Below, piece by piece: positions 1 through 64,000 of a stretch of 64,000 bases of DNA. The translations under genes were made by a program, and so were the position numbers. Within the stretch, counting starts at the first letter, position 1. Each line of letters begins with the position of its first letter. Source of the DNA: Heliocidaris erythrogramma. Lineage: Eukaryota > Echinodermata > Echinoidea > Camarodonta > Echinometridae. The notes under the pieces are model-generated. The model saw nothing but the letters and a program-made list of their open reading frames with translations, was not told the DNA's origin and did not search any database. The stretch lies in assembly GCA_025617745.1 (NCBI GenBank), contig CM046857.1:23839761-23903760 (forward strand), written 5' to 3'.

Positions 1-1384
1 GCAGTTCAACATTATCGATATTATGGTCTGATATTCATTGATACATATTTCCATACAAATTCCATTTATGAAATTAATGAAATTATAATATATAATAACT
101 TTACATGTCACCTTACCTGTCATGAAGATATTCACATTGCAATATATTTCTCTCAGATTTAATCATACAGGGGGGGGGGGAGGATAAAAAAAGATCATCT
201 GTCATTTAAAAAAAAAGTATTTTAGTTTCCCTATAAAAATATTTTGATTTGATTTGTATCAGTCTGTATGAATTGGTAATAATTGACTGAAACAAAATAT
301 GTGCTGTTTTATCCACAGGCCTGAGTGCTTACCAAAGAAATTTATTTACAAAGGAATCATTTGCAAGGCCTTTTATACAAATACAAATTATTCATGAATG
401 TATGTTATGTCCTGTAATGTAACATGCACATTATTAATATTATGTAATCCCTTGCTATTGTTTTCTATAAATGTATTTCCTTTATAGGATAAGTAATGTT
501 TTTCATTGTTTTTTATTGCTTCATAATTTAAATAAACAATAACAAAGGAAATTCATGTTCTCAGGAAATATTCATTTAGGTGTATATAAGTGCTGTGTGA
601 AATTTGAGAAAGATGTGATGGAGGGTTGATGCTGTTGCTAAGGAGTTTGTGAAAGAATGTAAAATATATGCGTGTTTCGAACAAGTCTGAATTTCAAATG
701 TGAATATCTCAGTTGTTTAAAACGGAACCTCCTTAATCTTGATTAGTCATAACTTTGTCATATTTTGTTCAATCTGTATGAGTTTGGTATCAAATTAAAG
801 AGGAGAAAATTCTCTATCAGAATACACAATTATCTCAATTTTGATTTTGGGCGACAAGTGCCTGGTTTTGCCAGAGCCGGTCACATATAATACGGGTGTC
901 TCATTTTTAACGAGACTCGAATTAGCCGTAGATCCCGCCTCCATGAATGCAGTTTTTAACTTCACCCACTGAGTGTGTGGCGTCTCATGCAGATTTATGC
1001 GCAGTGGACAATAAACGAGCATCAACATCAGATTTAAATGAATATTAACATTCAATTTACATGAGTTATGACATTTGTTTGTGAAAAATATCATAAATTT
1101 ATAAAAATGTTATAACTTTATAAAAAACTGTTATAACTTTATTTATGTTCCTTGAATTTTGGCAAATATCTATATTATGCTAATGATTTGGGGGCTTTTT
1201 TGGTTCGAATAGGCGCCTCCCCTGGCCCTATCGGTCCCCACCTTTTGGTATCCACGGGCGGGGAATGGTTCTTGGAGTGGTAGGAGGCATTTCTTAAGGG
1301 CTGACGTGCCGTCCATATTCCATAAATTCATTTTTAAACATTGAATTTCCGGAGGGAGTAATAATTCTGAATAATAATACTTGT
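1..1384. other. AT-rich intergenic stretch without a recognised gene
   Basis: Contains a G run at 171-180 and scattered AT-rich DNA. The sequence near 850-890 (CGACAAGTGCCTGG ... GGTCACATATAA) resembles the right end of the GGTCACATA-type TIR elements seen elsewhere, but no partner end was found. No coding signal was recognised. Confidence 0.4.
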
Positions 1385-1525
1385 TTCTTTTTTTTGTTTT
1401 GTTTTGTTTGTTTTGTTTGTTTTTTGTTTGTTTTTTTTGCTTTGTTTTTTGTTGTTTTTTGTTGTTTTTGTTGTTTTTGTTTTGTTTGTTTGTTTGTTTT
1501 TTTTGGGGAGGGGGGGGGGGGGGGG
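1385..1525. repeat. T/TTTG-rich tract ending in a poly-G run
   Basis: A stretch of T runs broken by single G bases (TTTTG, TTTG units) runs directly into about 20 G. The same composite recurs at 7609-7692 and, reversed, at 14463-14600 and 58312-58475. Confidence 0.8.
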
Positions 1526-2205
1526 CAGCTCTCTCTCTGTATCTCGTATATAGACACTAGACCTAGTCATGATAGTCATATCCAGACCATGCCACCTCCG
1601 CTTGCCAGGCCAACCAGATACACTAGTCTAGATTCTTGGACCAGGCTGGAGTTTTGTTAAAAGTTAGACAGTTCCATCTAGATCTAAGTTAGATCTAGTT
1701 AAGTAGATCTAAGTTAGATCTGGAGCCTGGGGGGGGGGGGGGGGGGACTCAATATATTGGACAGACTGGTAGACCCTACGGCTATATGTGCCGCTTTGAC
1801 GACTCCTTTTTTCCGATATGCGGAAACGCAATGCCCCGTAATACACGCTCTGATCCGCTCTCTGCATAGCCTTAAAATGTCGCTCCCTCTGGATCCCGAG
1901 TGCTCCGAAATATACGCAAAATAAAGGTTGTCAGTTGCCAAGACAATGTAATTTGTTGCTGCTGTTAGATCTATGCAGCTCCCAAGACCCTATTTTTCAC
2001 TCGGCTGGTGGGCCTGGACCTGGTTCCGTAGTTCCCAAGACCCTGCATTTTGCCCTTTAATTTTAAGTCCGTTCTTTAATACTTAATAGACCCCCGGTTT
2101 AGAGGGCGGCTGCGTCTCACCCCCGTCTGAAAAAAAATGAACCCCCCCCCCCGGATCTGGAGCCAGGGTCAGGGATCTATCTCTACTCAATCATATTTAA
2201 GTTGC

Positions 2206-2958
2206 TCATAACGTAGCCCCGGGACGCTGCCACGAAGTGGCAGCGTCCTGAGTGAAACCAGTACGATTCGGTGGGTCTCACAATTTACCAATGTTCAAAT
2301 GACCATTGAAAATATGGCCATATAAGTTATTTTTTTAAATTAAAGTATCATATATACGATGCCACTTACCTAAACAGACCTTCCGCAAATCAGCTTTTCC
2401 TAAAAAATGTGTAGAATCGATGAATGTCACTTTTTACTCTCAATTTTCGAAACCAGTCCCATTCGCCATGTTGTTGAAGCAGAAGCGAAAATAGGCACTT
2501 GCGCATGCGCCTATGAATATTTATTACAACGACGGCATAGTTTTTGTCAATGGAATAATGAATATTCATATATCCACTGTGATCCGGCGATCTCTACTCG
2601 CTCGAGCTCCTGCCTGCCACTCGTCTTAATGAATATTCATAATGCTCCCTTCTTGTCTATATAATTATTGGAGCTGCTGACGCATGCGCATTGCAAGCAA
2701 AACACCGACCTACGGAAGTGTTTAGTACAGGCTTTTGGAGATAAATAGGCCTTTTTTGTATCATCCTCATTGAAAAGAAAGACGACAGTCAATCGGAAAG
2801 TATTGTAAGTACCTAAAGTAGCCTAAAATCAACTAATGTCATGTTTCATGGCTATCATTTTGACAAACGACCTTGTAATTAAGAGACATCCAAGCAATCA
2901 AAGGACTGCTGATCGCAGCCCGAACACTACGTGTTCGGGCTGCCTCAGTAACTCATAA
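2206..2958. mobile_element. Segment bracketed by two hairpins with a shared flank, possible TIR-like element
   Basis: A perfect hairpin at 2223-2249 (12-bp arms, GAA loop) is preceded by CTCATAACGTAGCC. A second at 2916-2944 (13-bp arms, TAC loop) is followed by the same 14-mer. The stems differ completely in sequence. Between them are two ATGAATATTCAT palindromes (2558, 2629) and GCGCATGCGC-like motifs. This could be a mobile element or a compact promoter region; no coding potential was recognised. Confidence 0.4.
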
Positions 2959-3204
2959 CGTAGCCTAGGCTAGGGCCAAGTATAAAAAGTTAGGAAATAG
3001 CCACCACCGCATTATTATGTTAACGTTAGTTTTGGTCTTTGACTTTGTCAAGTTGGTCAAACATTGGCCTTTGTTAAGTTGGTCAAACATTAAATCCATA
3101 GAACCTCTCATACCTTACTTACCGTAGATATTTTGTTTCAGCAACTTTTCAACCATGCAAAGCCAAGGATTAATCAGGCAATATCATGTAGATCTATATA
3201 AAAA

Positions 3205-3414
3205 AAATCTTTGAACTATGTACGAATACGTAAACCATGGAATAATCTTCACAACGACACCATTACTGCCCCAAGTGTGCACAATTTTGAAGTAGCTTTG
3301 GATAGGTGCTGGAAAAATGAGCCCATTAGGTACGATTATGAATCGCCTGCACCAGGAAACGATCCAGACATCTTGAAAAGGAAAAAGAACTTGGAACTGA
3401 ATATAGAGGCGTAG
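3205..3414 (+). pseudogene. C-terminal scrap of a non-LTR retrotransposon polymerase
   Basis: The frame reads VRIRKPWNNL ... APSVHNF ... LDRCWKNEP ... YDYE, matching the pattern R-x-x-x-x-W-N-x-L ... A-x-S-V-x-x-F ... L-D-x-x-W found at the very C-terminus of many non-LTR polymerases. No upstream reverse transcriptase domain is present, so this is a dead 3' remnant. Confidence is moderate because only the tail motif is available. Confidence 0.5.
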
Positions 3415-3635
3415 TGCCTGCGTTCAGTATCCTCCCTAGGTACTTCCTAGGTATCTCTCGTTTTCGGCTGGACTGGACGAAAAGACATCCAACCGGTTCT
3501 GTGTTTTGTGTATACATGTACCTGTATAGCTCTATGGTACTTTTTGTGCGGTGCGATAACCTAATTTACACGTAAAATCCCATAGAGATTTGAGCTGGAG
3601 AAATGAAAAGTTTCTGAAATCAATAACAGGTAAAG

Positions 3636-3745
3636 ACTATTTGAGCACCAAGTCGACCACATTAATTCAAGACGTACGCGTAACCCATTAGTCCAGGCGG
3701 CGGTAATCGCGAATTGGTGCTCATTATAGTGCATTGGTGCTCAGG
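3636..3745 (-). repeat. Dispersed copy of the GAGCACCAA repeat
   Basis: On the minus strand it reads CACACGTTTCCTGAGCACC and ATAATGAGCACCAATTCGCG, matching the tandem units at 13.3-13.8 kb. It shows the family is dispersed as well as tandem. Confidence 0.6.
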
Positions 3746-4030
3746 AAACGTGTGTGACGCCCTTAAAGTGTAACCCGGTCTTAAAGTGTAACTCGGTGCC
3801 TAGGTATTCTGAAAATTTGTCTGAGCCGCACACCGTACAGTTTTCTGTGTATGGAACTTCTGTGTTGGCTTCATTACATAGAGTTCGGGGGGGGGGGGGA
3901 TAAAGTGGAAAAGAAAAAGAGGAAGAAGAAGAAGAGAAGAAGAAGGAGCAGGAGGAGGAGGAGGGGGTATAGGAGTAGGAGTAGGAGGATGGGAAGGCGG
4001 AAAGAAGGGCGGAGTAAGAGAAATAGTAAA

Positions 4031-4693
4031 TATGTGACCCGACGCCTCAAAACCTACAATAAGTCGCCAAACTTATTTTTTCTGTTTTATACATTTTCTG
4101 AAAGTAGTGATCCTCAGCTTTTCAATGGTAAACTTGCCTAGTTTACTCAATTATAACACCTTTAAATATCACATTTAGAATCAGTATGTAACCAGCAATC
4201 AATAACTCCTATTCAGAGAAAATGGCCATTTAAGTTCGGAACAAAAGAGTGCTAAACCTTCGCTCTCTGTGTGCGCCCAAGTAAAACTGGGTATTCAAAT
4301 GGCCATAGCCACCGGTATGAAGGGATTATCAGATTAGGCTGAATTTTGGCAAGCTGCTCCAGGAGGACCTATTCATTACTCACTCCAAAAATCAATTTAA
4401 TACCTTTGGAGGTAAAGTAGTCATTTGCCATTGAATGAAAGTATTACAAAAGCTCTCCAAACATTTATTTGCTCGACAGGTGAAAAAAAGGAGTCATTTT
4501 AAAATGCCCCCAAAACATATTTCTAAGTCGAATTACGACTCACAAACTTGAGACATGATAGAATGATAATGAAACTACCCATTTCTATCAAAAATAGAAA
4601 ATTGACTGATCCAAGCAAATTTACTATTTTGGGCTGTTTGCTACGTTGTGGCCCGTGCGACTTATTGTAGGTTTTGAGGCGGCGGGTCACATA
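4031..4693. mobile_element. TIR DNA element of about 660 bp
   Basis: A 37-bp terminal inverted repeat (4031-4067 and 4657-4693) starts TATGTGACCCGACGCCTC and has one mismatch. The TA at both edges is consistent with a TA target duplication. The interior has no transposase ORF, so it is non-autonomous. Confidence 0.85.
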
Positions 4694-4709
4694 TAGATAA
4701 CTTTCATTA

Positions 4710-4971
4710 TATATATATATATATATATATATAAATTATGTATAACAATGCGCCCTCCCGGCTATTACCATAATGGCTTTATGGCAACACAAGGACTTGG
4801 GACCCTTGTTGTGCGGTTACACATTGTGGGGAAGAATTGCATAGTGGAGTCACCAGAGTGCTCAAACTGCGAGCAGTGAGCATTGCATATAACGCAAATA
4901 GTGAACGTCTCACATAGAGACTCTCCACGCAATCTAAGACAGTGCTCAAACTGCATGTGCAGGGAGCGTTA

Positions 4972-5011
<40 letters not shown>

Positions 5012-5012
5012 A
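4710..5012. repeat. (AT)n and (GT)n microsatellites around a short unique segment
   Basis: (AT) dinucleotides at 4709-4731, a unique stretch, then (AT) at 4973-4989 followed by (GT) at 4989-5010. No gene was recognised between them. Confidence 0.75.
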
Positions 5013-5029
5013 TAATAAAGAAAAATAAA

Positions 5030-5215
5030 AGAGGTGAAGAAGAGGAAAGGAGAGAAATGATAAGAAAGAAGAAAAGGAAGAAGAAATTTAGAAGAAGTAG
5101 TTGATTAAGGAGAAGAAAAAGAAGAAGATGGAGGAGGAGGAGGAGAGGGAGGGGGTAAGAGGGGGAGACTCACTAAGTTGATTAAAAACGGAGGTGATGG
5201 GGGTAAGTAAGGGAA
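5030..5215. repeat. Purine-rich block, inverted partner of the polypyrimidine tract
   Basis: Almost entirely A/G, with AGGAGG and GAAGAAG units. Positions 5160-5215 are the reverse complement of 6239-6300 (shared TTCCCTTACTTACCCCCATC and ATCAACTTAGT), so this block and the later tract form an inverted repeat about 1.1 kb apart. Confidence 0.8.
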
Positions 5216-6615
5216 ATATATTTTTCCTCTCCTTCTCCTCCTACCCTTTTTAATCCTCCTCTTCCTCCCCCTTCCTTATCCTTCTTCTTCCGCTTCTTCT
5301 TCTTTTTTCCCCTTTTTTGTTTTCTTCGTCATATTTTAGTACTTCTTTTCCTGCATTGCCCCTCCTAGCCATCCCCTCTTAATATCCCATTATACCCCCT
5401 CCTTCTCTTCCTTTTATCATCAATTTCTTCTCTCCGTCTCTCTTTTTTTCGGGGGGGGGGTCTTCTCTTTATTTTCTCCTTTTATCTCCCTCATCATTTC
5501 TTTTTATTTTCTTTATTTTCTCCTTTTATCTCCATGATCTTTTTTTGTTAACTTCTTGTCTTTCTCCACCCCTCCTCCTACCCCTTCTTCTCTTCTTGTT
5601 GTTCATTACCTTAGTCTCCTACACCTCTTACCCTTCCCCATCCTCCCTTTTCTTCTGTTTCTTCTTTTGCCTTTTTCTTCATCTTCTAGTACTTCTCCTA
5701 CTTCACCCTTCTTCCCTCCTACCCCCTCCCACTCTTCGTACCCCGTTTTACCCCTCCTCCCCGACTTTTTCTTCTATTTCTTCTTTTTCCTTCTTCTCAT
5801 TCCTCTTTATTATTTTCTCCTTCTTTCCTCCTCTACATTTTTAATACTTCTTAACTCCGCTCTTTATACCCCTCCTCTTCTTTTCCTAGCTTCTTTTCCT
5901 TCATTATCTTAGTCTCGTCCTTTACCCTTCCTATATATAGCCACTCCTCCTACCTTTACCCCCTCATTTTCCTCCTACCTCTCCTCCTCCACCTCCTTCT
6001 TGTTTTTATTCTTCTTCATTTTAGTATTATTCTCATATACATCGCCGCTCCTGCCCCCTATTCATATCCTCTTAAACCCCCTCCTCCGGCCCTTACTCCG
6101 CATCTTACTCCTACCCCCTCCTATAATCCCCTCCCCTATTCTCCCCTCTTTTCATTCATCAATATCTTCTTCTTTCTTCTCATTCCTTTTCACTTTCTCC
6201 TTCTTTTTTCTTCTACCTTTTTAAAAAACAAAACAAAACTATTTCCCTTACTTACCCCCATCACCTCTGTTTTTCTTCTTCATCAACTTAGTCTCACCCT
6301 TCACCCCTCCTCCTATCTTTATCCTTCCATTTCCTCCTACAACTCATCCTCTTCCTTCTTCTTCTTTTTTCTAACCCTTCTTCATATCCCGTTGTACCCC
6401 ATCCTCCTCCTCTTTTACCAGTTTCTTCTTCTTTCTTCTTTCGTCTTCATCTCCCCCTTTGTTTTTACTATGTCTCTTACCCCGCCCCTCTTACCCCCTC
6501 CCTCTCCTCCTCCTCCATCTTCTTCTTTTGCTTCACCTTAATCAACTACTTCTTTTAAATTTCTTCTTTCTATTCTTCTTTTTTATTATTTCTCTCCTTC
6601 TTCTTTATCTCGGAG
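5216..6615. repeat. About 1.4-kb polypyrimidine tract with higher-order repeats
   Basis: Nearly uninterrupted C/T sequence built of CTTCTTC, CCTCCT and TTATCTCC units. A CTTAGTCTC landmark recurs near 5610, 5910 and 6288, hinting at degenerate 300-380-bp units. The open frames here are low-complexity artefacts, not genes. Confidence 0.85.
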
Positions 6616-6628
6616 GGGAGTTAATGGG

Positions 6629-6808
6629 GGCCCAGTTTCCCGCAGTAATTCTCTGACAAGCAAACAAAAAATAAAGTTTTTCGTTCTAAAAGGAGGGGGC
6701 ACAATCGAAAAAAGGGAGCAGTTGGGCACAATGCATACTTTTCTTCCAAAGGGGGAGGGGGCGCGAGCCGGATGTGCCCTCCCCCTAAATCCGCCACTGC
6801 TGCAATCA
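6629..6808 (-). mobile_element. Fragment of the CCGCCACTG hAT-like repeat family
   Basis: Begins AATTCTCTGACAAGCAA and ends TAAATCCGCCACTG, as do the segments at 35068-35190 and 62749-62905. The terminal CAGTGGCGGATTTA on the minus strand is hAT-like. Confidence 0.55.
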
Positions 6809-7141
6809 ACCTCCGTTTTAGAAAAAATGTCAACAAACAGAACACATAAACAGTGACATTAGAGGCCATAAACTTTTTATCTCATAATCCTAATTCAACT
6901 AAACTTGGATGTTCTTTTCAGAATGATATTCTCCATGATTTAATCTATCAAAAATATATTTCCATCAATTTTCGTTGTCATATGGTAACCGTTATTCATG
7001 TTAATGTAGTTTTTAATGATTTTTTTTAAATAAATATATTTTTATATAATACCGTGTAAATATGAGTTAGATATAATAACCAGGCAGTTATGGTATTGTT
7101 TGTAAATCTAATACACCCAGATAAGATCAGGACCGATTATT

Positions 7142-7400
7142 AATCTTTAGGTACGTTCACACGTAAAGCGATAGCATCGATGCTATCTAGGTTTCGATAC
7201 TATTTTGGTGAAGACCAGATAGTTTTAAGACCAAACGCTGTCTGAACGCAGATAGTCACCAGAGAGAAGCGAGTTTCCAAACTATTCTTGCAGCGAGTTT
7301 AGCAGGAGTAAATCTCAGGATCCAGCGACAAAGCATCGACGCTTTGCGGTAGACCACCCACCGCGCTTGTGACTATTTGTAATGTGAGCGCAATCGCTGC
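7142..7400. repeat. Palindrome-bearing unknown segment
   Basis: Contains GATAGCATCGATGCTATC (18-bp perfect palindrome, 7171-7188), and AAAGCATCGACGCTTT near 7329. The GATAGT/ACTATC and AGCGAGTTT motifs recur in between, consistent with a small foldback element, but no clear paired ends were found. Confidence 0.4.
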
Positions 7401-7608
7401 TATCTTCACTCGCTGCTATTATAGTTCTGTCTATTTCATGTGGTGCTATAATATAATGCAATGTATGTATTCATGTGATGTACCCTCTTCCCTACTTTTT
7501 TTCTATTATCATTCTGTCTGTTTCATCTGGTACTGTAATGTAATGTATGTATTCATGTGATGTATATAGGGGTAAGTAGGCTAATGTGTATACTGTGTGG
7601 TAAGGAAA

Positions 7609-7692
7609 GGGGTTGTTTTTTTTGTTTTTTTGTTTGTTTGTTTGTTTGTTTGTTTGTTTGTTTGTTTGTTTGTTTTTTTTTTTTTGGGGGGG
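7609..7692. repeat. (TTTG)n tract ending in a G run
   Basis: About twelve TTTG units, then a T run, then about 9 G. Same composition and order as 1385-1525. Confidence 0.85.
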
Positions 7693-8690
7693 GAGTCCTT
7701 CTTTTTATCTTTTTCTTTTTTATATATGTGACCAGGCAACACAAACCACTCAAAAGTCGCACTGTGTGATTTTTCAGTTAAAGCTCAATCAATGTGTTTT
7801 GGTTGGCATGCATGGTCAAATTTTAGTTTTGGGTATTTCCTGAAAGACTATACTCTTTTCTAAGTAATCCAAAAATGTGGAGGCACCAAACAATCTAGAA
7901 GGGGTATTTTTGACAGTTTTTTTATGAGACTTATGTGTGTCTTCTCTGGATTTTGTTGCATTACTTTTCTTTTTCACGACCCTGAATACTTGTCTCATTT
8001 TAAGCTCCAGGAGTAAGTTCTTGCATTGATACTTGTGCACTATGATAAACAGGATATGTCTAAGTAGTATGCCAAGTTTTAGGACAATCTGATAATCCCT
8101 TCATAGAAATTTTCATTGAGTTCTAATCCTCCTTTTGTCACCTTAGCACAACACTTTGCAAGTCAGAGTGCTTCAATAGACTGCAAACTTTAAACCCTTA
8201 TTAAGAAGTAACATTATGAGGGACTGTGCATTCTTCTCTTTGTACATTGAGTTATGAACATCCAATGAGTTATATATCATTTTAAAGCTGAGAATCTGCT
8301 CTTTCAGAATCAAACCTTAACTGAAATATGATGTGGTCTTTAGATATTAATTTACATGTGCTTACCAGAGAATATAATGTGCATGCATGTGTTTTATTTT
8401 GGCATAAGATTGGAGTTCAGTCAATTTTGACATGTACAAGGTTTATTTAAAATTAAGTATTATAACACATGTATTTGCTAGTTGATTGTATTATCGATAT
8501 TACAAATGAATTGTTATTGTGTTATTATGTTGATTTATGAAGACAAATAAAATATTATTCAAAACAAAAGCTGCGCATGATATGACCCCTGTGCACAAAC
8601 TTCCGCGACGGTTTGACCATGCATACCAATTATACTCGGGTCACTCTGTGTGGCGCAGTAATTATTGTTTTGGCAGCGAGTAAGCGATGA
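7693..8690. other. Unannotated AT-rich intergenic stretch
   Basis: Near 7723 there is a TATATGTGACCAGGCAAC motif, like the left end of a GTGACC-type TIR element, but its right end was not found. The rest shows no coding or repeat structure that I can support. Confidence 0.35.
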
Positions 8691-8696
8691 ATAGTC

Positions 8697-9034
8697 TAGT
8701 CCAGTCTGGCCTCTCAAGGCCTCTCAACCCCTCTCAACACCACCCAAAAATGTTGGGTGGTGTTGAGAGAGGTTGAGAGGGGTTGAGAGCACTGATCTCT
8801 ATGTAAAAATCTGGATAGAGCATTGGTCCATACGCATACGTGATTGGCCTTTCCAATCTCCAGCTATAGAAATGGGAGTGGTAGCATGGCGGCCTAGCGG
8901 CTTCACCTCAACAAGCCAATGCTCTATCCAGATTTTTACATAGAGATCAGTGGTTGAGAGGCCTTGTACCATGTCTCCCTCTATGTTGGATTTCGGGTAT
9001 ATAGATTCTCACTCAAAGAGGCCAGACTGGACTA
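8697..9034. mobile_element. Nested foldback element
   Basis: Outer 18-bp inverted ends (8697-8714, 9017-9034; TAGTCCAGTCTGGCCTCT). Inside is a perfect 37-bp inverted pair (8790-8826 and 8916-8952). The left side also carries CCTCTCAACMCC phrases forming their own hairpin (8716-8788). The GGTTGAGAGG phrase recurs at each junction. Confidence 0.85.
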
Positions 9035-9035
9035 T

Positions 9036-9930
9036 GAATAGTCACAAGTGGGTGATAGAAGCAAGTCGATCCCGGCCTGTCTGAACATACTGGAAGTATT
9101 TTTGAAACTTACATAGCATCGATTAGTTGATTTTTTCTCTAATTGTGCCTAGAGATTTCTTTATTCTTGCTAACTGGAACAACCAATATTAGCTTACTCA
9201 TGTTGAATGAAAAAATGCTAATAATGAAATTATTTCTTTGAATATAATGATGCATAACTTTAGAGGTATTTAACAAATTATGAATCATACAATCTACCAT
9301 TTTGATAATATGTGATTTCTTTTTAAATCCAAAGTCGTAACCTCAGTGGCTTCAATGTACTGTGATGGTAAGCTGGATAGCCACTATGGTTATTTTGAAC
9401 CTTGAACTTGCAACACTGAATATTTCATGTGAACAAATGGTGATTGGACATCATTGACAACAATCTGATTTCACACTTTTAGGCTCATTGATGAAACTGA
9501 AATCTGAAATATTCTATAACAAATTAGGCATTGCGTAGACGTTGTACTTTAGAATGCATGTCTTGTTGGTTATATTTTGTAGAGTAGTCATTAGATATCA
9601 TTGGTTATATATTGCGATCTTTCAACAACAAAAATCTCTATCTTGACAGTTTATTTTATTTTATTTCATTTTCAGGAAAACAATATAACAATAACAGAGA
9701 ATACAAAGTACAATAACAGAAGAAGGGAATCACAAATAATACATGCTTGTCGAGACAGTGGAATATTCAAGTACAATTAATTACATCTACATGAGAAGAA
9801 CATACGCTTGTTATTCTTATCTAATTTATTGAGTTGACAAAGAAGTATAAATACTTAATATAATATGTAAATATTACTTTATTGCCTGTGTTATGTTTGT
9901 TACTTTTTTTATTTATATGAAGATCATGCA
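9036..9930. other. Unannotated AT-rich stretch
   Basis: No coding exon, repeat pair or RNA gene recognised. A TTTTATTTTATTTC stretch near 9650 resembles a retroposon tail but has no body attached. Confidence 0.35.
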
Positions 9931-9939
9931 GCCTATCAC

Positions 9940-11215
9940 ACAAAGGCGGCGCTCCAGGGGGGGGGGGGGGGGCAGGGGGACACAGTGCCCCCCACTTTTT
10001 CAAGTACCCCAAAAGTGCCCCTTTTTATCTGTGAAAAGTGCCCATTTTCATAGCTGATGAATGTCCCCTTTTTTCTTATTGTGCCCTTTTTTCTTTCTAA
10101 TAAGTGCCATTTTACCTTCTGATAAGTGCCTCCTTTAACCTCAGGCATTATGCCCCCTATGAAATCTAATAATTGCCCTTTTTCGTCTAATTAGTGCCAA
10201 TTTCCCGTTCTAATAGTGCAATTTTTCCTTTTGATAAGTGTCCCTTTTCACTTTTGATAAGTGCCCCCTTTTCCTTCGTATAACTGCGCCCCTTCTTCTT
10301 TCTGATAAATGCCCTTTTCACCTTCTGATAAGTGACCCCTTTAACTTCAGAAATTACTGCCCCTTTTGAAATCTTTGCCTTTGTTTTTCGTCTGATAAGT
10401 ACCAATTTTCCGTTCTAATAGTACAATTTTCATTTCCTATAAGTGCCCTTTTCACCTCTGATAAGTGACTCTTTTTCTTTGAATTGCTGCCCCTTCTTCT
10501 TTGTAATAAGTGCCCTTTTCACCTTCTGATAAATACCTCTTTTTAAGTGCCCCTTTTACTTCTGATCAGTGCCTTAATTTTCCCATTTGATAAGTGCCCT
10601 ACCTATATACATATATATATTTAATAAATTGTACCTATATACTGCGATGTCGCTTACAAACTGAGCCATAAAGTCCACAAAAGAACTACATAGGCCTACC
10701 TAGCTTAGAGAGGCTTCATAATAATAGATTCCGATCCTCTACTGATATCAGCACAATGAGAGGCAGTGGAGCAGGGGGCAGGAGGGACACAATTCTCTAA
10801 GTTATACAAGAATGAGCAGTGCCCTTACATCATAACAGGAAGAAGGACATTTTTTCCCCTAAATTTTATTTCAAAGCTCGCTCGCTCGCATTTACCATTG
10901 CCTTTTTATCATATTAGGAAAATCGCTGCTATTCAGAATATCTTCAATATGAATAATCAGACCATTGCACTCAACTGCAAAGTAATTTTTTCTTTTAAAA
11001 AAATCTAGAACCATGCTAAGACATATAAAATAATGTGTCGAAAATGATACTCGATAGTGTATTAATCAGGATGTAGCGGTATACTATTGTCTCAGCTCAA
11101 AGTGGCATTTTTCCGCAATTTTTTTCACCCTCTGTAGGTGCCCTTTCCCCCCAAAGTGCCCCTTTTTGTTGGTGCCCCCCGCCCACTTTGAAAGACGCTC
11201 CATCGCCCCTGCTAT
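9940..11215. repeat. Degenerate GATAAGTGCCCCTTTT tandem array and flanks
   Basis: From 10008 to 10605 the phrase GATAAGTGCCCCTTTT recurs about every 25-40 bp with changes. Related GTGCCCC phrases reappear at 11110-11180. A G run opens the segment (9957) and both edges carry a CGCTCCA motif (9949, 11195). Predicted reading frames on the minus strand are only the repeat in translation. Confidence 0.7.
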
Positions 11216-12455
11216 CACCCAGACTGGGAGTTACTAAAGTTCTGGATTCTGATCTTTACCTCCTATTTTTCTCTTTTTATTTATATATTGTGATATGATT
11301 TACATTGCATACAAGAATTATCTATTGATGAACACTTAAGAGTGCATGTGGACGTCTATTAATGACGTCTATTGTTTACAAGTAATATAATTTGATAATG
11401 CTGAACTCACTTTGATTTTCAGATGATGATAGAGTCTTAATAACATTCAAATGATTCTAATGCTTGATAAAGTTTTGCAACCATGGGCCTATTTCTATTT
11501 GTCAACCTCAAAACACATATAAATCTGACAAGATGATTTTGTGGTTTACAACGTGGAAAATATTATCCAGTGGATCCAAATTTCTCATATCCATAATGAA
11601 AATTATAGTGTCCAAAGCGTAATATACTAAGGCAGGCTACTAAAATAAGGCAATTTTTAACACGTTAATGTTGTCATTTAGTATCCATGAATGATTATTT
11701 GACTATATAAATTCATTACGCAATACATAACATCATATACTCTTTGTGTTCAGGCATTCAGTACTGGTATTTTTCGTATAGTCTTACGTCTTCTTTGCAA
11801 GTATTTTTTTTCTTCAATTGAATTAAATTAAATTTATTCCACATTCGATAGAAATGACAATGATAGAATAAAATGGGAAATAAATCGTAATATTAATAAA
11901 ATAAATATGAAAAATTCAACAATGATAGAGTATATCCCCCCACACCTGTATTTGTGTGCCCCCCTTATATCCTTAAGTCCTAGATCCGCCCCTGACTGAA
12001 ATAGTTACAAATAAACAGAAAATATCTAAATGTGGAGGGACAAAGGCCCTTCAAGGGTCTATCAAAGGTTTGTCCACAAACACAAATAACACATAAGATA
12101 TATTATTTAAGAGAACTACGGACAGTTTACACAACTTTTTATAAACAAGGTTTTTAATAAACACAGTGAAGTTCGATACTTTGGTGATGACAAGCTAAAA
12201 GTTTGCTACAGCCACTATATAACCTTTTATAGGTCTGTGTAAATTATACATTACATACATAAGAAATAATCATATTTTACACTGTCTTGTAGAAATAATT
12301 ATCTCAGCATGATTCATTCAACCTAAATTAAACATTGGTTTCTCCAGTTGGAAAGAATGAAGGTATCACGAAGCACCAAGAACAATAATAACGTCTAATG
12401 TCATTTGGGTGTATATTTATTTACAAACAATGATATAATTCCTTTGTTATTATAT
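11216..12455. other. Unannotated AT-rich stretch
   Basis: No gene recognised. A CCCCCCTTATATCC ... TAGATCCGCCCCTGAC motif at 11960-11996 resembles the right end of the GGCGGATC hAT-like family. Confidence 0.35.
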
Positions 12456-12462
12456 CTAAGTG

Positions 12463-12727
12463 ACTATGAACACGATAACAAAGAGAGCGGACAAAATATA
12501 CAACTCCTCATTGTACCCTCCACAATTGCTCTGGTAGACAAAAGAACATCCCTTCATTACTATTATGTGAAATAAGTAAAAACAGGTGAATATGCATGTG
12601 ACACCTTTTCTACATATTTTTACATAATAGCAATGAAGGGATGTTCTTTTGTCTATCAGGGCAATTGTGGAAGGTACAATGAGGAGCTGTATATTTTGTC
12701 CGCTTCTTTGTTCGCCATGTTCATAGT
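12463..12727. mobile_element. Long foldback element, arms about 105 bp
   Basis: Left arm 12463-12568 and right arm 12622-12727 are near-perfect reverse complements, from ACTATGAACACGATAACAAA to TAGCAATGAAGGGATG, with a 53-bp loop. A related single arm is inside the element at 16424-16585. Transcribed, it would give a long double-stranded hairpin. Confidence 0.88.
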
Positions 12728-12955
12728 GAGTCATGCACATTAACTCTGAATCTCAGACTTTCAAAGTAATATCTATTTGAAAACTTACAACAATGAAATG
12801 GAAAATGAACATTGAATAATAGTTGTCAAAGCAACTAAAAGTAACATAAATATATCAATATTGTTCTAAAACATGTGGAATATCTTTCGGAACAGTGTCC
12901 AAGTTTCATTGAATTGGGATTATGATGAAAAAAAGTTACAGCATAGGTAAATCTC

Positions 12956-13218
12956 TAGGACGACTAACCCCGGGACAATGACCCTCTAGGTTGATTACCC
13001 CCCCCCCCCCCTACTAACTACCCCATAGGGCAACTACCCTCGAGGACAACTACCCCCAGACCACTACCCTCTAGGACAACCACCCTCTAGGACAACTTAC
13101 TACCCCCCGGACAACTCCCCCCAGGACACCCTCCATAGGAAAAGTACCCCAAATTGGACTTAACATCACATTAATATGACCTTTAGCATAATTTCAAGAG
13201 GGTGGTTGTCCTAGGGGT
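12956..13218. repeat. CTAGGACAACTACCCC phrase array
   Basis: A 15-18-bp phrase (GGACAACTACCCYC) is repeated about ten times in the + direction, then once in reverse (GGTGGTTGTCCTAG, 13201-13214). A C run sits at 12999-13011. The same phrase builds the larger array at 25.2-26.5 kb. Confidence 0.8.
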
Positions 13219-13309
13219 ACCCCTCTTTGATACCCTACTATAAAGATTATGCACGTGTTTATTTAGCAGCAAGGCATGATATCGTGCTAACACATATTAT
13301 GAGATTATA

Positions 13310-13795
13310 TAAGCACACGTTTCTTGAGCTCAAACTCCAAGGCTCTATCAGGTGCCGATGCACGAAGTTGTTGAAAAACAGTCATAAGGTTATGATCAAT
13401 GCAAATCAAACTTAGTGTTTGGATGAAGTGATGTTAGAGGCAATATTGAGATGTACATGAAGTTCATTTGAAACAAAATCCTACAGACATATCATTCTTA
13501 CAATCCTCGTAGGGTTTATCACACGTTTCATGAGCACCAAATCACTATAATGAGCACCAATGCGTGATTTTGCTTGAGAACAGTCATCAAGATTGTAATG
13601 TAAGAAAATGAAAGTCAGTGTCTAGATGAATAGATGTTAAAGACAATATTGAGATCTAAATAAACTTCAGTTGAAAACAAATTTTACAGATAATCGTTTC
13701 TACAATCCTCATAGAGTTTGGCACACGTTTCATGAGCACCAAGTCAATACAATGAGCACCAATGCGCGATTTTACTTGAAAACAGCAAGATTGCC
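13310..13795. repeat. Degenerate tandem repeat, unit about 200 bp
   Basis: The landmark GATGTTA-AGGCAATATTGAGAT occurs at 13430 and 13632, and CACACGTTTCATGAGCACCAA at 13520 and 13722. A partial earlier unit begins near 13314. Dispersed copy at 3.6 kb. Confidence 0.75.
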
Positions 13796-13969
13796 CACTT
13801 CGATGCCCACTAATAGCCACATGTAATAAGAAGGCGCACGCGTGTTGCATGAAGCTCATGAATAACAAGTTTGAATATTCATGAGCTTTTATAACTAATT
13901 AACATAAAATTGAACTGTACTTAGGCTTCTACTATACAGTTTGTGCAGCCAAAATGAGCAGATGATGAA

Positions 13970-14290
13970 GGAGAACAAGAAGAAAAAGAAGAAGAAGAAG
14001 AAGAAAGAAAGAAGAAGAAGAGGAAGAGGAAGAAAAGGAAGAGGAAGAAGAAGAAAAAGAAGAAGATGAAGAAGAAAAAAAAGGAAGAGTAAAAAGGGGA
14101 AGATGATGATAAAGAAGAAAAAAGAACAAGAAAAAAAAAAGATGAGGAAGAGGAAGTGGAAGAGGAAGAAGAGAAAGAGGAAGAAGAAAAAAAAAAAAGA
14201 GTAAGAGGAGGGGGAGGAGGAAGAAGAACACGAACAAGAGGATGAAGAAGAATAAAGAAGAAGAAGAAGAAGAAGAAGTAGAAGAAGCCG
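13970..14290. repeat. GAA/GGA-rich polypurine tract
   Basis: About 320 bp of nearly pure A/G made of GAAGAAG and GAGGAAG units. Low-complexity frames across it are artefacts. Confidence 0.85.
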
Positions 14291-14462
14291 AAGAAGCCCT
14301 TCTTCGATATTGAATTTCCCTTCATTGAACCCTTTCCTTGTGCCTTGCAGATCTGGCATATCATATCTCAAGTAAAACTGAAGTACAAAGAAAAAATGTG
14401 CGCCCCATGATCCCATATACGTACACCATGCACTGGCTGCTGGTGCATGTACCCACCCCCTT

Positions 14463-14600
14463 CCCCCCCCCCCCCCAAAAAAAAACAAACAAAAAACAAC
14501 AAAACCAACAAAACAACAACAAACCAAACCAAACCAACAAAATAAAACAAAAACAAAAACAAAAACAACCCAACAACTAAAACAGCAACAAAACAAAACA
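14463..14600. repeat. C run followed by A/ACAAA-rich tract
   Basis: Reverse orientation of the T/TTTG-then-G composite at 1385-1525: a 14-base C run, then A-rich sequence with AACAAA and ACCAAA units. Confidence 0.8.
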
Positions 14601-14879
14601 AACCTCAATTTTTTTTCTTCTTCCTCTTCTACTCCTTCTTTTTCTTTTTTCTTCATCTTCTTGTAAAATGAGTCCATCATCAGAAACCCCACACAAATCA
14701 GTCTATCATTCAGTTATTCAAGGTTGCATAAGGCTGTATTCAACCAATCCACCATCACACTTCATAACACATGCCATATTATGCCTGCATCATCATCACC
14801 ACTTCTTACACAAAATTATGGGGAAACACAAAAATAGAAGTTTCTCAGTGTGAAATGATGTTTATTAAAATAACTCACT

Positions 14880-16245
14880 TATCAACATAAAGTTACTGCT
14901 CTCTTGAATGCAATATGCAGATTATAACATTATAACATCATACACAGATATATCGACGGTTGTTCCACTAAGACTATGTCTGGCTCCACTGACCACCGTA
15001 CATAGTAAGGGGAAGGTAAACAAATGTCAGTAACATTAAAGATTTCACCATACCAGACAGTTAATTCTAGAACTATTTATCACTACACAAAAGAAATACT
15101 TCAGCCAGTCCCCGGCCCAGGCCAGGTCCAGGAATCAAACTGGGACTGCTCTCCGACTCAGTAACAGCCTTAGCCTTGGGTTAGAGAGAATAAAGAACAT
15201 TTTAATCTGGGTCAAGCATGGAAGACATTGTCTTTCAAATTTACATGTTGATCTTTCTAGACCCTACCTATACAAAGTTCAAAATCAAAGCGAAGGGGCA
15301 GGGTACCTGCAACATTTGCTCTCGTATAGGCGTAGGCAAAACGCAGTAGCCGGTCAGAATCGGCGCACCCAAAACTAACGGACCGTACCGCTGGGCAAGA
15401 TCTTACCCGGCACGGCCCAGAGTTGCGCATTCAGTGTCATGATTAATCTTGAATACTTGATGTTGAACAGGTCCACATCTGCTTCAATTAGGTTTGAGCA
15501 CTATCCTAATATACAGATCTATGGAAAATTGCTGATCTTTTCGAAAAATATTACCAGTAGACTATATAAACGGACGCTTTAGAGTTTAATCAATTTTCTT
15601 TCGTCATGCAAAAATTGCAAGAGAGGAGGGACTGGGTGGGATGTGGGATAATGCGTTTTTTACAGTGAACTCACTCGCAGCCACGACGAACACATCCCAA
15701 TTATTAAGAGGAACGTTAAACAACATACATATTTACTTGCATTTCATGGCATCATACTGCATTACTTTGATGAGAATGTCCCCCGGAGAATTTTCTTCTC
15801 TCGTGATATTCACTAGACAAACTCCTTCTAGAACAAACATTTCTCAAAAACAAAGTTTTTTGAGACTTGATGGTTGAAATGGCACAACAGTAGCACTACC
15901 CGTACGGCCGCCATTTTCCCTATTTCGTGTCCAAATCGTAGGGAATTGTGGGAATGAATAAAATGAATTATGTATGATCTTATACATAAAACATTATGTT
16001 AATATGAGCCACTAACCAATCATCGAACAGTATTTGACGAGTTTGAATAAACATTTATTCAAATTGACCCTCCTCAAATTGGACAAAGCTCCCACAATGC
16101 ATCCAATGTAAAGCCTATGGAATGTCAAAGGTCAGATTTTAGTTGACTCTTTAGCAGCTAGCCCTCCTTTGGAGGGCATACTGGTACGTGCTATGATCGA
16201 ATCTCTTTGTAAAAACCCCTAAAAACGTCGTGCACGACGTTTAAA
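14880..16245. other. Unannotated stretch with a weak tRNA-like motif
   Basis: At 15120-15180 the minus strand has AGTTTGATTCCTGGACC (B-box-like) and a loose A box, which could be a worn SINE head. AAACGTCGTGCACGACGTTT at 16223-16242 is a perfect 20-bp palindrome. No coding exon recognised. Confidence 0.35.
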
Positions 16246-16250
16246 AAAAT

Positions 16251-16621
16251 AGGGACTTTTAGAAGCAGTGGACTAGTACTTCGTCCCAGTCGACTAATTC
16301 GCGCATGTCAACGTCGTCGACTGCCCATGTTGACTACAGTTCTGATCATTTTAGATTTCACTCGACGTGTACGTACCGTCGACGTCAACCGGAAGTACAC
16401 ACTCAACGGATGAGCATAATACACTATGAACACGATGACAAAGAGAGCGGACAATTTATGCAGCTCCTCATTCTACCCTCCACAATAGCTCTAGTAGACA
16501 AAAGGACATCCCTTCACTGCTATTATGTGAGACCTGTTCTACATATTTCTACAGGATAGCAATGAATGGATGTTCTTTTCAACTGGGACGAAGTACTAGT
16601 CCACTGCTTCTAAAAGTCCCT
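16251..16621. mobile_element. TIR element, first of two in tandem
   Basis: Ends are inverted copies of AGGGACTTTTAGAAGCAGTG plus about 18 more bases (GACTAGTACTTCGTCCCAGT). The interior (16424-16585) includes one arm of the 12.5-kb foldback, so one element is nested in, or derived from, another. Confidence 0.8.
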
Positions 16622-16982
16622 GGTTAGAAGCAGTGGACTAGTACTTCGTCCCAGTCGACTAATTCGCGCATGTCAACGTCGTCGACTGCCCATATTGACT
16701 GCAGTTCTGATCATTTTAGATTTCACTCGACGTACGTACCGTCGACGTCACCCGGAAGTACACACTCAACGGATGAGCATAATGGTTGAGCTGTTCTGAT
16801 GACGTCATATACGTGAACCTCGTTGAAGATTTCGGAGCACCGCAAACACGAAGTGAACACGTTCTCAATTTTGCAAGTCAGGGAGGAGGACAGGGAGAGG
16901 GCGAGTGGCGCATGCCCAGTGGCGTAGAATGATGTCCTTGCGTACCAGTCGACTAAGTCGACGTGCAATTCTAAAAGTCCCT
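16622..16982. mobile_element. TIR element, second tandem copy
   Basis: Opens with TTAGAAGCAGTGGACTAG and the same 150 bp as the first copy (through CAACGGATGAGCATAAT), and closes with TTCTAAAAGTCCCT at 16969-16982. It lacks the foldback arm and has a different middle. Confidence 0.75.
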
Positions 16983-18160
16983 ACTGTCGTGGCAGTGTGC
17001 ACGGTAAAGGGTTTGCATTAGAGCGAATTTTCAGAAAGTCGTTCATGTCGTGGTGTCGTGTCGTTTGTCGTGTTCGGTGTGAATCCGCCTTAAGGATATT
17101 TTCTGTACACTTATTACCGGCCCGGATTATATTTCATATCGTGCAAATTTTAATCACCATAACCGATTCCCGCAACTATGCTCCTGTTGTCCTGGAGACG
17201 ACGGATTCTTTCTAAATTCCTTTCTGTGCGCGCATGTCCAAGTATATATGAATTTGTGCCATGAATGCATTTTGAATGCGACGTGGGCACATATAATTAT
17301 GTATTTCCAATTAGGCTAGGGTCTAGGGGCGCTTCATGACGACAACGTAATAATTTGATACCACATGACAAGGGCATACGCCTTTAACGATTTCCGTGCA
17401 TATGGAAAGTACAGAGCTGTATCATGTGATTTTAAAATAAAATGTTATTGGCTTATGCACTAGTAAGATATATTGTAAAAAGAAATTATATTTATGAGAA
17501 TTAAAATGGACCTGATAATGGTATCGGGAATTATTAATATATTTTAAAATTTGGAACGTTTATACAATATAAAAAAACTTAAAATAATATATAATCTTAT
17601 GACTACGAAGGGAATAATAGTTTAAGGGACTTTATTCATAATCTATACCGGTTTGAATTTATATTGACATTTCAACTGACTTTTAAGGTTACGTATGATA
17701 AGGTCTCATGTTTCGTCGACTATTATTTTCCCGCATTAGTGTCCGCTTCCATGCATTTGCAGTATGCACCCAGTTGTGCAAAATAAGTGGATGACTACTA
17801 AATTTGGTTAATTATAATTATGTAGTTGGTAAAACACCGCAGATGATTCCGAATTACATTCATCCAAACTGCACACTATTTCATTTTCAATTTTCGTTGA
17901 CACCAGGCGACACCATAATCAGGAAGGAAGGTTCACACAGAACACATTGTGTACCCATGGTAATTGCGTCCTAATTTCAATATCATAGTGTGCATAACTG
18001 CCTTACTTGTCAATGTACAATAACAATGTCGAATTGTGCCTGCTCAGTCATGTGTGATCTTTCCCCCATGATTAGGACGTCATGTTTTTTTTTTAAAAAC
18101 AATAACTGGTCTTCTTTAATGAAATAAAATAAAATAAAAATAAAATAAAAATGATACAAA
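16983..18160. other. Unannotated stretch upstream of the gene
   Basis: No repeat or exon recognised apart from an (AAAAT)n tail at 18121-18150. An upstream first exon of the MACPF-ApeC gene could lie anywhere between here and 19.7 kb, but no ATG followed by a signal peptide and a donor stood out. Confidence 0.3.
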
Positions 18161-18164
18161 CATA

Positions 18165-18748
18165 TATTTCATGAATTAATAAACGAAGAAGCTTGACTGG
18201 GGAGGAATTTTTAATTTGTAAACAAATCTTTTGGCATATTACTCCCAGTGTTAAAGATCGTATGCTCGATCTGTAATGAAAAACACAAGTCAGAAAAAAT
18301 TGGAACCAGCGGGATTCGAACCTGTCATCTACTGCTTGCCGGGCAGCGACTTAACCACCAGGCTATTCTGGTTCACGGCCAAGTCACGACGAACTAGAAT
18401 CAAATACCCAAGATCCTCTTCTTTCTGACTCATTAATATTCAAACGGTCCGCCGTAGACAATGGTTAATAAACGAAGAAGCTTGACTGGGGAGGAATTTT
18501 TAATTTGTAAACAAATCTTTCGGCATATTACTCCCAGTGTTAAAGATCGTATGCTCGATCTGTAATGAAAAACACAAGTCAGAAAAATTGGAACCAGCGG
18601 GATTCGAACCTGTCATCTACTGCTTGCCGGGCAGCGACTTAACCACCAGGCTATTCTGGTTCACGGCCAAGTCACGACGAACTAGAATCAAATACCCAAG
18701 ATGATAGATCCTCTTCTTTCTGACTCATTAATATGTATTTCATGAATT
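18165..18748 (-). mobile_element. Dimeric tRNA-headed retroposon with 13-bp target duplication
   Basis: Two near-identical units (18176-18439 and 18465-18734), 289 bp apart, each contain on the minus strand an A-box-like TAGCCTGGTGGTTAAG and a B box GGTTCGAATCC, with a 7-bp GAACCAG/CTGGTTC end pairing. The pair is flanked by TATTTCATGAATT (18165-18177 and 18736-18748), so both units seem to have inserted together. The T-arm pairs poorly, so this is a SINE head and not a working tRNA. Confidence 0.8.
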
Positions 18749-19780
18749 GTTCAACATGCTGTTCCATTTTGTCAGCCTCATATAAACATTTTCTTTTCTT
18801 TTGTGTCTTTCAACATCATATCGACTTTGTAGAACATATATAAACATCATTTTAAAATCAATACATCTCATCTTTTGTGTGGAAGCTGTTCCAAATAATA
18901 TTTATACATTTATAAATCGAAAATAGTGCATAATTCAATATCAAGTTAATTTCTTCTTTTTCTGTTTCTTGGAGACCATAAGCAACATACTGAATTTTCA
19001 GTTTTCAATTTTGATTTAAGCACCTTCTTATGTATTCTTCTATATATTTCCAAAACAATTTTACTTCTGGGCATCTCCAACATGTGTAATAAATCCCCTA
19101 CATTCATTACAAATATAAGTATTCTTCATATTCCATTTCTTTAAATTATATAATGTTGGTAGTATGTTTTACATGAATCTGAAATTTAATTGAACTTCGA
19201 CATTATCTTGAATCTTTTTCACTTTAAATGTCCAGGTATATGTCCATGAATAGTTTATCTCCATTGCGACAGTTTCACTCCAAATAAATTGCGCCGTTGA
19301 AATTTCGACATTTAATTGTAATAGCTCTTTTTAAATCTGCTTCACACTGTCTAGAACCACTAGTAAGCGTAAACCGCAGATGATATGTAACATTCATTCT
19401 TTAAAATATTGTTCTTAAATGTATAAATGTATAAGAAAGGTAACGAAGGACGTCATATGATAGATGGACTATGGGCTTTCCGACGATGTGCATTTTTTGA
19501 AAAAAAAGTAAAATATGACTCCGAATCAAAATTATTTATGAATCAAATGTAATAGCGATCCACTTCTTTTGGACAATTGGGGTTCTGACAATGCCACTTC
19601 AGAGTGTCTAATATCATTCATACGTGATTCATCGATTAAAATGTTCTTATGCATACTGGTTAAGAACAAATTAATCATTAAGTCAAAACGAGACCTTATT
19701 CGGAACAGAATGGAAATATAAGCATTATGTCTTTCAACTAGAAATCGCAGAATTCAACTGAGGAAAGTTATCTTCTTTGT
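18749..19780. other. Unannotated stretch just upstream of exon 1
   Basis: AT-rich, no repeats recognised. It should hold intron or promoter sequence for the MACPF-ApeC gene, but no TATA box or start site can be supported. Confidence 0.3.
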
Positions 19781-19784
19781 GCTG

Positions 19785-20130
19785 ATGATCATCACAAACC
19801 ACACCTATGGATCTGCATCTACTAATTGCTCCGAATCAAGGCCTCTCCCAAATGCGGACTTCCTCGGCCTCGGCTACAATATAATCAAGGGTAATCCCGA
19901 CGGCAAGCCAAGTACTACTTCGGATGTGGACAGCGGTCTAGACCCTGGTTTCAACTTAGTACGTATTATTGACCACTCCTACGAAAAGTGCACAAGGGAA
20001 AATGAATACTTGGTTCCAGATGATGTTCAGTATCTCCCACGCAGTATCAAAGCTGGCACCTGTAAAGCATATGCTGTCTATGGAAGCCAAAGTCACGAAA
20101 GAGAGTTGTCCTTACTCGCTACCTTCGAAG
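19785..20130 (+). CDS. Exon 1 of the MACPF-ApeC gene (5' limit uncertain)
   Basis: The exon is open back to 19722 and ends in phase 1 at a GTATGT donor (20131). It encodes the end of a signal-like hydrophobic segment and the MACPF N-terminus, including GLGYNIIKGNP and LDPGF. The only in-frame ATG is 19785, but the hydrophobic core lies just upstream of it. A possible acceptor CGCAG ending at 19750 would let an upstream exon supply the start. Confidence 0.85.
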
Positions 20131-23100
20131 GTATGTTGGTTTTTTTGTCAGGACTTGCGCCACCGACGAGAGAGGGCAGTATTTGAGCGTCAAGAGGGGT
20201 GATAATAAGGTTTAAGGTCAAGACTAGTCGGCATGAATATTCATGAAAAACAAATTGTAGGGAGATAATAAAATGAGCGAACCAATTTCGCAGTTCTCTG
20301 TGTGGCGCATTCCGATTTACGTTGTGCTTTTCATGAAGATATCCCGAGTTCGAGTCTCGTCAGGGTTAAGGTTTAGGGTTTAGGAATTTATCAGTGACAA
20401 AATTTTCTTTTGCTGAAATAAAAATGAGGTGAAACTTGGAGAAAATACAAATCTTAAAGTTGTAGTCCCTCTCAAAGTCTTTAAAACGTGGCCTCTTGAC
20501 TAGAGTACCTACATAAAGAGAGTAGCGACAACTTATGATTTGAACGCCATTTTGTTTCACTGCTATGCAAAATTTCTATTCAATTCCGATGAGCACCTTG
20601 GTGTTCTCAAAAGAAAGAATTCAAACCCCATTTTGTTTCTAGAAAAGTCAGACGTCCATGTCGCTACTCTCTATATAAAGGTACTCTGCTCTTAACGCTC
20701 AAAAATACTGCCCTCTCTTGTCGGTGGCGCAAATCCTGACAGAAAAAAGACGCTCCCCGGACAACTGTCTGAAACCCTACATGTATATAGGAAAGATTAT
20801 GACCTCTTTACTCACTGTTATTTCTTAGCTTCAGGTGTCCGGATACGTTTTTGATATTACATGTTTAAAATATCGATCTATTACAGTTGTAAAGTTAAAC
20901 AAGTCTTTTTGGTTTAGAAACTTACTTTTATAATTTATATTGTCCACGTTTACCTAATTTGAAGTTTCTGTAAAGCAGATACGACATCTGTGCCTATATA
21001 TATATATATATATATATATATAGCCAAAGGCCAGGGGCAGATTATCCTGAGGTACTTATACAGAGAGGGAGAGATAATCATTTTCTTAGGTTCAGTTCAG
21101 TTCAGTTCATTTTATTCTCATTTCACAGCCTCAGCTGAATTGCATGACAATTTACAATCAACTATTGAAAAAAACAAACAAAACAAAACCCACACAGCAC
21201 ATTTCAACAACAATATTTATATAATACAGAACATTTAAAACAGGAATACCTTACGTATACTTTATATTAATTAATCTTAAGAAATGTTTGACATACATGT
21301 ATTTACAGTTTTTACCGCCGCGCGAAGCAAGGGCGGTACTAATTTCAGTCGATTCTGTCCCGATATTTGTTTGCTTGTTTGTTTGTTTGTTTGTTAGTGC
21401 TCTAACGTTTGAATGGTTCCATTTCAGCGAATCTAAGTAATATGCGATTTCCTATTGAATTCCACGGTCACAGGTGCATCTGATTTTTTTAAATTAATTT
21501 TTAAATTATTATTTTTTAAAATTTTATAGCGCCGAAGGTACAGCCCTTTATATACACGTACCGTCATTGGCCTGTGCATGCGGTGTACGAAAAAGCACCG
21601 CAACATAGTATCTATTGAGTTATCGTATCCGCGCGCGCGCTATTAGTATGATGAGAGACTAGTATAGTCTAATTAGAGCGCAATCGGAGAAACTGCTGGG
21701 GTTTAGCCGGTCACACATGCACTGTAATGTATTTTTTGTTTTTATAATATTTATTTCTCCTGGTCTACAGCCGAGTACAGGAATATAAAATGTTTGTAGT
21801 CGGCCGTAGTTGCAACCAGCCTTGCTCGCAACATTTTATCACTTTCTGTCATTCTGTGTTCGTGTGTAGATCTAATTGTTAGGTCTAACGACGTTACATC
21901 TGTGCTGCTGCAGTGTAAGATCAGCCGTCATTCGGGTGTTGGCTACGCTGACATTGGGTACGACGACGCTCCGCTGAACCCCCTCGCGAGGAGGAGAGCG
22001 ACCAAAACAATAAAGTGACAAAAGACTCCTCCAAACAGAGGGATTTTTCCGTCTAGCTGCAGTGTAACTATACACAGCGCTAACGCAACAGAAATTGGAT
22101 ATGCGATAGCACTTTTTTTAGCAGCATTGAAATCTGCACAATTTTTCACGTAATGTGGCTATGCCTAGGCTATTATTGTTTGCTGCATGGATGCAATTTC
22201 CTATTGAATTCCACAGGTGCATCTGTTTTTTCTTTATTTAATTTTTATTTTTTTCTTTATTGTTTTGAAGGTGTGTATAGGCAATATTTAAGTCATACTA
22301 TTACTACTCTAGTTAGACCTAGATCTATAGTACAATGGCACTTATAATATTTTATTATCATCATCAATCAAATGACACATAATAATAATAATAATAATAA
22401 TTAGTTGTGTTTACCCGGGGTAGCCACTTCAGTTCTAAGAACTGTTCTCCCAGCGGGCCCTGCATAACAATTACCCCATAATCATCAGGTAAAATTCAAA
22501 CCTGCCCAATTATCTTGAGCACAATCTCAACTCCCCGGGGAGCATGCAAGCCAGGCTATCAGATGACGCTCACGGCTTAGTTAACACCCGACCAAGGTTT
22601 CCATCACTCATGGGTAAAAAAAGCGAGCAGATAAAATGCCTTGCCCAAGGACATAAACACCAGACATAGTTGGGTTCGAACCCGCGACCCTCAGATCCAA
22701 AGACGAGAACCCCACCCCACTACACCACAGCGCATCCGCAATTAATTCTTATTGAATGGTAATGAGGTGGGACACTACATCGCGCAGGCGCGGCGGTTCA
22801 CTGTTGCTAAACAGTATCAATGTAGTCTTAACCTGTTTCTAGAATATTATCTATATGTATATTATGGAGTTACAAGGAGCTTTAAAATGTATTATTGTTT
22901 ATGAATTTACTTAAAAAGAGACCTTAAAAAAATGTGAATGAAATTTTAATCCTTCATTTGAAGTGCCTAATGAAAAATACCCGTCATACTTTTTTCATAT
23001 ATTATACAACAAATTTCAGAATATGCATACTGATCTGACTGTAGGTTAACTCCATTATAATCTGGTCAGAGAAAGGGGGAAAAAAAGAGATAAAATATAA

Positions 23101-23885
23101 TATAATATAGAACATGTATAAATCTAGGCATATCTTAATGTCCATTCACCCCTCTCACACAACCATCTGGTTGTATTCATTTAGGCTTGTTATCAATAAT
23201 GGTACCTTTTTGATCTGGCATGAACATTTTTGTACTTTCTGTTGGTACGGAGCTGCATGGAATGAGTTTTGTCATTGACGGGGAACAATTCGAGGTACCT
23301 TGGGGAATGTGCACATCCGCTTGCAAACTTTGTACTGAGGTTGTCTTCTTAAAGTTTCCATTGAGGTTTTCCTGAGAGCATTTTCATATGCCTCATAATG
23401 AGTGCCAAGAACAATCCTCATTGCTCTCTTCTGTATCTTTTCCAGGTCACTAGTCTGTTGCTTGGCGACTCCAGAGTGCCACAACGGTGCCGCGTATTCG
23501 TGAGCTGGCCGGACGTAGGACTTATACACATCTACTAAGTCTTCATGAAGGATTCTGAACTTCTTTAATATACTCAGAATGTGTATACTCTTTGCTTGCT
23601 CTTTGACATCATTTCTTTAACCTGCTTTCCCCATTTCAGTTCATCTTGAATCCAGACACCCAGAATCTTTGTCTCCTTTACCAAATCCAGAACATTCAGG
23701 CATAGGGTTATGGCAGGTGGCTCTGGTGATCTCTTAAAGCAAATCTGGTGTTGTTTGCACTTGGCTGCATTCAGGTGTAAGTGATTTTGGTCAGCCCATT
23801 GTCCAAGTTCAGTGACGACCTGCTGCAGGCAAGAGGGCTCATTCAACGTTTTTGTCTCCCCGATGCAAAGGTCGTCCACATATTA

Positions 23886-23937
<52 letters not shown>

Positions 23938-26834
23938 GTATTTGGCGTCACCTGTGCCTAGGAGGGGAAAGCGAACTGAATCACTGTAACCCTTTAATAG
24001 GGCTCTCCTCCCGATGTAACTGATTTGGATGTGCAGGTGTATCACTACACCGGGGTTTCCCCCTACTCTTATTCGAATAGTACAGTGGGTTCTTAACGTG
24101 CAAAGGTGGTGACTGTCCTCTACATGGGGCCTCCGGTTAACGTCCTATTCGAGGGACAGACTGTTTTCCACTGTAACATAGCCTGCGTCTATGAAACAAG
24201 GGAGGGGCACGTTAACACACAACGCAGGCTTCAGTCATCCGCCCGTTGTGGATTCGAACCCACGATCTTTGGTTCGACAGGCAGACGCTTTACAGACTGA
24301 GCCAACTCGCCTCCTTCCAGGTATGTAACTCATTCGATCCTAGTGTGTCGTTGATAAGTGCAAGAAAAGCCAGCTGGCCGATCTTTGTTCCCTGAGGGAC
24401 ACCGCAGGTCAGTCCTTTTCAGGAAGAGACGGCATTCTGGAACTTTACTCTCTGTTGCCTGTTGGTCAGAAAATCAACAATCCATGGGATGATTTCGTGG
24501 CGAACTCCGATTCTTATGAGTTTGGTCACAACCATAGTGTGGTCAATTGAGTCAAATGCTTTTGAGAAGTCAGTAAATACAAGATTTCCTACAAAACTGG
24601 GTTTGTCCGATCTCTTGTAAACTTGGTGCATCATTTCAATTAAACAATGTGTTGTAGAGGAGCTTTCCAAGCTCCCATGCTGATGTCGGTCAATATTCCC
24701 TCACAGACTTTGGCACACTTTGATGTAGGTCTGAGTTTCGTGATGACAGGGGGTTTTCTCTTTTGGCACAAGAACAACATCAGCATCTTTCCAGACCTGC
24801 GGGACCTTGCCTTCTCTGAGAGAGGAGTTGAAGATAGTGCTATGTGTGCTGATCTCACAAGCAAATTCCTTGAGAACTCTGTTTAGCAAGTCGTGAGGGC
24901 CTACAGCCTTCTTGACGTTGATCCTATTCAGATCTCGATACATCTCCCACACTCCAACCTGCGGGAATTCTTGTGCTGGAAGATACAATGGAAGATCATG
25001 CTTGTTGAGAGGTGGTCGACCTGTGATATTGTGCAAAACTCCTGGTTGAATAGGCCTATATGTTTTATTGAAAGAGGATGTTCCCGGTGCCGTTGTTGCT
25101 AAATAAGAATAACTATATATATATCCCACCCCTCTCTGTCCCCATATATATACATGTATGTATATTATATATAAATATATACATCTTTTTTTGGTTCTAG
25201 GACACTAGACAACCACCCCCGAATAACCACCCTCTAGGACTACCACCAGGACAACTACCACCAGGACAACTACCCCTAGGGCAACCACCCTTTAGGACGA
25301 CTACCCCGGAACAATTACCCTCTAGGATAATTACCCCCGAACTTACTACCCCCTAGGACAACCACGCTCTAGGACAATTATCCTCAGGACAACTACCCCC
25401 TGGACAAATACCCTCCGGACAGCTACCCCCCCCCCCCCCGGACAACTACCCGGGGGCGGGGCTAAATTTTTTATGGGGGTAATTTTTCCTGGGGGTAATT
25501 GTCTTGGAGGTAATTGTCCTAGGGGGTAGTTGTCGGGGGGGGGGGGTAGTTGTCCTAGAGGGTGGTTGTCCTGGGGTAATTGTCTGGGGGGTACTTGTCT
25601 GGGGGGTACTTGTCCGGAGGGTACTTGTCCTAGAGGATGATTGCCCTAGGGGGTAGTTAGCTGGGGCTAATCATCCTAGCTGGAAATTGCAGGGCTGCCA
25701 ACCTTGAGGGAAAGTTTAGAGTGAGACATTGCGAGGGAGCGAAGCGACCGAGGGAGGAAAGGCGTGGAAGGGGGTGTCCCCTCTTGCACGGAGGGAGCTT
25801 TGAAAATTTTACATTTTAAATGGTGCAATGTGGTGCACTTTAGTCATGATTTCAACACATACATAGAAGCAGCATTAATGTACTAAATTGAATTGAATAA
25901 GTAATAAATAGACTCTAGGTTACATTGTTATTAATGCTACATGTAAAAAATACAAAGTTCCAGATTTGTAACTGCATGATTTTGAATACGAATTTCAAGA
26001 GTTAAACTTAAATGAAAGATCCTGCTGTCCGGCCGTAGAGGGATGCTATTACGTTTCGTATACGATCAACGGCAAACTCTGCTGAGCCAAACGGCGCGAG
26101 CTGCCGCGCCACAGCCATCAGTCTGGCCATAGGTACACTCATCGCAGTCGTTGCACGTACATGTCCATGTATACACGCAGTATAAGCCGATCGTAATCCA
26201 ATCGTCTTTGCGCGGGCACTACCAAAAACGATTTTCATTTGCTTTGCAAATTAGGGCTTGGGCATATCAAATTTTTGGAATATCAGAGATTTTTGGAGAC
26301 ATTTTTTTTGTTACTTTTTTTGTGTGGGGGGTTCAGCGTGAGAATTCGTTTATCAGAGCTAGACAGTCAGATTTGGGTGAATTACGCGCGTCTCACGTTC
26401 AATGCGTGAGAGTTGGCAGCCCTGAAATTGTCCCGGGGGTAGTCGTCCTAGAGGGTGGTGGCCCTAGGGGGTAGTTGTCCTAGAGGGTGGTTATTGGGGC
26501 GGGGGTGGTTGCCCAGTGGGTAGGTGTCCGGAATACGATCTTGTTTTACTTGTATCATTGCTACTCATGCGTCTGTTTAAATGTTTGCATCTTACTGGTT
26601 TAAATTACGCACCAACTTTTCCTTCCTTTGTGGCGTCACTACCTAACGCTTACATGATGCGTCGAGCTCACTTTTATTATTATTTGTATCTTGGCAACTT
26701 ATGCGTCTTCTTAATTTCTTGCATGTAATTGTTTATTTTCAGTCTTACTTTGATAAAGGTCTTTGACCGAAACGTCAGTCCAAATTTTGGCTCCTGCGGT
26801 GTTTTCATTTGAGTCCTGAGTATTTACACTTTCT

Positions 26835-26888
<54 letters not shown>

Positions 26889-27066
26889 CATACATACATA
26901 CATACATTACTCTATCAGGTACATTAGAAGGACATTTATTGTTCTTTTTCTTTGTTCAAATGTCCGCTTAACGTTCGAAATGTCCTGCTAATGTAGGGGG
27001 CGCTATTATGACGGAATAAACCGTATTGTTGCATGTCCTGCTAATGTACCAGTAAGGTATATATCT

Positions 27067-27113
<47 letters not shown>

Positions 27114-27466
27114 ACAAAATGTTCACAGGAGCAAAGTTCCAACGGAATGCAGTGTTAAAGATATGTAGAAAATAAAGTTCACAACATCGTATAGAATACA
27201 CACACGAGGAGCATACATTTATCTTCACAATAAGCGCTTTCGATTTAATCTCTTCAGGTGAAGTGAGCCTTTGATATTTTTACATTACTTTATATACAAG
27301 TAAAATTAAGAAAATACAGTAATATTCAAATAAGGACAAGGTTTTCACATTGTCCTATAGTTGTTTTAACGACGTAATTAGTCGTAGTCTTAATCTTAGA
27401 TTAAGCGTTGTACGAATGACGTCTTTTATATTCAGTTTGTTTGAGCATCCTAATTCTGAATCCTAA

Positions 27467-27508
<42 letters not shown>

Positions 27509-30500
27509 ATAAACAAACGTAGTGTCATGCTTTAATCCAACGGTGCTTAGTTCCTGTGACCAATGTACGTTTAAAAATAAACGTTGGATTAAAGCATGAA
27601 TGACTTTTTTTATTTTTGTGTCTTCTTATGCCAACACGTGGATTTTATGTCGAATATAATATATACAGCCATGGAAAAAAATGATTAGCCCAAGAATGGT
27701 TACTGAAAGTGTTATATTTGTGGTAAGAAGGAAATAAAAAATCATAAAAGCAAGCTACAATTGCTGGAATTTGTTATTCATTCAATGAAATACAAAGACA
27801 AATCATTTTCATTAGTTTGAAAGCATATTATAGTACCTTTATTACAGAAGCTTGGTCTAATAATTTTTTCCAGGGCTGTATTATGTATATGCAGCAATGG
27901 AAATACCCACATGAGAGTCTACAGGGGTAAACGTATGTTACTGGCCATTTAGTCAACCCAGGGTAGATAACACTTCCAATTATTTATATCACAGGTTTCC
28001 CAGATGTTTTAATTTATTGTCAACCCAGAGTAGTATTTGTGGGCATTTAGTCCACCCAGGGTAGATAAGAATCCCAACTGCCTATATCACAATCATCCTA
28101 GACACTTTGGGTTGACAACAAACTAAAACGTCTAGGATGCCTGTGATACAGACAGTAAGAATTGTTTTCTACCATGGGCTGACTTAATGGACACAAAAAC
28201 AACTCTGGGTTGACAATACACTAAGGTATCTAGGATAATTGCGATATAGGCAGTTGGGATTCTTATCTATCCTGGGTTGACTAAATGGCCAGAAACATAC
28301 GTAAAATATTTAAGTTCCCTAATCGACCCTGGTCTGCCCGGGGGGCCCTACCCCGGGTAGACTCTTATGTGGGTATTTCCATTGCTGCATATATATATAT
28401 ATATATATATACATGTATATATATATACATGTATTTTATATTATTATATTATTATATTTTGATTACAGCTGGACTTTCAGTCCTGTTTAATGGCTTCAAG
28501 TTTGGTGCAAGTGCCGGTAAGCTTTAAAAAAACAAATCTAACCCTGATCATCGATGTTCTTATACCCATTACATGTACATGTACGGTAGATTAATTCGAA
28601 GTCATAAGTTCGGCTCACCTCTTTTCTTACTTCTGGACCGAAACTCGAGCCTGCTGCATTCATTGTTATTATTACATGTGTGCCGAAAGTCTAATGTGGC
28701 AGTCAAGTGTTTGTTTCATTATGATAAGCATATCCTATTACACTCAGCACCCAGCACCTTATTCACTCTATTTACTTTCTGTCCTGATTGTTGTCTTACA
28801 ATATACAAGGCGGGGTGGGGATAGGGAAAAGCGCTGGCGTGGTGTGTGCAGCATAGTTTGTTGGTCCCCGGGACGGAAAATATACAAAATAAGCAATGCA
28901 GGCATTCATTTTAAGGAGAAGCCTGCTCATCAGAGCACAGAACAATGAATGAAAAACAAAACAAAACAACAAAGAAAAAGGAGATAGGGAAGAGAGATGG
29001 GAATTCCTAGAAAGGAATGGGGGGGGGGGGGAATGGCGTGTTTAGAAGATTAGAGAAATTCATCCCACTCCTCTCCCTTGTCGGTGGCTTTGTTCATTAA
29101 AGGGTCACTAAAATAAAAAAAATAATTGCCCATTTTTCGTAGGAAGGTGTCATCAGGAGCCAAAAAATATCTATCACACAATTTTTTATGCATTCAGTCA
29201 TATTTTATAATCATTTGAAAAGTACATTTTTGCTGATTTACACAGTCATAAGCCCCGCCCCTAAAAAAAACCCCCTCGAAGCGACATCGTGATCACGTGA
29301 TCTGTGACGCATGAAAAGTAATGGAAAATATTCCACTAACCTATACCGTGCGCGCCCGGAGGCCTCTGGCAGGCCCAGCCCGGTGCCGAGCATGATATTC
29401 ACCGCATCGACCATTTGCATTGCGTATTTTCGTGTATTTAATTCCTCACAATAAATTTGATTTTGGGACACAGTTTCATCAATAATGCCTAATCGGTGTA
29501 TAGTTGCGGGCTGTAGCAAGACCCCTAAAGATGGTGTGAGCCTACATCACTTTCCTAAAGATGAAAATCTAAGGAAATTGTGGGTCGCAAATGTAAAGCT
29601 CACGCGGGCAGAGTGGCAAGGGCCGGCCAAGTGAGTGGAGTACAATCTGCAGCGATCACTTTGCCGAAAATGATTTTGAGGATTCTGGCCTGTATTCCGA
29701 ATTTGGCATGAAGAGAAGGATAAGGCTGGCTAAAATAAAAGATTCAGCTATTCCAAAGATCAGACCGGGGATCAGACTTGGAGTCAAGTCTTACAATCTG
29801 TTTTTCAACGACAGCAGCTGCAGCAGCTTCATCCGTAGACCGAAAATTCTGTCTCTCGTTCGTTAGCTAAGACGACCTAACGAACGAGAGACAGCATTTT
29901 TCGGTCTACTTCACCCGTAACTCCAGGGAGCTCCAACGCGTTGGAGCTCCCTGGAGTTACTTCACCCAAGGCCCTTCACCGTATTCTGCGAGGGGTTCAG
30001 ACATATAATATGGTCGAATTTCCCCTTACCACTCGAGCTGCTTTGCCTTCGGGGTCTGATAAATCATCTGATAAATCAGAGTTCGTATCTGCATGGCTCA
30101 GAAAAGTCCTCCAACTCGGAATCGCGGGCACTTTTCCTCTCTCTTTATAAGTTACTAGAATTCAGCCAAAATCAGCCAAAAGTCAGTACTAACGTACTTT
30201 GTAAAGCGAAGTAAACAAAAAAAAAAAAAAAAAAAGCCGTAAGTGAAAAAAAAAAAAAAAAAAAGCGTTCACCAGTCGCTATGTACGAGGGGAACATAGT
30301 CACTGCCGTACTTTGTGTAGGACATAGTACATAAAGACGCATACAACGGCTGTGCATGCGTTTATGACCAATGCAAAATTTTCGTTCTTCAAGCTCAGAT
30401 GGATGAGAACATTGTTCAAAAGAAAAGCTAAAAAACAAAACAAGAGCTGTATATTTGGGCAAAAGCGTTTTCTGATCTTGTAGAAAATATATTGCTAATG

Positions 30501-30980
30501 ATTATTCACTCCTAAGATTATATTGATTAATTTCCTTTTTTCATAAATTGTCCGTTGAACAGAGGGGTCAAATACCGCATTCTGTGTACAATATTATATG
30601 CTTCAGCCTGCAGATCTTGTGCCTCTTACTTTTCATACGTCACTTGGGGGTTAGCCAATCAGCTCACGAGTTTTAAGGAACGGTCCCAAAACCTCTACTT
30701 TTCCCCCTTTTTCGCCAAAACGAGACAAAATTTGGACAATCGATTGGCAGATTCGTGATTAGAAGGCCAAACTACATGGAAAGAGCACCCATTTTCTCTC
30801 TAATTAGTCAACCTTTAAATGCCAGTGTCCCCTCAATTGATGAACCCATACTACGCCACTGATTACGTGTATACTCACCAATATCACTGGATATATTCTA
30901 CAAAAATATGTCAATGTTTCATCACTTTACTGTAGTAACAATCACATTATTTAGCACAACCCCAACTTGTTCTAATAATG

Positions 30981-31014
<34 letters not shown>

Positions 31015-34000
31015 TGGGTTTTTGCAGACGTGTATCAATCAAATAAGATTATTTACATCTGGGACTGACCTATAACGTCACCATCCGAAAGACGTGACTG
31101 AGATTCGAACCTGGGTCCGATCAGAGTCAGTTTGTAGGCGAATACAAAGAGCTGCCCGTATAGACGTTACCGCTAGATCAACTCCTGATCCTCAGTGTAC
31201 ATCACTTCTTTTCTTAAATGTTCTTTACCTCAATACTAAAGGATTTAAGGAGTTTTCCAGTAGGTTTGAGACAGAACAATACCTCTATGTGACGTTGAGG
31301 AATCTGGAAACATATGGACAAGGTCAAATTCAGCCGGGTTATACTCTGAGGCATGAGTTTACTACCAAACTATGTGCACTACCGACAGAATATCTTGGAA
31401 ATGAAGAGGAATATCATGGATTTTTGGACCTGTGGGGTACGGTAAGTATTTGCTGAAGGCATGGGCGTCAATCGCTCCTCAAACGTGGGGGGACATATTT
31501 TTGTTTTAACTAGTAATATATATAATAGTGTGTGTGCCCGGCCCCCCCCCCCCCATCTGCCGGCCCATGGCACTGATAATGTTCCCTGATTGAATTTCAT
31601 GGGGGGGGGGGGGGGGGGATGGGGAGAAACTGGCCCTTCCATGAGTACACCAGTGCATGAATTAGTCAATGTGCGTACATAAACATGGATGAAAACATTC
31701 TGACCAACTCGAAATAAATGCCAGAAATTGTGAGTCGCTATTGCTCAGTCTCACCGGTCGCACGTTAAATGTTAAAACACTAGTATCTTCATCCCTATTT
31801 CTCTCCCACATAATTATTGTCAATGTTTGAAGCAACTGAATGTGTACATTCAGAACTTCTTCCTGGTCACTGGTGGAGTGGTGGTACACACTGGTAGTGA
31901 CCACAATCTATAGTTAATTGCTCTGTCACTTTTGCATTTTTAAAAAATTTTGTTTGAGTACAGTCGTTTCCTTGGGTGTACAAATAGATCCTTGTTTTAT
32001 TTAATTAGTAAATGAATCGGTAATAAATGAGAAATAAATAAAATGATACTTAACGCAAGCTCAACAATATTTTAAAACAGTCTATGCAACATTTGAAAAG
32101 CTCTGACGTTTTAGCAAATTCGGAAAAAAGAGAAAGATAAACGGCTCGTAGCAAGCAATTTTTTTGAGGCGGAAAGTTATAGTTCGACGCCCTGACGGCT
32201 TTTCAGTGATTTGGACGCAATATGTATGTGACAGGGGTTGGTGCTAGAGTGTCTGTACTGTAAGACTACCATAGGCCATGTACTATATATAGCTGCTCCT
32301 AACACATTGACACGACCAGAATGTAGCTGAATTAGGCTTCTCTCAAACACAATGATATTCTAATATTAATATTCAAATTAGGGTATGTGCTTGCAGACTA
32401 GGTTGGTGCAGGGAGGGGGAGTTTCCCCCTTCCCGCGCGAAGCGCGAAAGCTCTGACGTTTTAGCAAATTTAAGAGAAAGATAAACAGCTCGTAGCAAAC
32501 AATTTTTTAGGCGGAAAGTTATACTTCGACGCCAGGACTGCTTTTAATTATTTGGACGCAACATTTCACATGCGAGGGAGCGAAGCTAGTGGCGTATCTA
32601 GGGATTATGGCGCCCGGGGCAATCAATGAGGTTAGGCCCCCCCCCCCCCCCCCAGGTCCCGGTTATTGTAGAAGCGGGGGGCAAAGCGACCGAGTGGTAA
32701 ATTTTTCAATTTTTAACCCTAAAAAACGCATTTTGTTTTATTTTATTTGTTTTCAAACGCTTTGAACCCTTTAAGCTATTAAAGAACTATATACTGGGGG
32801 AGCGAAATTACGAGATCCTGAAAGAAAATAATTATGCGAGGGAGCAAAGAGACCGAGCTTTGGAAAATTTTCGCATTTCAAACTTTCAAAAACTAGATTT
32901 CTAGTGCATTACCCTGCGGATTTGGGGGCGCGTGATCCGTAAAGTTTATGATTTTTCTTCATTTCCCCCTATTTTTCTTTCTCTATATACTGGGGGAGCG
33001 AAATTACGAGATCCTGAAAAAAATAATTATGCGAGGGAACAAAGCGACCGACCTTTTCAAAATGTTCGCATTTCGAACCTTCAAAAACTATGATTTTTCT
33101 TCATTTCCCCCTATTTTTCTTTCTCTCCTTTGCGTTTTTTCGCCCCCTGCAAGTGCTGCCCGGGGCCCGTGCCCCTCTGCTCCCCTAGATACACCACTGA
33201 GCGAAGAGGCCTGTCTATGAAACTTGCATTATAGAGCATCCCAAAATGGTTTTTAATGAAAACAAATAATGCACGGAACCCCTTAATTGAGAATAACAAT
33301 GCGAGCGAACGATTTTCTTCGATATTTTTCGCATTGAAATAATGGCATTTCTTATTTCCTTAGTCGGAACATTAAAGAATGTGATGGTATTTCAAGATCA
33401 AACATGAGTTTTGGTAATTATTAGTTTTAAGTAAGTGTATCATAATTCTTATCTTATCAACACCCATGGTAACAGGGGTGGGTGCAGGGAGAGGAGAGTT
33501 ATTTCCCCCTTCGCGTGAGACGTTTGACGTTTTAGCAAATTCTGAGAGGCAGATAACGGCTTGTAGCGCCTTTTTAGGCCCTTTTCTCTCACTTCTCCCG
33601 CTTTTTCGCTCTCGCTTTTTTTTAGTGGCTGAATTGGGGGGGGGGGGGGGGGGGGGTGGCCCCCCGGTGCCCCCTGTCTACGCCAGTGCTCATATACCTG
33701 TAACTCTTTCATGTTTCTTGCATTAGTCTACGACTTTATTACAAAACAAATACAACAGTAGAAACTTATACTAAGTAATCTTCATGAATAACCTCTCTTC
33801 ATACACAAGTATACACGTACATGTTCTGTGCAGACATGACGTCTGCTTTAATAACAAATGAATGGCTACAAGTTCACAACTGCAGCATTTGCAACGTTTG
33901 CAGTCTAGTCTTGAACAGTTTTCTGCAATACAAAACATACATGTAGTACAAAAAAGCTGTAATCACTAATATAGCAAAACATTCTCCCAATTAACAACAA

Positions 34001-34632
34001 ACAAGATACTGATATAGGTACATATGTACTTGGACTCCACCGTTAGTGGAAACATGAACATTTAAGTCTAATGATCACATGTTCACTTTGCATACTCTAA
34101 TTCTGTTGTATTCATTTTTTTTTGGAGCAGTAGTATTTTATATTCAAACACTTTCACATTCAGGCTCTTCATTTACATGCTAATTGCATAATGAATATAT
34201 ACCAGAAACTTAGTTATTGCAGTATGAAAATTTAAGGCAGTGAAAGTGCATGTATTTGACAATCCTATGTTTACTCCTTTTCACAATTTCATTTTTCCCT
34301 TTAGTACAAATTAAACTAACCAGGCAATGGAAACATGCTATATATTTGTTTAATGGACAACAGAAATTTCTTCATGTCCAGATTTTACACAGAAATGCAG
34401 CATTGCATTGCACTATCCGTGGGTATTAAAAATAAATCATAGCAGCATGAACATAGTAGACAATAAATATATGTAATGTACACACACACACACATATTAT
34501 ATATGGGGCTTAGTCCGAAAGGGTGAGTAGCGTCGCGTCGCTTCGCGTTGACTGGAACGCCACCATTCGTCCAAAGCACCCCCGGTTTTGCCGAAAGGGT
34601 GCGTTGCATTTTTTTTTCTTTCTAAATACAGT

Positions 34633-34669
<37 letters not shown>

Positions 34670-37600
34670 CAGCGGTTCCAGGATTTTGTAAAGGGAGGGG
34701 GGGGGCAGAAATGCAGCGCTGTCATCAGGGACGGATCAAGGATTTTGTAAAGGGGGGGGGGGGCACAGAAGTGCAGGGCTGTCATCAGGGGCGAATCCAG
34801 GATTTTGTGAAAGGGGGGCACAGAAATGCAGGTCTGTCATCAGGGGCGGATCCAGGATTTTGTAGAAAGGGGGGGGGCATGGAAATGCAGGTATGTCATC
34901 AGGGGTGGATCCAGGGTTTTGTAAAAGGGGGCGCACATATATGCAGGTCTGTCAACTTTGGAGGGAGATCTATATTTAAATTGCTCAGCAGTTGGGGGGG
35001 GGGGGGGGGGGGGAGGGGGTGACGAAAATTTTTTTTTGCAAGCCCTCCAAAAGTCCAATTTTCCTCCCATAATTCTCTGACAAGCAACAACAACAAAATG
35101 TTATCAGTTCTAAAAGGGGGGAGGCATAAAGCATACTTTTCTTTCAAATGGAGGGGCACGGGCCAGGATCCGTAAATCTGCCACTGTCACGAATATTCTG
35201 TTAGAAAAAGTCCAAACGCACACTTTCGGCAAAACTGTGAGGGGATCCTGGATCCGCCCCTGACAGACCTGCATTTCTGTCCCCCCCCCTGTTACAAAAT
35301 CCTTGATCTGCCCCTAATGACAGCCCTGCATTTCTGCCCCCCACCTCCCTTTACAAAATCTTATAATAATAATAATAATAATAATAATACACTGTATTTA
35401 GAAGAAAAAAAAGTCAACGCACCCTTTCGGCAAAACCGGGGGGGGGGGGGGACTTTGGACCAATGGTGGCGTTCCAGTCAACGCGACGCGACCCGACGCT
35501 CCCAACGCACCCTTTCGGCCAGTTCGGGGGGGGGGGGGGGGCTTTGGACGAATGGTTGCGTTCTCATCAACGCGACGCGACGCTACCCACCCTTTCGGAC
35601 TAAGCCTATATATGGTAGGGTCAAAATGCTTAAAGCTTTATCTTTTAGGCACTACAAATACATGTATACACACACATTCACAAAATGGCAAAATACAATA
35701 ATATGCCCTGTGTGCTACACAAAATTATTGAGTATTTCAGATAAACAATTAAAGTTATTAAGATACACTATTTTTTCAATCACCACATACTCTCTCTCGT
35801 CATATTTCCATCATTTGCATGGAATGTCAGCTTCACTTACTGCAACGTAATAGCCAAACCACAGTTTGTAAAATGGTTGTAAAGTAGTATTTCAAATAAA
35901 TATGTGGAATTATTTTGAAATGAGAGACATAAAAGATTAAGGGGAGGTACACTTTTACTACACAGAGACATTTGGAGACAAATATAATAGTCCTTATGAA
36001 CTAAAATCCAATTGCTCCTTGAAAAAATACCTGCACAACAATACCTATTTAGTTTGTCATCTTTACTATTCAATGAAACATTTGGGCAGAAGAAAGCATG
36101 GGCTTATTGCTTTTGCTTTTCGTTCCCATTGTTTGGTTGGTTTCTTTCATGCCAGGTTGGCTAGCATTTATCATTGCACTACTGAACAAACAAAAAATGC
36201 AAAGAAAAAATTAGTGAGTCATCTGAAACATCAACCAACACACACGATTCACTTAATAAGTTTTAAAATCCACCAATTCGCGCCATGATATGTACCTTAA
36301 AAATGAAAGGTAGTGATCGGCCGTCCAAACGTCCGCGACCTAGCACAAATTTTAGAAACAATGATATACATAAGGAATATAAAACAATAGAAAACATAAG
36401 AAATAAAAACAATATAAAACATGTACACATACAAATATATAAGAATTGATTTATTTCACACTTGGGAAACATTATTCTTCATTATTACAGTTTTCCTATA
36501 GTTTTCTACTTGTTTAGGCTGAAATTATGAAAATATCCCAAAAATGCATAAAATATGCATTATGAATAATTAATTAGCTAATTATTCAAAAAAAATGCAT
36601 AATTGATTAAAATTAATCACACCATCAGATTCAGCATGTGAAGATCTATCGACATGCAAATTTTCAAGTTCGTTGGACATTGCGTTTCTGAGATCAATGG
36701 GCCCAGCCCCCCCCCCCCCCCCCCCCCCCCAGCATGTTCATGGAGCAAAATAGTCCAGTTCAGTAAGGGCTAACGTAAGATATATATATATATACTTGGA
36801 AATTTGACGGTAGGTAATTTCGGTTTTGAATGATTTTTTTTTTCATAATCCAAAAAGTGTGGGGGGACATTTGATATTGTGTCCCCCACCTTCAAATTGG
36901 TGGGGGGGGGGGGGGACGGGGGACGCGTCCCCCCGGGATTGACGCCCATGGCTGAAGGAATCATGGAATAACATTCCTATGATTACTAGCCACACACCCT
37001 TTGATTTGATTTTGATTTGACTTTACAATATGTACATGAGAAATATAAACATATTAAGCATATGGCATAATACAAAGGATAAAACATATATCATAACAAC
37101 TCAGTATAATAAATATCTTCCAGTAAAAGTAATAAACGCATACAGTATATACACTTGTGGGGGAACCTATTAAAAGCGAGGCTTGTCGAGTTAGGTCCCC
37201 ATTTAGCGATAAAAGGAGCTGGAAAGTAAAATGGAGAGATTAAGATGAGAAGAAACAAAGAAAGGACGGGAATCAGCAGATGGAAACAAAAGAAAACATA
37301 AAAATTAAGTAGCTATAGAGTGAAAGAGAGATGTGTGTGTGGAGAGAGAGAGAGAAAAGAAAAGAGAGAAAAGAGAAGAAAGAAGAGAGAAGAGAGAAGA
37401 GAGAAGCGAAGTACAGATCGAGATCAGCAACCATGCAGCATTCTAGTATATGGTTTCAGCAAAAGAGATTTCAATTGTTTTTTAAAATGGTGCAGTCTCT
37501 CTATTTCCTTAAGGTCTGGATCGAGACTGTTCCAAAATTTGGGACCTGTAAAGACGAATGTTTTGTGTGCTAGGAGCGTTCTCGTGCGTGGAAGATGGAA

Positions 37601-40600
37601 AAAGTTTGATTGTCTCGTTGGGTAGTTGTGGAGTGTATTGTTAGTTGTGAAAAGGTCTGAGAGAGCATTCGGAAGTTCATTATTTATTAGTTGGAACATA
37701 AATTGACCCAGATTATAAAGGTATAAGTCAGACACTTTGAGAACTTTATTACTATGAAAGAGCTGGTCAGTATGTGAGAGATACAATCCTCATGGCCTTT
37801 TTTTGAAGTAATAGTAATCTGTTTAGTTGTTGCGCGGTAGAGTTGCCCCATGCTAGAATTCCATAATTAAGATGTGGAAAACATAAGGTTAAGTAAAGAG
37901 ACAACAAAATAAAGGATGGGAATTGATATTTCAACTTATTAATTACTCCTATGTTTCGCGAAATCAAATTTGACAAGTTATCAGTATGTGGTTTCCAAGA
38001 GAGCTTATCGTCAATTATTATACCTAAGAATTTAGTAGTTTTCACTTTTTCGATAGGTATATTATCAAAAAGAATATTACCAGGCAGGGATTGAAGAGTA
38101 TTGCTGAAGAGCATGTAATTTGTTTTATTTAGGTTTAAAGACAACTTATTCGCTTTTATCCAATCCGTAACACGTTTCAGCTCGGAATTTACTGTTGAAA
38201 GTAAAATTGCTGGGTGTCCATGGGAAAAGAAGAGATTGGAATCGTCAGCAAACAATATGAAAGATAAAATGGAGGAAGATTTATAAAAGTCATTGATATA
38301 TAAGATAAAAAGCAAGGGTCCAAGGAGAGATCCCTGTGGTACTCCACAATTTACTGGTTTAATAGAAGAACTGTGCCCGTTGAGTGATACATATTGGTTT
38401 CTATTAAGGTAGTTCCTGAACCACTCCAAGGCCTTTCCTGTAATCCCGTAGTGGGATAATTTATATAATAAAATAGTGTGATCAATAGTGTCAAAGCCTT
38501 GGAGAAGTCCAGGAAGACTCCAACCGTGTGTAATGCTTTATCGATGGCGCTGGTTATTGTGTTAATAAGAGTTAAGACTGCTTGGGAAGTGCTGTGTTTT
38601 TCTCTGAATCCAAATTGGAAATTGCAAAAAATATTGTTGTCTTTAAGAAAGGATACTGTACGTTTGTATATAATTTTTTCAAGGATTTTTGATAGTGAAG
38701 TTAGGAGTGAGATGGGTCTGTAATTACTAAGGCTGAGTTTATTTCCTTTTTTAAAAATAGGGACAACTTTTGCAGTTTTCATTTTGATGGGAACCATACC
38801 TGATTTTAGAGACAGATTAAAAATGTGCATTGGAGGTTCTGCTATTTGAAAAACTATATGTTTTAATATAGGGTAGGTGCAGGTAATATGGGGCTGCAGG
38901 TAATATGGGACCCTGAGTAAAAGCCTGAGTAAAAGCCACAGCAACCATACATATTTTGTCAATTTCACTGAGCTGGAAGCCTAAGGCATTGCATTATTCT
39001 TGGCATAGGACTGGTCTGCAGGTTTACTTTTCTTCAGACGATCTATAAATTATATAATTTTAAGTCAACATATTCATTAAAGGTTCTTAAAATGTGAAAT
39101 CATCTTACAGTTAATGACTTTTATACATTTTAAAGTAAATACCAGACATAATAGAGTCGTTTTAATGTGAACCTAATGTCTTTAATTAATGGTCCCATAT
39201 TACCTGCACATGCAGGTAATATGGGACTATTGGTGATGATGTCATAATTTGCATATAATGGACAGGGGGCTGGTGATAATTTTGTTTTCTTTACATTAAA
39301 AGTTAGACTAGTCGTTACTGATTCATGGGAACAAAGTATATTCTGTGTGTCTTTATTTGTCTTTATGCAAATTATGCAAATGAGCTTAAGGGTCCCATAT
39401 TACCTGCACCTACCCTACATTTGTTTAGGGAATCGTGGCCATGGCTTTTTTTATTTGGTAAATCATTTATTATATTAAATACTTCGTAAACAGTGACGGG
39501 AGTGAAAAATATCGTGTTTGAGACTGGGTTATCCAGATAATTGAGAAATGATTTATTTATAGGAGGAATGTTTTGGCCAAGTTATCTAAAATGTTTGCAA
39601 AGTATGTGTTAAAAATTTCGGCTAGACGGTTAGGTTCAGAATGACAGAACCGCTATGTTCAATTTGTGAGATCTGAGCTTTAGGTGAGCCTTTATTCAGT
39701 ACGTTGTTGATAATTTTCCATGTTTGTTTAATGTCGTTTTTATGTTCATTAAATTTATTTGTAAAATAATTTTTTTTTTCTAGACGGAGAATACGAGTAA
39801 GAGTGTTCCTGTAGCTTTCATACTTTTTCTTTAGTGATGGATGGGTTTTTGATTTATAAAACATGTTATTTTTTCGGTTGATTGATAAGGATTTTGTGAG
39901 CCAAGGCGCTCTCGGTACTTTTTTGTAGCTGGAGCGATTCTTTTCACGGAGGGGGATGTGTGCATTGAGGTGCGACATGATTATGTTCATAAAAGCGTTA
40001 AACGCTTCGTTAGCGTCGGTCGAGTTAAATACTGCTGTCCAGTCAGCATTCATTAAACCTTCTTTAAACATGGACAAATTCAGTTCATTTATAATTCGTA
40101 CTTTTTCTCGTGACGAACATTTTGAGTGATCACTCGACATGTCCATATGACAAAAAACAGGAAAATGATCAGTGAGATCAGATAGAAGTATGCCGGATTC
40201 GGGGAGAGGTTGAACATTAGGGGGGCAAAGGAATTACTTAATATTATTTCAAGAAAATCTTGGGATACAGAATTAGAATGAGAATGCAATAGATTAATAT
40301 TAAAATCTCCTAATATGAAACATTGTTTATCTTTTAGGATCGGAAGCGATAGCATTTCATTAAAATATGTAGTAAACTCGTTTGGATTGGATTGAGGTGG
40401 TCTGTAAATTACTCCAATTATGATGTTCTTATTTCTCATTATGTCGATTTCAATGAAGAGAGTTTCCATTGTGTTATTCAATGTCGTCAAATCGTTGATT
40501 TTCGTGTAATTGTATTTTGTATGGATGTATAAGGCCACTCCACCTCCCATTTTATTGACCCTACTATTCGTGACTAATTCATAATTGGGAAGAAGATGCA

Positions 40601-43600
40601 ATGAAGTTGGAATGTCGGTGAGCCACGTTTCTGTCAGGCCAATAATTGATGAGTTGAATCGGAGGTTTTCTAGAAAGTAGTTTAAGATGTTCAGAAATCC
40701 TATTCAAGCTGCGAATGTTAAAATGTGCTAGTGCGAATTCCTTAAGATGTGGATTTAATGTGTTAACAAATTGATTTTCTGTGTAATATCTAGACGTTAC
40801 AAATTCTAATAAGGGGTCATTAGGATCTACAATGTATTGTAATTCATTTACTTTAGAGTTTAAAGCATTCACGATCTGGTTGTCATAGAGCAAATCATTG
40901 GAAGAATACGGGTGAAAATCGTTCGCACGCGAAAATAATTCATACAATCCGGTGTCATCTAAATGTTCGAAGGGAAGTTATTCAGCGAAGCCAGAGAGGA
41001 GGCGTGTCATTACGAAATCTGTATAATAGTAAATTGAGCAAACAATTGCTTATGCATGAACAATGAGTATGAGTGCTGCATAGTTGCGAGAAATCGTAGA
41101 ATAGGTTGAAGAAAGAGAAAAAGACAGGTGAGAAAGCATGAAGATGGACAAACATGAGAAGGGGAAACAACGAAAGTACATAGGTCAGCCTAATCGGCTG
41201 CATGCGAATTCTTGAGTAAATACTTTTATGAAATGTATAAAAGAAACAATTCGGAGCGTACCACATAATAGTAATAGTAATTCAATAGCGTAATATCTCC
41301 CTTTACGTAAAAGTATGTTAATTGTATACACCTCCATAGGAGTTGTTTACCATTATTAAAGGGAAATCCAACCTTAATGGCAACTTGCTTTGAAAGAGGA
41401 AATAGGAAAATCAGAGAAGCAGACCGGCCAAAGCCCGAACGAAATCGGACAAGCAATAAGAAAGTCGTGAAGGTCACAACCACCACACCTATGAGAATCT
41501 CAAACCGGCTGAATAAGTAATGTCCACGCGACGAAGTTGTGGACAACTCCCCCACCTGCTCCGATACACAAAATTACTAAAATATCATTTGTTTCAAAAT
41601 GTATTACTCAGCCATTTTTTTTTTTTTTTTAAATGGAGACATAATATGCTATCTGTTATGTAATAAATAATGTTCACGTTATGCGCTAACACTGAGTCCG
41701 CCCTGCTCATTCCCGTCGCGGCGAACACCACGCGCAGGCTCCGTAATTAATTGGGAACCAGCAACTTGGACGACGAGCGAAATATGACGTCAGCACTTCG
41801 GCACTCTACATTAGTTAACAGTTCACATAGCACAATGTGTAGCCTAGACCGCGGGGCAGAGTGTGCATTCATTAACCTCGGAATAAATGTATGGTATGTC
41901 ACAACTATGAATAATAATACCGTCAATTTGGGGTCATTATGTAGTGACTTTGTTGCAGGTTTGAACCAGTAACTGCGTAGCATAAGTTTACGGGAGATAG
42001 TTGTAGAGCAAAAGAAAGAATGAAAGCACGGAGTTCTTCCTGCTGTAAAAATTTACATTAATTAAGGCTCATCAGAAGAATTGTTTTGCATAATGAGGTT
42101 ACCCTAAGAATGAATACGTTTTGCATAATGAGGTTACCCTACAAAATAATGGATACCCGATATGTGGTTTATCGCTTGTTTTAGGGCGATTATAACCTTA
42201 CAAACTGGCAGGATAATAGGAATCGCGATTTTTCAGAGGCAATGAATGCAGCTGGTCCCACGGGCTGTGGCTAATTATTGTCTAATGTAATATATTCATG
42301 CGTTGAGAACAAATCGTAAACATTGCGATGGGTCATACATATTTAATATGGCGTAATTTAGATATTAAACATAATGCTATTCGAATAGTAACATGTACAT
42401 CTTAAGCTTAAAGACATTCTTGAGCAATTTGTTGACAGGTAATAACTCGGGTTTCTCGTGGAGAGAACAAGTACTCCGTATATTTTTAAAGTAACAACAT
42501 CAGGATATGGTCAAAATAGATTAGTCGGTATCATTTAGTAAAGAATCTCTAAACTCATATATCCGTAAAAATCTAGCATAATGTGGTTCCGCCTATTAGC
42601 AGATTCATGAGAGATAACTTTCATGTAACAGTAATACAATGAGTCATATTGGGCAATTATAGATATTATAACAGTAACAATGTTGACAAGAGATTTTCGT
42701 TATAAAGAACTTTAGGGATAAAAAAAAATACACACGCCAAAACACTTTCTTAAATTTCTCTGGTTTCTCATAGAGAGAAAAGGTATCCCTAATAACTTAA
42801 ATTGACCTCATCAGGATATGATCAGCTGAGAATACATTAGTTGGTAGCATTTGGTAAGGAATCTCTGAGTTCATGTACCAATATAAAACTAGTAAGCATA
42901 ATTTGGTTCCGCCTATAAGCAGTTTCATGCATGCGAGATGTTGTTTATTCAACTGTACTACACTGAATGGGCCGAATGAGGTAATTTAGATATGATAAAC
43001 AGTATCAATGAATATTGGCAATGATTTTTCGTTGTTTTTAGAGTAACAGAATACACAGGCCAAAACTTTTTCTTGAACGTTGGCTGCCCGTTAAATTACT
43101 CGGGTTCCTCGTGGGGAGAACAGGTATGTAGTCTAACTTAAAGTGACCTACCAGGGTATGATCAGATTGAAATAAGTGAGTTGATATCATACAGTTAGGA
43201 ATCTGGATCTGAGCTCATATGTACCAATAAAAGTCTAATACTATATAGACGTAATTTGATACCGCATTATATGAGCAACTTGGTGAGACATAATTGGTTA
43301 TTATTATGCGGATATATACGACGGTGTATGTATTAATATTATTATCTTCTTTTTTTTATAACCTTACAGCGTATACATCTTCATGTGACATATATTGGTT
43401 ATGTTATGCGAATATGCGACAGTGTATGTATAATTATTATTATTATTACATGTATCTTCTTTCTTTTTTTTTTTTTTTTTTGCATAACCTATACAGAGTA
43501 TACAACTTCTTATAACATAATTATGTTATGAGAATCTACGATGGTGTATGTATTTATTATTATCTTTTGTTCCCTTCTTTTTTCATAGCCTTACAAAGTA

Positions 43601-46600
43601 TACGTCAGGGCGCCTTACCTTACCTTACCTTACAAAGTATACGACACCATATACCTTATAGTGATACTTGATCTGTTATCAATCACTGGGTACTGCAATT
43701 TGATTAGGTTAGACAATTGTATACATTACTTATTGGTTTTATCAAGGAGGGGCTAAGCAATCTGACACCTCCTTGGTTTTACATCAAAATTAGAACAGTG
43801 GACACATATTTATGTAATTCGCTTAATATATTAATATCCCCCCAGATGACAGCAACTAGACAGGGTTGACCAGAAGCATACATCAAAATCCTCCCATTGA
43901 TGAGTGGTTCCTGATGTAAAATTTGAACAGTGGACACAATTCCTATGTCGTTTACTTAATATATTTTCCCCCAGATGACAGCAACTGGATAGGGTTGGCC
44001 AGAAGCATACTAATTTTTAGCAGAAAGTAAAACTGTACGGGTCCCAGCAATAGCTAGTACATGTACATGATTCTACATGCATTGATATACAGAAATGTTG
44101 GTTCGAAGCTTGACTGGGCTTCCAATTTACATACTTTTGATAGTTGATATAAGGAGACCACCGTTCCGGAATGGTGAATTAACCATATCATAGCATGAAC
44201 AGTAATTTGGATGCATGGTGCATGTTCGTTCTAAACTAGCACGATCAAACCAAGGAGTTTTGCGTAGTTTGAACGATTAGTTGTGTTGCACAGCTTTTAT
44301 TTTAATGCACCTGCACCATTCCGGAATGGTAGCTCGGGCATTATCAGTACGTGTACAATAGTCAATATCATAGTACGTTTGTAGCGAGAAAATGATGCTG
44401 TTAATGAGTTTATTGATTCATCGCTACTGATCAGGCATACGCTGATCTAGGTAATTGCAATTTTAAGCATAACATTTTTTGGATATCATTATTCTCTACT
44501 TCAGTCAACAGTTTATAAACTGCCGGGAAAAAACAAAAAAAAACTTGAGATATGACTAGGATAGCTGTATTTGCAGGCCAAACTGAGAAGAGTCAGTAAG
44601 AATGGTTGCAAACCAGATTCTTTTGTGAATAAAACAATTTATAGATATTATTTGGTATTCTCCATATACTCGAAATTCCTAGTATTCTTTATTACGAACT
44701 TAAAAACGATTTTTTTTCTCATAATTTTCGTTAGGAAAATAATATTTTAGCACTGCTGTTAAGGTTGGTATTTAATATTTACAGGTGTGCTTACTATATG
44801 GAGTAAGAAAATTGAATGGATTAGGGTAGTTACCCGGGTTACGTTACCAGTTACTCCTTATAAGTTGTCCATGGGCCCTGGGTGCCGGCAGTGGCACCGC
44901 GTGGGTGTTTCCTCGTTTGGAGCACAACCTTCGTTCCAATAACTTTAATTCTCGTTGACATGTGTTGAGATCGCCGTAGCTCGTAGGCGATCTTGGCTAG
45001 TCTACCACGGTCCCTCTTTAGTTTTGGAGGTAAATCAGTGCGAACAGCTAGGGGCTGTTGTCGGTCGCGTTGTTGCCGTGGCTGTGCGGGGTGCTCGAAT
45101 GCCCGTAGGATCTTGTCGCGGTCCTTCATCGCGGCAAACCGGACGATTATTGGGTCGGGGCTCGGAGAGGTGCTGGCGCGGCGATCGTAGGGTTTCGTAG
45201 GCAGCCTGTGGGCGTTTACAAGGGGGATTGCCATAGCCTCATCCGGGTGGATACTAAGCAGCGTCGAGAAGGCCTGTTGTACCTTTTTGTATGGGTCTTC
45301 GTCCGCAGTAGCGGGAATTCCGTAGAAGAGGACAACTATAAAACCATAGGCGTAGCCAGAGGGCAAAGGGGGGCCTTGCTTTCCCTATTCAGCCCCTAAA
45401 AAGAAAGCGAAAGCGAAAAAGCGGGGGGAAGGGGGATATAACTCCCCTCTCCCTGCACCCACCCCTGTTAGACACAGTGCAATGTTGCCTCCAAATAATT
45501 GAAAAAGCAGTCTGGGCGCCTAAAGAAATTGTTTGGTACGAGCCGTTATTATTAGAAAGCTTTATTTATTAGAAAAAGCTTTATTAATACATTTGATTTA
45601 TTTATTTCATATATATATATATATACACATCATTATAATCATATTCTTCATACATGGTGTAATCAAGAAATATATACATATATGAATGGATCGTCATAAG
45701 CTCGTAAGAGCTTGACATGGACGTCCAAAAAAAAAGAACAAAAAAGAACACACATGATAATTGGTAGCATTTAGACGTAATGATGTTCATTCATGGTTAT
45801 AGATAGAGGGGATACATATAAAGAAAGTACTATACATCATCAAATAAGAAAACTAGTTATCAGGCCTATGTGATTTATCTCATAATGGATAACAAATAAA
45901 AAAAATATAATACGGGGGGTAGAGGTTGGACCATGCAATTTTTTACCTTACCCTGCTCAGGTCCTATCTTTACAAAGTAGGAGTTAAAACCATTTACGAT
46001 AAAAATTATTGTTTGGTTGATCATGTCCCTGATTATCATGACTGAACCTATTTAAGGGAGTATAGTCTTTTGATCGACCAAGAATATCATTTATAGTTTT
46101 CCATGTCGTAGAGATATTATTATTTGAGTTTTCTAGTTTTGTACCAAAGTGTTTTTTCTCTGACAGGCGAATAATAGATGTTAATTTATTACGATATAAT
46201 TTATATTTATTAATATTGATTTTGGTGGGATTTTTAAAGCTGATCTTGTAAAATTCATTTCTTGTTCCTATTGACTTCAATATTCCTTTTGTAATCCAAG
46301 GTTTATTTGAGCATTTATTCTTACGTTTCATCTTGGTTTTAGGTATGTTTTTATCCAAATAGTAATTAAATCGTAACATAAAGACATTAAAAGCTAACTC
46401 CGCCTTTTCTTCCGATGTTACACTTTTTGCCCAATTTTCTGATGTAAGATCTGAGTTAAGGTTAGCTATATTTACAGGAGTATATCGACGAGTTTGGATT
46501 TCTTTATTATTTCGTTTATTTTGCTGCTTTATTTCAGATAAAAATTTAAAAATAGGTAAATGGTCTGAAATATCAGAATATATAATGCCTGAGATGTTAG

Positions 46601-49600
46601 TAAATATATTGTCAATGAGGGAGCTGTTAGCGGAGTAATCCTAGTTGCGACAACTGGGGATTTGAACGCCATTTTGTTTCCACTATTACGTAACATTTCT
46701 ATTCAATTCCGATGAGCCCCTGGGTGTTCTCAATAGAAAGAATTCGAACGCCATTTTGTTTCCAGAAAAGTGGGGCGTCCATTTCGTAACTCTTTTATAC
46801 AGGGACACTAGGTCCTTGTTGCTTTATCTATGAGCTGTTCAAAAGAATTCGAATAAAGATTATTCACAAGCTGAATGGGTATTCGGTCGTTTGATAATAA
46901 ATCTACGTTAAAATCGCCTAATATGTGAACACTTTTACCCTCACTACATGCATAAGATAGTAATGATTCGAACTCATCAAGAAAAATATCATTATTGGCA
47001 TTAGGCGGTTTCTTCTTTTCTCTCTTGTCATCCTTTCTCGTCTATCCATTTCTAATTTCCCCTTTTCCCTTTCCTCCTACCAACACACATGGTGAACCGT
47101 AAACCTTCTCCACGTTATAAGCTCCACCATGCAAACCTTCAAAGTTTATAACCGTTGATATCAAATATTGAACGTGAAAATTTGTGAAGCCATGTTTCTG
47201 TGATACCAATTATCGAGAAAGAATGGGATAAAGTGGAAAGGAACGTGTCGAACGACTCAAAGTTCTTTGTAAGACTACGAATGTTCAGGTGTAAGATGCT
47301 AAAATTGGCATTATTTCTGAAAAGTTTTGAAAATTCATCAGGTAAGTAATAATCGCATGTATTTGCATGGTTTATACCTATATTAACATCGTCATCCATA
47401 TCCATAAAAAGGCATAATGTATATACACATAGGTAACGAGTTTACAAATTAGAGCATATTATATTGAACATTTGTGTAGAAGAGATGATGCAGAGTAAGA
47501 TAAAACAGTGAATAGACATCATAAATGCTACAGGCGAGTTGAGACTGACCGAAAAAATAAATACGGTAGTCTAATCTTAGACTGAACTTCACCATAGAGC
47601 AAAAACATCAACTCTCCGTGGAAAAATAAAATGTAGTCATTTCTGCGGATACATTTAACGAACATAAGTATGTTCATACAGTAAAATCAGTTTATATATC
47701 ACCAATCTGGCAGTGTATAGGCACATACCTTAATTATGTACATGATAAATCCCATATGTTATCATAAGCATGTTCAACAAGTATAAACACTGAATAGTAT
47801 ATGCAGATGCAATGTATAAAGCATATTCTACATATTAAAGGGGAATTAACCTCAAAATATAAAAGTGCTTATATTCAAAGATGTAATCTATTCCTTCTTG
47901 CTGTCCTACGTAGTTTTGCATTAAAATATATGAGATACGGAATACGGTATAAATCAAGATTTTCTCAGCAAAATTTATCGCCTGCTAGCGATACCCGGGG
48001 GCTGCCATTTTCATGATGTGTACATCAAGATATTTTTTAATCCCAATGCAAAATTGTCTTTGTTCCTGATACAAATCCCATTTGAGATTTAAAATATTTG
48101 ACAGATATAAACATATATTCTAAAAACGAAAATGTGCTTTATGTTTCTTTGAAAATTACGATTTGACTAAATACAAATCTATTTTCTTGATACATGTACT
48201 ATGACGTACGCGACGGAGCGAATTAATTTAAATTTATGGACGATAATTTTCCCGAGCGTCAATAGTGACAAACTATGCATTCACCTGTCTTGAGATAATG
48301 ACTTCAAAAGTCAGAATGCGCGTTGTATAAATTATGTTCTGCTCTGCCAGGCAAGCCCAAGAAATCGATTTCTATTTAGCAAAACCAGAGAATTTAAAAA
48401 GAAATCTATAAATTTCAAATTTTAGAATATATGTATACACCTGTTATGTATTTTCCATCATATATGTGGATTTTTTTATAATGAAGAGAAGCAATTTAGC
48501 TCGATGATTAAAATACCTTCCTAACCGGAACGGTTTCCAGCGGTTCATGTACAACTCCATATCATTAAGAAAATGGCAGCCCCCATGCAAATTGTTAGCA
48601 GATGATACCGTGAGCTAGAATGTCTTGATTTAAACCCTTTTCTGATATTTTATTTCTAAATTGATACAGGTCAATGATTAAGAATATATTACACCTTTGA
48701 CCATAAGTACATTTATATTCTAGCGTTAATTCTCCTTTAATATCAATAATTCTAAGTAATATAGTTTAGATAACATCAAAGTACATGTAATATTATACTC
48801 CGATGAATTATATTTGTAGATGTGTTATCTTTCTCTTTCGCCCTTCGTGCGGGAAGGGGGAAACTCCCCCCTCCCTGCAGCCACCCCTGTATACAGTCCA
48901 GTATTGCGTCCAAATAATTGAAAAGCAGCCCGTGCATCGAACTAACTTTCCTCCTTAAAAAAGGTGCTATGAGCTGTTATCTGTCTCTCAAATTTGATTT
49001 TTGTACAACTTTAATTTTGTAAATTATGGTTATGCAGCAATTTCCCCATGCCAGTATACAATAGTTAAGATAAGGCAAGATCAGGGCAGAATAGAGTATA
49101 AGCATAACATGAGGAGGTACAAAAGGTTTCAAATCAATTTGAACCTTCCATGTTAGTCTAGTGTCTATTAAAACACCCAGAAATTTGGTAGATTCAACCT
49201 GGGCGATATTTTTATTGTTTATTTGTATAATTACCTGGTAAGGATGATATAGAATTACTAAATAGCATGAAATTTGTTTTATTTATATTGAGCGACAATT
49301 CGTTAGCTTGAATCCAGTCAGAAACGCATTTTAATTCAGTGTTTACGATGTTCAGAAGTGTATCGGGGTTCTGGTGAGAGCAAAAAATATTTCTTTTCCA
49401 GGGATTTCCTCAAATATTTTTTTACGGAACTCATTTAATACAATTATATCAGTTTCATGATTATTTAGATTATCGTGCGAAGTAGTCTTAAAATTCGGTA
49501 GGTACTCCGTTTTCACGACCTCTTTTTACTTATTTCGATTCACAGCACGTCGTTATGGGAGCCACGTTTGGGAAAAGTGAACACATTTCCAATAAATACA

Positions 49601-50682
49601 AGCTGTCTGAAGTCATGGTAACGAAAGCAAGAGAGGTAAGGATTTATTTGTGGTTTGCTTAATTCAGAAGGAATCTTTCCAACCGAAATATATGTCCGGT
49701 TAAGAAAAAGAAAGAAGATGAAGAAGAATGGGGAAAAATCCGCGTTGGTTACAAATCTATCTTCTGTTATCTAAGAAATTCTCCAGTGGTAGTGAAATCG
49801 ACCACCAACCAAAAGTTGATAATTATGTCTGTTCATGTTAATCTAAAAAGATACTTCTCTCTGCAGATATCAGGACATTTGTCCATTGGCGGAAGGTTCC
49901 GAGGATACAGTGCTTCTATTGTCTTTCCAGTATCATATGACTTAAAGTTTCAAGATTTCAAGGGGGCTGCTATTGGATCGAGAAGAATTTCTCTTAGAGG
50001 TTCTCATGAAAATAATGGTAAGAGCGGCATTATGATGTTTTAAAAATATAATTTAATAAACCTGGAGGGGGCTTCATCAACAAAACTCGATTTTCGATCT
50101 TAAAACCAAGCGGTTCGATTTTATCGATTTAAGGCTTGATGAAACACCCCGTTATCTTGCTTATGGACAATAAAGATACATATATCATGAAAGTGGTCTA
50201 GAGCTACCTACCTATAAAACATGTTTTTCAAAGTTATATCAATTTGCTTTCTTCAACATGCTGTGAATGTAGCTGGCAGAATTTCAGCAGGGACATACAA
50301 ATTTGAACATAATTATTTCTCCTGTTCTCCAGAAGCGGCACTGTTTACCGATTCGCTAGCGCATAGAATTGATCTGAAAATCCTTCTCCTGACATGGAAG
50401 GTTGTAAATTGAGTGGCACCAATCGGCCTACAAGATCTAGTTCTGCCTATGCACACATCAATATCTCTTTGAGGTCCTATGAACTAGAGTAGCTTGTGGC
50501 GAAAGGGATTTTCGTCTGCGGCACATTTTCTGTTGAATAAATTACCAATGGAGTTGAAAACTAGAACATCCTTAGAAAGTTTCAAATCCAAGTTCAAACG
50601 GATATTGCACTCATCCGCGGACTCTCATATCTCCTCAATTTTTCTTTCGCGCTTCGTAACAGACGGCGCTACACAAAATGGC

Positions 50683-50720
<38 letters not shown>

Positions 50721-53700
50721 GGTGGTCTGTCCATCGGACAGATCAACTCTTATTTTCGTCAGCATTTTCTTATTTAGTTTTACGGACCCAATATTGTCCC
50801 CACGATATCTCAAAATCGGCCATGTCAATATCCTTCAATTTCATGCCATGTATGGAGTCTATCATGGACATGTTCATAACGAGTCAAAAGTAAACCATAT
50901 TTGACATGAACGTCAGGTCAAGCCTCAACATGACATGTAATAAAAATCCTCGCGAACATGACGCGCACGTACGCGCGCGTCAAATTTTAAAAATGCTCAA
51001 AATCACCCAAGGACCGAACGAGAGTACGTTTCAGGTCATTTTAAGCATTTCAAAAATTTGAGCGCACACACGGCCGTGCGCGCGTTTTGCGCGCGCACAT
51101 CACGTATCTTACAGAAAAAACCCGTTCTTTCACATGGAATAGCTTTCTGATAGTTTTCTTGACGATTTCCAACAATTTTCATTCATCCTCGATGTCTAAT
51201 AATGGCGCACGAGCGCATCAAACTTTAAAATCCGCGCGCGCGTCAATGGACAATATAATGTAAATCAAAATAGGATCAGTCAGTTTTCTTCAAAATTTCG
51301 TCAGTCATCAGGCCCTATGAGATGAAGTTCCCGGAAACTTTTCATGGTCGCCAGTTAATCGTGACGTCATCCAGGCGCCATTTTGTGAAAATCAAGTCAT
51401 GCTCATAATCTTCATAACGGAAAGTCATAACGGAAAGTCATTTCTCATTCATATTTCGCATGATTAAAGCTAATACCAATCCGATCAATTTCAGAAACTT
51501 AGACGCGCGCGTACGCGTACGTGCGTAAATCTTTCTGAATCTTGCCACAATCATCACATCTTGACCAAACATGCCCACAATAAATCAGATTCATAGCTCA
51601 ATTGTTTGTTGTTTAATTTTGTGTGTAGACGTCGTTTTCTTGTCCATCTTTTCCTTATTTTCTCGACCACCCTGCCTTCTACAACGAAACCAATGGTGGA
51701 AAATTTGAAGGAAATGCTTGTCCATTTTACTCTCAACTCAAAGATTCGTTAAAAATCTTCTGTTTTTCCACCCATTGCCACATGAAAAAACGGAAAATCT
51801 CATACTTATAAACCGACCACCACCCAACCCCCTTATTTTTTCCGGGGCCAATTAGTTGAAAACGGAATGGGTAATCTTTTTGAAGCACAGACATGAGGCT
51901 TGGTAGGACAATTATGCTGTGAAAATTAATCACAAGGTCATGATATCATAACTTTATCCAGATGCCATTTTCTGAAAATCAACTAATGGTCATCTATGTT
52001 CAAAACGAAATGTCGTTTCTCTTTCATATTTCGCATGTCAACTTCACTGTCATCACATATATGACCATCTAATCATCATTGTCGTCGACCCTATCATGAT
52101 TACTATCTTGCCCAATCATCATCATATTTTACAAAACAGTTTACCAGTTCAAGACAGACCACCTAGGCCTAATTCGTCTTCAGTGACGAATTAAATTTAA
52201 CTTTAACTGCGACTTAGGGCGAAACATTTTATCTCATCATATTGTTACGTTTCGCCCTAACCCACGTTCGTTTCGCCCTAACGTTAAATTTCTATTGTGA
52301 CGGAATAAACCTATTGTTAGGTTTCGCCCTAAGTCGCAGTTAGGTAAATTATCGTTATTAATATTATTTTTTTTAATTATCGTTATTATTATTATTATTC
52401 TTATCATTCTTATTTTTATTATTATTATTATTTTTATTATTTTTATTATTATCATCATCGTCATTATTAATATTATTATTATTTCTCTTAACAGAACCAA
52501 TAACGTACCGTTTAAAGGGGATGGATGAGATAGCTGAAGATTCACCATGTAATCAAACAGAGATATTGGTGGAGAACATGAGACAAGCACTGGCCAGTTA
52601 TCCACAATATTTAGGAATACCAAGGAGCGAGGGTGAGTTTGATGCACTTGCTATTAGGTCTTTCTTAAAGACCTCAGCCTGACCCCAAACAACCATATAT
52701 TGACGTAAAGCTTAGTAAACAAAGAATATAATTACCCTGGTTATTCATAAATTTTCGTCTCCGTTTATCCATAAAAAATAAAAAAGATAATTTTTTTGGT
52801 CCGCCCCCTCCCTATGACGTAACACTGCAGGGGGTCGCTAGACGTGTGACGACATGTCATGTATACAGCTCCGAGTGCGTCTACACGATATGTCGTCATC
52901 AAATTTTCACCCCCCGCAAAGTAGCGTTCCTCAGAGACGGGGCCCAAACCATCGGGGCTCAACATTCGGGACGCTGTTACTCATTCCACAGGAAACGGAA
53001 TCTCATGAAGTTGGTTTCAATTTGTTCAGAAAATATATAGCTCCCCGTGGATGAATAAAGGGTATATTTCAAAATTCGGTCAGGCTGAGGTCTTTAAAAC
53101 TTAAGTCTCATCGTCAAACCTTCTCCATACCGATTCCAAATCGATCATTTCTTGGCCGTTCGGGGTAATGTAATTTTTAGTTACTCACAGTGCGGATGTG
53201 CAAACCATTGGCATAACCTTAAAAACCTTAAAATAACTATAAACAGAGTACCGTGAAACAGCGCTTCAAAACCTTCTTCATAACCGTGTTTCAAAACGCT
53301 GTATCTGGCTTCGAAATGAGCTATAAACGTGCCCTTAAGCCTATTGAAAAAATACCCCGACGATACTTGGAAACGCATTACTCCTAAAATAGTTTTGATT
53401 TCATCATGTACTCCTTAATAACCGTATCGTCTAAGGATGATTTTAAAATAAAATAAGTAGAATACTGAGTTTTATTACGTCTGTCAAATTCCAGTGATCG
53501 AAAATATATTGTTACGTTAGTACTTACCTATCATGTTTCAATATTTTTTTTAAAATTTAATTTACGGTTAAGGAAACGGTGCATCATATTCAACAGCAGT
53601 TAGTCATGAATCTTTCCGCAAAGAGGGGGAAGGGCTCCTTTACACCGAGTCCACTGCCTGGACTGCTCTCAATATCCCTGTCTGGTGTTTATGTCCTTGG

Positions 53701-56700
53701 CCAAGGCATTTTATCCGCTCGCTTTTTTTACCCATGAGTGATGGGAACCTTGGTCGGGTGTTAACTAAGCCGTGAGCGTCATCTGATAGCCTGGCTTGCA
53801 TGCTCCCCGGGGAGTTGAGATTGTGCTCAAGATAATTGGGCAGGTTTGAATTGTACCTGATGACTATGGGGTAATTGTTATGCAAGGCCCGCTGGGAGAA
53901 CAGTTCTTAGAACTGAAGTGGCTACCCCGGGTAAACAAAACTAATTATTATTATTATTATGTGTCATTTGATTGATGATGATAAAATATTATAAGTGCCA
54001 TTGTACTATAGATCTAGGTCTAACTAGAGTAGTAATAGTATGACTTAAATATTGCCTATACACACCTTCAAAACAATAAAGAAAAAAATAAAAATTAAAT
54101 AAAGAAAAAACAGATGCACCTGTGGAATTCAATAGGAAATTGCATCCATGCAGCAAACTATAATAGCCTAGGCATAGCCAGATTACGTGAAAAATTGTGC
54201 AGATTTCAATGCTGCTAAAAAAAGTGCTATCGCATATCCAATTTCTGTTGCGTTAGCGCTGTGTATAGTTACACTGCAGCTAGACGGAAAAATCCCTCTG
54301 TTTGGAGGAGTCTTTTGTCACTTTATTGTTTTGGTCGCTCTCCTCCTCGCGAGGGGGTTCAGCGGAGCGTCGTCGTACCCAATGTCAGCGTAGCCAACAC
54401 CCGAACGACGGCTGATCTTACACTGCAGCAGCACAGATGTAACGTCGTTAGACCTAACAGTTAGATCTACACACGAACACAGAATGACAGATAAGTGATA
54501 AAATGTTGCGAGCAAGGCTGGTTGCGACTACGGCCGACTACAAACATTTTATAGTCCTGTACTCGGCTGTAGGCCAGGAGAAATAAATATTATAAAAACA
54601 AAAAATACATTACAGTGCATGTTTGACCGGCTAAACCCCAACAATTTCTCCGATTGCGCTCTAATTATACTAGTCTCTCATCATACTAATAGCGCGCGCG
54701 GATACGATAACTCAATAGATACTATGTTGCGGTGCTTTTTCGTACACTGCATGCACAGGCCAATGACGGTACGTGTATATAAAGGGCTGTACCTTCGGCG
54801 CTATAAAATAAAAAAAAAATAATTAAAAAAAATAATTAAAAAAAATCAGATGCACCTGTGACCGTGGAATTCAATAGGAAATCGCATATTACTTAGATTC
54901 GCTGAAAGTTTGGTGAACTGAAATGGAACCATTCAAACGTTAGAGCACTAACAAACAAACAAACAAACAAACAAACAAGCAAACAAGCAAACAAACATCG
55001 GGACAGAATCAACTGAAATTAGTACCGCCTTTGCTTCGCGCGGCGGTAATGCGGTTTCTTTCGGGGAGGGTGAATTTGTGGGGAGAGTGAATTCGTGGGG
55101 ATGTACCACTAGCACTGACCTCGAGGTCAGTGGGATGTACGGATCAGCGCGCGCGCGGACGCATGCACTCGAAAAAGGTGAAAGATTGAAACGACCATAA
55201 ACTGGTCTGCTTTACACCAAGCTTACATGCATACTATGGAATTTGCACAGGCGTACCCAGGATTTTTCAATAGGGGGGGGGGGGGGGGGGCAGATGTGAA
55301 GGATCCAACCGCATAACCAGGATTTCATTTTAGGGGGTGGTTGTGGGGCACGCGAAGAGTGCGAAATTGGTGATGAGCAAGCCAAGCGTGCTCCCCAGGG
55401 GTTGGGTGCGTAGCGCGAAAGCTCTTACGTTTTACAGCTGCAAATCTGAGAGAAAGATTTTTTTAAGGCGGAAAGTTAGTTAGTTTGATGTAATACTGCA
55501 CTGTATGTAACAGGGGTTGGTGCAGGGAGGGGGAGTTTCCCCTCTGACCTTTTAGCACCCTTTATTTTAGGCGGAATATTAGTTTGACGCCCTGGCTGCT
55601 TTTCAGTTATTTTGGACGTAATTATATACTGCATTGTATGTAACAGGGAGGGTGAAGGGAGGAGGAGTTTCTCTCCTTCCCGCGCGAAGCGCGAAAGCTC
55701 TGACGTTTTAGCACCTTTTTTTTCGACGGAATGTTAGTTCGACGCCTTGGCTGCTTTTCAGTTATTTGGACGCTATACTGCACTGTATGTAACAGGGGTG
55801 GGTGCAGGGAGGGGGAATTCTCCCTTCCCGTGCGAAGCGAGAAAGCTCTGACGTTTTTTGCAAATTTGAGATTTGAGAGAAAGATTAACGGCTCGTAGCA
55901 AACAATTTTTTAGGCGGAAAGTTATAGTTCGACGCCCTGCCTGCTTTTCAGTTATTAATAATACGTAATACTGCACTGTATGTAACAGGGGTGGGTGCAG
56001 GGAAAGCTCTTACGTTTTACAGCAAATCTGAGAGAAAGATATCGGCGTGTAGCAAACAATTTTTAGGCGGAAAGTTATAGTTCGAGGCCCTGCCTGCTTT
56101 TCAGTTATTTGGACGTAATACTGCACTGTATGTAACAGGGGTTGGTGCAGGGCGCGAAAGCTCTGACGTTTTAGCACCCTTTTTAGGCGGAATATAGTTC
56201 GACGCCCGGACCGTTTTTCAATTATTTGGACGCAACATTTCACATGCGAGGGAGCGAAGCCAGTGGCGTATCTAAAGATTATTGCGCCCGGGGCAAACAA
56301 TGAAGTTAGGCGCCCCCCGAGTGCCCAAACGCATCTACGTTATTGTACAGAGAGGGAGCAAAGTGACCGAGCGGCAAATTTTTCAATTTTTAACGCTAAA
56401 AACGCATTTTACGCAGGAAATTTTGCACTTGACGACCGCAGTTGATCAAGTGATAACTTTGCATTTTTTTAAAAATCGTCTGAGTAAAGTTTTCTTCATT
56501 ATGACGCGCCTACTAAAGTTGCCTTGTAAAAATGACATTTACCCCCTCCCCCGAACTACACTATAAAATTGTACAGTTTTACTCTTCACATTGCGTTCAT
56601 GCCCTTAGTGTTGACTACTGAATATATCTCATTCCCATATGGTTCTTACAGGAACCACCCGGTTCCCATAGGCAATTGCAATACTTGTCACTAATAATGT

Positions 56701-58964
56701 CGCAATTTTTCTGTCAGATCCCACTGTTTTCAGGTTACCGCTTAGCTGGCCTGATGGTAGGTACACGCTGCCGAAGTCTGTGAACGGCTGCCCGGACGGG
56801 GACGTGTCGTGGGCCCAAGGATCTCGACTTTCTGATACCCGCCACGACAATCAGGAGAACCGATGGGAACCAGAAGACATTCATCTGGACTTACCAATCA
56901 AAGAACCGAGCAGGATGAAAATGAAGTTTTGCACCAAGACTACAGCACAGTCGGCCGACCATCAACGAGACTGGGATACAGGGACCTATTGTATTTTTCG
57001 ACATGGCAACTCCTGTCCGAAAGGTAATAAGCCTTATATGCTGGAAACGAGTTGCGGATTCTGTTTGATTTTCGGGGGGGGGGGGGGGGAGGGTGCGGTA
57101 GAAGTTTAAAATGTTTAAAGGTAATCTACCAAGCAAAAAATAGGTAAGGAAGCGAACAGCGTTAATGAAGGTCGAAAGAAAGTTCCCACATACGGACGTT
57201 CTGGATACGCCAATAGCCCAGAATCATCGTAGTTATCATACTCACGTAATTTTACTATAGTACTAAACAACCTGTAGTTTTTCTTCAATTGGTCAATATG
57301 TTGGTATCTGACTCATTTCTTGTCCAGGATTTCGGAACGGGTCCATCTTTTGGAATGAACTTAACTCTGGGAATGACAATGATTATGAGGGCATACTTCC
57401 CGACGGAGTGTATGACGAAAACACCAAGATGTACTTTTGTTGCCGAGAAGATGCTGAATCAAATAAAGCAGTTATCCTTCCAGTTGATCACGACTTCTTT
57501 CTGATGACACCATCAGGAAACTGTCAAAAGGTATCATGTGCCTTGTGTAAAAATAACTTACAGCTGTGTATACAGATTCAGATTCAGATTTAGATTTCAT
57601 TTATTGATCCATATTTCAAAAATACAGAAAATTAGCCTCCACTGGCATATTTAAGAAACACAATATACATAATAACAATGTCACAATTTAAGTGCATGCA
57701 TAATAATTATGAACATATAAATACTCAAGTACAAATATATAGCGAAAGAAAGAAAGAAAAGAAAGAAGGAAAGTGGAGAAGGAGAGAATAGGAAATGTAG
57801 CAGTGATAATCAGACTACCAAAAATAGAAATACGATACACCCTGAAGAAACAAACGTCCGGGCTGAAAAAAAGAGAAAAACTAGGAATCACATTGCAATT
57901 AGAAAGAGGTAGAGGGAAATAAATGGAAGAACAAGGGAAGGAAGTGACAAGGGAAGAGAAAAGGGGAAGGTAGAGAGAAGGGAAGCAAAAAGAGAAATTG
58001 AGGGAAGAGAGAGAGAGAGAGAGAGAGACTCAGAGAGAGAGAGAGAGAAGGTAAGAGCCTTAGATAGAGTGGGAGACAAAGAAGAAGAGAGAGTGGCAGA
58101 ACATGAGACCTAGTTGAGCGAGAGAGACACAGAGGGAGAGAGACATACGTGTATGTAAAGAGACTGTTTACTGCACGACACAACAATCCATTACATTTCT
58201 TTGTTATGATTATTAATGTTCAGTCCTCTTGAAGTGAGATAATAACGATAAAGAAAAGTTTACACTGTACAAATACATATGAACACATCCCCCCAAAATA
58301 AAGAAAAAACAACAAAACAAAACAAAACAAAAAAACACCAACCCCCCCCCCCCCAAAAAAAAAAAAAAAAAACAAAACCAAACAAACAAAAACAAAAAAA
58401 CAAAAAACAAAAAACAAAACAAACCCCCCCCCCCCCAAAAAAAAAAACACAACAAAAAACCAACAACAACACCAAAACAAAACAACATTCAACTTATGTT
58501 AAACCAATCTTACAGCAAATATGTAACAGCTGAAAAAAATACAGTTTGGACATCTCTGAAGACATAGATCATCTGATAGAGCTTATCTTCGCTTACAGGT
58601 CTTCGGAATGGGTTCGACAAAAGAGGTGTTCCACTGGGATACAGTTGGTCTGAGCGAAGTGGAAGGTCTGCATCCGTATCCTGGTCTCAAGAATCGTGCA
58701 ACTCTGAGGGACGTGGAGATCACCTTTTGCTACTACTACCAACGCAACGACACAAGCTACCTTGACGCTGATAGCAGCAGATCGGATAGACAACGCAGAA
58801 GTACGGCCGTTGATTATGACCAAGGTCCATGCTCAAACTTTCTGGATGTGCTAGTTCCATACGTGCCTGGTGTGGTTGTCCCAGGGGGAGCTTCCACAAG
58901 CGTACTTATCCGGATTGACGTCATGATTCTCATTCTGTCCGTGTGCATTGCCTTCGCATTGTAA
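19785..58964 (+). CDS. Apextrin-like protein (MACPF + ApeC domains), nine chained exons
   Basis: Nine exons with GT-AG borders and compatible phases give about 615 codons counted from the ATG at 19785. Residues ~8-320 form a MACPF domain: an N-terminal LGLGYN..GNP and DPGF block, and the WGTH signature at 196-199. Residues ~325-541 form an ApeC domain: WPDG at 335, GCP at 348, FC at 395, YCI at 415, FCCR at 463 and FCYYY at 537, with eight cysteines (349, 396, 416, 424, 464, 465, 492, 538). The tail has a furin-like RQRR at 558-561 and a hydrophobic C-terminus (~595-615), suggesting a membrane or GPI anchor. MACPF proteins are known to oligomerise on membranes, and amphioxus apextrin-like proteins bind bacterial wall material, so an extracellular adhesion or immune role is inferred. 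The start is uncertain: the hydrophobic VIFFVLMII segment begins before this ATG, and an in-frame TAA lies at 19719. An upstream exon probably carries the initiator. Confidence 0.9.
20139..20750. mobile_element. TIR element 8 nt inside intron 1, with nested MITE
   Basis: About 55-bp terminal inverted repeats (20139-20196; 20691-20750) share GCGCCACCGACRAGAGAGGG and CAGTATTTGAGCG. The left end starts just past the exon 1 donor at 20131. A second TIR element (20500-20688) sits next to the right end. Confidence 0.85.
20500..20688. mobile_element. Nested small TIR element (GAGAGTAGCGACA family)
   Basis: Ends are inverted copies of AGAGTACCTWYATAWAGAG followed by AGTAGCGACA. The interior has GAACGCCATTTTGTTTC twice. 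A second copy is at about 46640-46812. Confidence 0.85.
20994..21022. repeat. (AT)n microsatellite
   Basis: About 14 uninterrupted AT dinucleotides. Confidence 0.9.
21308..22650 (-). repeat. 1.3-kb repeat, intron 1 copy (inverted partner at 53.66-55.05 kb)
   Basis: Near-identical in reverse complement to 53660-55050, from ACCGCCGCGCGAAGC at one end to CCAAGGACATAAACACCAGA at the other. The end near 21310 has a short hairpin (ACCGCC/GGGCGGT) next to a (GTTT)n tract. TTCCTATTGAATTCCAC is repeated inside at 21451 and 22199. An identical 68-codon frame is present in both copies, but its product is unrecognised and it may be noncoding. Part of the unit (from 22379) is a SINE. Confidence 0.9.
22379..22745 (-). 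mobile_element. tRNA-headed SINE
   Basis: On the minus strand a head with GGTGTAGTGGGGTGGG (A-box-like) and GCGGGTTCGAACCCAAC (B box) precedes a body and an (AAT)n tail at 22379-22400. The partner copy at 53.66 kb has lost the head. Confidence 0.8.
22746..23230. other. Unannotated intron 1 sequence
   Basis: AT-rich; probably includes the 3' UTR of the minus-strand retrotransposon beginning at 23272. No exon recognised. Confidence 0.35.
23272..25129 (-). pseudogene. Degraded non-LTR retrotransposon polymerase, broken by a SINE
   Basis: On the minus strand, in order: linker and RT start with KAVGPHDLLNRVLKEFA (25000-24900), KVPQVWKDAD, FTDFSKAFDSIDHT (24560), GVPQGTKIG (24400), then after a SINE the catalytic YVDDL (23879), LHLNAAKC, KILGVWIQDELKW and the C-terminal RPAHEYAAPLWHSG with KIQKRAMRI. 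This order is diagnostic of CR1/L2-type reverse transcriptases. Frame changes and a stop after QNAVSS show it is inactive. Lies antisense in intron 1. Confidence 0.9.
23881..24318 (-). mobile_element. tRNA-headed SINE inserted before the RT catalytic motif
   Basis: Minus-strand head at 24318-24240 with GTTGGCTCAGTCTG (A box) and GTGGGTTCGAATCCAC (B box), a 300-bp body and an (AAT)n tail at 23881-23937. It separates INDTLGSNELHTW from YVDDL of the host element. A clear target duplication was not found. Confidence 0.85.
25130..25195. repeat. (AT)-rich simple repeat
   Basis: TATATATATACATG-type repeats between the retrotransposon and the phrase array. Confidence 0.7.
25196..26530. repeat. Foldback GGACAACTACCCC phrase array
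   Basis: About fourteen + copies of the phrase (25200-25450) are followed by about twelve reverse-complement copies (GTAGTTGTCCTAGAGG; 25470-25680 and 26430-26525), making a head-to-head array. It is split by a hAT-like insertion at 25690-26423. Same phrase as 12956-13218. Confidence 0.85.
25690..26423. mobile_element. hAT-like non-autonomous element in the phrase array
   Basis: Ends CAGGGCTGCCAACC and GTTGGCAGCCCTG are inverted; GAAATTG flanks both sides (25683-25689, 26424-26430). CAGGG ends with a 7-8-bp duplication suggest hAT. The interior has no recognisable transposase; GAGGGAGCGAAGCGACCGAG near the left is shared with repeats at 32-33 kb and 56 kb. Confidence 0.75.
26838..26912. repeat. 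(AT)n and (CATA)n microsatellite
   Basis: About 22 AT units then CATA units, 6 bp before the foldback at 26918. Confidence 0.9.
26918..27050. mobile_element. Phrase-foldback element A
   Basis: 133 bp with 18-bp inverted ends (GGTACATTAGMAGGACAT). The end phrase is repeated inside at about 26957 and 26978. It contains ACGTTCG and TGACGGAATAAACC, both also found at matching places in element B (52204-52342), whose end phrase is unrelated. Confidence 0.85.
27069..27111. repeat. (AT)n microsatellite
   Basis: About 20 AT dinucleotides; another AT block with a CATA break is at 27469-27509. Confidence 0.9.
27525..27599. repeat. Short inverted repeat
   Basis: TCATGCTTTAATCCAACG (27525-27542) is the exact reverse complement of 27582-27599; 39-bp spacer. 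A possible minimal foldback. Confidence 0.7.
27664..27881. mobile_element. Tc1/mariner-type MITE
   Basis: Ends TACAGCCATGGAAAAAAATG and (reverse complement) TACAGCCCTGGAAAAAATTA, bounded by TA. The ACAGcC..GGAAAAAAT..TTAG consensus is typical of Tc1-like elements. No transposase inside 218 bp. Confidence 0.85.
27891..28386. mobile_element. Foldback element next to exon 2
   Basis: About 35-bp inverted ends (GCAGCAATGGAAATACCCAC at 27891; reverse at 28368-28386). Inside, the block GGCCATTTAGTCAACCCAGG ... CTAGAC occurs twice forward and twice reversed, so the whole 495 bp folds on itself. It ends 82 nt before exon 2. Confidence 0.85.
28469..28516 (+). CDS. Exon 2 of the MACPF-ApeC gene (48 nt)
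   Basis: A micro-exon between the TTGATTACAG acceptor and the GTAAGC donor, phase 1 in and phase 1 out. It encodes AGLSVLFNGFKFGASA, which runs straight into the exon 3 reading GFKEF as expected for the middle of a MACPF domain. It is too short to be called from ORF length; the phase match on both sides supports it. Confidence 0.82.
28517..29484. other. Intron 2, first part, without a recognised gene
   Basis: Contains a G run at 29020-29030 and a CTCTCCCTTGTCGGTGGC motif at 29073 like the end of the 20.1-kb TIR element. The stretch 29090-29480 (GGGTCACTAAAAT ... ) becomes GC-rich before the THAP fragment and could be its 5' region. Confidence 0.4.
29486..29760 (+). pseudogene. THAP-domain fragment with a 4-bp frameshift
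   Basis: From an ATG the frame reads MPNRCIVAGCSKTP, LHHFPKDENLRKLWV and LTRAEWQGPAK, then stops at TGA. Removing an extra 4 bases (an AGTG duplication at about 29629) continues as WSTICSDHFAENDFE. C-x4-C ... W ... C-x2-H plus HFP are the zinc-binding THAP signature. THAP domains bind DNA and occur in host proteins and P-element-like transposases; which applies is unclear. GTGAGT...CTGCAG spans only about 21 nt, too short to be an intron. Confidence 0.8.
29835..29909. repeat. Near-perfect inverted repeat, arms about 32 bp
   Basis: GTAGACCGAAAA ... CTGTCTCTCGTTCGTTAG (29835-29866) is reversed at 29877-29909 with one indel and one change; 10-bp loop. Confidence 0.9.
29908..29967. repeat. 44-bp perfect palindrome flanked by direct repeats
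   Basis: 29917-29960 is a loopless perfect palindrome centred on AACGCGTT. ACTTCACCC lies on both sides (29908-29916 and 29959-29967), so a 42-50-bp insertion with a 9-bp duplication is one reading. Confidence 0.9.
29968..31028. other. Intron 2, remainder
   Basis: 29968-30150 may continue the THAP-bearing sequence (a frame with SPKALHRILRG), but no family was recognised. Two A-runs at 30217-30263 and a (GT)n run at 30986-31010 are present. No exon recognised. Confidence 0.35.
31029..31195 (-). mobile_element. SINE head abutting exon 3
   Basis: Minus strand: TTGATCTAGCGGTAACG (A-box-like) and CCCAGGTTCGAATCTCAG (B box), with a (GT)n tract beyond. It ends about 46 nt before exon 3 and supplies a competing CTCAG acceptor. 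Confidence 0.65.
31242..31441 (+). CDS. Exon 3 of the MACPF-ApeC gene
   Basis: Encodes a central MACPF segment (FKEFSSRFETEQYLYVTLRN ...) and ends exactly after DLWGT, phase 0, at a GTAAGT donor. The acceptor chosen is ACTAAAG|GA at 31241 because it is the only nearby AG giving phase 1; the upstream tract is moderately pyrimidine-rich. A CTCAG at 31195 is a stronger-looking acceptor but gives phase 0 and would break the frame from exon 2. The region upstream of 31195 is a SINE head. Confidence 0.82.
32100..32577 (+). repeat. GCGCGAAAGCTCTGACG dispersed repeat, two units
   Basis: Units with GCTCTGACGTTTTAGCAAAT, GGCTCGTAGCAA, AGGCGGAAAGTTATAGTTCG and TTATTTGGACGCAA. Other copies: 33470-33600 (+), 45400-45545 (-), 48835-48990 (-) and the tandem block 55410-56240 (+). 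Confidence 0.8.
32578..33206. mobile_element. TIR element with GAGCGAAG flanks
   Basis: AGTGGCGTATCTAGGG near 32587 and CCCTAGATACACCACT ending 33198 are inverted; GAGCGAAG is at both edges (32578-32585, 33199-33206). A C run (32637-32653) follows the left end. Inside, a 120-bp block (GGGGGAGCGAAATTACGAG) occurs twice. The start of the same element recurs at 56265. Confidence 0.75.
33207..34498. other. Repeat-derived and AT-rich part of intron 3
   Basis: 33470-33690 is a copy of the GCTCTGACG repeat with a 20-base G run at 33637. The remainder shows no exon or repeat pair that I recognise. Confidence 0.45.
34500..35612. mobile_element. 1.1-kb foldback element with reiterated phrases
   Basis: Long inverted ends start TATGGGGCTTAGTCCGAAAG / reverse at 35588-35612, and continue through CGCGTTGACTGGAACGCCAC, GGTTTTGCCGAAAGGGTGCG, CACTGTATT and a (TTA)n run (34637) mirrored by (AAT)n (35364). 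Inside, a 60-bp unit with GGATCCAGGATTTTGTAAA and GCAGGTCTGTCATCAGG is repeated five times (34671-34965) and appears reversed at 35225-35360. Confidence 0.88.
35613..36700. other. Unannotated part of intron 3
   Basis: AT-rich, no exon, RNA gene or repeat pair recognised. It ends before a 23-base C run (36708-36730). Confidence 0.35.
37320..37420. repeat. GA-rich simple sequence
   Basis: (GA)n and GAGAAGA units; lies in the 3' part of the minus-strand retrotransposon below. Confidence 0.75.
37424..41560 (-). pseudogene. CR1/L2-type non-LTR retrotransposon, endonuclease plus RT, frameshifted
   Basis: Minus strand, in order: ALAHFNIRSLNR start of the endonuclease (40730), GGGVALYI (40550), GVIYRPPQSN, CFILGDFNINLL (40300), linker with KVPRAPWLTK (39910) and TWKIINNVLNKG, NYRPISLLTSLSKILEK (38730), FQFGFREKHSTSQAV, GVFLDFSKA, CGVPQGSLLGPLLFILYIND (38330), the catalytic FADDSNLF (38240), LGIIIDDKLSWKPH, and a C-terminal ILAWGN ... 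QKKAMRI and FWNSLDPDLK. Several frame changes split it, and a MITE interrupts it at 38871. Likely 5' end near 41560. Antisense within intron 3. Confidence 0.92.
38871..39415. mobile_element. TIR element with TA duplication inside the retrotransposon
   Basis: Ends GGGTAGGTGCAGGTAATATG and its inverse, with TA on each side. Taking it out, the host RT frame reads through without a break, which confirms an insertion. The 16-bp phrase GCAGGTAATATGGGAC occurs five times (38879, 38896, 39192 reversed, 39212, 39392 reversed). Confidence 0.92.
41561..42400. other. Unannotated part of intron 3
   Basis: An A/T run at 41612-41631 and GTTTTGCATAATGAGGTTACCC twice in tandem (42086, 42119). No exon recognised. 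Confidence 0.4.
42410..43310. repeat. Three degenerate direct repeats of about 325 bp
   Basis: Landmarks in each unit: CTCGKGTTYCTCGTGGAGAG (42447, 42760, 43095), CAGGATATGRTCA (42499, 42830, 43152), GGAATCTCTRARYTCATRT and GGTTCCGCCTATWAGCAG. Spacing is about 330 and 320 bp. Confidence 0.75.
43290..43615. repeat. Three tandem units of about 105-118 bp
   Basis: TTATGCGAATATGCGACRGTGTATGTAT recurs near 43304, 43406 and 43526, each followed by a TTATTATT and a T-run with CCTTACAGCGTATAC-like sequence. Confidence 0.75.
43765..44015. repeat. Two tandem units of about 130 bp
   Basis: AGAACAGTGGACACA and CCCCAGATGACAGCAACTRG plus GGTTGRCCAGAAGCATAC each occur twice (43790/43928, 43842/43973). Confidence 0.8.
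44153..44335. repeat. Region with two CATTCCGGAATG palindromes
   Basis: ACCATTCCGGAATGGT at 44315-44330 is a perfect 16-bp palindrome, and CACCGTTCCGGAATGGTG at 44159-44176 is a near match. They could be the ends of a 170-bp element. Confidence 0.5.
44336..44850. other. Unannotated part of intron 3
   Basis: AT-rich with no exon or repeat pair recognised. Confidence 0.35.
44851..45366 (-). pseudogene. L1-type ORF1 fragment
   Basis: An open frame of 171 codons. It has NAHRLP, PIIVRFAAMKDRDKILRA and LPPKLKRDRGRLAKIAYELR, the order found in the RRM and C-terminal domain of L1-type ORF1 proteins (RNA-binding chaperones of non-LTR elements). GC-richer than its neighbours. The N-terminal coiled coil and any ORF2 are missing, so a truncated copy is likely, though the frame is intact. 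Confidence 0.75.
45400..45545 (-). repeat. Reverse copy of the GCTCTGACG dispersed repeat
   Basis: Reads on the minus strand as AACGGCTCGTACCAAACAAT, a GACTGCTTTTTCAATTATTTGG block and GGGGTGGGTGCAGGGAGAGG. Confidence 0.75.
45984..47405 (-). pseudogene. Second CR1/L2-type retrotransposon fragment (endonuclease and linker)
   Basis: Minus strand: FSILHLNIRSLTKNFESFDT and SIIGITETWLHKF (47300-47180), then fragments with VHILGDFNVDLL (46920), then KPWITKGILKSIGTRNEFYK (46290) and TWKTINDILGRSK. Related in layout to the element at 37-41 kb but a different copy. A TIR element interrupts it at 46640, and 46990-47130 looks unrelated. Confidence 0.85.
46640..46812. mobile_element. Second copy of the GAACGCCATTTTGTTTC MITE
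   Basis: Shares ATTCAATTCCGATGAGC and two GAACGCCATTTTGTTTCC blocks with 20500-20688. The right end reads CTTTTATACAGGGACACTAG; the left end (CCTAGTTGCGACAAC) appears shortened. Inserted in retrotransposon sequence. Confidence 0.8.
47406..48830. other. Unannotated part of intron 3
   Basis: AT-rich. CATCATGAAAATGGCAGCC-like text near 48000 and 48570 recurs in opposite orientation (GGGGGCTGCCATTTTC / GAAAATGGCAGCCCCC), suggesting a worn 590-bp TIR element bounded near 47980-48590. No exon recognised. Confidence 0.4.
48835..48990 (-). repeat. Reverse copy of the GCTCTGACG dispersed repeat
   Basis: Contains CCCTTCGTGCGGGAAGGGGG, CCCTCCCTGCAGCCACCCCT and the reversed GGCTGCTTTTCAATTATTTG block. 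Confidence 0.75.
49010..49390 (-). pseudogene. Reverse transcriptase fragment
   Basis: Minus strand reads HQNPDTLLNIVNTELKCVSD, WIQANELSLNINKTNFMLF and then frameshifted thumb sequence. The block DWI-x-A-N-x-LSLN-x-x-KT is diagnostic of CR1/L2-type RTs. It ends 155 nt before exon 4. Confidence 0.8.
49546..49635 (+). CDS. Exon 4 of the MACPF-ApeC gene
   Basis: Starts after a TTCACAG acceptor with HVVMGATFGKSE, so that exon 3 (WGT) and exon 4 (H) together make the MACPF signature. Thirty codons, phase 0 in and out, donor GTAAGG. The preceding intron is 18.1 kb. Confidence 0.9.
49867..50017 (+). CDS. Exon 5 of the MACPF-ApeC gene
   Basis: Follows a CTCTCTGCAG acceptor and encodes ISGHLSIGGRFRGYSAS and a strand-rich stretch ending SHENN, phase 1 out at GTAAGA. 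It corresponds to the second membrane-hairpin half of MACPF domains. Intron 4 before it is only 231 nt and intron-like, with no repeat insertion seen. Confidence 0.9.
50310..50722 (+). pseudogene. 3' end of a non-LTR retrotransposon with (TTA)n tail
   Basis: Frames read RIDLKILLLTWKVVN, then with stops and shifts to FLLNKLPMELKTRTSLESFK and SKFKRILHS, the usual C-terminus (LPxxLR..SSLxxFKxxLK). It ends in a (TTA)n microsatellite at 50687-50720. Sense orientation in intron 5. Confidence 0.8.
50940..51530. repeat. Clusters of alternating CG/CA dinucleotides
   Basis: ACGCGCACGTACGCGCGCG (50960), CCGTGCGCGCGTTTTGCGCG (51074), CCGCGCGCGCG (51231) and ACGCGCGCGTACGCGTACG (51502) sit in otherwise AT-rich intron 5. 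Confidence 0.75.
51540..52200. other. Unannotated part of intron 5
   Basis: 51940-52030 repeats wording of 51360-51460 (GCCATTTTGTGAAAATCAA, CATTTCTC..TCATATTTCGCATG), so an old duplication is likely. No exon. Confidence 0.4.
52204..52342. mobile_element. Phrase-foldback element B
   Basis: 139 bp with perfect 22-bp inverted ends beginning TAACTGCGACTTAGGGCG. The phrase GTTTCGCCCTAA recurs at 52249, 52270 and 52321 and reversed at the left end. Its interior ACGTTCG and TGACGGAATAAACC are shared with element A at 26918-27050. Confidence 0.9.
52343..52480. repeat. (TTA/TTAT)n simple repeat before exon 6
   Basis: A long stretch of ATTATT and TTATCATT units runs to within 15 nt of the exon 6 acceptor. 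Confidence 0.8.
52495..52632 (+). CDS. Exon 6 of the MACPF-ApeC gene (end of MACPF)
   Basis: After a CTTAACAG acceptor it encodes EPITYRLKGMDEIAE, the typical MACPF closing segment (P-I-x-Y-x-L), and a helical tail with one cysteine. Phase 1 in and out; donor GTGAGT. A TIR element starts only about 30 nt past the donor. Confidence 0.9.
52663..53100. mobile_element. TIR element about 30 nt past the exon 6 donor
   Basis: TTAAAGACCTCAGCCTGACC at 52665 is reversed at 53079-53098. Inside, GACGACATGTCATG (52848) and GATATGTCGTCAT (52887) form a smaller inverted pair. Confidence 0.85.
53101..53655. other. Unannotated part of intron 6
   Basis: No exon or repeat recognised. Confidence 0.35.
53660..55050 (+). 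repeat. 1.3-kb repeat, intron 6 copy (inverted relative to intron 1)
   Basis: Reverse complement of 21308-22650, with the SINE-derived part first (53660-53960), (TTA)n, the 68-codon frame (54187-54393, identical in translation) and the ACCGCCTTTGCTTCGCGC end with its hairpin. Differences are few, so the two copies are young or gene-converted. Confidence 0.9.
55051..55410. other. Intron 6 segment with a palindrome and a G run
   Basis: CACTGACCTCGAGGTCAGTG at 55113-55132 is a perfect 20-bp palindrome. A G run of about 16 is at 55274-55290. GCGCGCGCGG at 55149. Confidence 0.5.
55410..56245 (+). repeat. Tandem block of the GCTCTGACG repeat, five to six units
   Basis: Units of about 130-200 bp each hold GGGTTGGTGCAGGG (55519, 55650, 55797, 55992, 56142), GCTCTGACGTTTTAGCA, AGGCGGAAAGTTATAGTTCG and ATACTGCACTGTATGTAACA. 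Internal deletions make unit length vary. Then a copy of the AGTGGCGTATCTA element starts at 56265, as at 32587. Confidence 0.85.
56246..56700. other. End of intron 6
   Basis: Starts with the left part of the AGTGGCGTATC element (56265-56420) without its right end. The final 280 nt before exon 7 show nothing recognisable apart from the splice acceptor. Confidence 0.45.
56718..57023 (+). CDS. Exon 7 of the MACPF-ApeC gene (ApeC start)
   Basis: Acceptor TTTTTCTGTCAG|AT keeps phase 1 from exon 6; a nearby TTTTCAG at 56733 would give the wrong phase. Encodes the ApeC opening WPDGRYTLP, GCPDG, SRLSDTR, the HLDLP block, FCTKT and YCIFRHGNSCPKG. Ends in phase 1 at GTAATA. Confidence 0.93.
57328..57530 (+). 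CDS. Exon 8 of the MACPF-ApeC gene (ApeC middle)
   Basis: Acceptor TCTTGTCCAG at 57327. Encodes GFRNGSIFWNELNSGNDND, LPDGVYDENT, the FCCR pair and PSGNCQK; phase 1 in, phase 0 out, donor GTATCA. All match the ApeC pattern in order. Confidence 0.93.
57570..58160. repeat. GA-rich sequence in intron 8
   Basis: Opens with CAGATTCAGATTCAGATTT (57572), then GAAAGAAAGAAA (57745) and (GA)n at 58006-58049. No exon recognised. Confidence 0.75.
58312..58475. repeat. Two C-run plus A/CAAA composite tracts
   Basis: Two consecutive blocks of C runs (58337, 58427) each followed by an A run and CAAAA units, in the same order as 14463-14600. It lies about 120 nt before exon 9. Confidence 0.85.
58599..58964 (+). 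CDS. Exon 9 of the MACPF-ApeC gene (ApeC end and anchor)
   Basis: Acceptor CTTCGCTTACAG. Encodes VFGMGSTKE, WDTV, HPYPG and VEITFCYYY, closing the ApeC domain. A Ser/Arg-rich linker with RQRRS, a further cysteine, and a hydrophobic end (DVMILILSVCIAFAL) precede the TAA/T stop region at 58964. The hydrophobic end with almost no following charge fits a GPI signal better than a classical transmembrane segment, though either is possible. Confidence 0.93.
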   Translation, partial: VFGMGSTKEVFHWDTVGLSEVEGLHPYPGLKNRATLRDVEITFCYYYQRNDTSYLDADSSRSDRQRRSTAVDYDQGPCSNFLDVLVPYVPGVVVPGGASTSVLIRIDVMILILSVCIAFAL

Positions 58965-59027
58965 TTTCTTTGATATCTCTTAAGAAGTAAGGAAGACGAT
59001 CGTAACATCTTGTGATCGTCCTTTGGA

Positions 59028-59033
59028 AATAAA
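59028..59033 (+). promoter_or_regulatory. Candidate polyadenylation signal AATAAA
   Basis: AATAAA 64 nt after the stop codon of the MACPF-ApeC gene; nearest canonical signal. A second AATAAA lies at 59171-59176. Which one is used cannot be seen from the sequence. Confidence 0.45.
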
Positions 59034-59170
59034 TAATTACAAAAAGGACCACGACGATCAAATCAAATTGGCACTAAAATTTATTGAAACTATATAGACT
59101 AGACCTAAATAAGTTATTTTTATCACATAATTGAAATGTTATGATTTTATAAAAAAGAAAATGATCACAA

Positions 59171-59176
59171 AATAAA
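59171..59176 (+). promoter_or_regulatory. Second candidate polyadenylation signal
   Basis: AATAAA about 207 nt past the stop codon, followed by a T-rich stretch around 59214-59224. It would give a 3' UTR of roughly 230 nt that ends just before a hAT-like element at 59237. Confidence 0.4.
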
Positions 59177-59236
59177 ACGGCAAGGCTCAGTTCTTATGTC
59201 TCACTCCGTACCATATCTTTTGTAGATTGCTTCATG

Positions 59237-59538
59237 CAGGGGCGGAACCAAGATTTAGTATAAGGGGGGGGGGGCGCACAAATGCAAGTTTGTCAACTTT
59301 TGGAAAAGGTACACCCGTATTTTTTTGGTCTTGCCAGCTTCTCGAAAAGTTGCTCGGTGGGGGGGGGGGGGGGGGGGGCGGGCGACATTTTTTTTTTCGC
59401 CAGACCTCAAAAATTCGCTCAGTGGGGGGGGGGGGGGGGGGGGGTTCCTTCCATAATTCTCTGACAAGAAAGAAGATGAAGAAGAAAAAAAAGGGCGGAT
59501 CCTCTATGGTCAAGAGGATCCCTCCCGATCCGACAATG
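59237..59538. mobile_element. hAT-like element with perfect 8-bp duplication
   Basis: CAGGGGCGGAACC at the left and GATCCGACAATG at the right are inverted with some changes; GCTTCATG flanks both ends (59229-59236, 59539-59546). It carries three G runs and an AATTCTCTGACAAG block shared with 6640 and 35070. Confidence 0.85.
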
Positions 59539-59546
59539 GCTTCATG

Positions 59547-60344
59547 TATCATGTGCATTGTTTACATATATTTTCTTCTTGCAGAACCTACTCACGCCTT
59601 TTACGAGTATGAATAAGTATTCGCTGTAAAAAACACAAAAGAGTACTATTTTGCCCAAATTGTTTGACAAAATTTAACGCCAAGTACCCCTTTTCTTAAT
59701 GCTTACAAAATAACATGTTGAATTTGCATGGATGCATGATTGTTTATGCAGCCAATGTGGTGCAAATTAGAGAGATACTAAAACGCTATTCTTGCCTAGA
59801 GTGATGAAAATGATACCATTAGCAGGATCTGGGGCGGGGGGGGGGGGGGGGGCGTTTCATCAAGTGTCTTGTCAGCCAATCATATGGAAGGATTTCAGTA
59901 GCAGTTATTGCAACTTGTCATTGATGACAAGTTTTATGAAACAGGGTCCTGAAGTTGGAAAAGTTTACACATAGATGTCACAAGAAAATTTCCATTCAAT
60001 TTGTACAGCTAAAAAATATAGATCATCGATTGCAAGAGCTTATTAAACCCTCATTAATTTTGATTAAAGTCTAGCTTATGTTTCAGGGTCTACTCTATTT
60101 TATGTCATAGTAATTCGCTATACAAGGTATGTAACCAAATTGAAATGAAAGTGTTAAATTCGTATTTATCAAACTTTTGATGTTAGCGCTTTATTTGTAA
60201 TTTGTTTAACAACATGAACAGGGCGCCGCGTCCTACTAGCAGTAGAGCTATTTAGTATTGTCATGTTGCCACAGAATTGTAGTTTCAATGTGTATCGTAT
60301 TGTGTTCAAGTTTTGTAATAACTAAAGTTCTTTGCTTTATTAAT

Positions 60345-60380
<36 letters not shown>

Positions 60381-62740
60381 GAAAAATATAATAATAAAAA
60401 ATCGTCAGTCGTGTGCATATGCTTTCATAGTGTCATAATAGAGTTGTCCATTTATCGTTTTCATATCATTATAAGATTCCCATTTTGTTTTTAATATGTC
60501 TGATCTGTCAAACCCTTTTTTACCGGTTTCTCTGTATTTAATGCTTTTAATCAAATCAAATCGTTTTGGAGCTGGACATGGTTTGATGGCGATTTCCATC
60601 AGTGATTGGATGATTTTCGCCAGGCAGTATGAGAGGGCGTTGTTTTCCTCTCCGCGATGTCACAGATCTTGCATGGTATCGTTGAGACCACCGTGTTTTC
60701 CTCTGTGGGATCGACAATGGCCTTACAGGTGGCGTTGTGCACTGAGGGTTAATATTATGTTGAGTGCAGTTACTTTATTATTTATTATTGAGCATTATTA
60801 TAAAGAATAGTATAGGAAATGATGAAGGAGATGAATTTTAGATGGGTTCAGTCTGTTATGTTTAAAGGTTAGTTTTGAGGCCCCTTTTCGTCATTACATC
60901 GGAAGGAAAGATCGGCGATTTGTGGCCATTAATGTTTAGGTAAGCTTAATACCGTCGTTGAGAAAGCTGAAAGGGATATGGTTAAGCAATTTAGATACGA
61001 AGCTTTTGAACGGGTGTAACATTTGTAATATGATGTATTAAACTTCTTTTTTTTTGTTCTTATTGCATTTTCACAGATCGCCAGAAATGATTACATGCTA
61101 GATCCCCAAGTTAGGACATCGTTATATTTGACGTGCTTATCCATATAAAAAACAAGAGTGTCTCGCTTGGGAGTCAAACGCATTTTATCACATTTTATAT
61201 ACATTAAAAAAAGAAAAGGAAATAAAAAGTAACAAAATTGCCTTTCATGCTGAAGAGTGACTAAAGAACTTGTTAATTTACACGCCCTCCCTCTATAAGA
61301 AATTAATATTGTGGTATACATGGCATGCATGGTGTATGTGTATGTTTATGTGTATTTAACCTCTAGACATTGTGTAGTATATATAGTTCAACTACTAATC
61401 ATTGTTAAAATTGAATGTAACCAATTTTCATAAATTTCAAAAACTGTACATGCATCTTTTATAATGTAACATTAAAAGCGTTGTTCGTCAATGTAGTTTT
61501 TTCTAATTTCTTATATTTTGTTTTCACAGTTATGGGGTAACCGAAATAACCGGTAGAAGAAAATAAAATCATTGGTAGGATTTCTATACGGATATACGAA
61601 AGGGGGGGGGGGGGGGGGCTCGGCAGCAGGGCCCCTATTGAAAACACGCCTCTTTAGGAGTAAAACCACCTCCTTTCCCTTCCCCCATTAGCTCTCGACA
61701 GTGCAATTATATGGTGTTATTCCACATTTTCAAAATGTCTTAATAACCAGTCACAAGAAAAAAAAAAGTTATTTTCCAGTACCTTTATTTAATACATTAC
61801 GCAGCACAGGGATAAGCTCTAAAATAAAAGACCACTTTCCAGGATGGCTGCCCCCTTTGAATAGTGCTAGTGATAACAGGGAACGTTCTCCTTCAATAAT
61901 CTAAACGCAATATTCCAAAGGTATTAAAAATATCAGGAGAGTAGTAGCATGTAGTAGTAGTAGTAGAATGTATATCATTAATATATATCAGGTATATCTT
62001 TTAGTTTGTACATTCAAGGACACGCCTTATTTGGTCTTTCTTTATTTCTACATTTTGATATTTGTGTATGTTCTGCTTATTTGCTGTAGTTGACTTTGAA
62101 CTGTAAATGTTATTGTTTCAAAGATGTTCTATCTTTTACCTTTGTGTATGTAACTATGTGAATACCTTTGTGTATGTAAATAGTGAATTAACTATGTGAA
62201 TTACTTTTAATAGACAAGGTTGATTTCTGAATATATGTATATGTATGTCAAACAGGAGCGGCGATCCCGGGGAAGCGTCTCTTGGAAAAATTCCAGGGGC
62301 ATGGTATCCACCACCTCCCCCCCCCCCCCGCGAAATTTGGGAAACAAGATTACAAAAGGAAAGACAAATATATAGCCATGTGAGTTAATGTTCGAAGACA
62401 CTGTTTATGCTCTGAAGAGCTCTAGAATGCAAAGTTTCACTTGTCAAATATGTTCGGTTACCAGGCGTCGTCGCAGAATATTTTAACTTTGAAAAATTGT
62501 GGAATATATCAGTAAACCTTACGTATTATATAGGCAGAGATTATATTGCGAGTTTGCAAGACCTAGATGATGCAAATTTCTGATATAGGGTTTTCTCCCT
62601 AACGCAAGATCGCCATTTTTAATTAAATAATTAATTATTATTATTTTTTTTTTGGGGGGGGGGGGGGTAGGGAGGGCCCTTCTCTCATTAAAATCTTCGA
62701 GGGGTCACCCCGAAGAAATGTGAAAAATCGCCAAAAGGCT
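59547..62740. other. Downstream intergenic sequence without a recognised gene
   Basis: Contains G runs at 59830 and 61604, an (AT)n at 60350-60376 and a (TAG)n at 61951-61965. A 64-codon minus frame at 60405-60599 matched nothing I know. No exons or RNA genes recognised. Confidence 0.4.
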
Positions 62741-62748
62741 GTTTAGAT

Positions 62749-62905
62749 CAGGGGCGGATCCAAGATTTTGTAAAAGAGGGGGCACAGAGCCGGAAAAGTA
62801 CACAATTAAGGGGCAATTTTTTTTCATTGTGTACTTAAGGTATGCCAGTTGGGTTTCAAAAAAGGGGGGACGGGCCGGATTTTCCCCTATGTAAATCCGC
62901 CACTG
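62749..62905. mobile_element. hAT-like short element
   Basis: CAGGGGCGGATCC to AAATCCGCCACTG with inverted ends; flanks GTTTAGAT and GTTTAACA agree only at the first five bases, so the duplication has decayed or is not real. Confidence 0.7.
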
Positions 62906-63489
62906 GTTTAACACTGCTTAAACTCATGAAGAGAACCGGGCAAATGTAAATAAAGATCAGATTTTTAATTAACTGTGAGATTAAAAAAAAAAAAGTTTGC
63001 ATGTAAAAAATCCCAAAGTTTTATCGGCAGGTCGGTGTAATCTACCAAAAAGGATGTTGAGAAAAGGCAAGGTTCTTATATGGAAAATGCAAAACCTTCC
63101 GATGGGGGGGGGGGGGGGGAAGTACCCTCAAAGATCATTCCCCGCTCGGTCTCTAAGTCTCTTCCGAGTGCCATTACAAGAAATCGCCGCCCCTGTAGTT
63201 TGCTTTAATAAAGCTTAAACTCTTACGAAGATTAACAGTATAGTCTATTATGTCGTTTTTTTTTTGTTGGTTCCAGTATTCACCTTTGTAACATAGATGC
63301 CAAGAAATTTAGATGTTCAGTACCTCGTTCGAAAATTTTGAATAATGGAGGATTCTTTCAAAATACTGATTTAATTTTAAAACAATGATACCTTCTCCTA
63401 CTGTGTTTATTTTATACAATGCAGATTCCCCAAAAATGTTGATTTTCTGACATTCAAATCATCATTCTGTTGTTAGATAGGAGGGCTCT

Positions 63490-63695
63490 TGTTTTTCCGA
63501 AGGTTCATAATTCCGAAACACAAAATTCCAATACCAGCAAGTTCATGATTCCGAAAATGGAATATGGTTCATAATTCAGAACATATGTTGCATTACTCTG
63601 AAGCTTCATATTCCGAAAGTTCGTTATTCCGAAGGCTCGTTATTCTGATAGATCGTTAATCCGAAGGTTTATGATTCTGAAAATGAAATGGGGTT
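63490..63695. repeat. GGTTCATAATTCCGAA phrase array
   Basis: About nine same-direction copies of a 14-18-bp phrase with changes, spaced 12-45 bp. Built on the same principle as the phrase arrays at 10, 13 and 25 kb but with a different phrase. Confidence 0.8.
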
Positions 63696-63710
63696 CAATA
63701 TTTGAAGAGT

Positions 63711-63958
63711 TTTCTAGCAAAAGGCCCTAAATCCACTTTACCTACTTCTTAGTAAATTGAGATTTTTTGTTTCACACAGTTCTATGATTTAATTCAAGAA
63801 GATCTTCATGTATGTTTAAGAGACATCACCACAGGTAACAATAATCACAATTAAAAAAATCCTACGGCCGTCAAACATTTTATATGATTTTTATTATTTT
63901 TTTGGATTTAGGGCCTTTTGCAAGAAAAGTGGGATTTAGGGCCTTTTGCAAGAAAAGT
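63711..63958. mobile_element. Element with reiterated GGATTTAGGGCC ends
   Basis: The 27-bp phrase GGATTTAGGGCCTTTTGCAA (+ GAAAAGT) occurs reversed at 63711-63739 and twice in tandem at 63904-63958, giving inverted ends around a 160-bp interior. The window ends 42 nt later. Confidence 0.8.
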
Positions 63959-64000
63959 CTTGAATGATAATAGTAATTTACACATTAAAAATCTTTCTAA

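Follow-up and report, generated by a model that had tools for sequence, protein, structure and literature searches.

A shared core and phrases that vary in concert in short MITE-like elements of a sea urchin genome

The usual classification of MITEs relies on their ends, which are viewed as the part of the element that must be kept. In other DNA transposons, subterminal repeats bind transposases. Among the accessible reports, the nearest described case of differing ends around a conserved interior is that of the CMITEs of Acropora corals, whose termini read CC[C/T]T and which show TTAA duplications and a link to piggyBac (PMC2872659). Others described SaTar, Micron and MuTAnT, plant MITEs of MULE type that target microsatellites, measure about 200–1900 bp, carry 9–10 bp duplications and have MULE relatives, according to the available text (PMC5907723; PMC4486113). 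Similarly, the accessible part of another report mentions the non-autonomous Helentrons HINE/DINE-1 from sea urchin and molluscs (PMC4067079).

The window analysed here is a stretch of 64,000 nucleotides of the sea urchin Heliocidaris erythrogramma (contig CM046857.1, positions 23,839,761 to 23,903,760 of the forward strand), in which a reverse-transcriptase match and an apextrin C-terminal domain also occur, both in keeping with a eukaryote and, most probably, a marine invertebrate. A preliminary description of this DNA had reported two foldback elements with a given layout and a shared core; the sequences, the layout and the exact core TGACGGAATAAACC in both elements were confirmed. Element A, a MITE-like element of about 150 bp, occupies approximately positions 26908–27060 of the window (plus strand) inside (AT)n, with the ends TACTCTA... 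and ...AGTAAGGTA. Its left terminal phrase is an inverted copy (26920–26935, minus strand), followed on the plus strand by a first, imperfect internal copy (P2, 26960–26973), a second internal copy (P3, 26980–26995), the exact core TGACGGAATAAACC common to A and B (27009–27022) and the right terminal phrase (27033–27048), whose TGTC motif has its first base 25 bp downstream of that of the core. Element B, also MITE-like and about 150 bp long, lies at 52199–52347 (plus strand), adjoins (ATT)n and has the ends AACTTTA... and ...GTTAGGTAA. Its left terminal inverted repeat includes the inverted phrase (52204–52225, minus strand) and precedes, on the plus strand, P2 (52248–52261), P3 (52269–52282), the same exact core (52298–52311) and the right terminal phrase with its inverted repeat (52320–52342).

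In each element, the phrase is thus present once in inverted and three times in direct orientation. The arms of B (52204–52225 and 52321–52342) are 22 nt long and 100% complementary, and those of A (26920–26935 and 27033–27048) measure 16 nt with one mismatch. When folded as single-stranded DNA with the terminal phrases paired in a hairpin, A reaches a z of -2.46 (1/200 shuffles as good) and B a z of -5.71 (0/200). Several usual traits of MITEs are present, namely a small size without coding capacity (11 subfamily consensuses of 128–158 bp in one register), terminal inverted repeats in A, B and the subfamily consensuses, and a high copy number, with 899 first-look candidates for A and 1266 for B, 40 of each being scored. 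Among open frames of at least 110 aa, A is overlapped by none and B by a single one, which extends past it. Young copies are numerous in family A, where the 40 best of those scored, out of 899 candidates, are 97–100% identical to the window copy over about 156 bp, some flank included.

The core was searched with at most one mismatch in the 26 contigs of the 1.06-Gb genome, using the backward pattern as a control, which yielded 8446 matches (4254 + 4192) for TGACGGAATAAACC versus 1444 (758 + 686) for the control, an excess of about 7000 places. The phrase of A, TCCTGCTAA, was found 14–20 bp upstream of the core in 292 exact matches versus none in the control, and it stands there on two different spacers. 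A chance match of the core, which the preliminary description had named as the finding that would speak against it, is rejected by both comparisons. Within the window, the exact core occurs only in A and B (two matches), and a search at three mismatches gave 8 matches for 6.5 expected, which by itself leaves the matter of chance undecided. No paper containing the core string, TGACGGAATAAAC or GGTTTATTCCGTCA was found in the PMC literature searched.

From 100 exact core places listed, all on contig C1, 94 were read regardless of their phrase and gave 91 distinct copies. A similarity graph of 124 copies, including loci picked for their likeness to B, resolved three large groups of 79, 21 and 20 copies and four singles. 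The largest (group M) comprises the A/B type. Group S (21 copies) consists of elements of about 360–390 bp with a tRNA-like interior by eye, in which ARAGORN identified no tRNA gene (0 in 9 loci); long inverted ends, differing by subfamily, were present in three of the four loci tested (L015, L016 and L018, not L012). Group C (20 copies) comprises elements of about 175 bp located in (AC)n, which carry the phrase ACCGATGAC and, by eye, the layout of group M with the core reversed. Two singles, L037 and L043, share by eye another pair of ends, although a search of L037 for inverted repeats of 14 nt gave none. The core is therefore present in at least three architectures, and this use of one core in several architectures is the least explained part of the system.

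The 11 subfamilies of group M share one layout, in which the left motif is inverted and is followed by one internal copy or two, then by the core and a right motif. In the nine subfamilies with four sites, the core starts 86–88 bp after the left phrase and 47–49 bp after P2, whereas F7 and F16 have a single internal copy. The distance from the last internal copy (P3) to the core start is 27–28 bp in 11/11 subfamilies, and ten subfamilies have their right phrase 25 bp downstream of the core, from start to start, compared with 24 bp in B, several site positions and the value of B having been set by eye. Between A and B, conservation is seen in the block CTATTrTGACGGAATAAACC-TATTGTT, in the register and at the outer ends. 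The ACGTTCG motif formerly assigned to the scaffold is not general across the subfamily consensuses.

Aligned without gaps, the phrases of group M follow the pattern T[GTA]TC nnn CTAA, from which F8, F10, F11 and F26 depart to some extent. In the variable middle, the prevailing letters are CTG for A and F6, CAG for F7, GAC, TAC or CTC for F2, TCC for F16, GCC for B and CCC for F3. The phrases of A and B had been said to differ completely, but they are 46–62% identical per site without gaps and both belong to this T[GTA]TCnnnCTAA series; the identity of 0.62 between the right site of A and P3 of B is equalled by a shuffled A phrase in 44/5000 cases.

Phrase identity averages 0.831 within elements (60 site pairs) versus 0.626 at the same site between families (201 pairs), and the observed within-element value was attained in 0/10,000 shuffles, the subfamilies having common ancestry and not being fully independent in this test. 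Concert also exists inside clades, with 4/10,000 shuffles in the TGTC clade and 0/10,000 in the NTTC clade; for P2 versus P3 alone, the TGTC clade gave no significant result (1311/10,000). At the level of single copies, sites were scored with two dialect motifs derived from these same families. Among the 91 copies of contig C1, 44 had at least two scored sites that were all of one dialect, 46 had fewer than two (32 of them none, mostly copies of other architectures) and one was scored as mixed. For all 126 copies, 77 were of one dialect and two were mixed; these two, one in the C1 sample and one outside, are by eye one-dialect deletion copies mis-scored by the fixed windows. Random windows reached two scored sites in 73/3000 cases. 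The expectation that each locus keeps one phrase is thus borne out by the 44/91 copies of one dialect and by the nature of the single mixed score, and independent drift, considered unable to produce concert in the preliminary description, is excluded (0/10,000 shuffles). Phrase concert is real and general within group M. In the loci read and in the window, a scan for phrase motifs located over 170 bp away from any core gave one isolated match, so that the phrase was not observed independently of the core.

The scaffolds of A and B, previously described as nearly the same, are identical in 81/156 alignment columns, and the spacer between P3 and the core is 0.47 identical. A single scaffold bearing different phrases is better illustrated by B, F3 and F10, with spacers at 0.86–0.94 and phrase sites at 0.65–0.75. 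When F11 is added to this clade, spacers (0.80–0.94) are more similar than phrase sites (0.65–0.83) in 6/6 pairs, one of them by 0.01. In the clade of A, F2 and F7, spacers are higher in 1/3 pairs when all phrase sites are considered and in 0/3 for the terminal phrases. A and F6 present the reverse case, sharing their phrase (0.85) on different spacers (0.47). Overall, spacer and phrase similarity correlate (Mantel r 0.45, 29/5000 permutations), a pattern that fits two cis parts evolving in a linked but partly independent manner.

Intermediates were sought in 45 copies of family B, most of them from 30 loci picked for likeness to the window copy, by tracking two phrase positions over the sites L, P2, P3 and R. 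One diagnostic letter forms the ladder TTTT, TCTT, TCCT, CCCT, CCCC, the direction of which we infer. With both positions, the low rungs are represented by AATA/TTTT (n = 2) and AATA/TCTT (n = 1, the script reading ATTA), the middle by TATT/TCCT and TTTT/TCCT (n = 1 each), and the high rungs by TATT/CCCT (n = 8) and TTTT/CCCT (n = 23), up to TTTT/CCCC (n = 2), a state found in the window copy and in another that is closely related. Off the ladder are 7/45 copies, three lacking a site and four with a further single change. The phrases of the 11 subfamilies likewise form a graded series. Together with the site-by-site intermediates of family B, this series goes against the former proposal that the phrase is replaced as a unit, since such intermediates imply that it was not swapped whole. 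In the 42 B copies with four sites, 15 deviations to the same letter are common to sites of one copy, versus 3.7 expected (maximum of 11 in 2000 shuffles); 14/15 are confined to a single sub-lineage, where three copies carry them, and the remaining one lies outside it, so that homogenisation is visible per lineage and not per resident copy.

Elements of the A/B type insert mainly into AT-rich microsatellites. A microsatellite borders at least one side of 36/42 M copies and both sides of 18/42, and at least one side of 17/20 C copies, 1/20 S copies and 3/9 ungrouped copies; random single segments were scored as microsatellite in 84/2000 and 58/2000 cases. It had been proposed to compare phrases with the insertion-site flanks: no match was found, the flanks being mostly microsatellites, and an origin of the phrases from these flanks is rejected. 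In family B, the right end GTTAGGTAA is followed by AT in 40/40 copies and the left end AACTC has AT before it in 30/40 copies (counted by eye), which hints at a possible AT target-site duplication. An autonomous element with ends of the A/B type was not found in the one superfamily tried, the YqaJ-bearing, ISL2EU-like elements. The YqaJ search gave 17 matches and five stretches were examined (L129–L133), two of which are near-identical copies (99.8% over at least 7.3 kb) with the left end of both seen. As neither phrase nor core occurs in these five stretches, an ISL2EU/YqaJ partner is rejected on the basis of the stretches examined.

On balance, A and B are probably MITE-like non-autonomous DNA transposons of one large group, whose phrases are putative binding sites that track the specificity of a transposase. 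The phrase copies are predicted to bind the transposase or its partner protein at two sites at the ends and usually two internal ones, the internal pair being 20–22 bp apart, about two helical turns. The core, 24–25 bp upstream of the right phrase from start to start, would be a second cis-acting site, perhaps read by a host or accessory factor common to several transposon families. When a lineage meets a transposase of different specificity, selection would drag all its phrase sites along, one by one, while the core would be free of this pressure. With sites retuned per lineage around a core that stays, A and B would represent two lineages with diverged 'locks' rather than swapped cassettes. 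The clustering of 14/15 shared deviations in one sub-lineage fits active lineages that change and dead copies that drift. The account further draws on the core count above its control, the young copies of A, the fixed register, the phrase concert, the intermediates of family B and the microsatellite flanks. Speaking against it are the failure of the YqaJ search to yield an autonomous element with these ends, the confinement of the phrase motif to the neighbourhood of the core, the presence of AT at both ends of many B copies, which obscures the target-site duplication, the non-significant result for P2 and P3 in the TGTC clade, the low number of pairs of that clade in which spacers are the more similar part, and the common ancestry of the subfamilies.

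The main rival is intra-element copying in an active source element, in which a hairpin, template switching or gap repair would write one phrase over another without selection for protein specificity. We judge it less probable, though well within consideration: the one inverted and three direct copies make a foldable hairpin, with the z values given above for A and B, the intermediates of family B change single sites toward the state of another site, and gene conversion in active source copies fits nearly as well as the account by transposase specificity. However, with 1/15 shared deviations outside one sub-lineage in the 42 B copies, such copying is not frequent in resident copies, and conversion alone leaves the fixed register and the core unexplained. 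A dedicated process changing the phrase at all four sites together, as was first proposed, would account for the agreement of sites within each family and for the one phrase that A and F6 carry on two spacers; the graded phrases between subfamilies and the mosaic intermediates, which contradict it for family B, leave it scarcely credible.

Recombination could also have joined phrase-bearing ends to the core-bearing interior of different elements, new families then being made of an old core and new ends. The occurrence of the same core in the A/B type, in the elements of about 175 bp in (AC)n with a reversed core and in those of about 360–390 bp speaks for such an assembly, as does the pair of A and F6, with a common phrase (0.85) and a different spacer (0.47). 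It is nevertheless unlikely, because internal phrases beside shared spacers change too, making an end swap alone insufficient, and because the B intermediates are stepwise and the similarity of phrases correlates with that of spacers (r 0.45, 29/5000 permutations). Plain descent from an ancestor with four identical phrases, each family being a drifted set and concert reflecting recent common ancestry, draws on the fact that families have common ancestry and that copies of one family are not independent; yet, with drift after the duplication of identical sites, different families would be expected to match at a given site no less than different sites match inside one element, and the observed values of 0.63 versus 0.83 make it very unlikely.

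Going beyond the binding of a transposase to the phrases, it is conceivable, but we hold it as a tentative idea, that a cis module of about 20 bp, TTGACGGAATAAACCGTATTG, is used by several unrelated non-autonomous architectures of this one animal genome and that, in the A/B type, its constant distance from a rapidly evolving, matched set of binding sites makes up a two-part address, with a constant and a variable part. If true, a host or accessory factor common to these elements would read the constant part, the variable part would be recognised by the current mobilising transposase, and new MITE families would arise by retuning the variable part only. In the elements studied, the terminal motifs change together with their copies inside, the core is constant over many families and intermediates are extant in at least one family. 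Each family can now be examined for joint evolution of transposase and binding sites, as opposed to an element that overwrites its own repeats, and it can be asked if several types of transposon rely on a single core.

The preliminary description knew of no described class of this kind, but the coral CMITEs do combine a conserved interior with differing ends, as far as the accessible text describes them (PMC2872659). They are MITEs of about 100 bp, with families defined by their ends and an interior conserved above the terminal repeats (PMC2872659). Here, this last trait was found in 6/6 NTTC pairs and, for the terminal phrases, in 0/3 TGTC pairs, the constant core having been the search bait. 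Homology with the CMITE core is unsupported, as shuffles were as good in 1396 (B), 544 (A), 896 (S) and 132 (C) of 2000, the C version being the closest. In contrast to what is reported of CMITEs, the elements found here have no TTAA duplication or CC[C/T]T termini; their flanks are mostly AT-rich or AC microsatellites and their terminal motif recurs inside the element. SaTar, Micron and MuTAnT are short, have inverted ends and reside in (TA)n and other microsatellites, where they are often clustered (PMC5907723; PMC4486113), and insertion into microsatellites was also observed here (36/42 A/B-type copies, on at least one side). Unlike the present elements, they belong to plants and not to an animal, and the available text of these reports describes neither a shared core nor phrase reiteration (PMC5907723; PMC4486113). 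ISL2EU elements have an AT dinucleotide target duplication, which is a possibility for those studied here, and are known from animals only, but their ends usually start with GG, as stated in the accessible text (PMC4482050); the present ends do not show this GG, and the five YqaJ stretches, with the left end of two copies seen, gave no ends shared with a YqaJ/THAP-transposase element. Finally, HINE/DINE-1 elements share subterminal inverted repeats, microsatellites and a very high copy number with the present group; in the portion available, they are described with a 3' stem-loop and a preference for insertion at TT (PMC4067079), whereas the phrase of the present elements lies close to either end and is repeated in internal copies.

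The core, the short internal sequence common to the two MITE-like elements A and B, also occurs in elements of some 360-390 bp, where it borders the right inverted end on its inner side; the long ends of these elements vary from subfamily to subfamily. Such elements were read at three loci elsewhere in the same assembly, at positions 1204-1581 of L015, 1227-1618 of L016 and 1442-1802 of L018. Neighbouring elements of opposite direction were also encountered, as around the two cores of locus L005, where a closely spaced pair belongs to different subfamilies, and at locus L025, where a second, reversed element with another phrase type lies downstream of the core.

Within the window, the frames at 37424-40977 on the minus strand have the look of a non-LTR retrotransposon remnant, with a reverse transcriptase match on the frame 38351-38980, and an exon-like frame at 56672-57109 matches the apextrin C-terminal domain (PF16977, E 1.2e-21). 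The window also harbors an inverted duplication with arms of about 1.3 kb (21312-22666 and 53679-55049), separated by some 31 kb and 89-99% complementary in pieces, as well as a direct duplication (18176-18414 and 18465-18702; step 288-289 bp) with copies 99-100% identical.

Elsewhere in the assembly, the content of contig C26 (G000:C26, locus L121) resembles bacterial genes as judged by eye, and this contig is probably contamination or a symbiont.

A YqaJ-bearing element, of the ISL2EU-like kind that was tried as autonomous partner of the A/B type and gave no match, is at least 7.3 kb long (L132 1874-9217; other copy at L133) and carries a 619-aa reverse frame. Its two copies, on contigs C16 and C5, are 99.8% identical, and this ISL2EU-like element looks to have moved recently.
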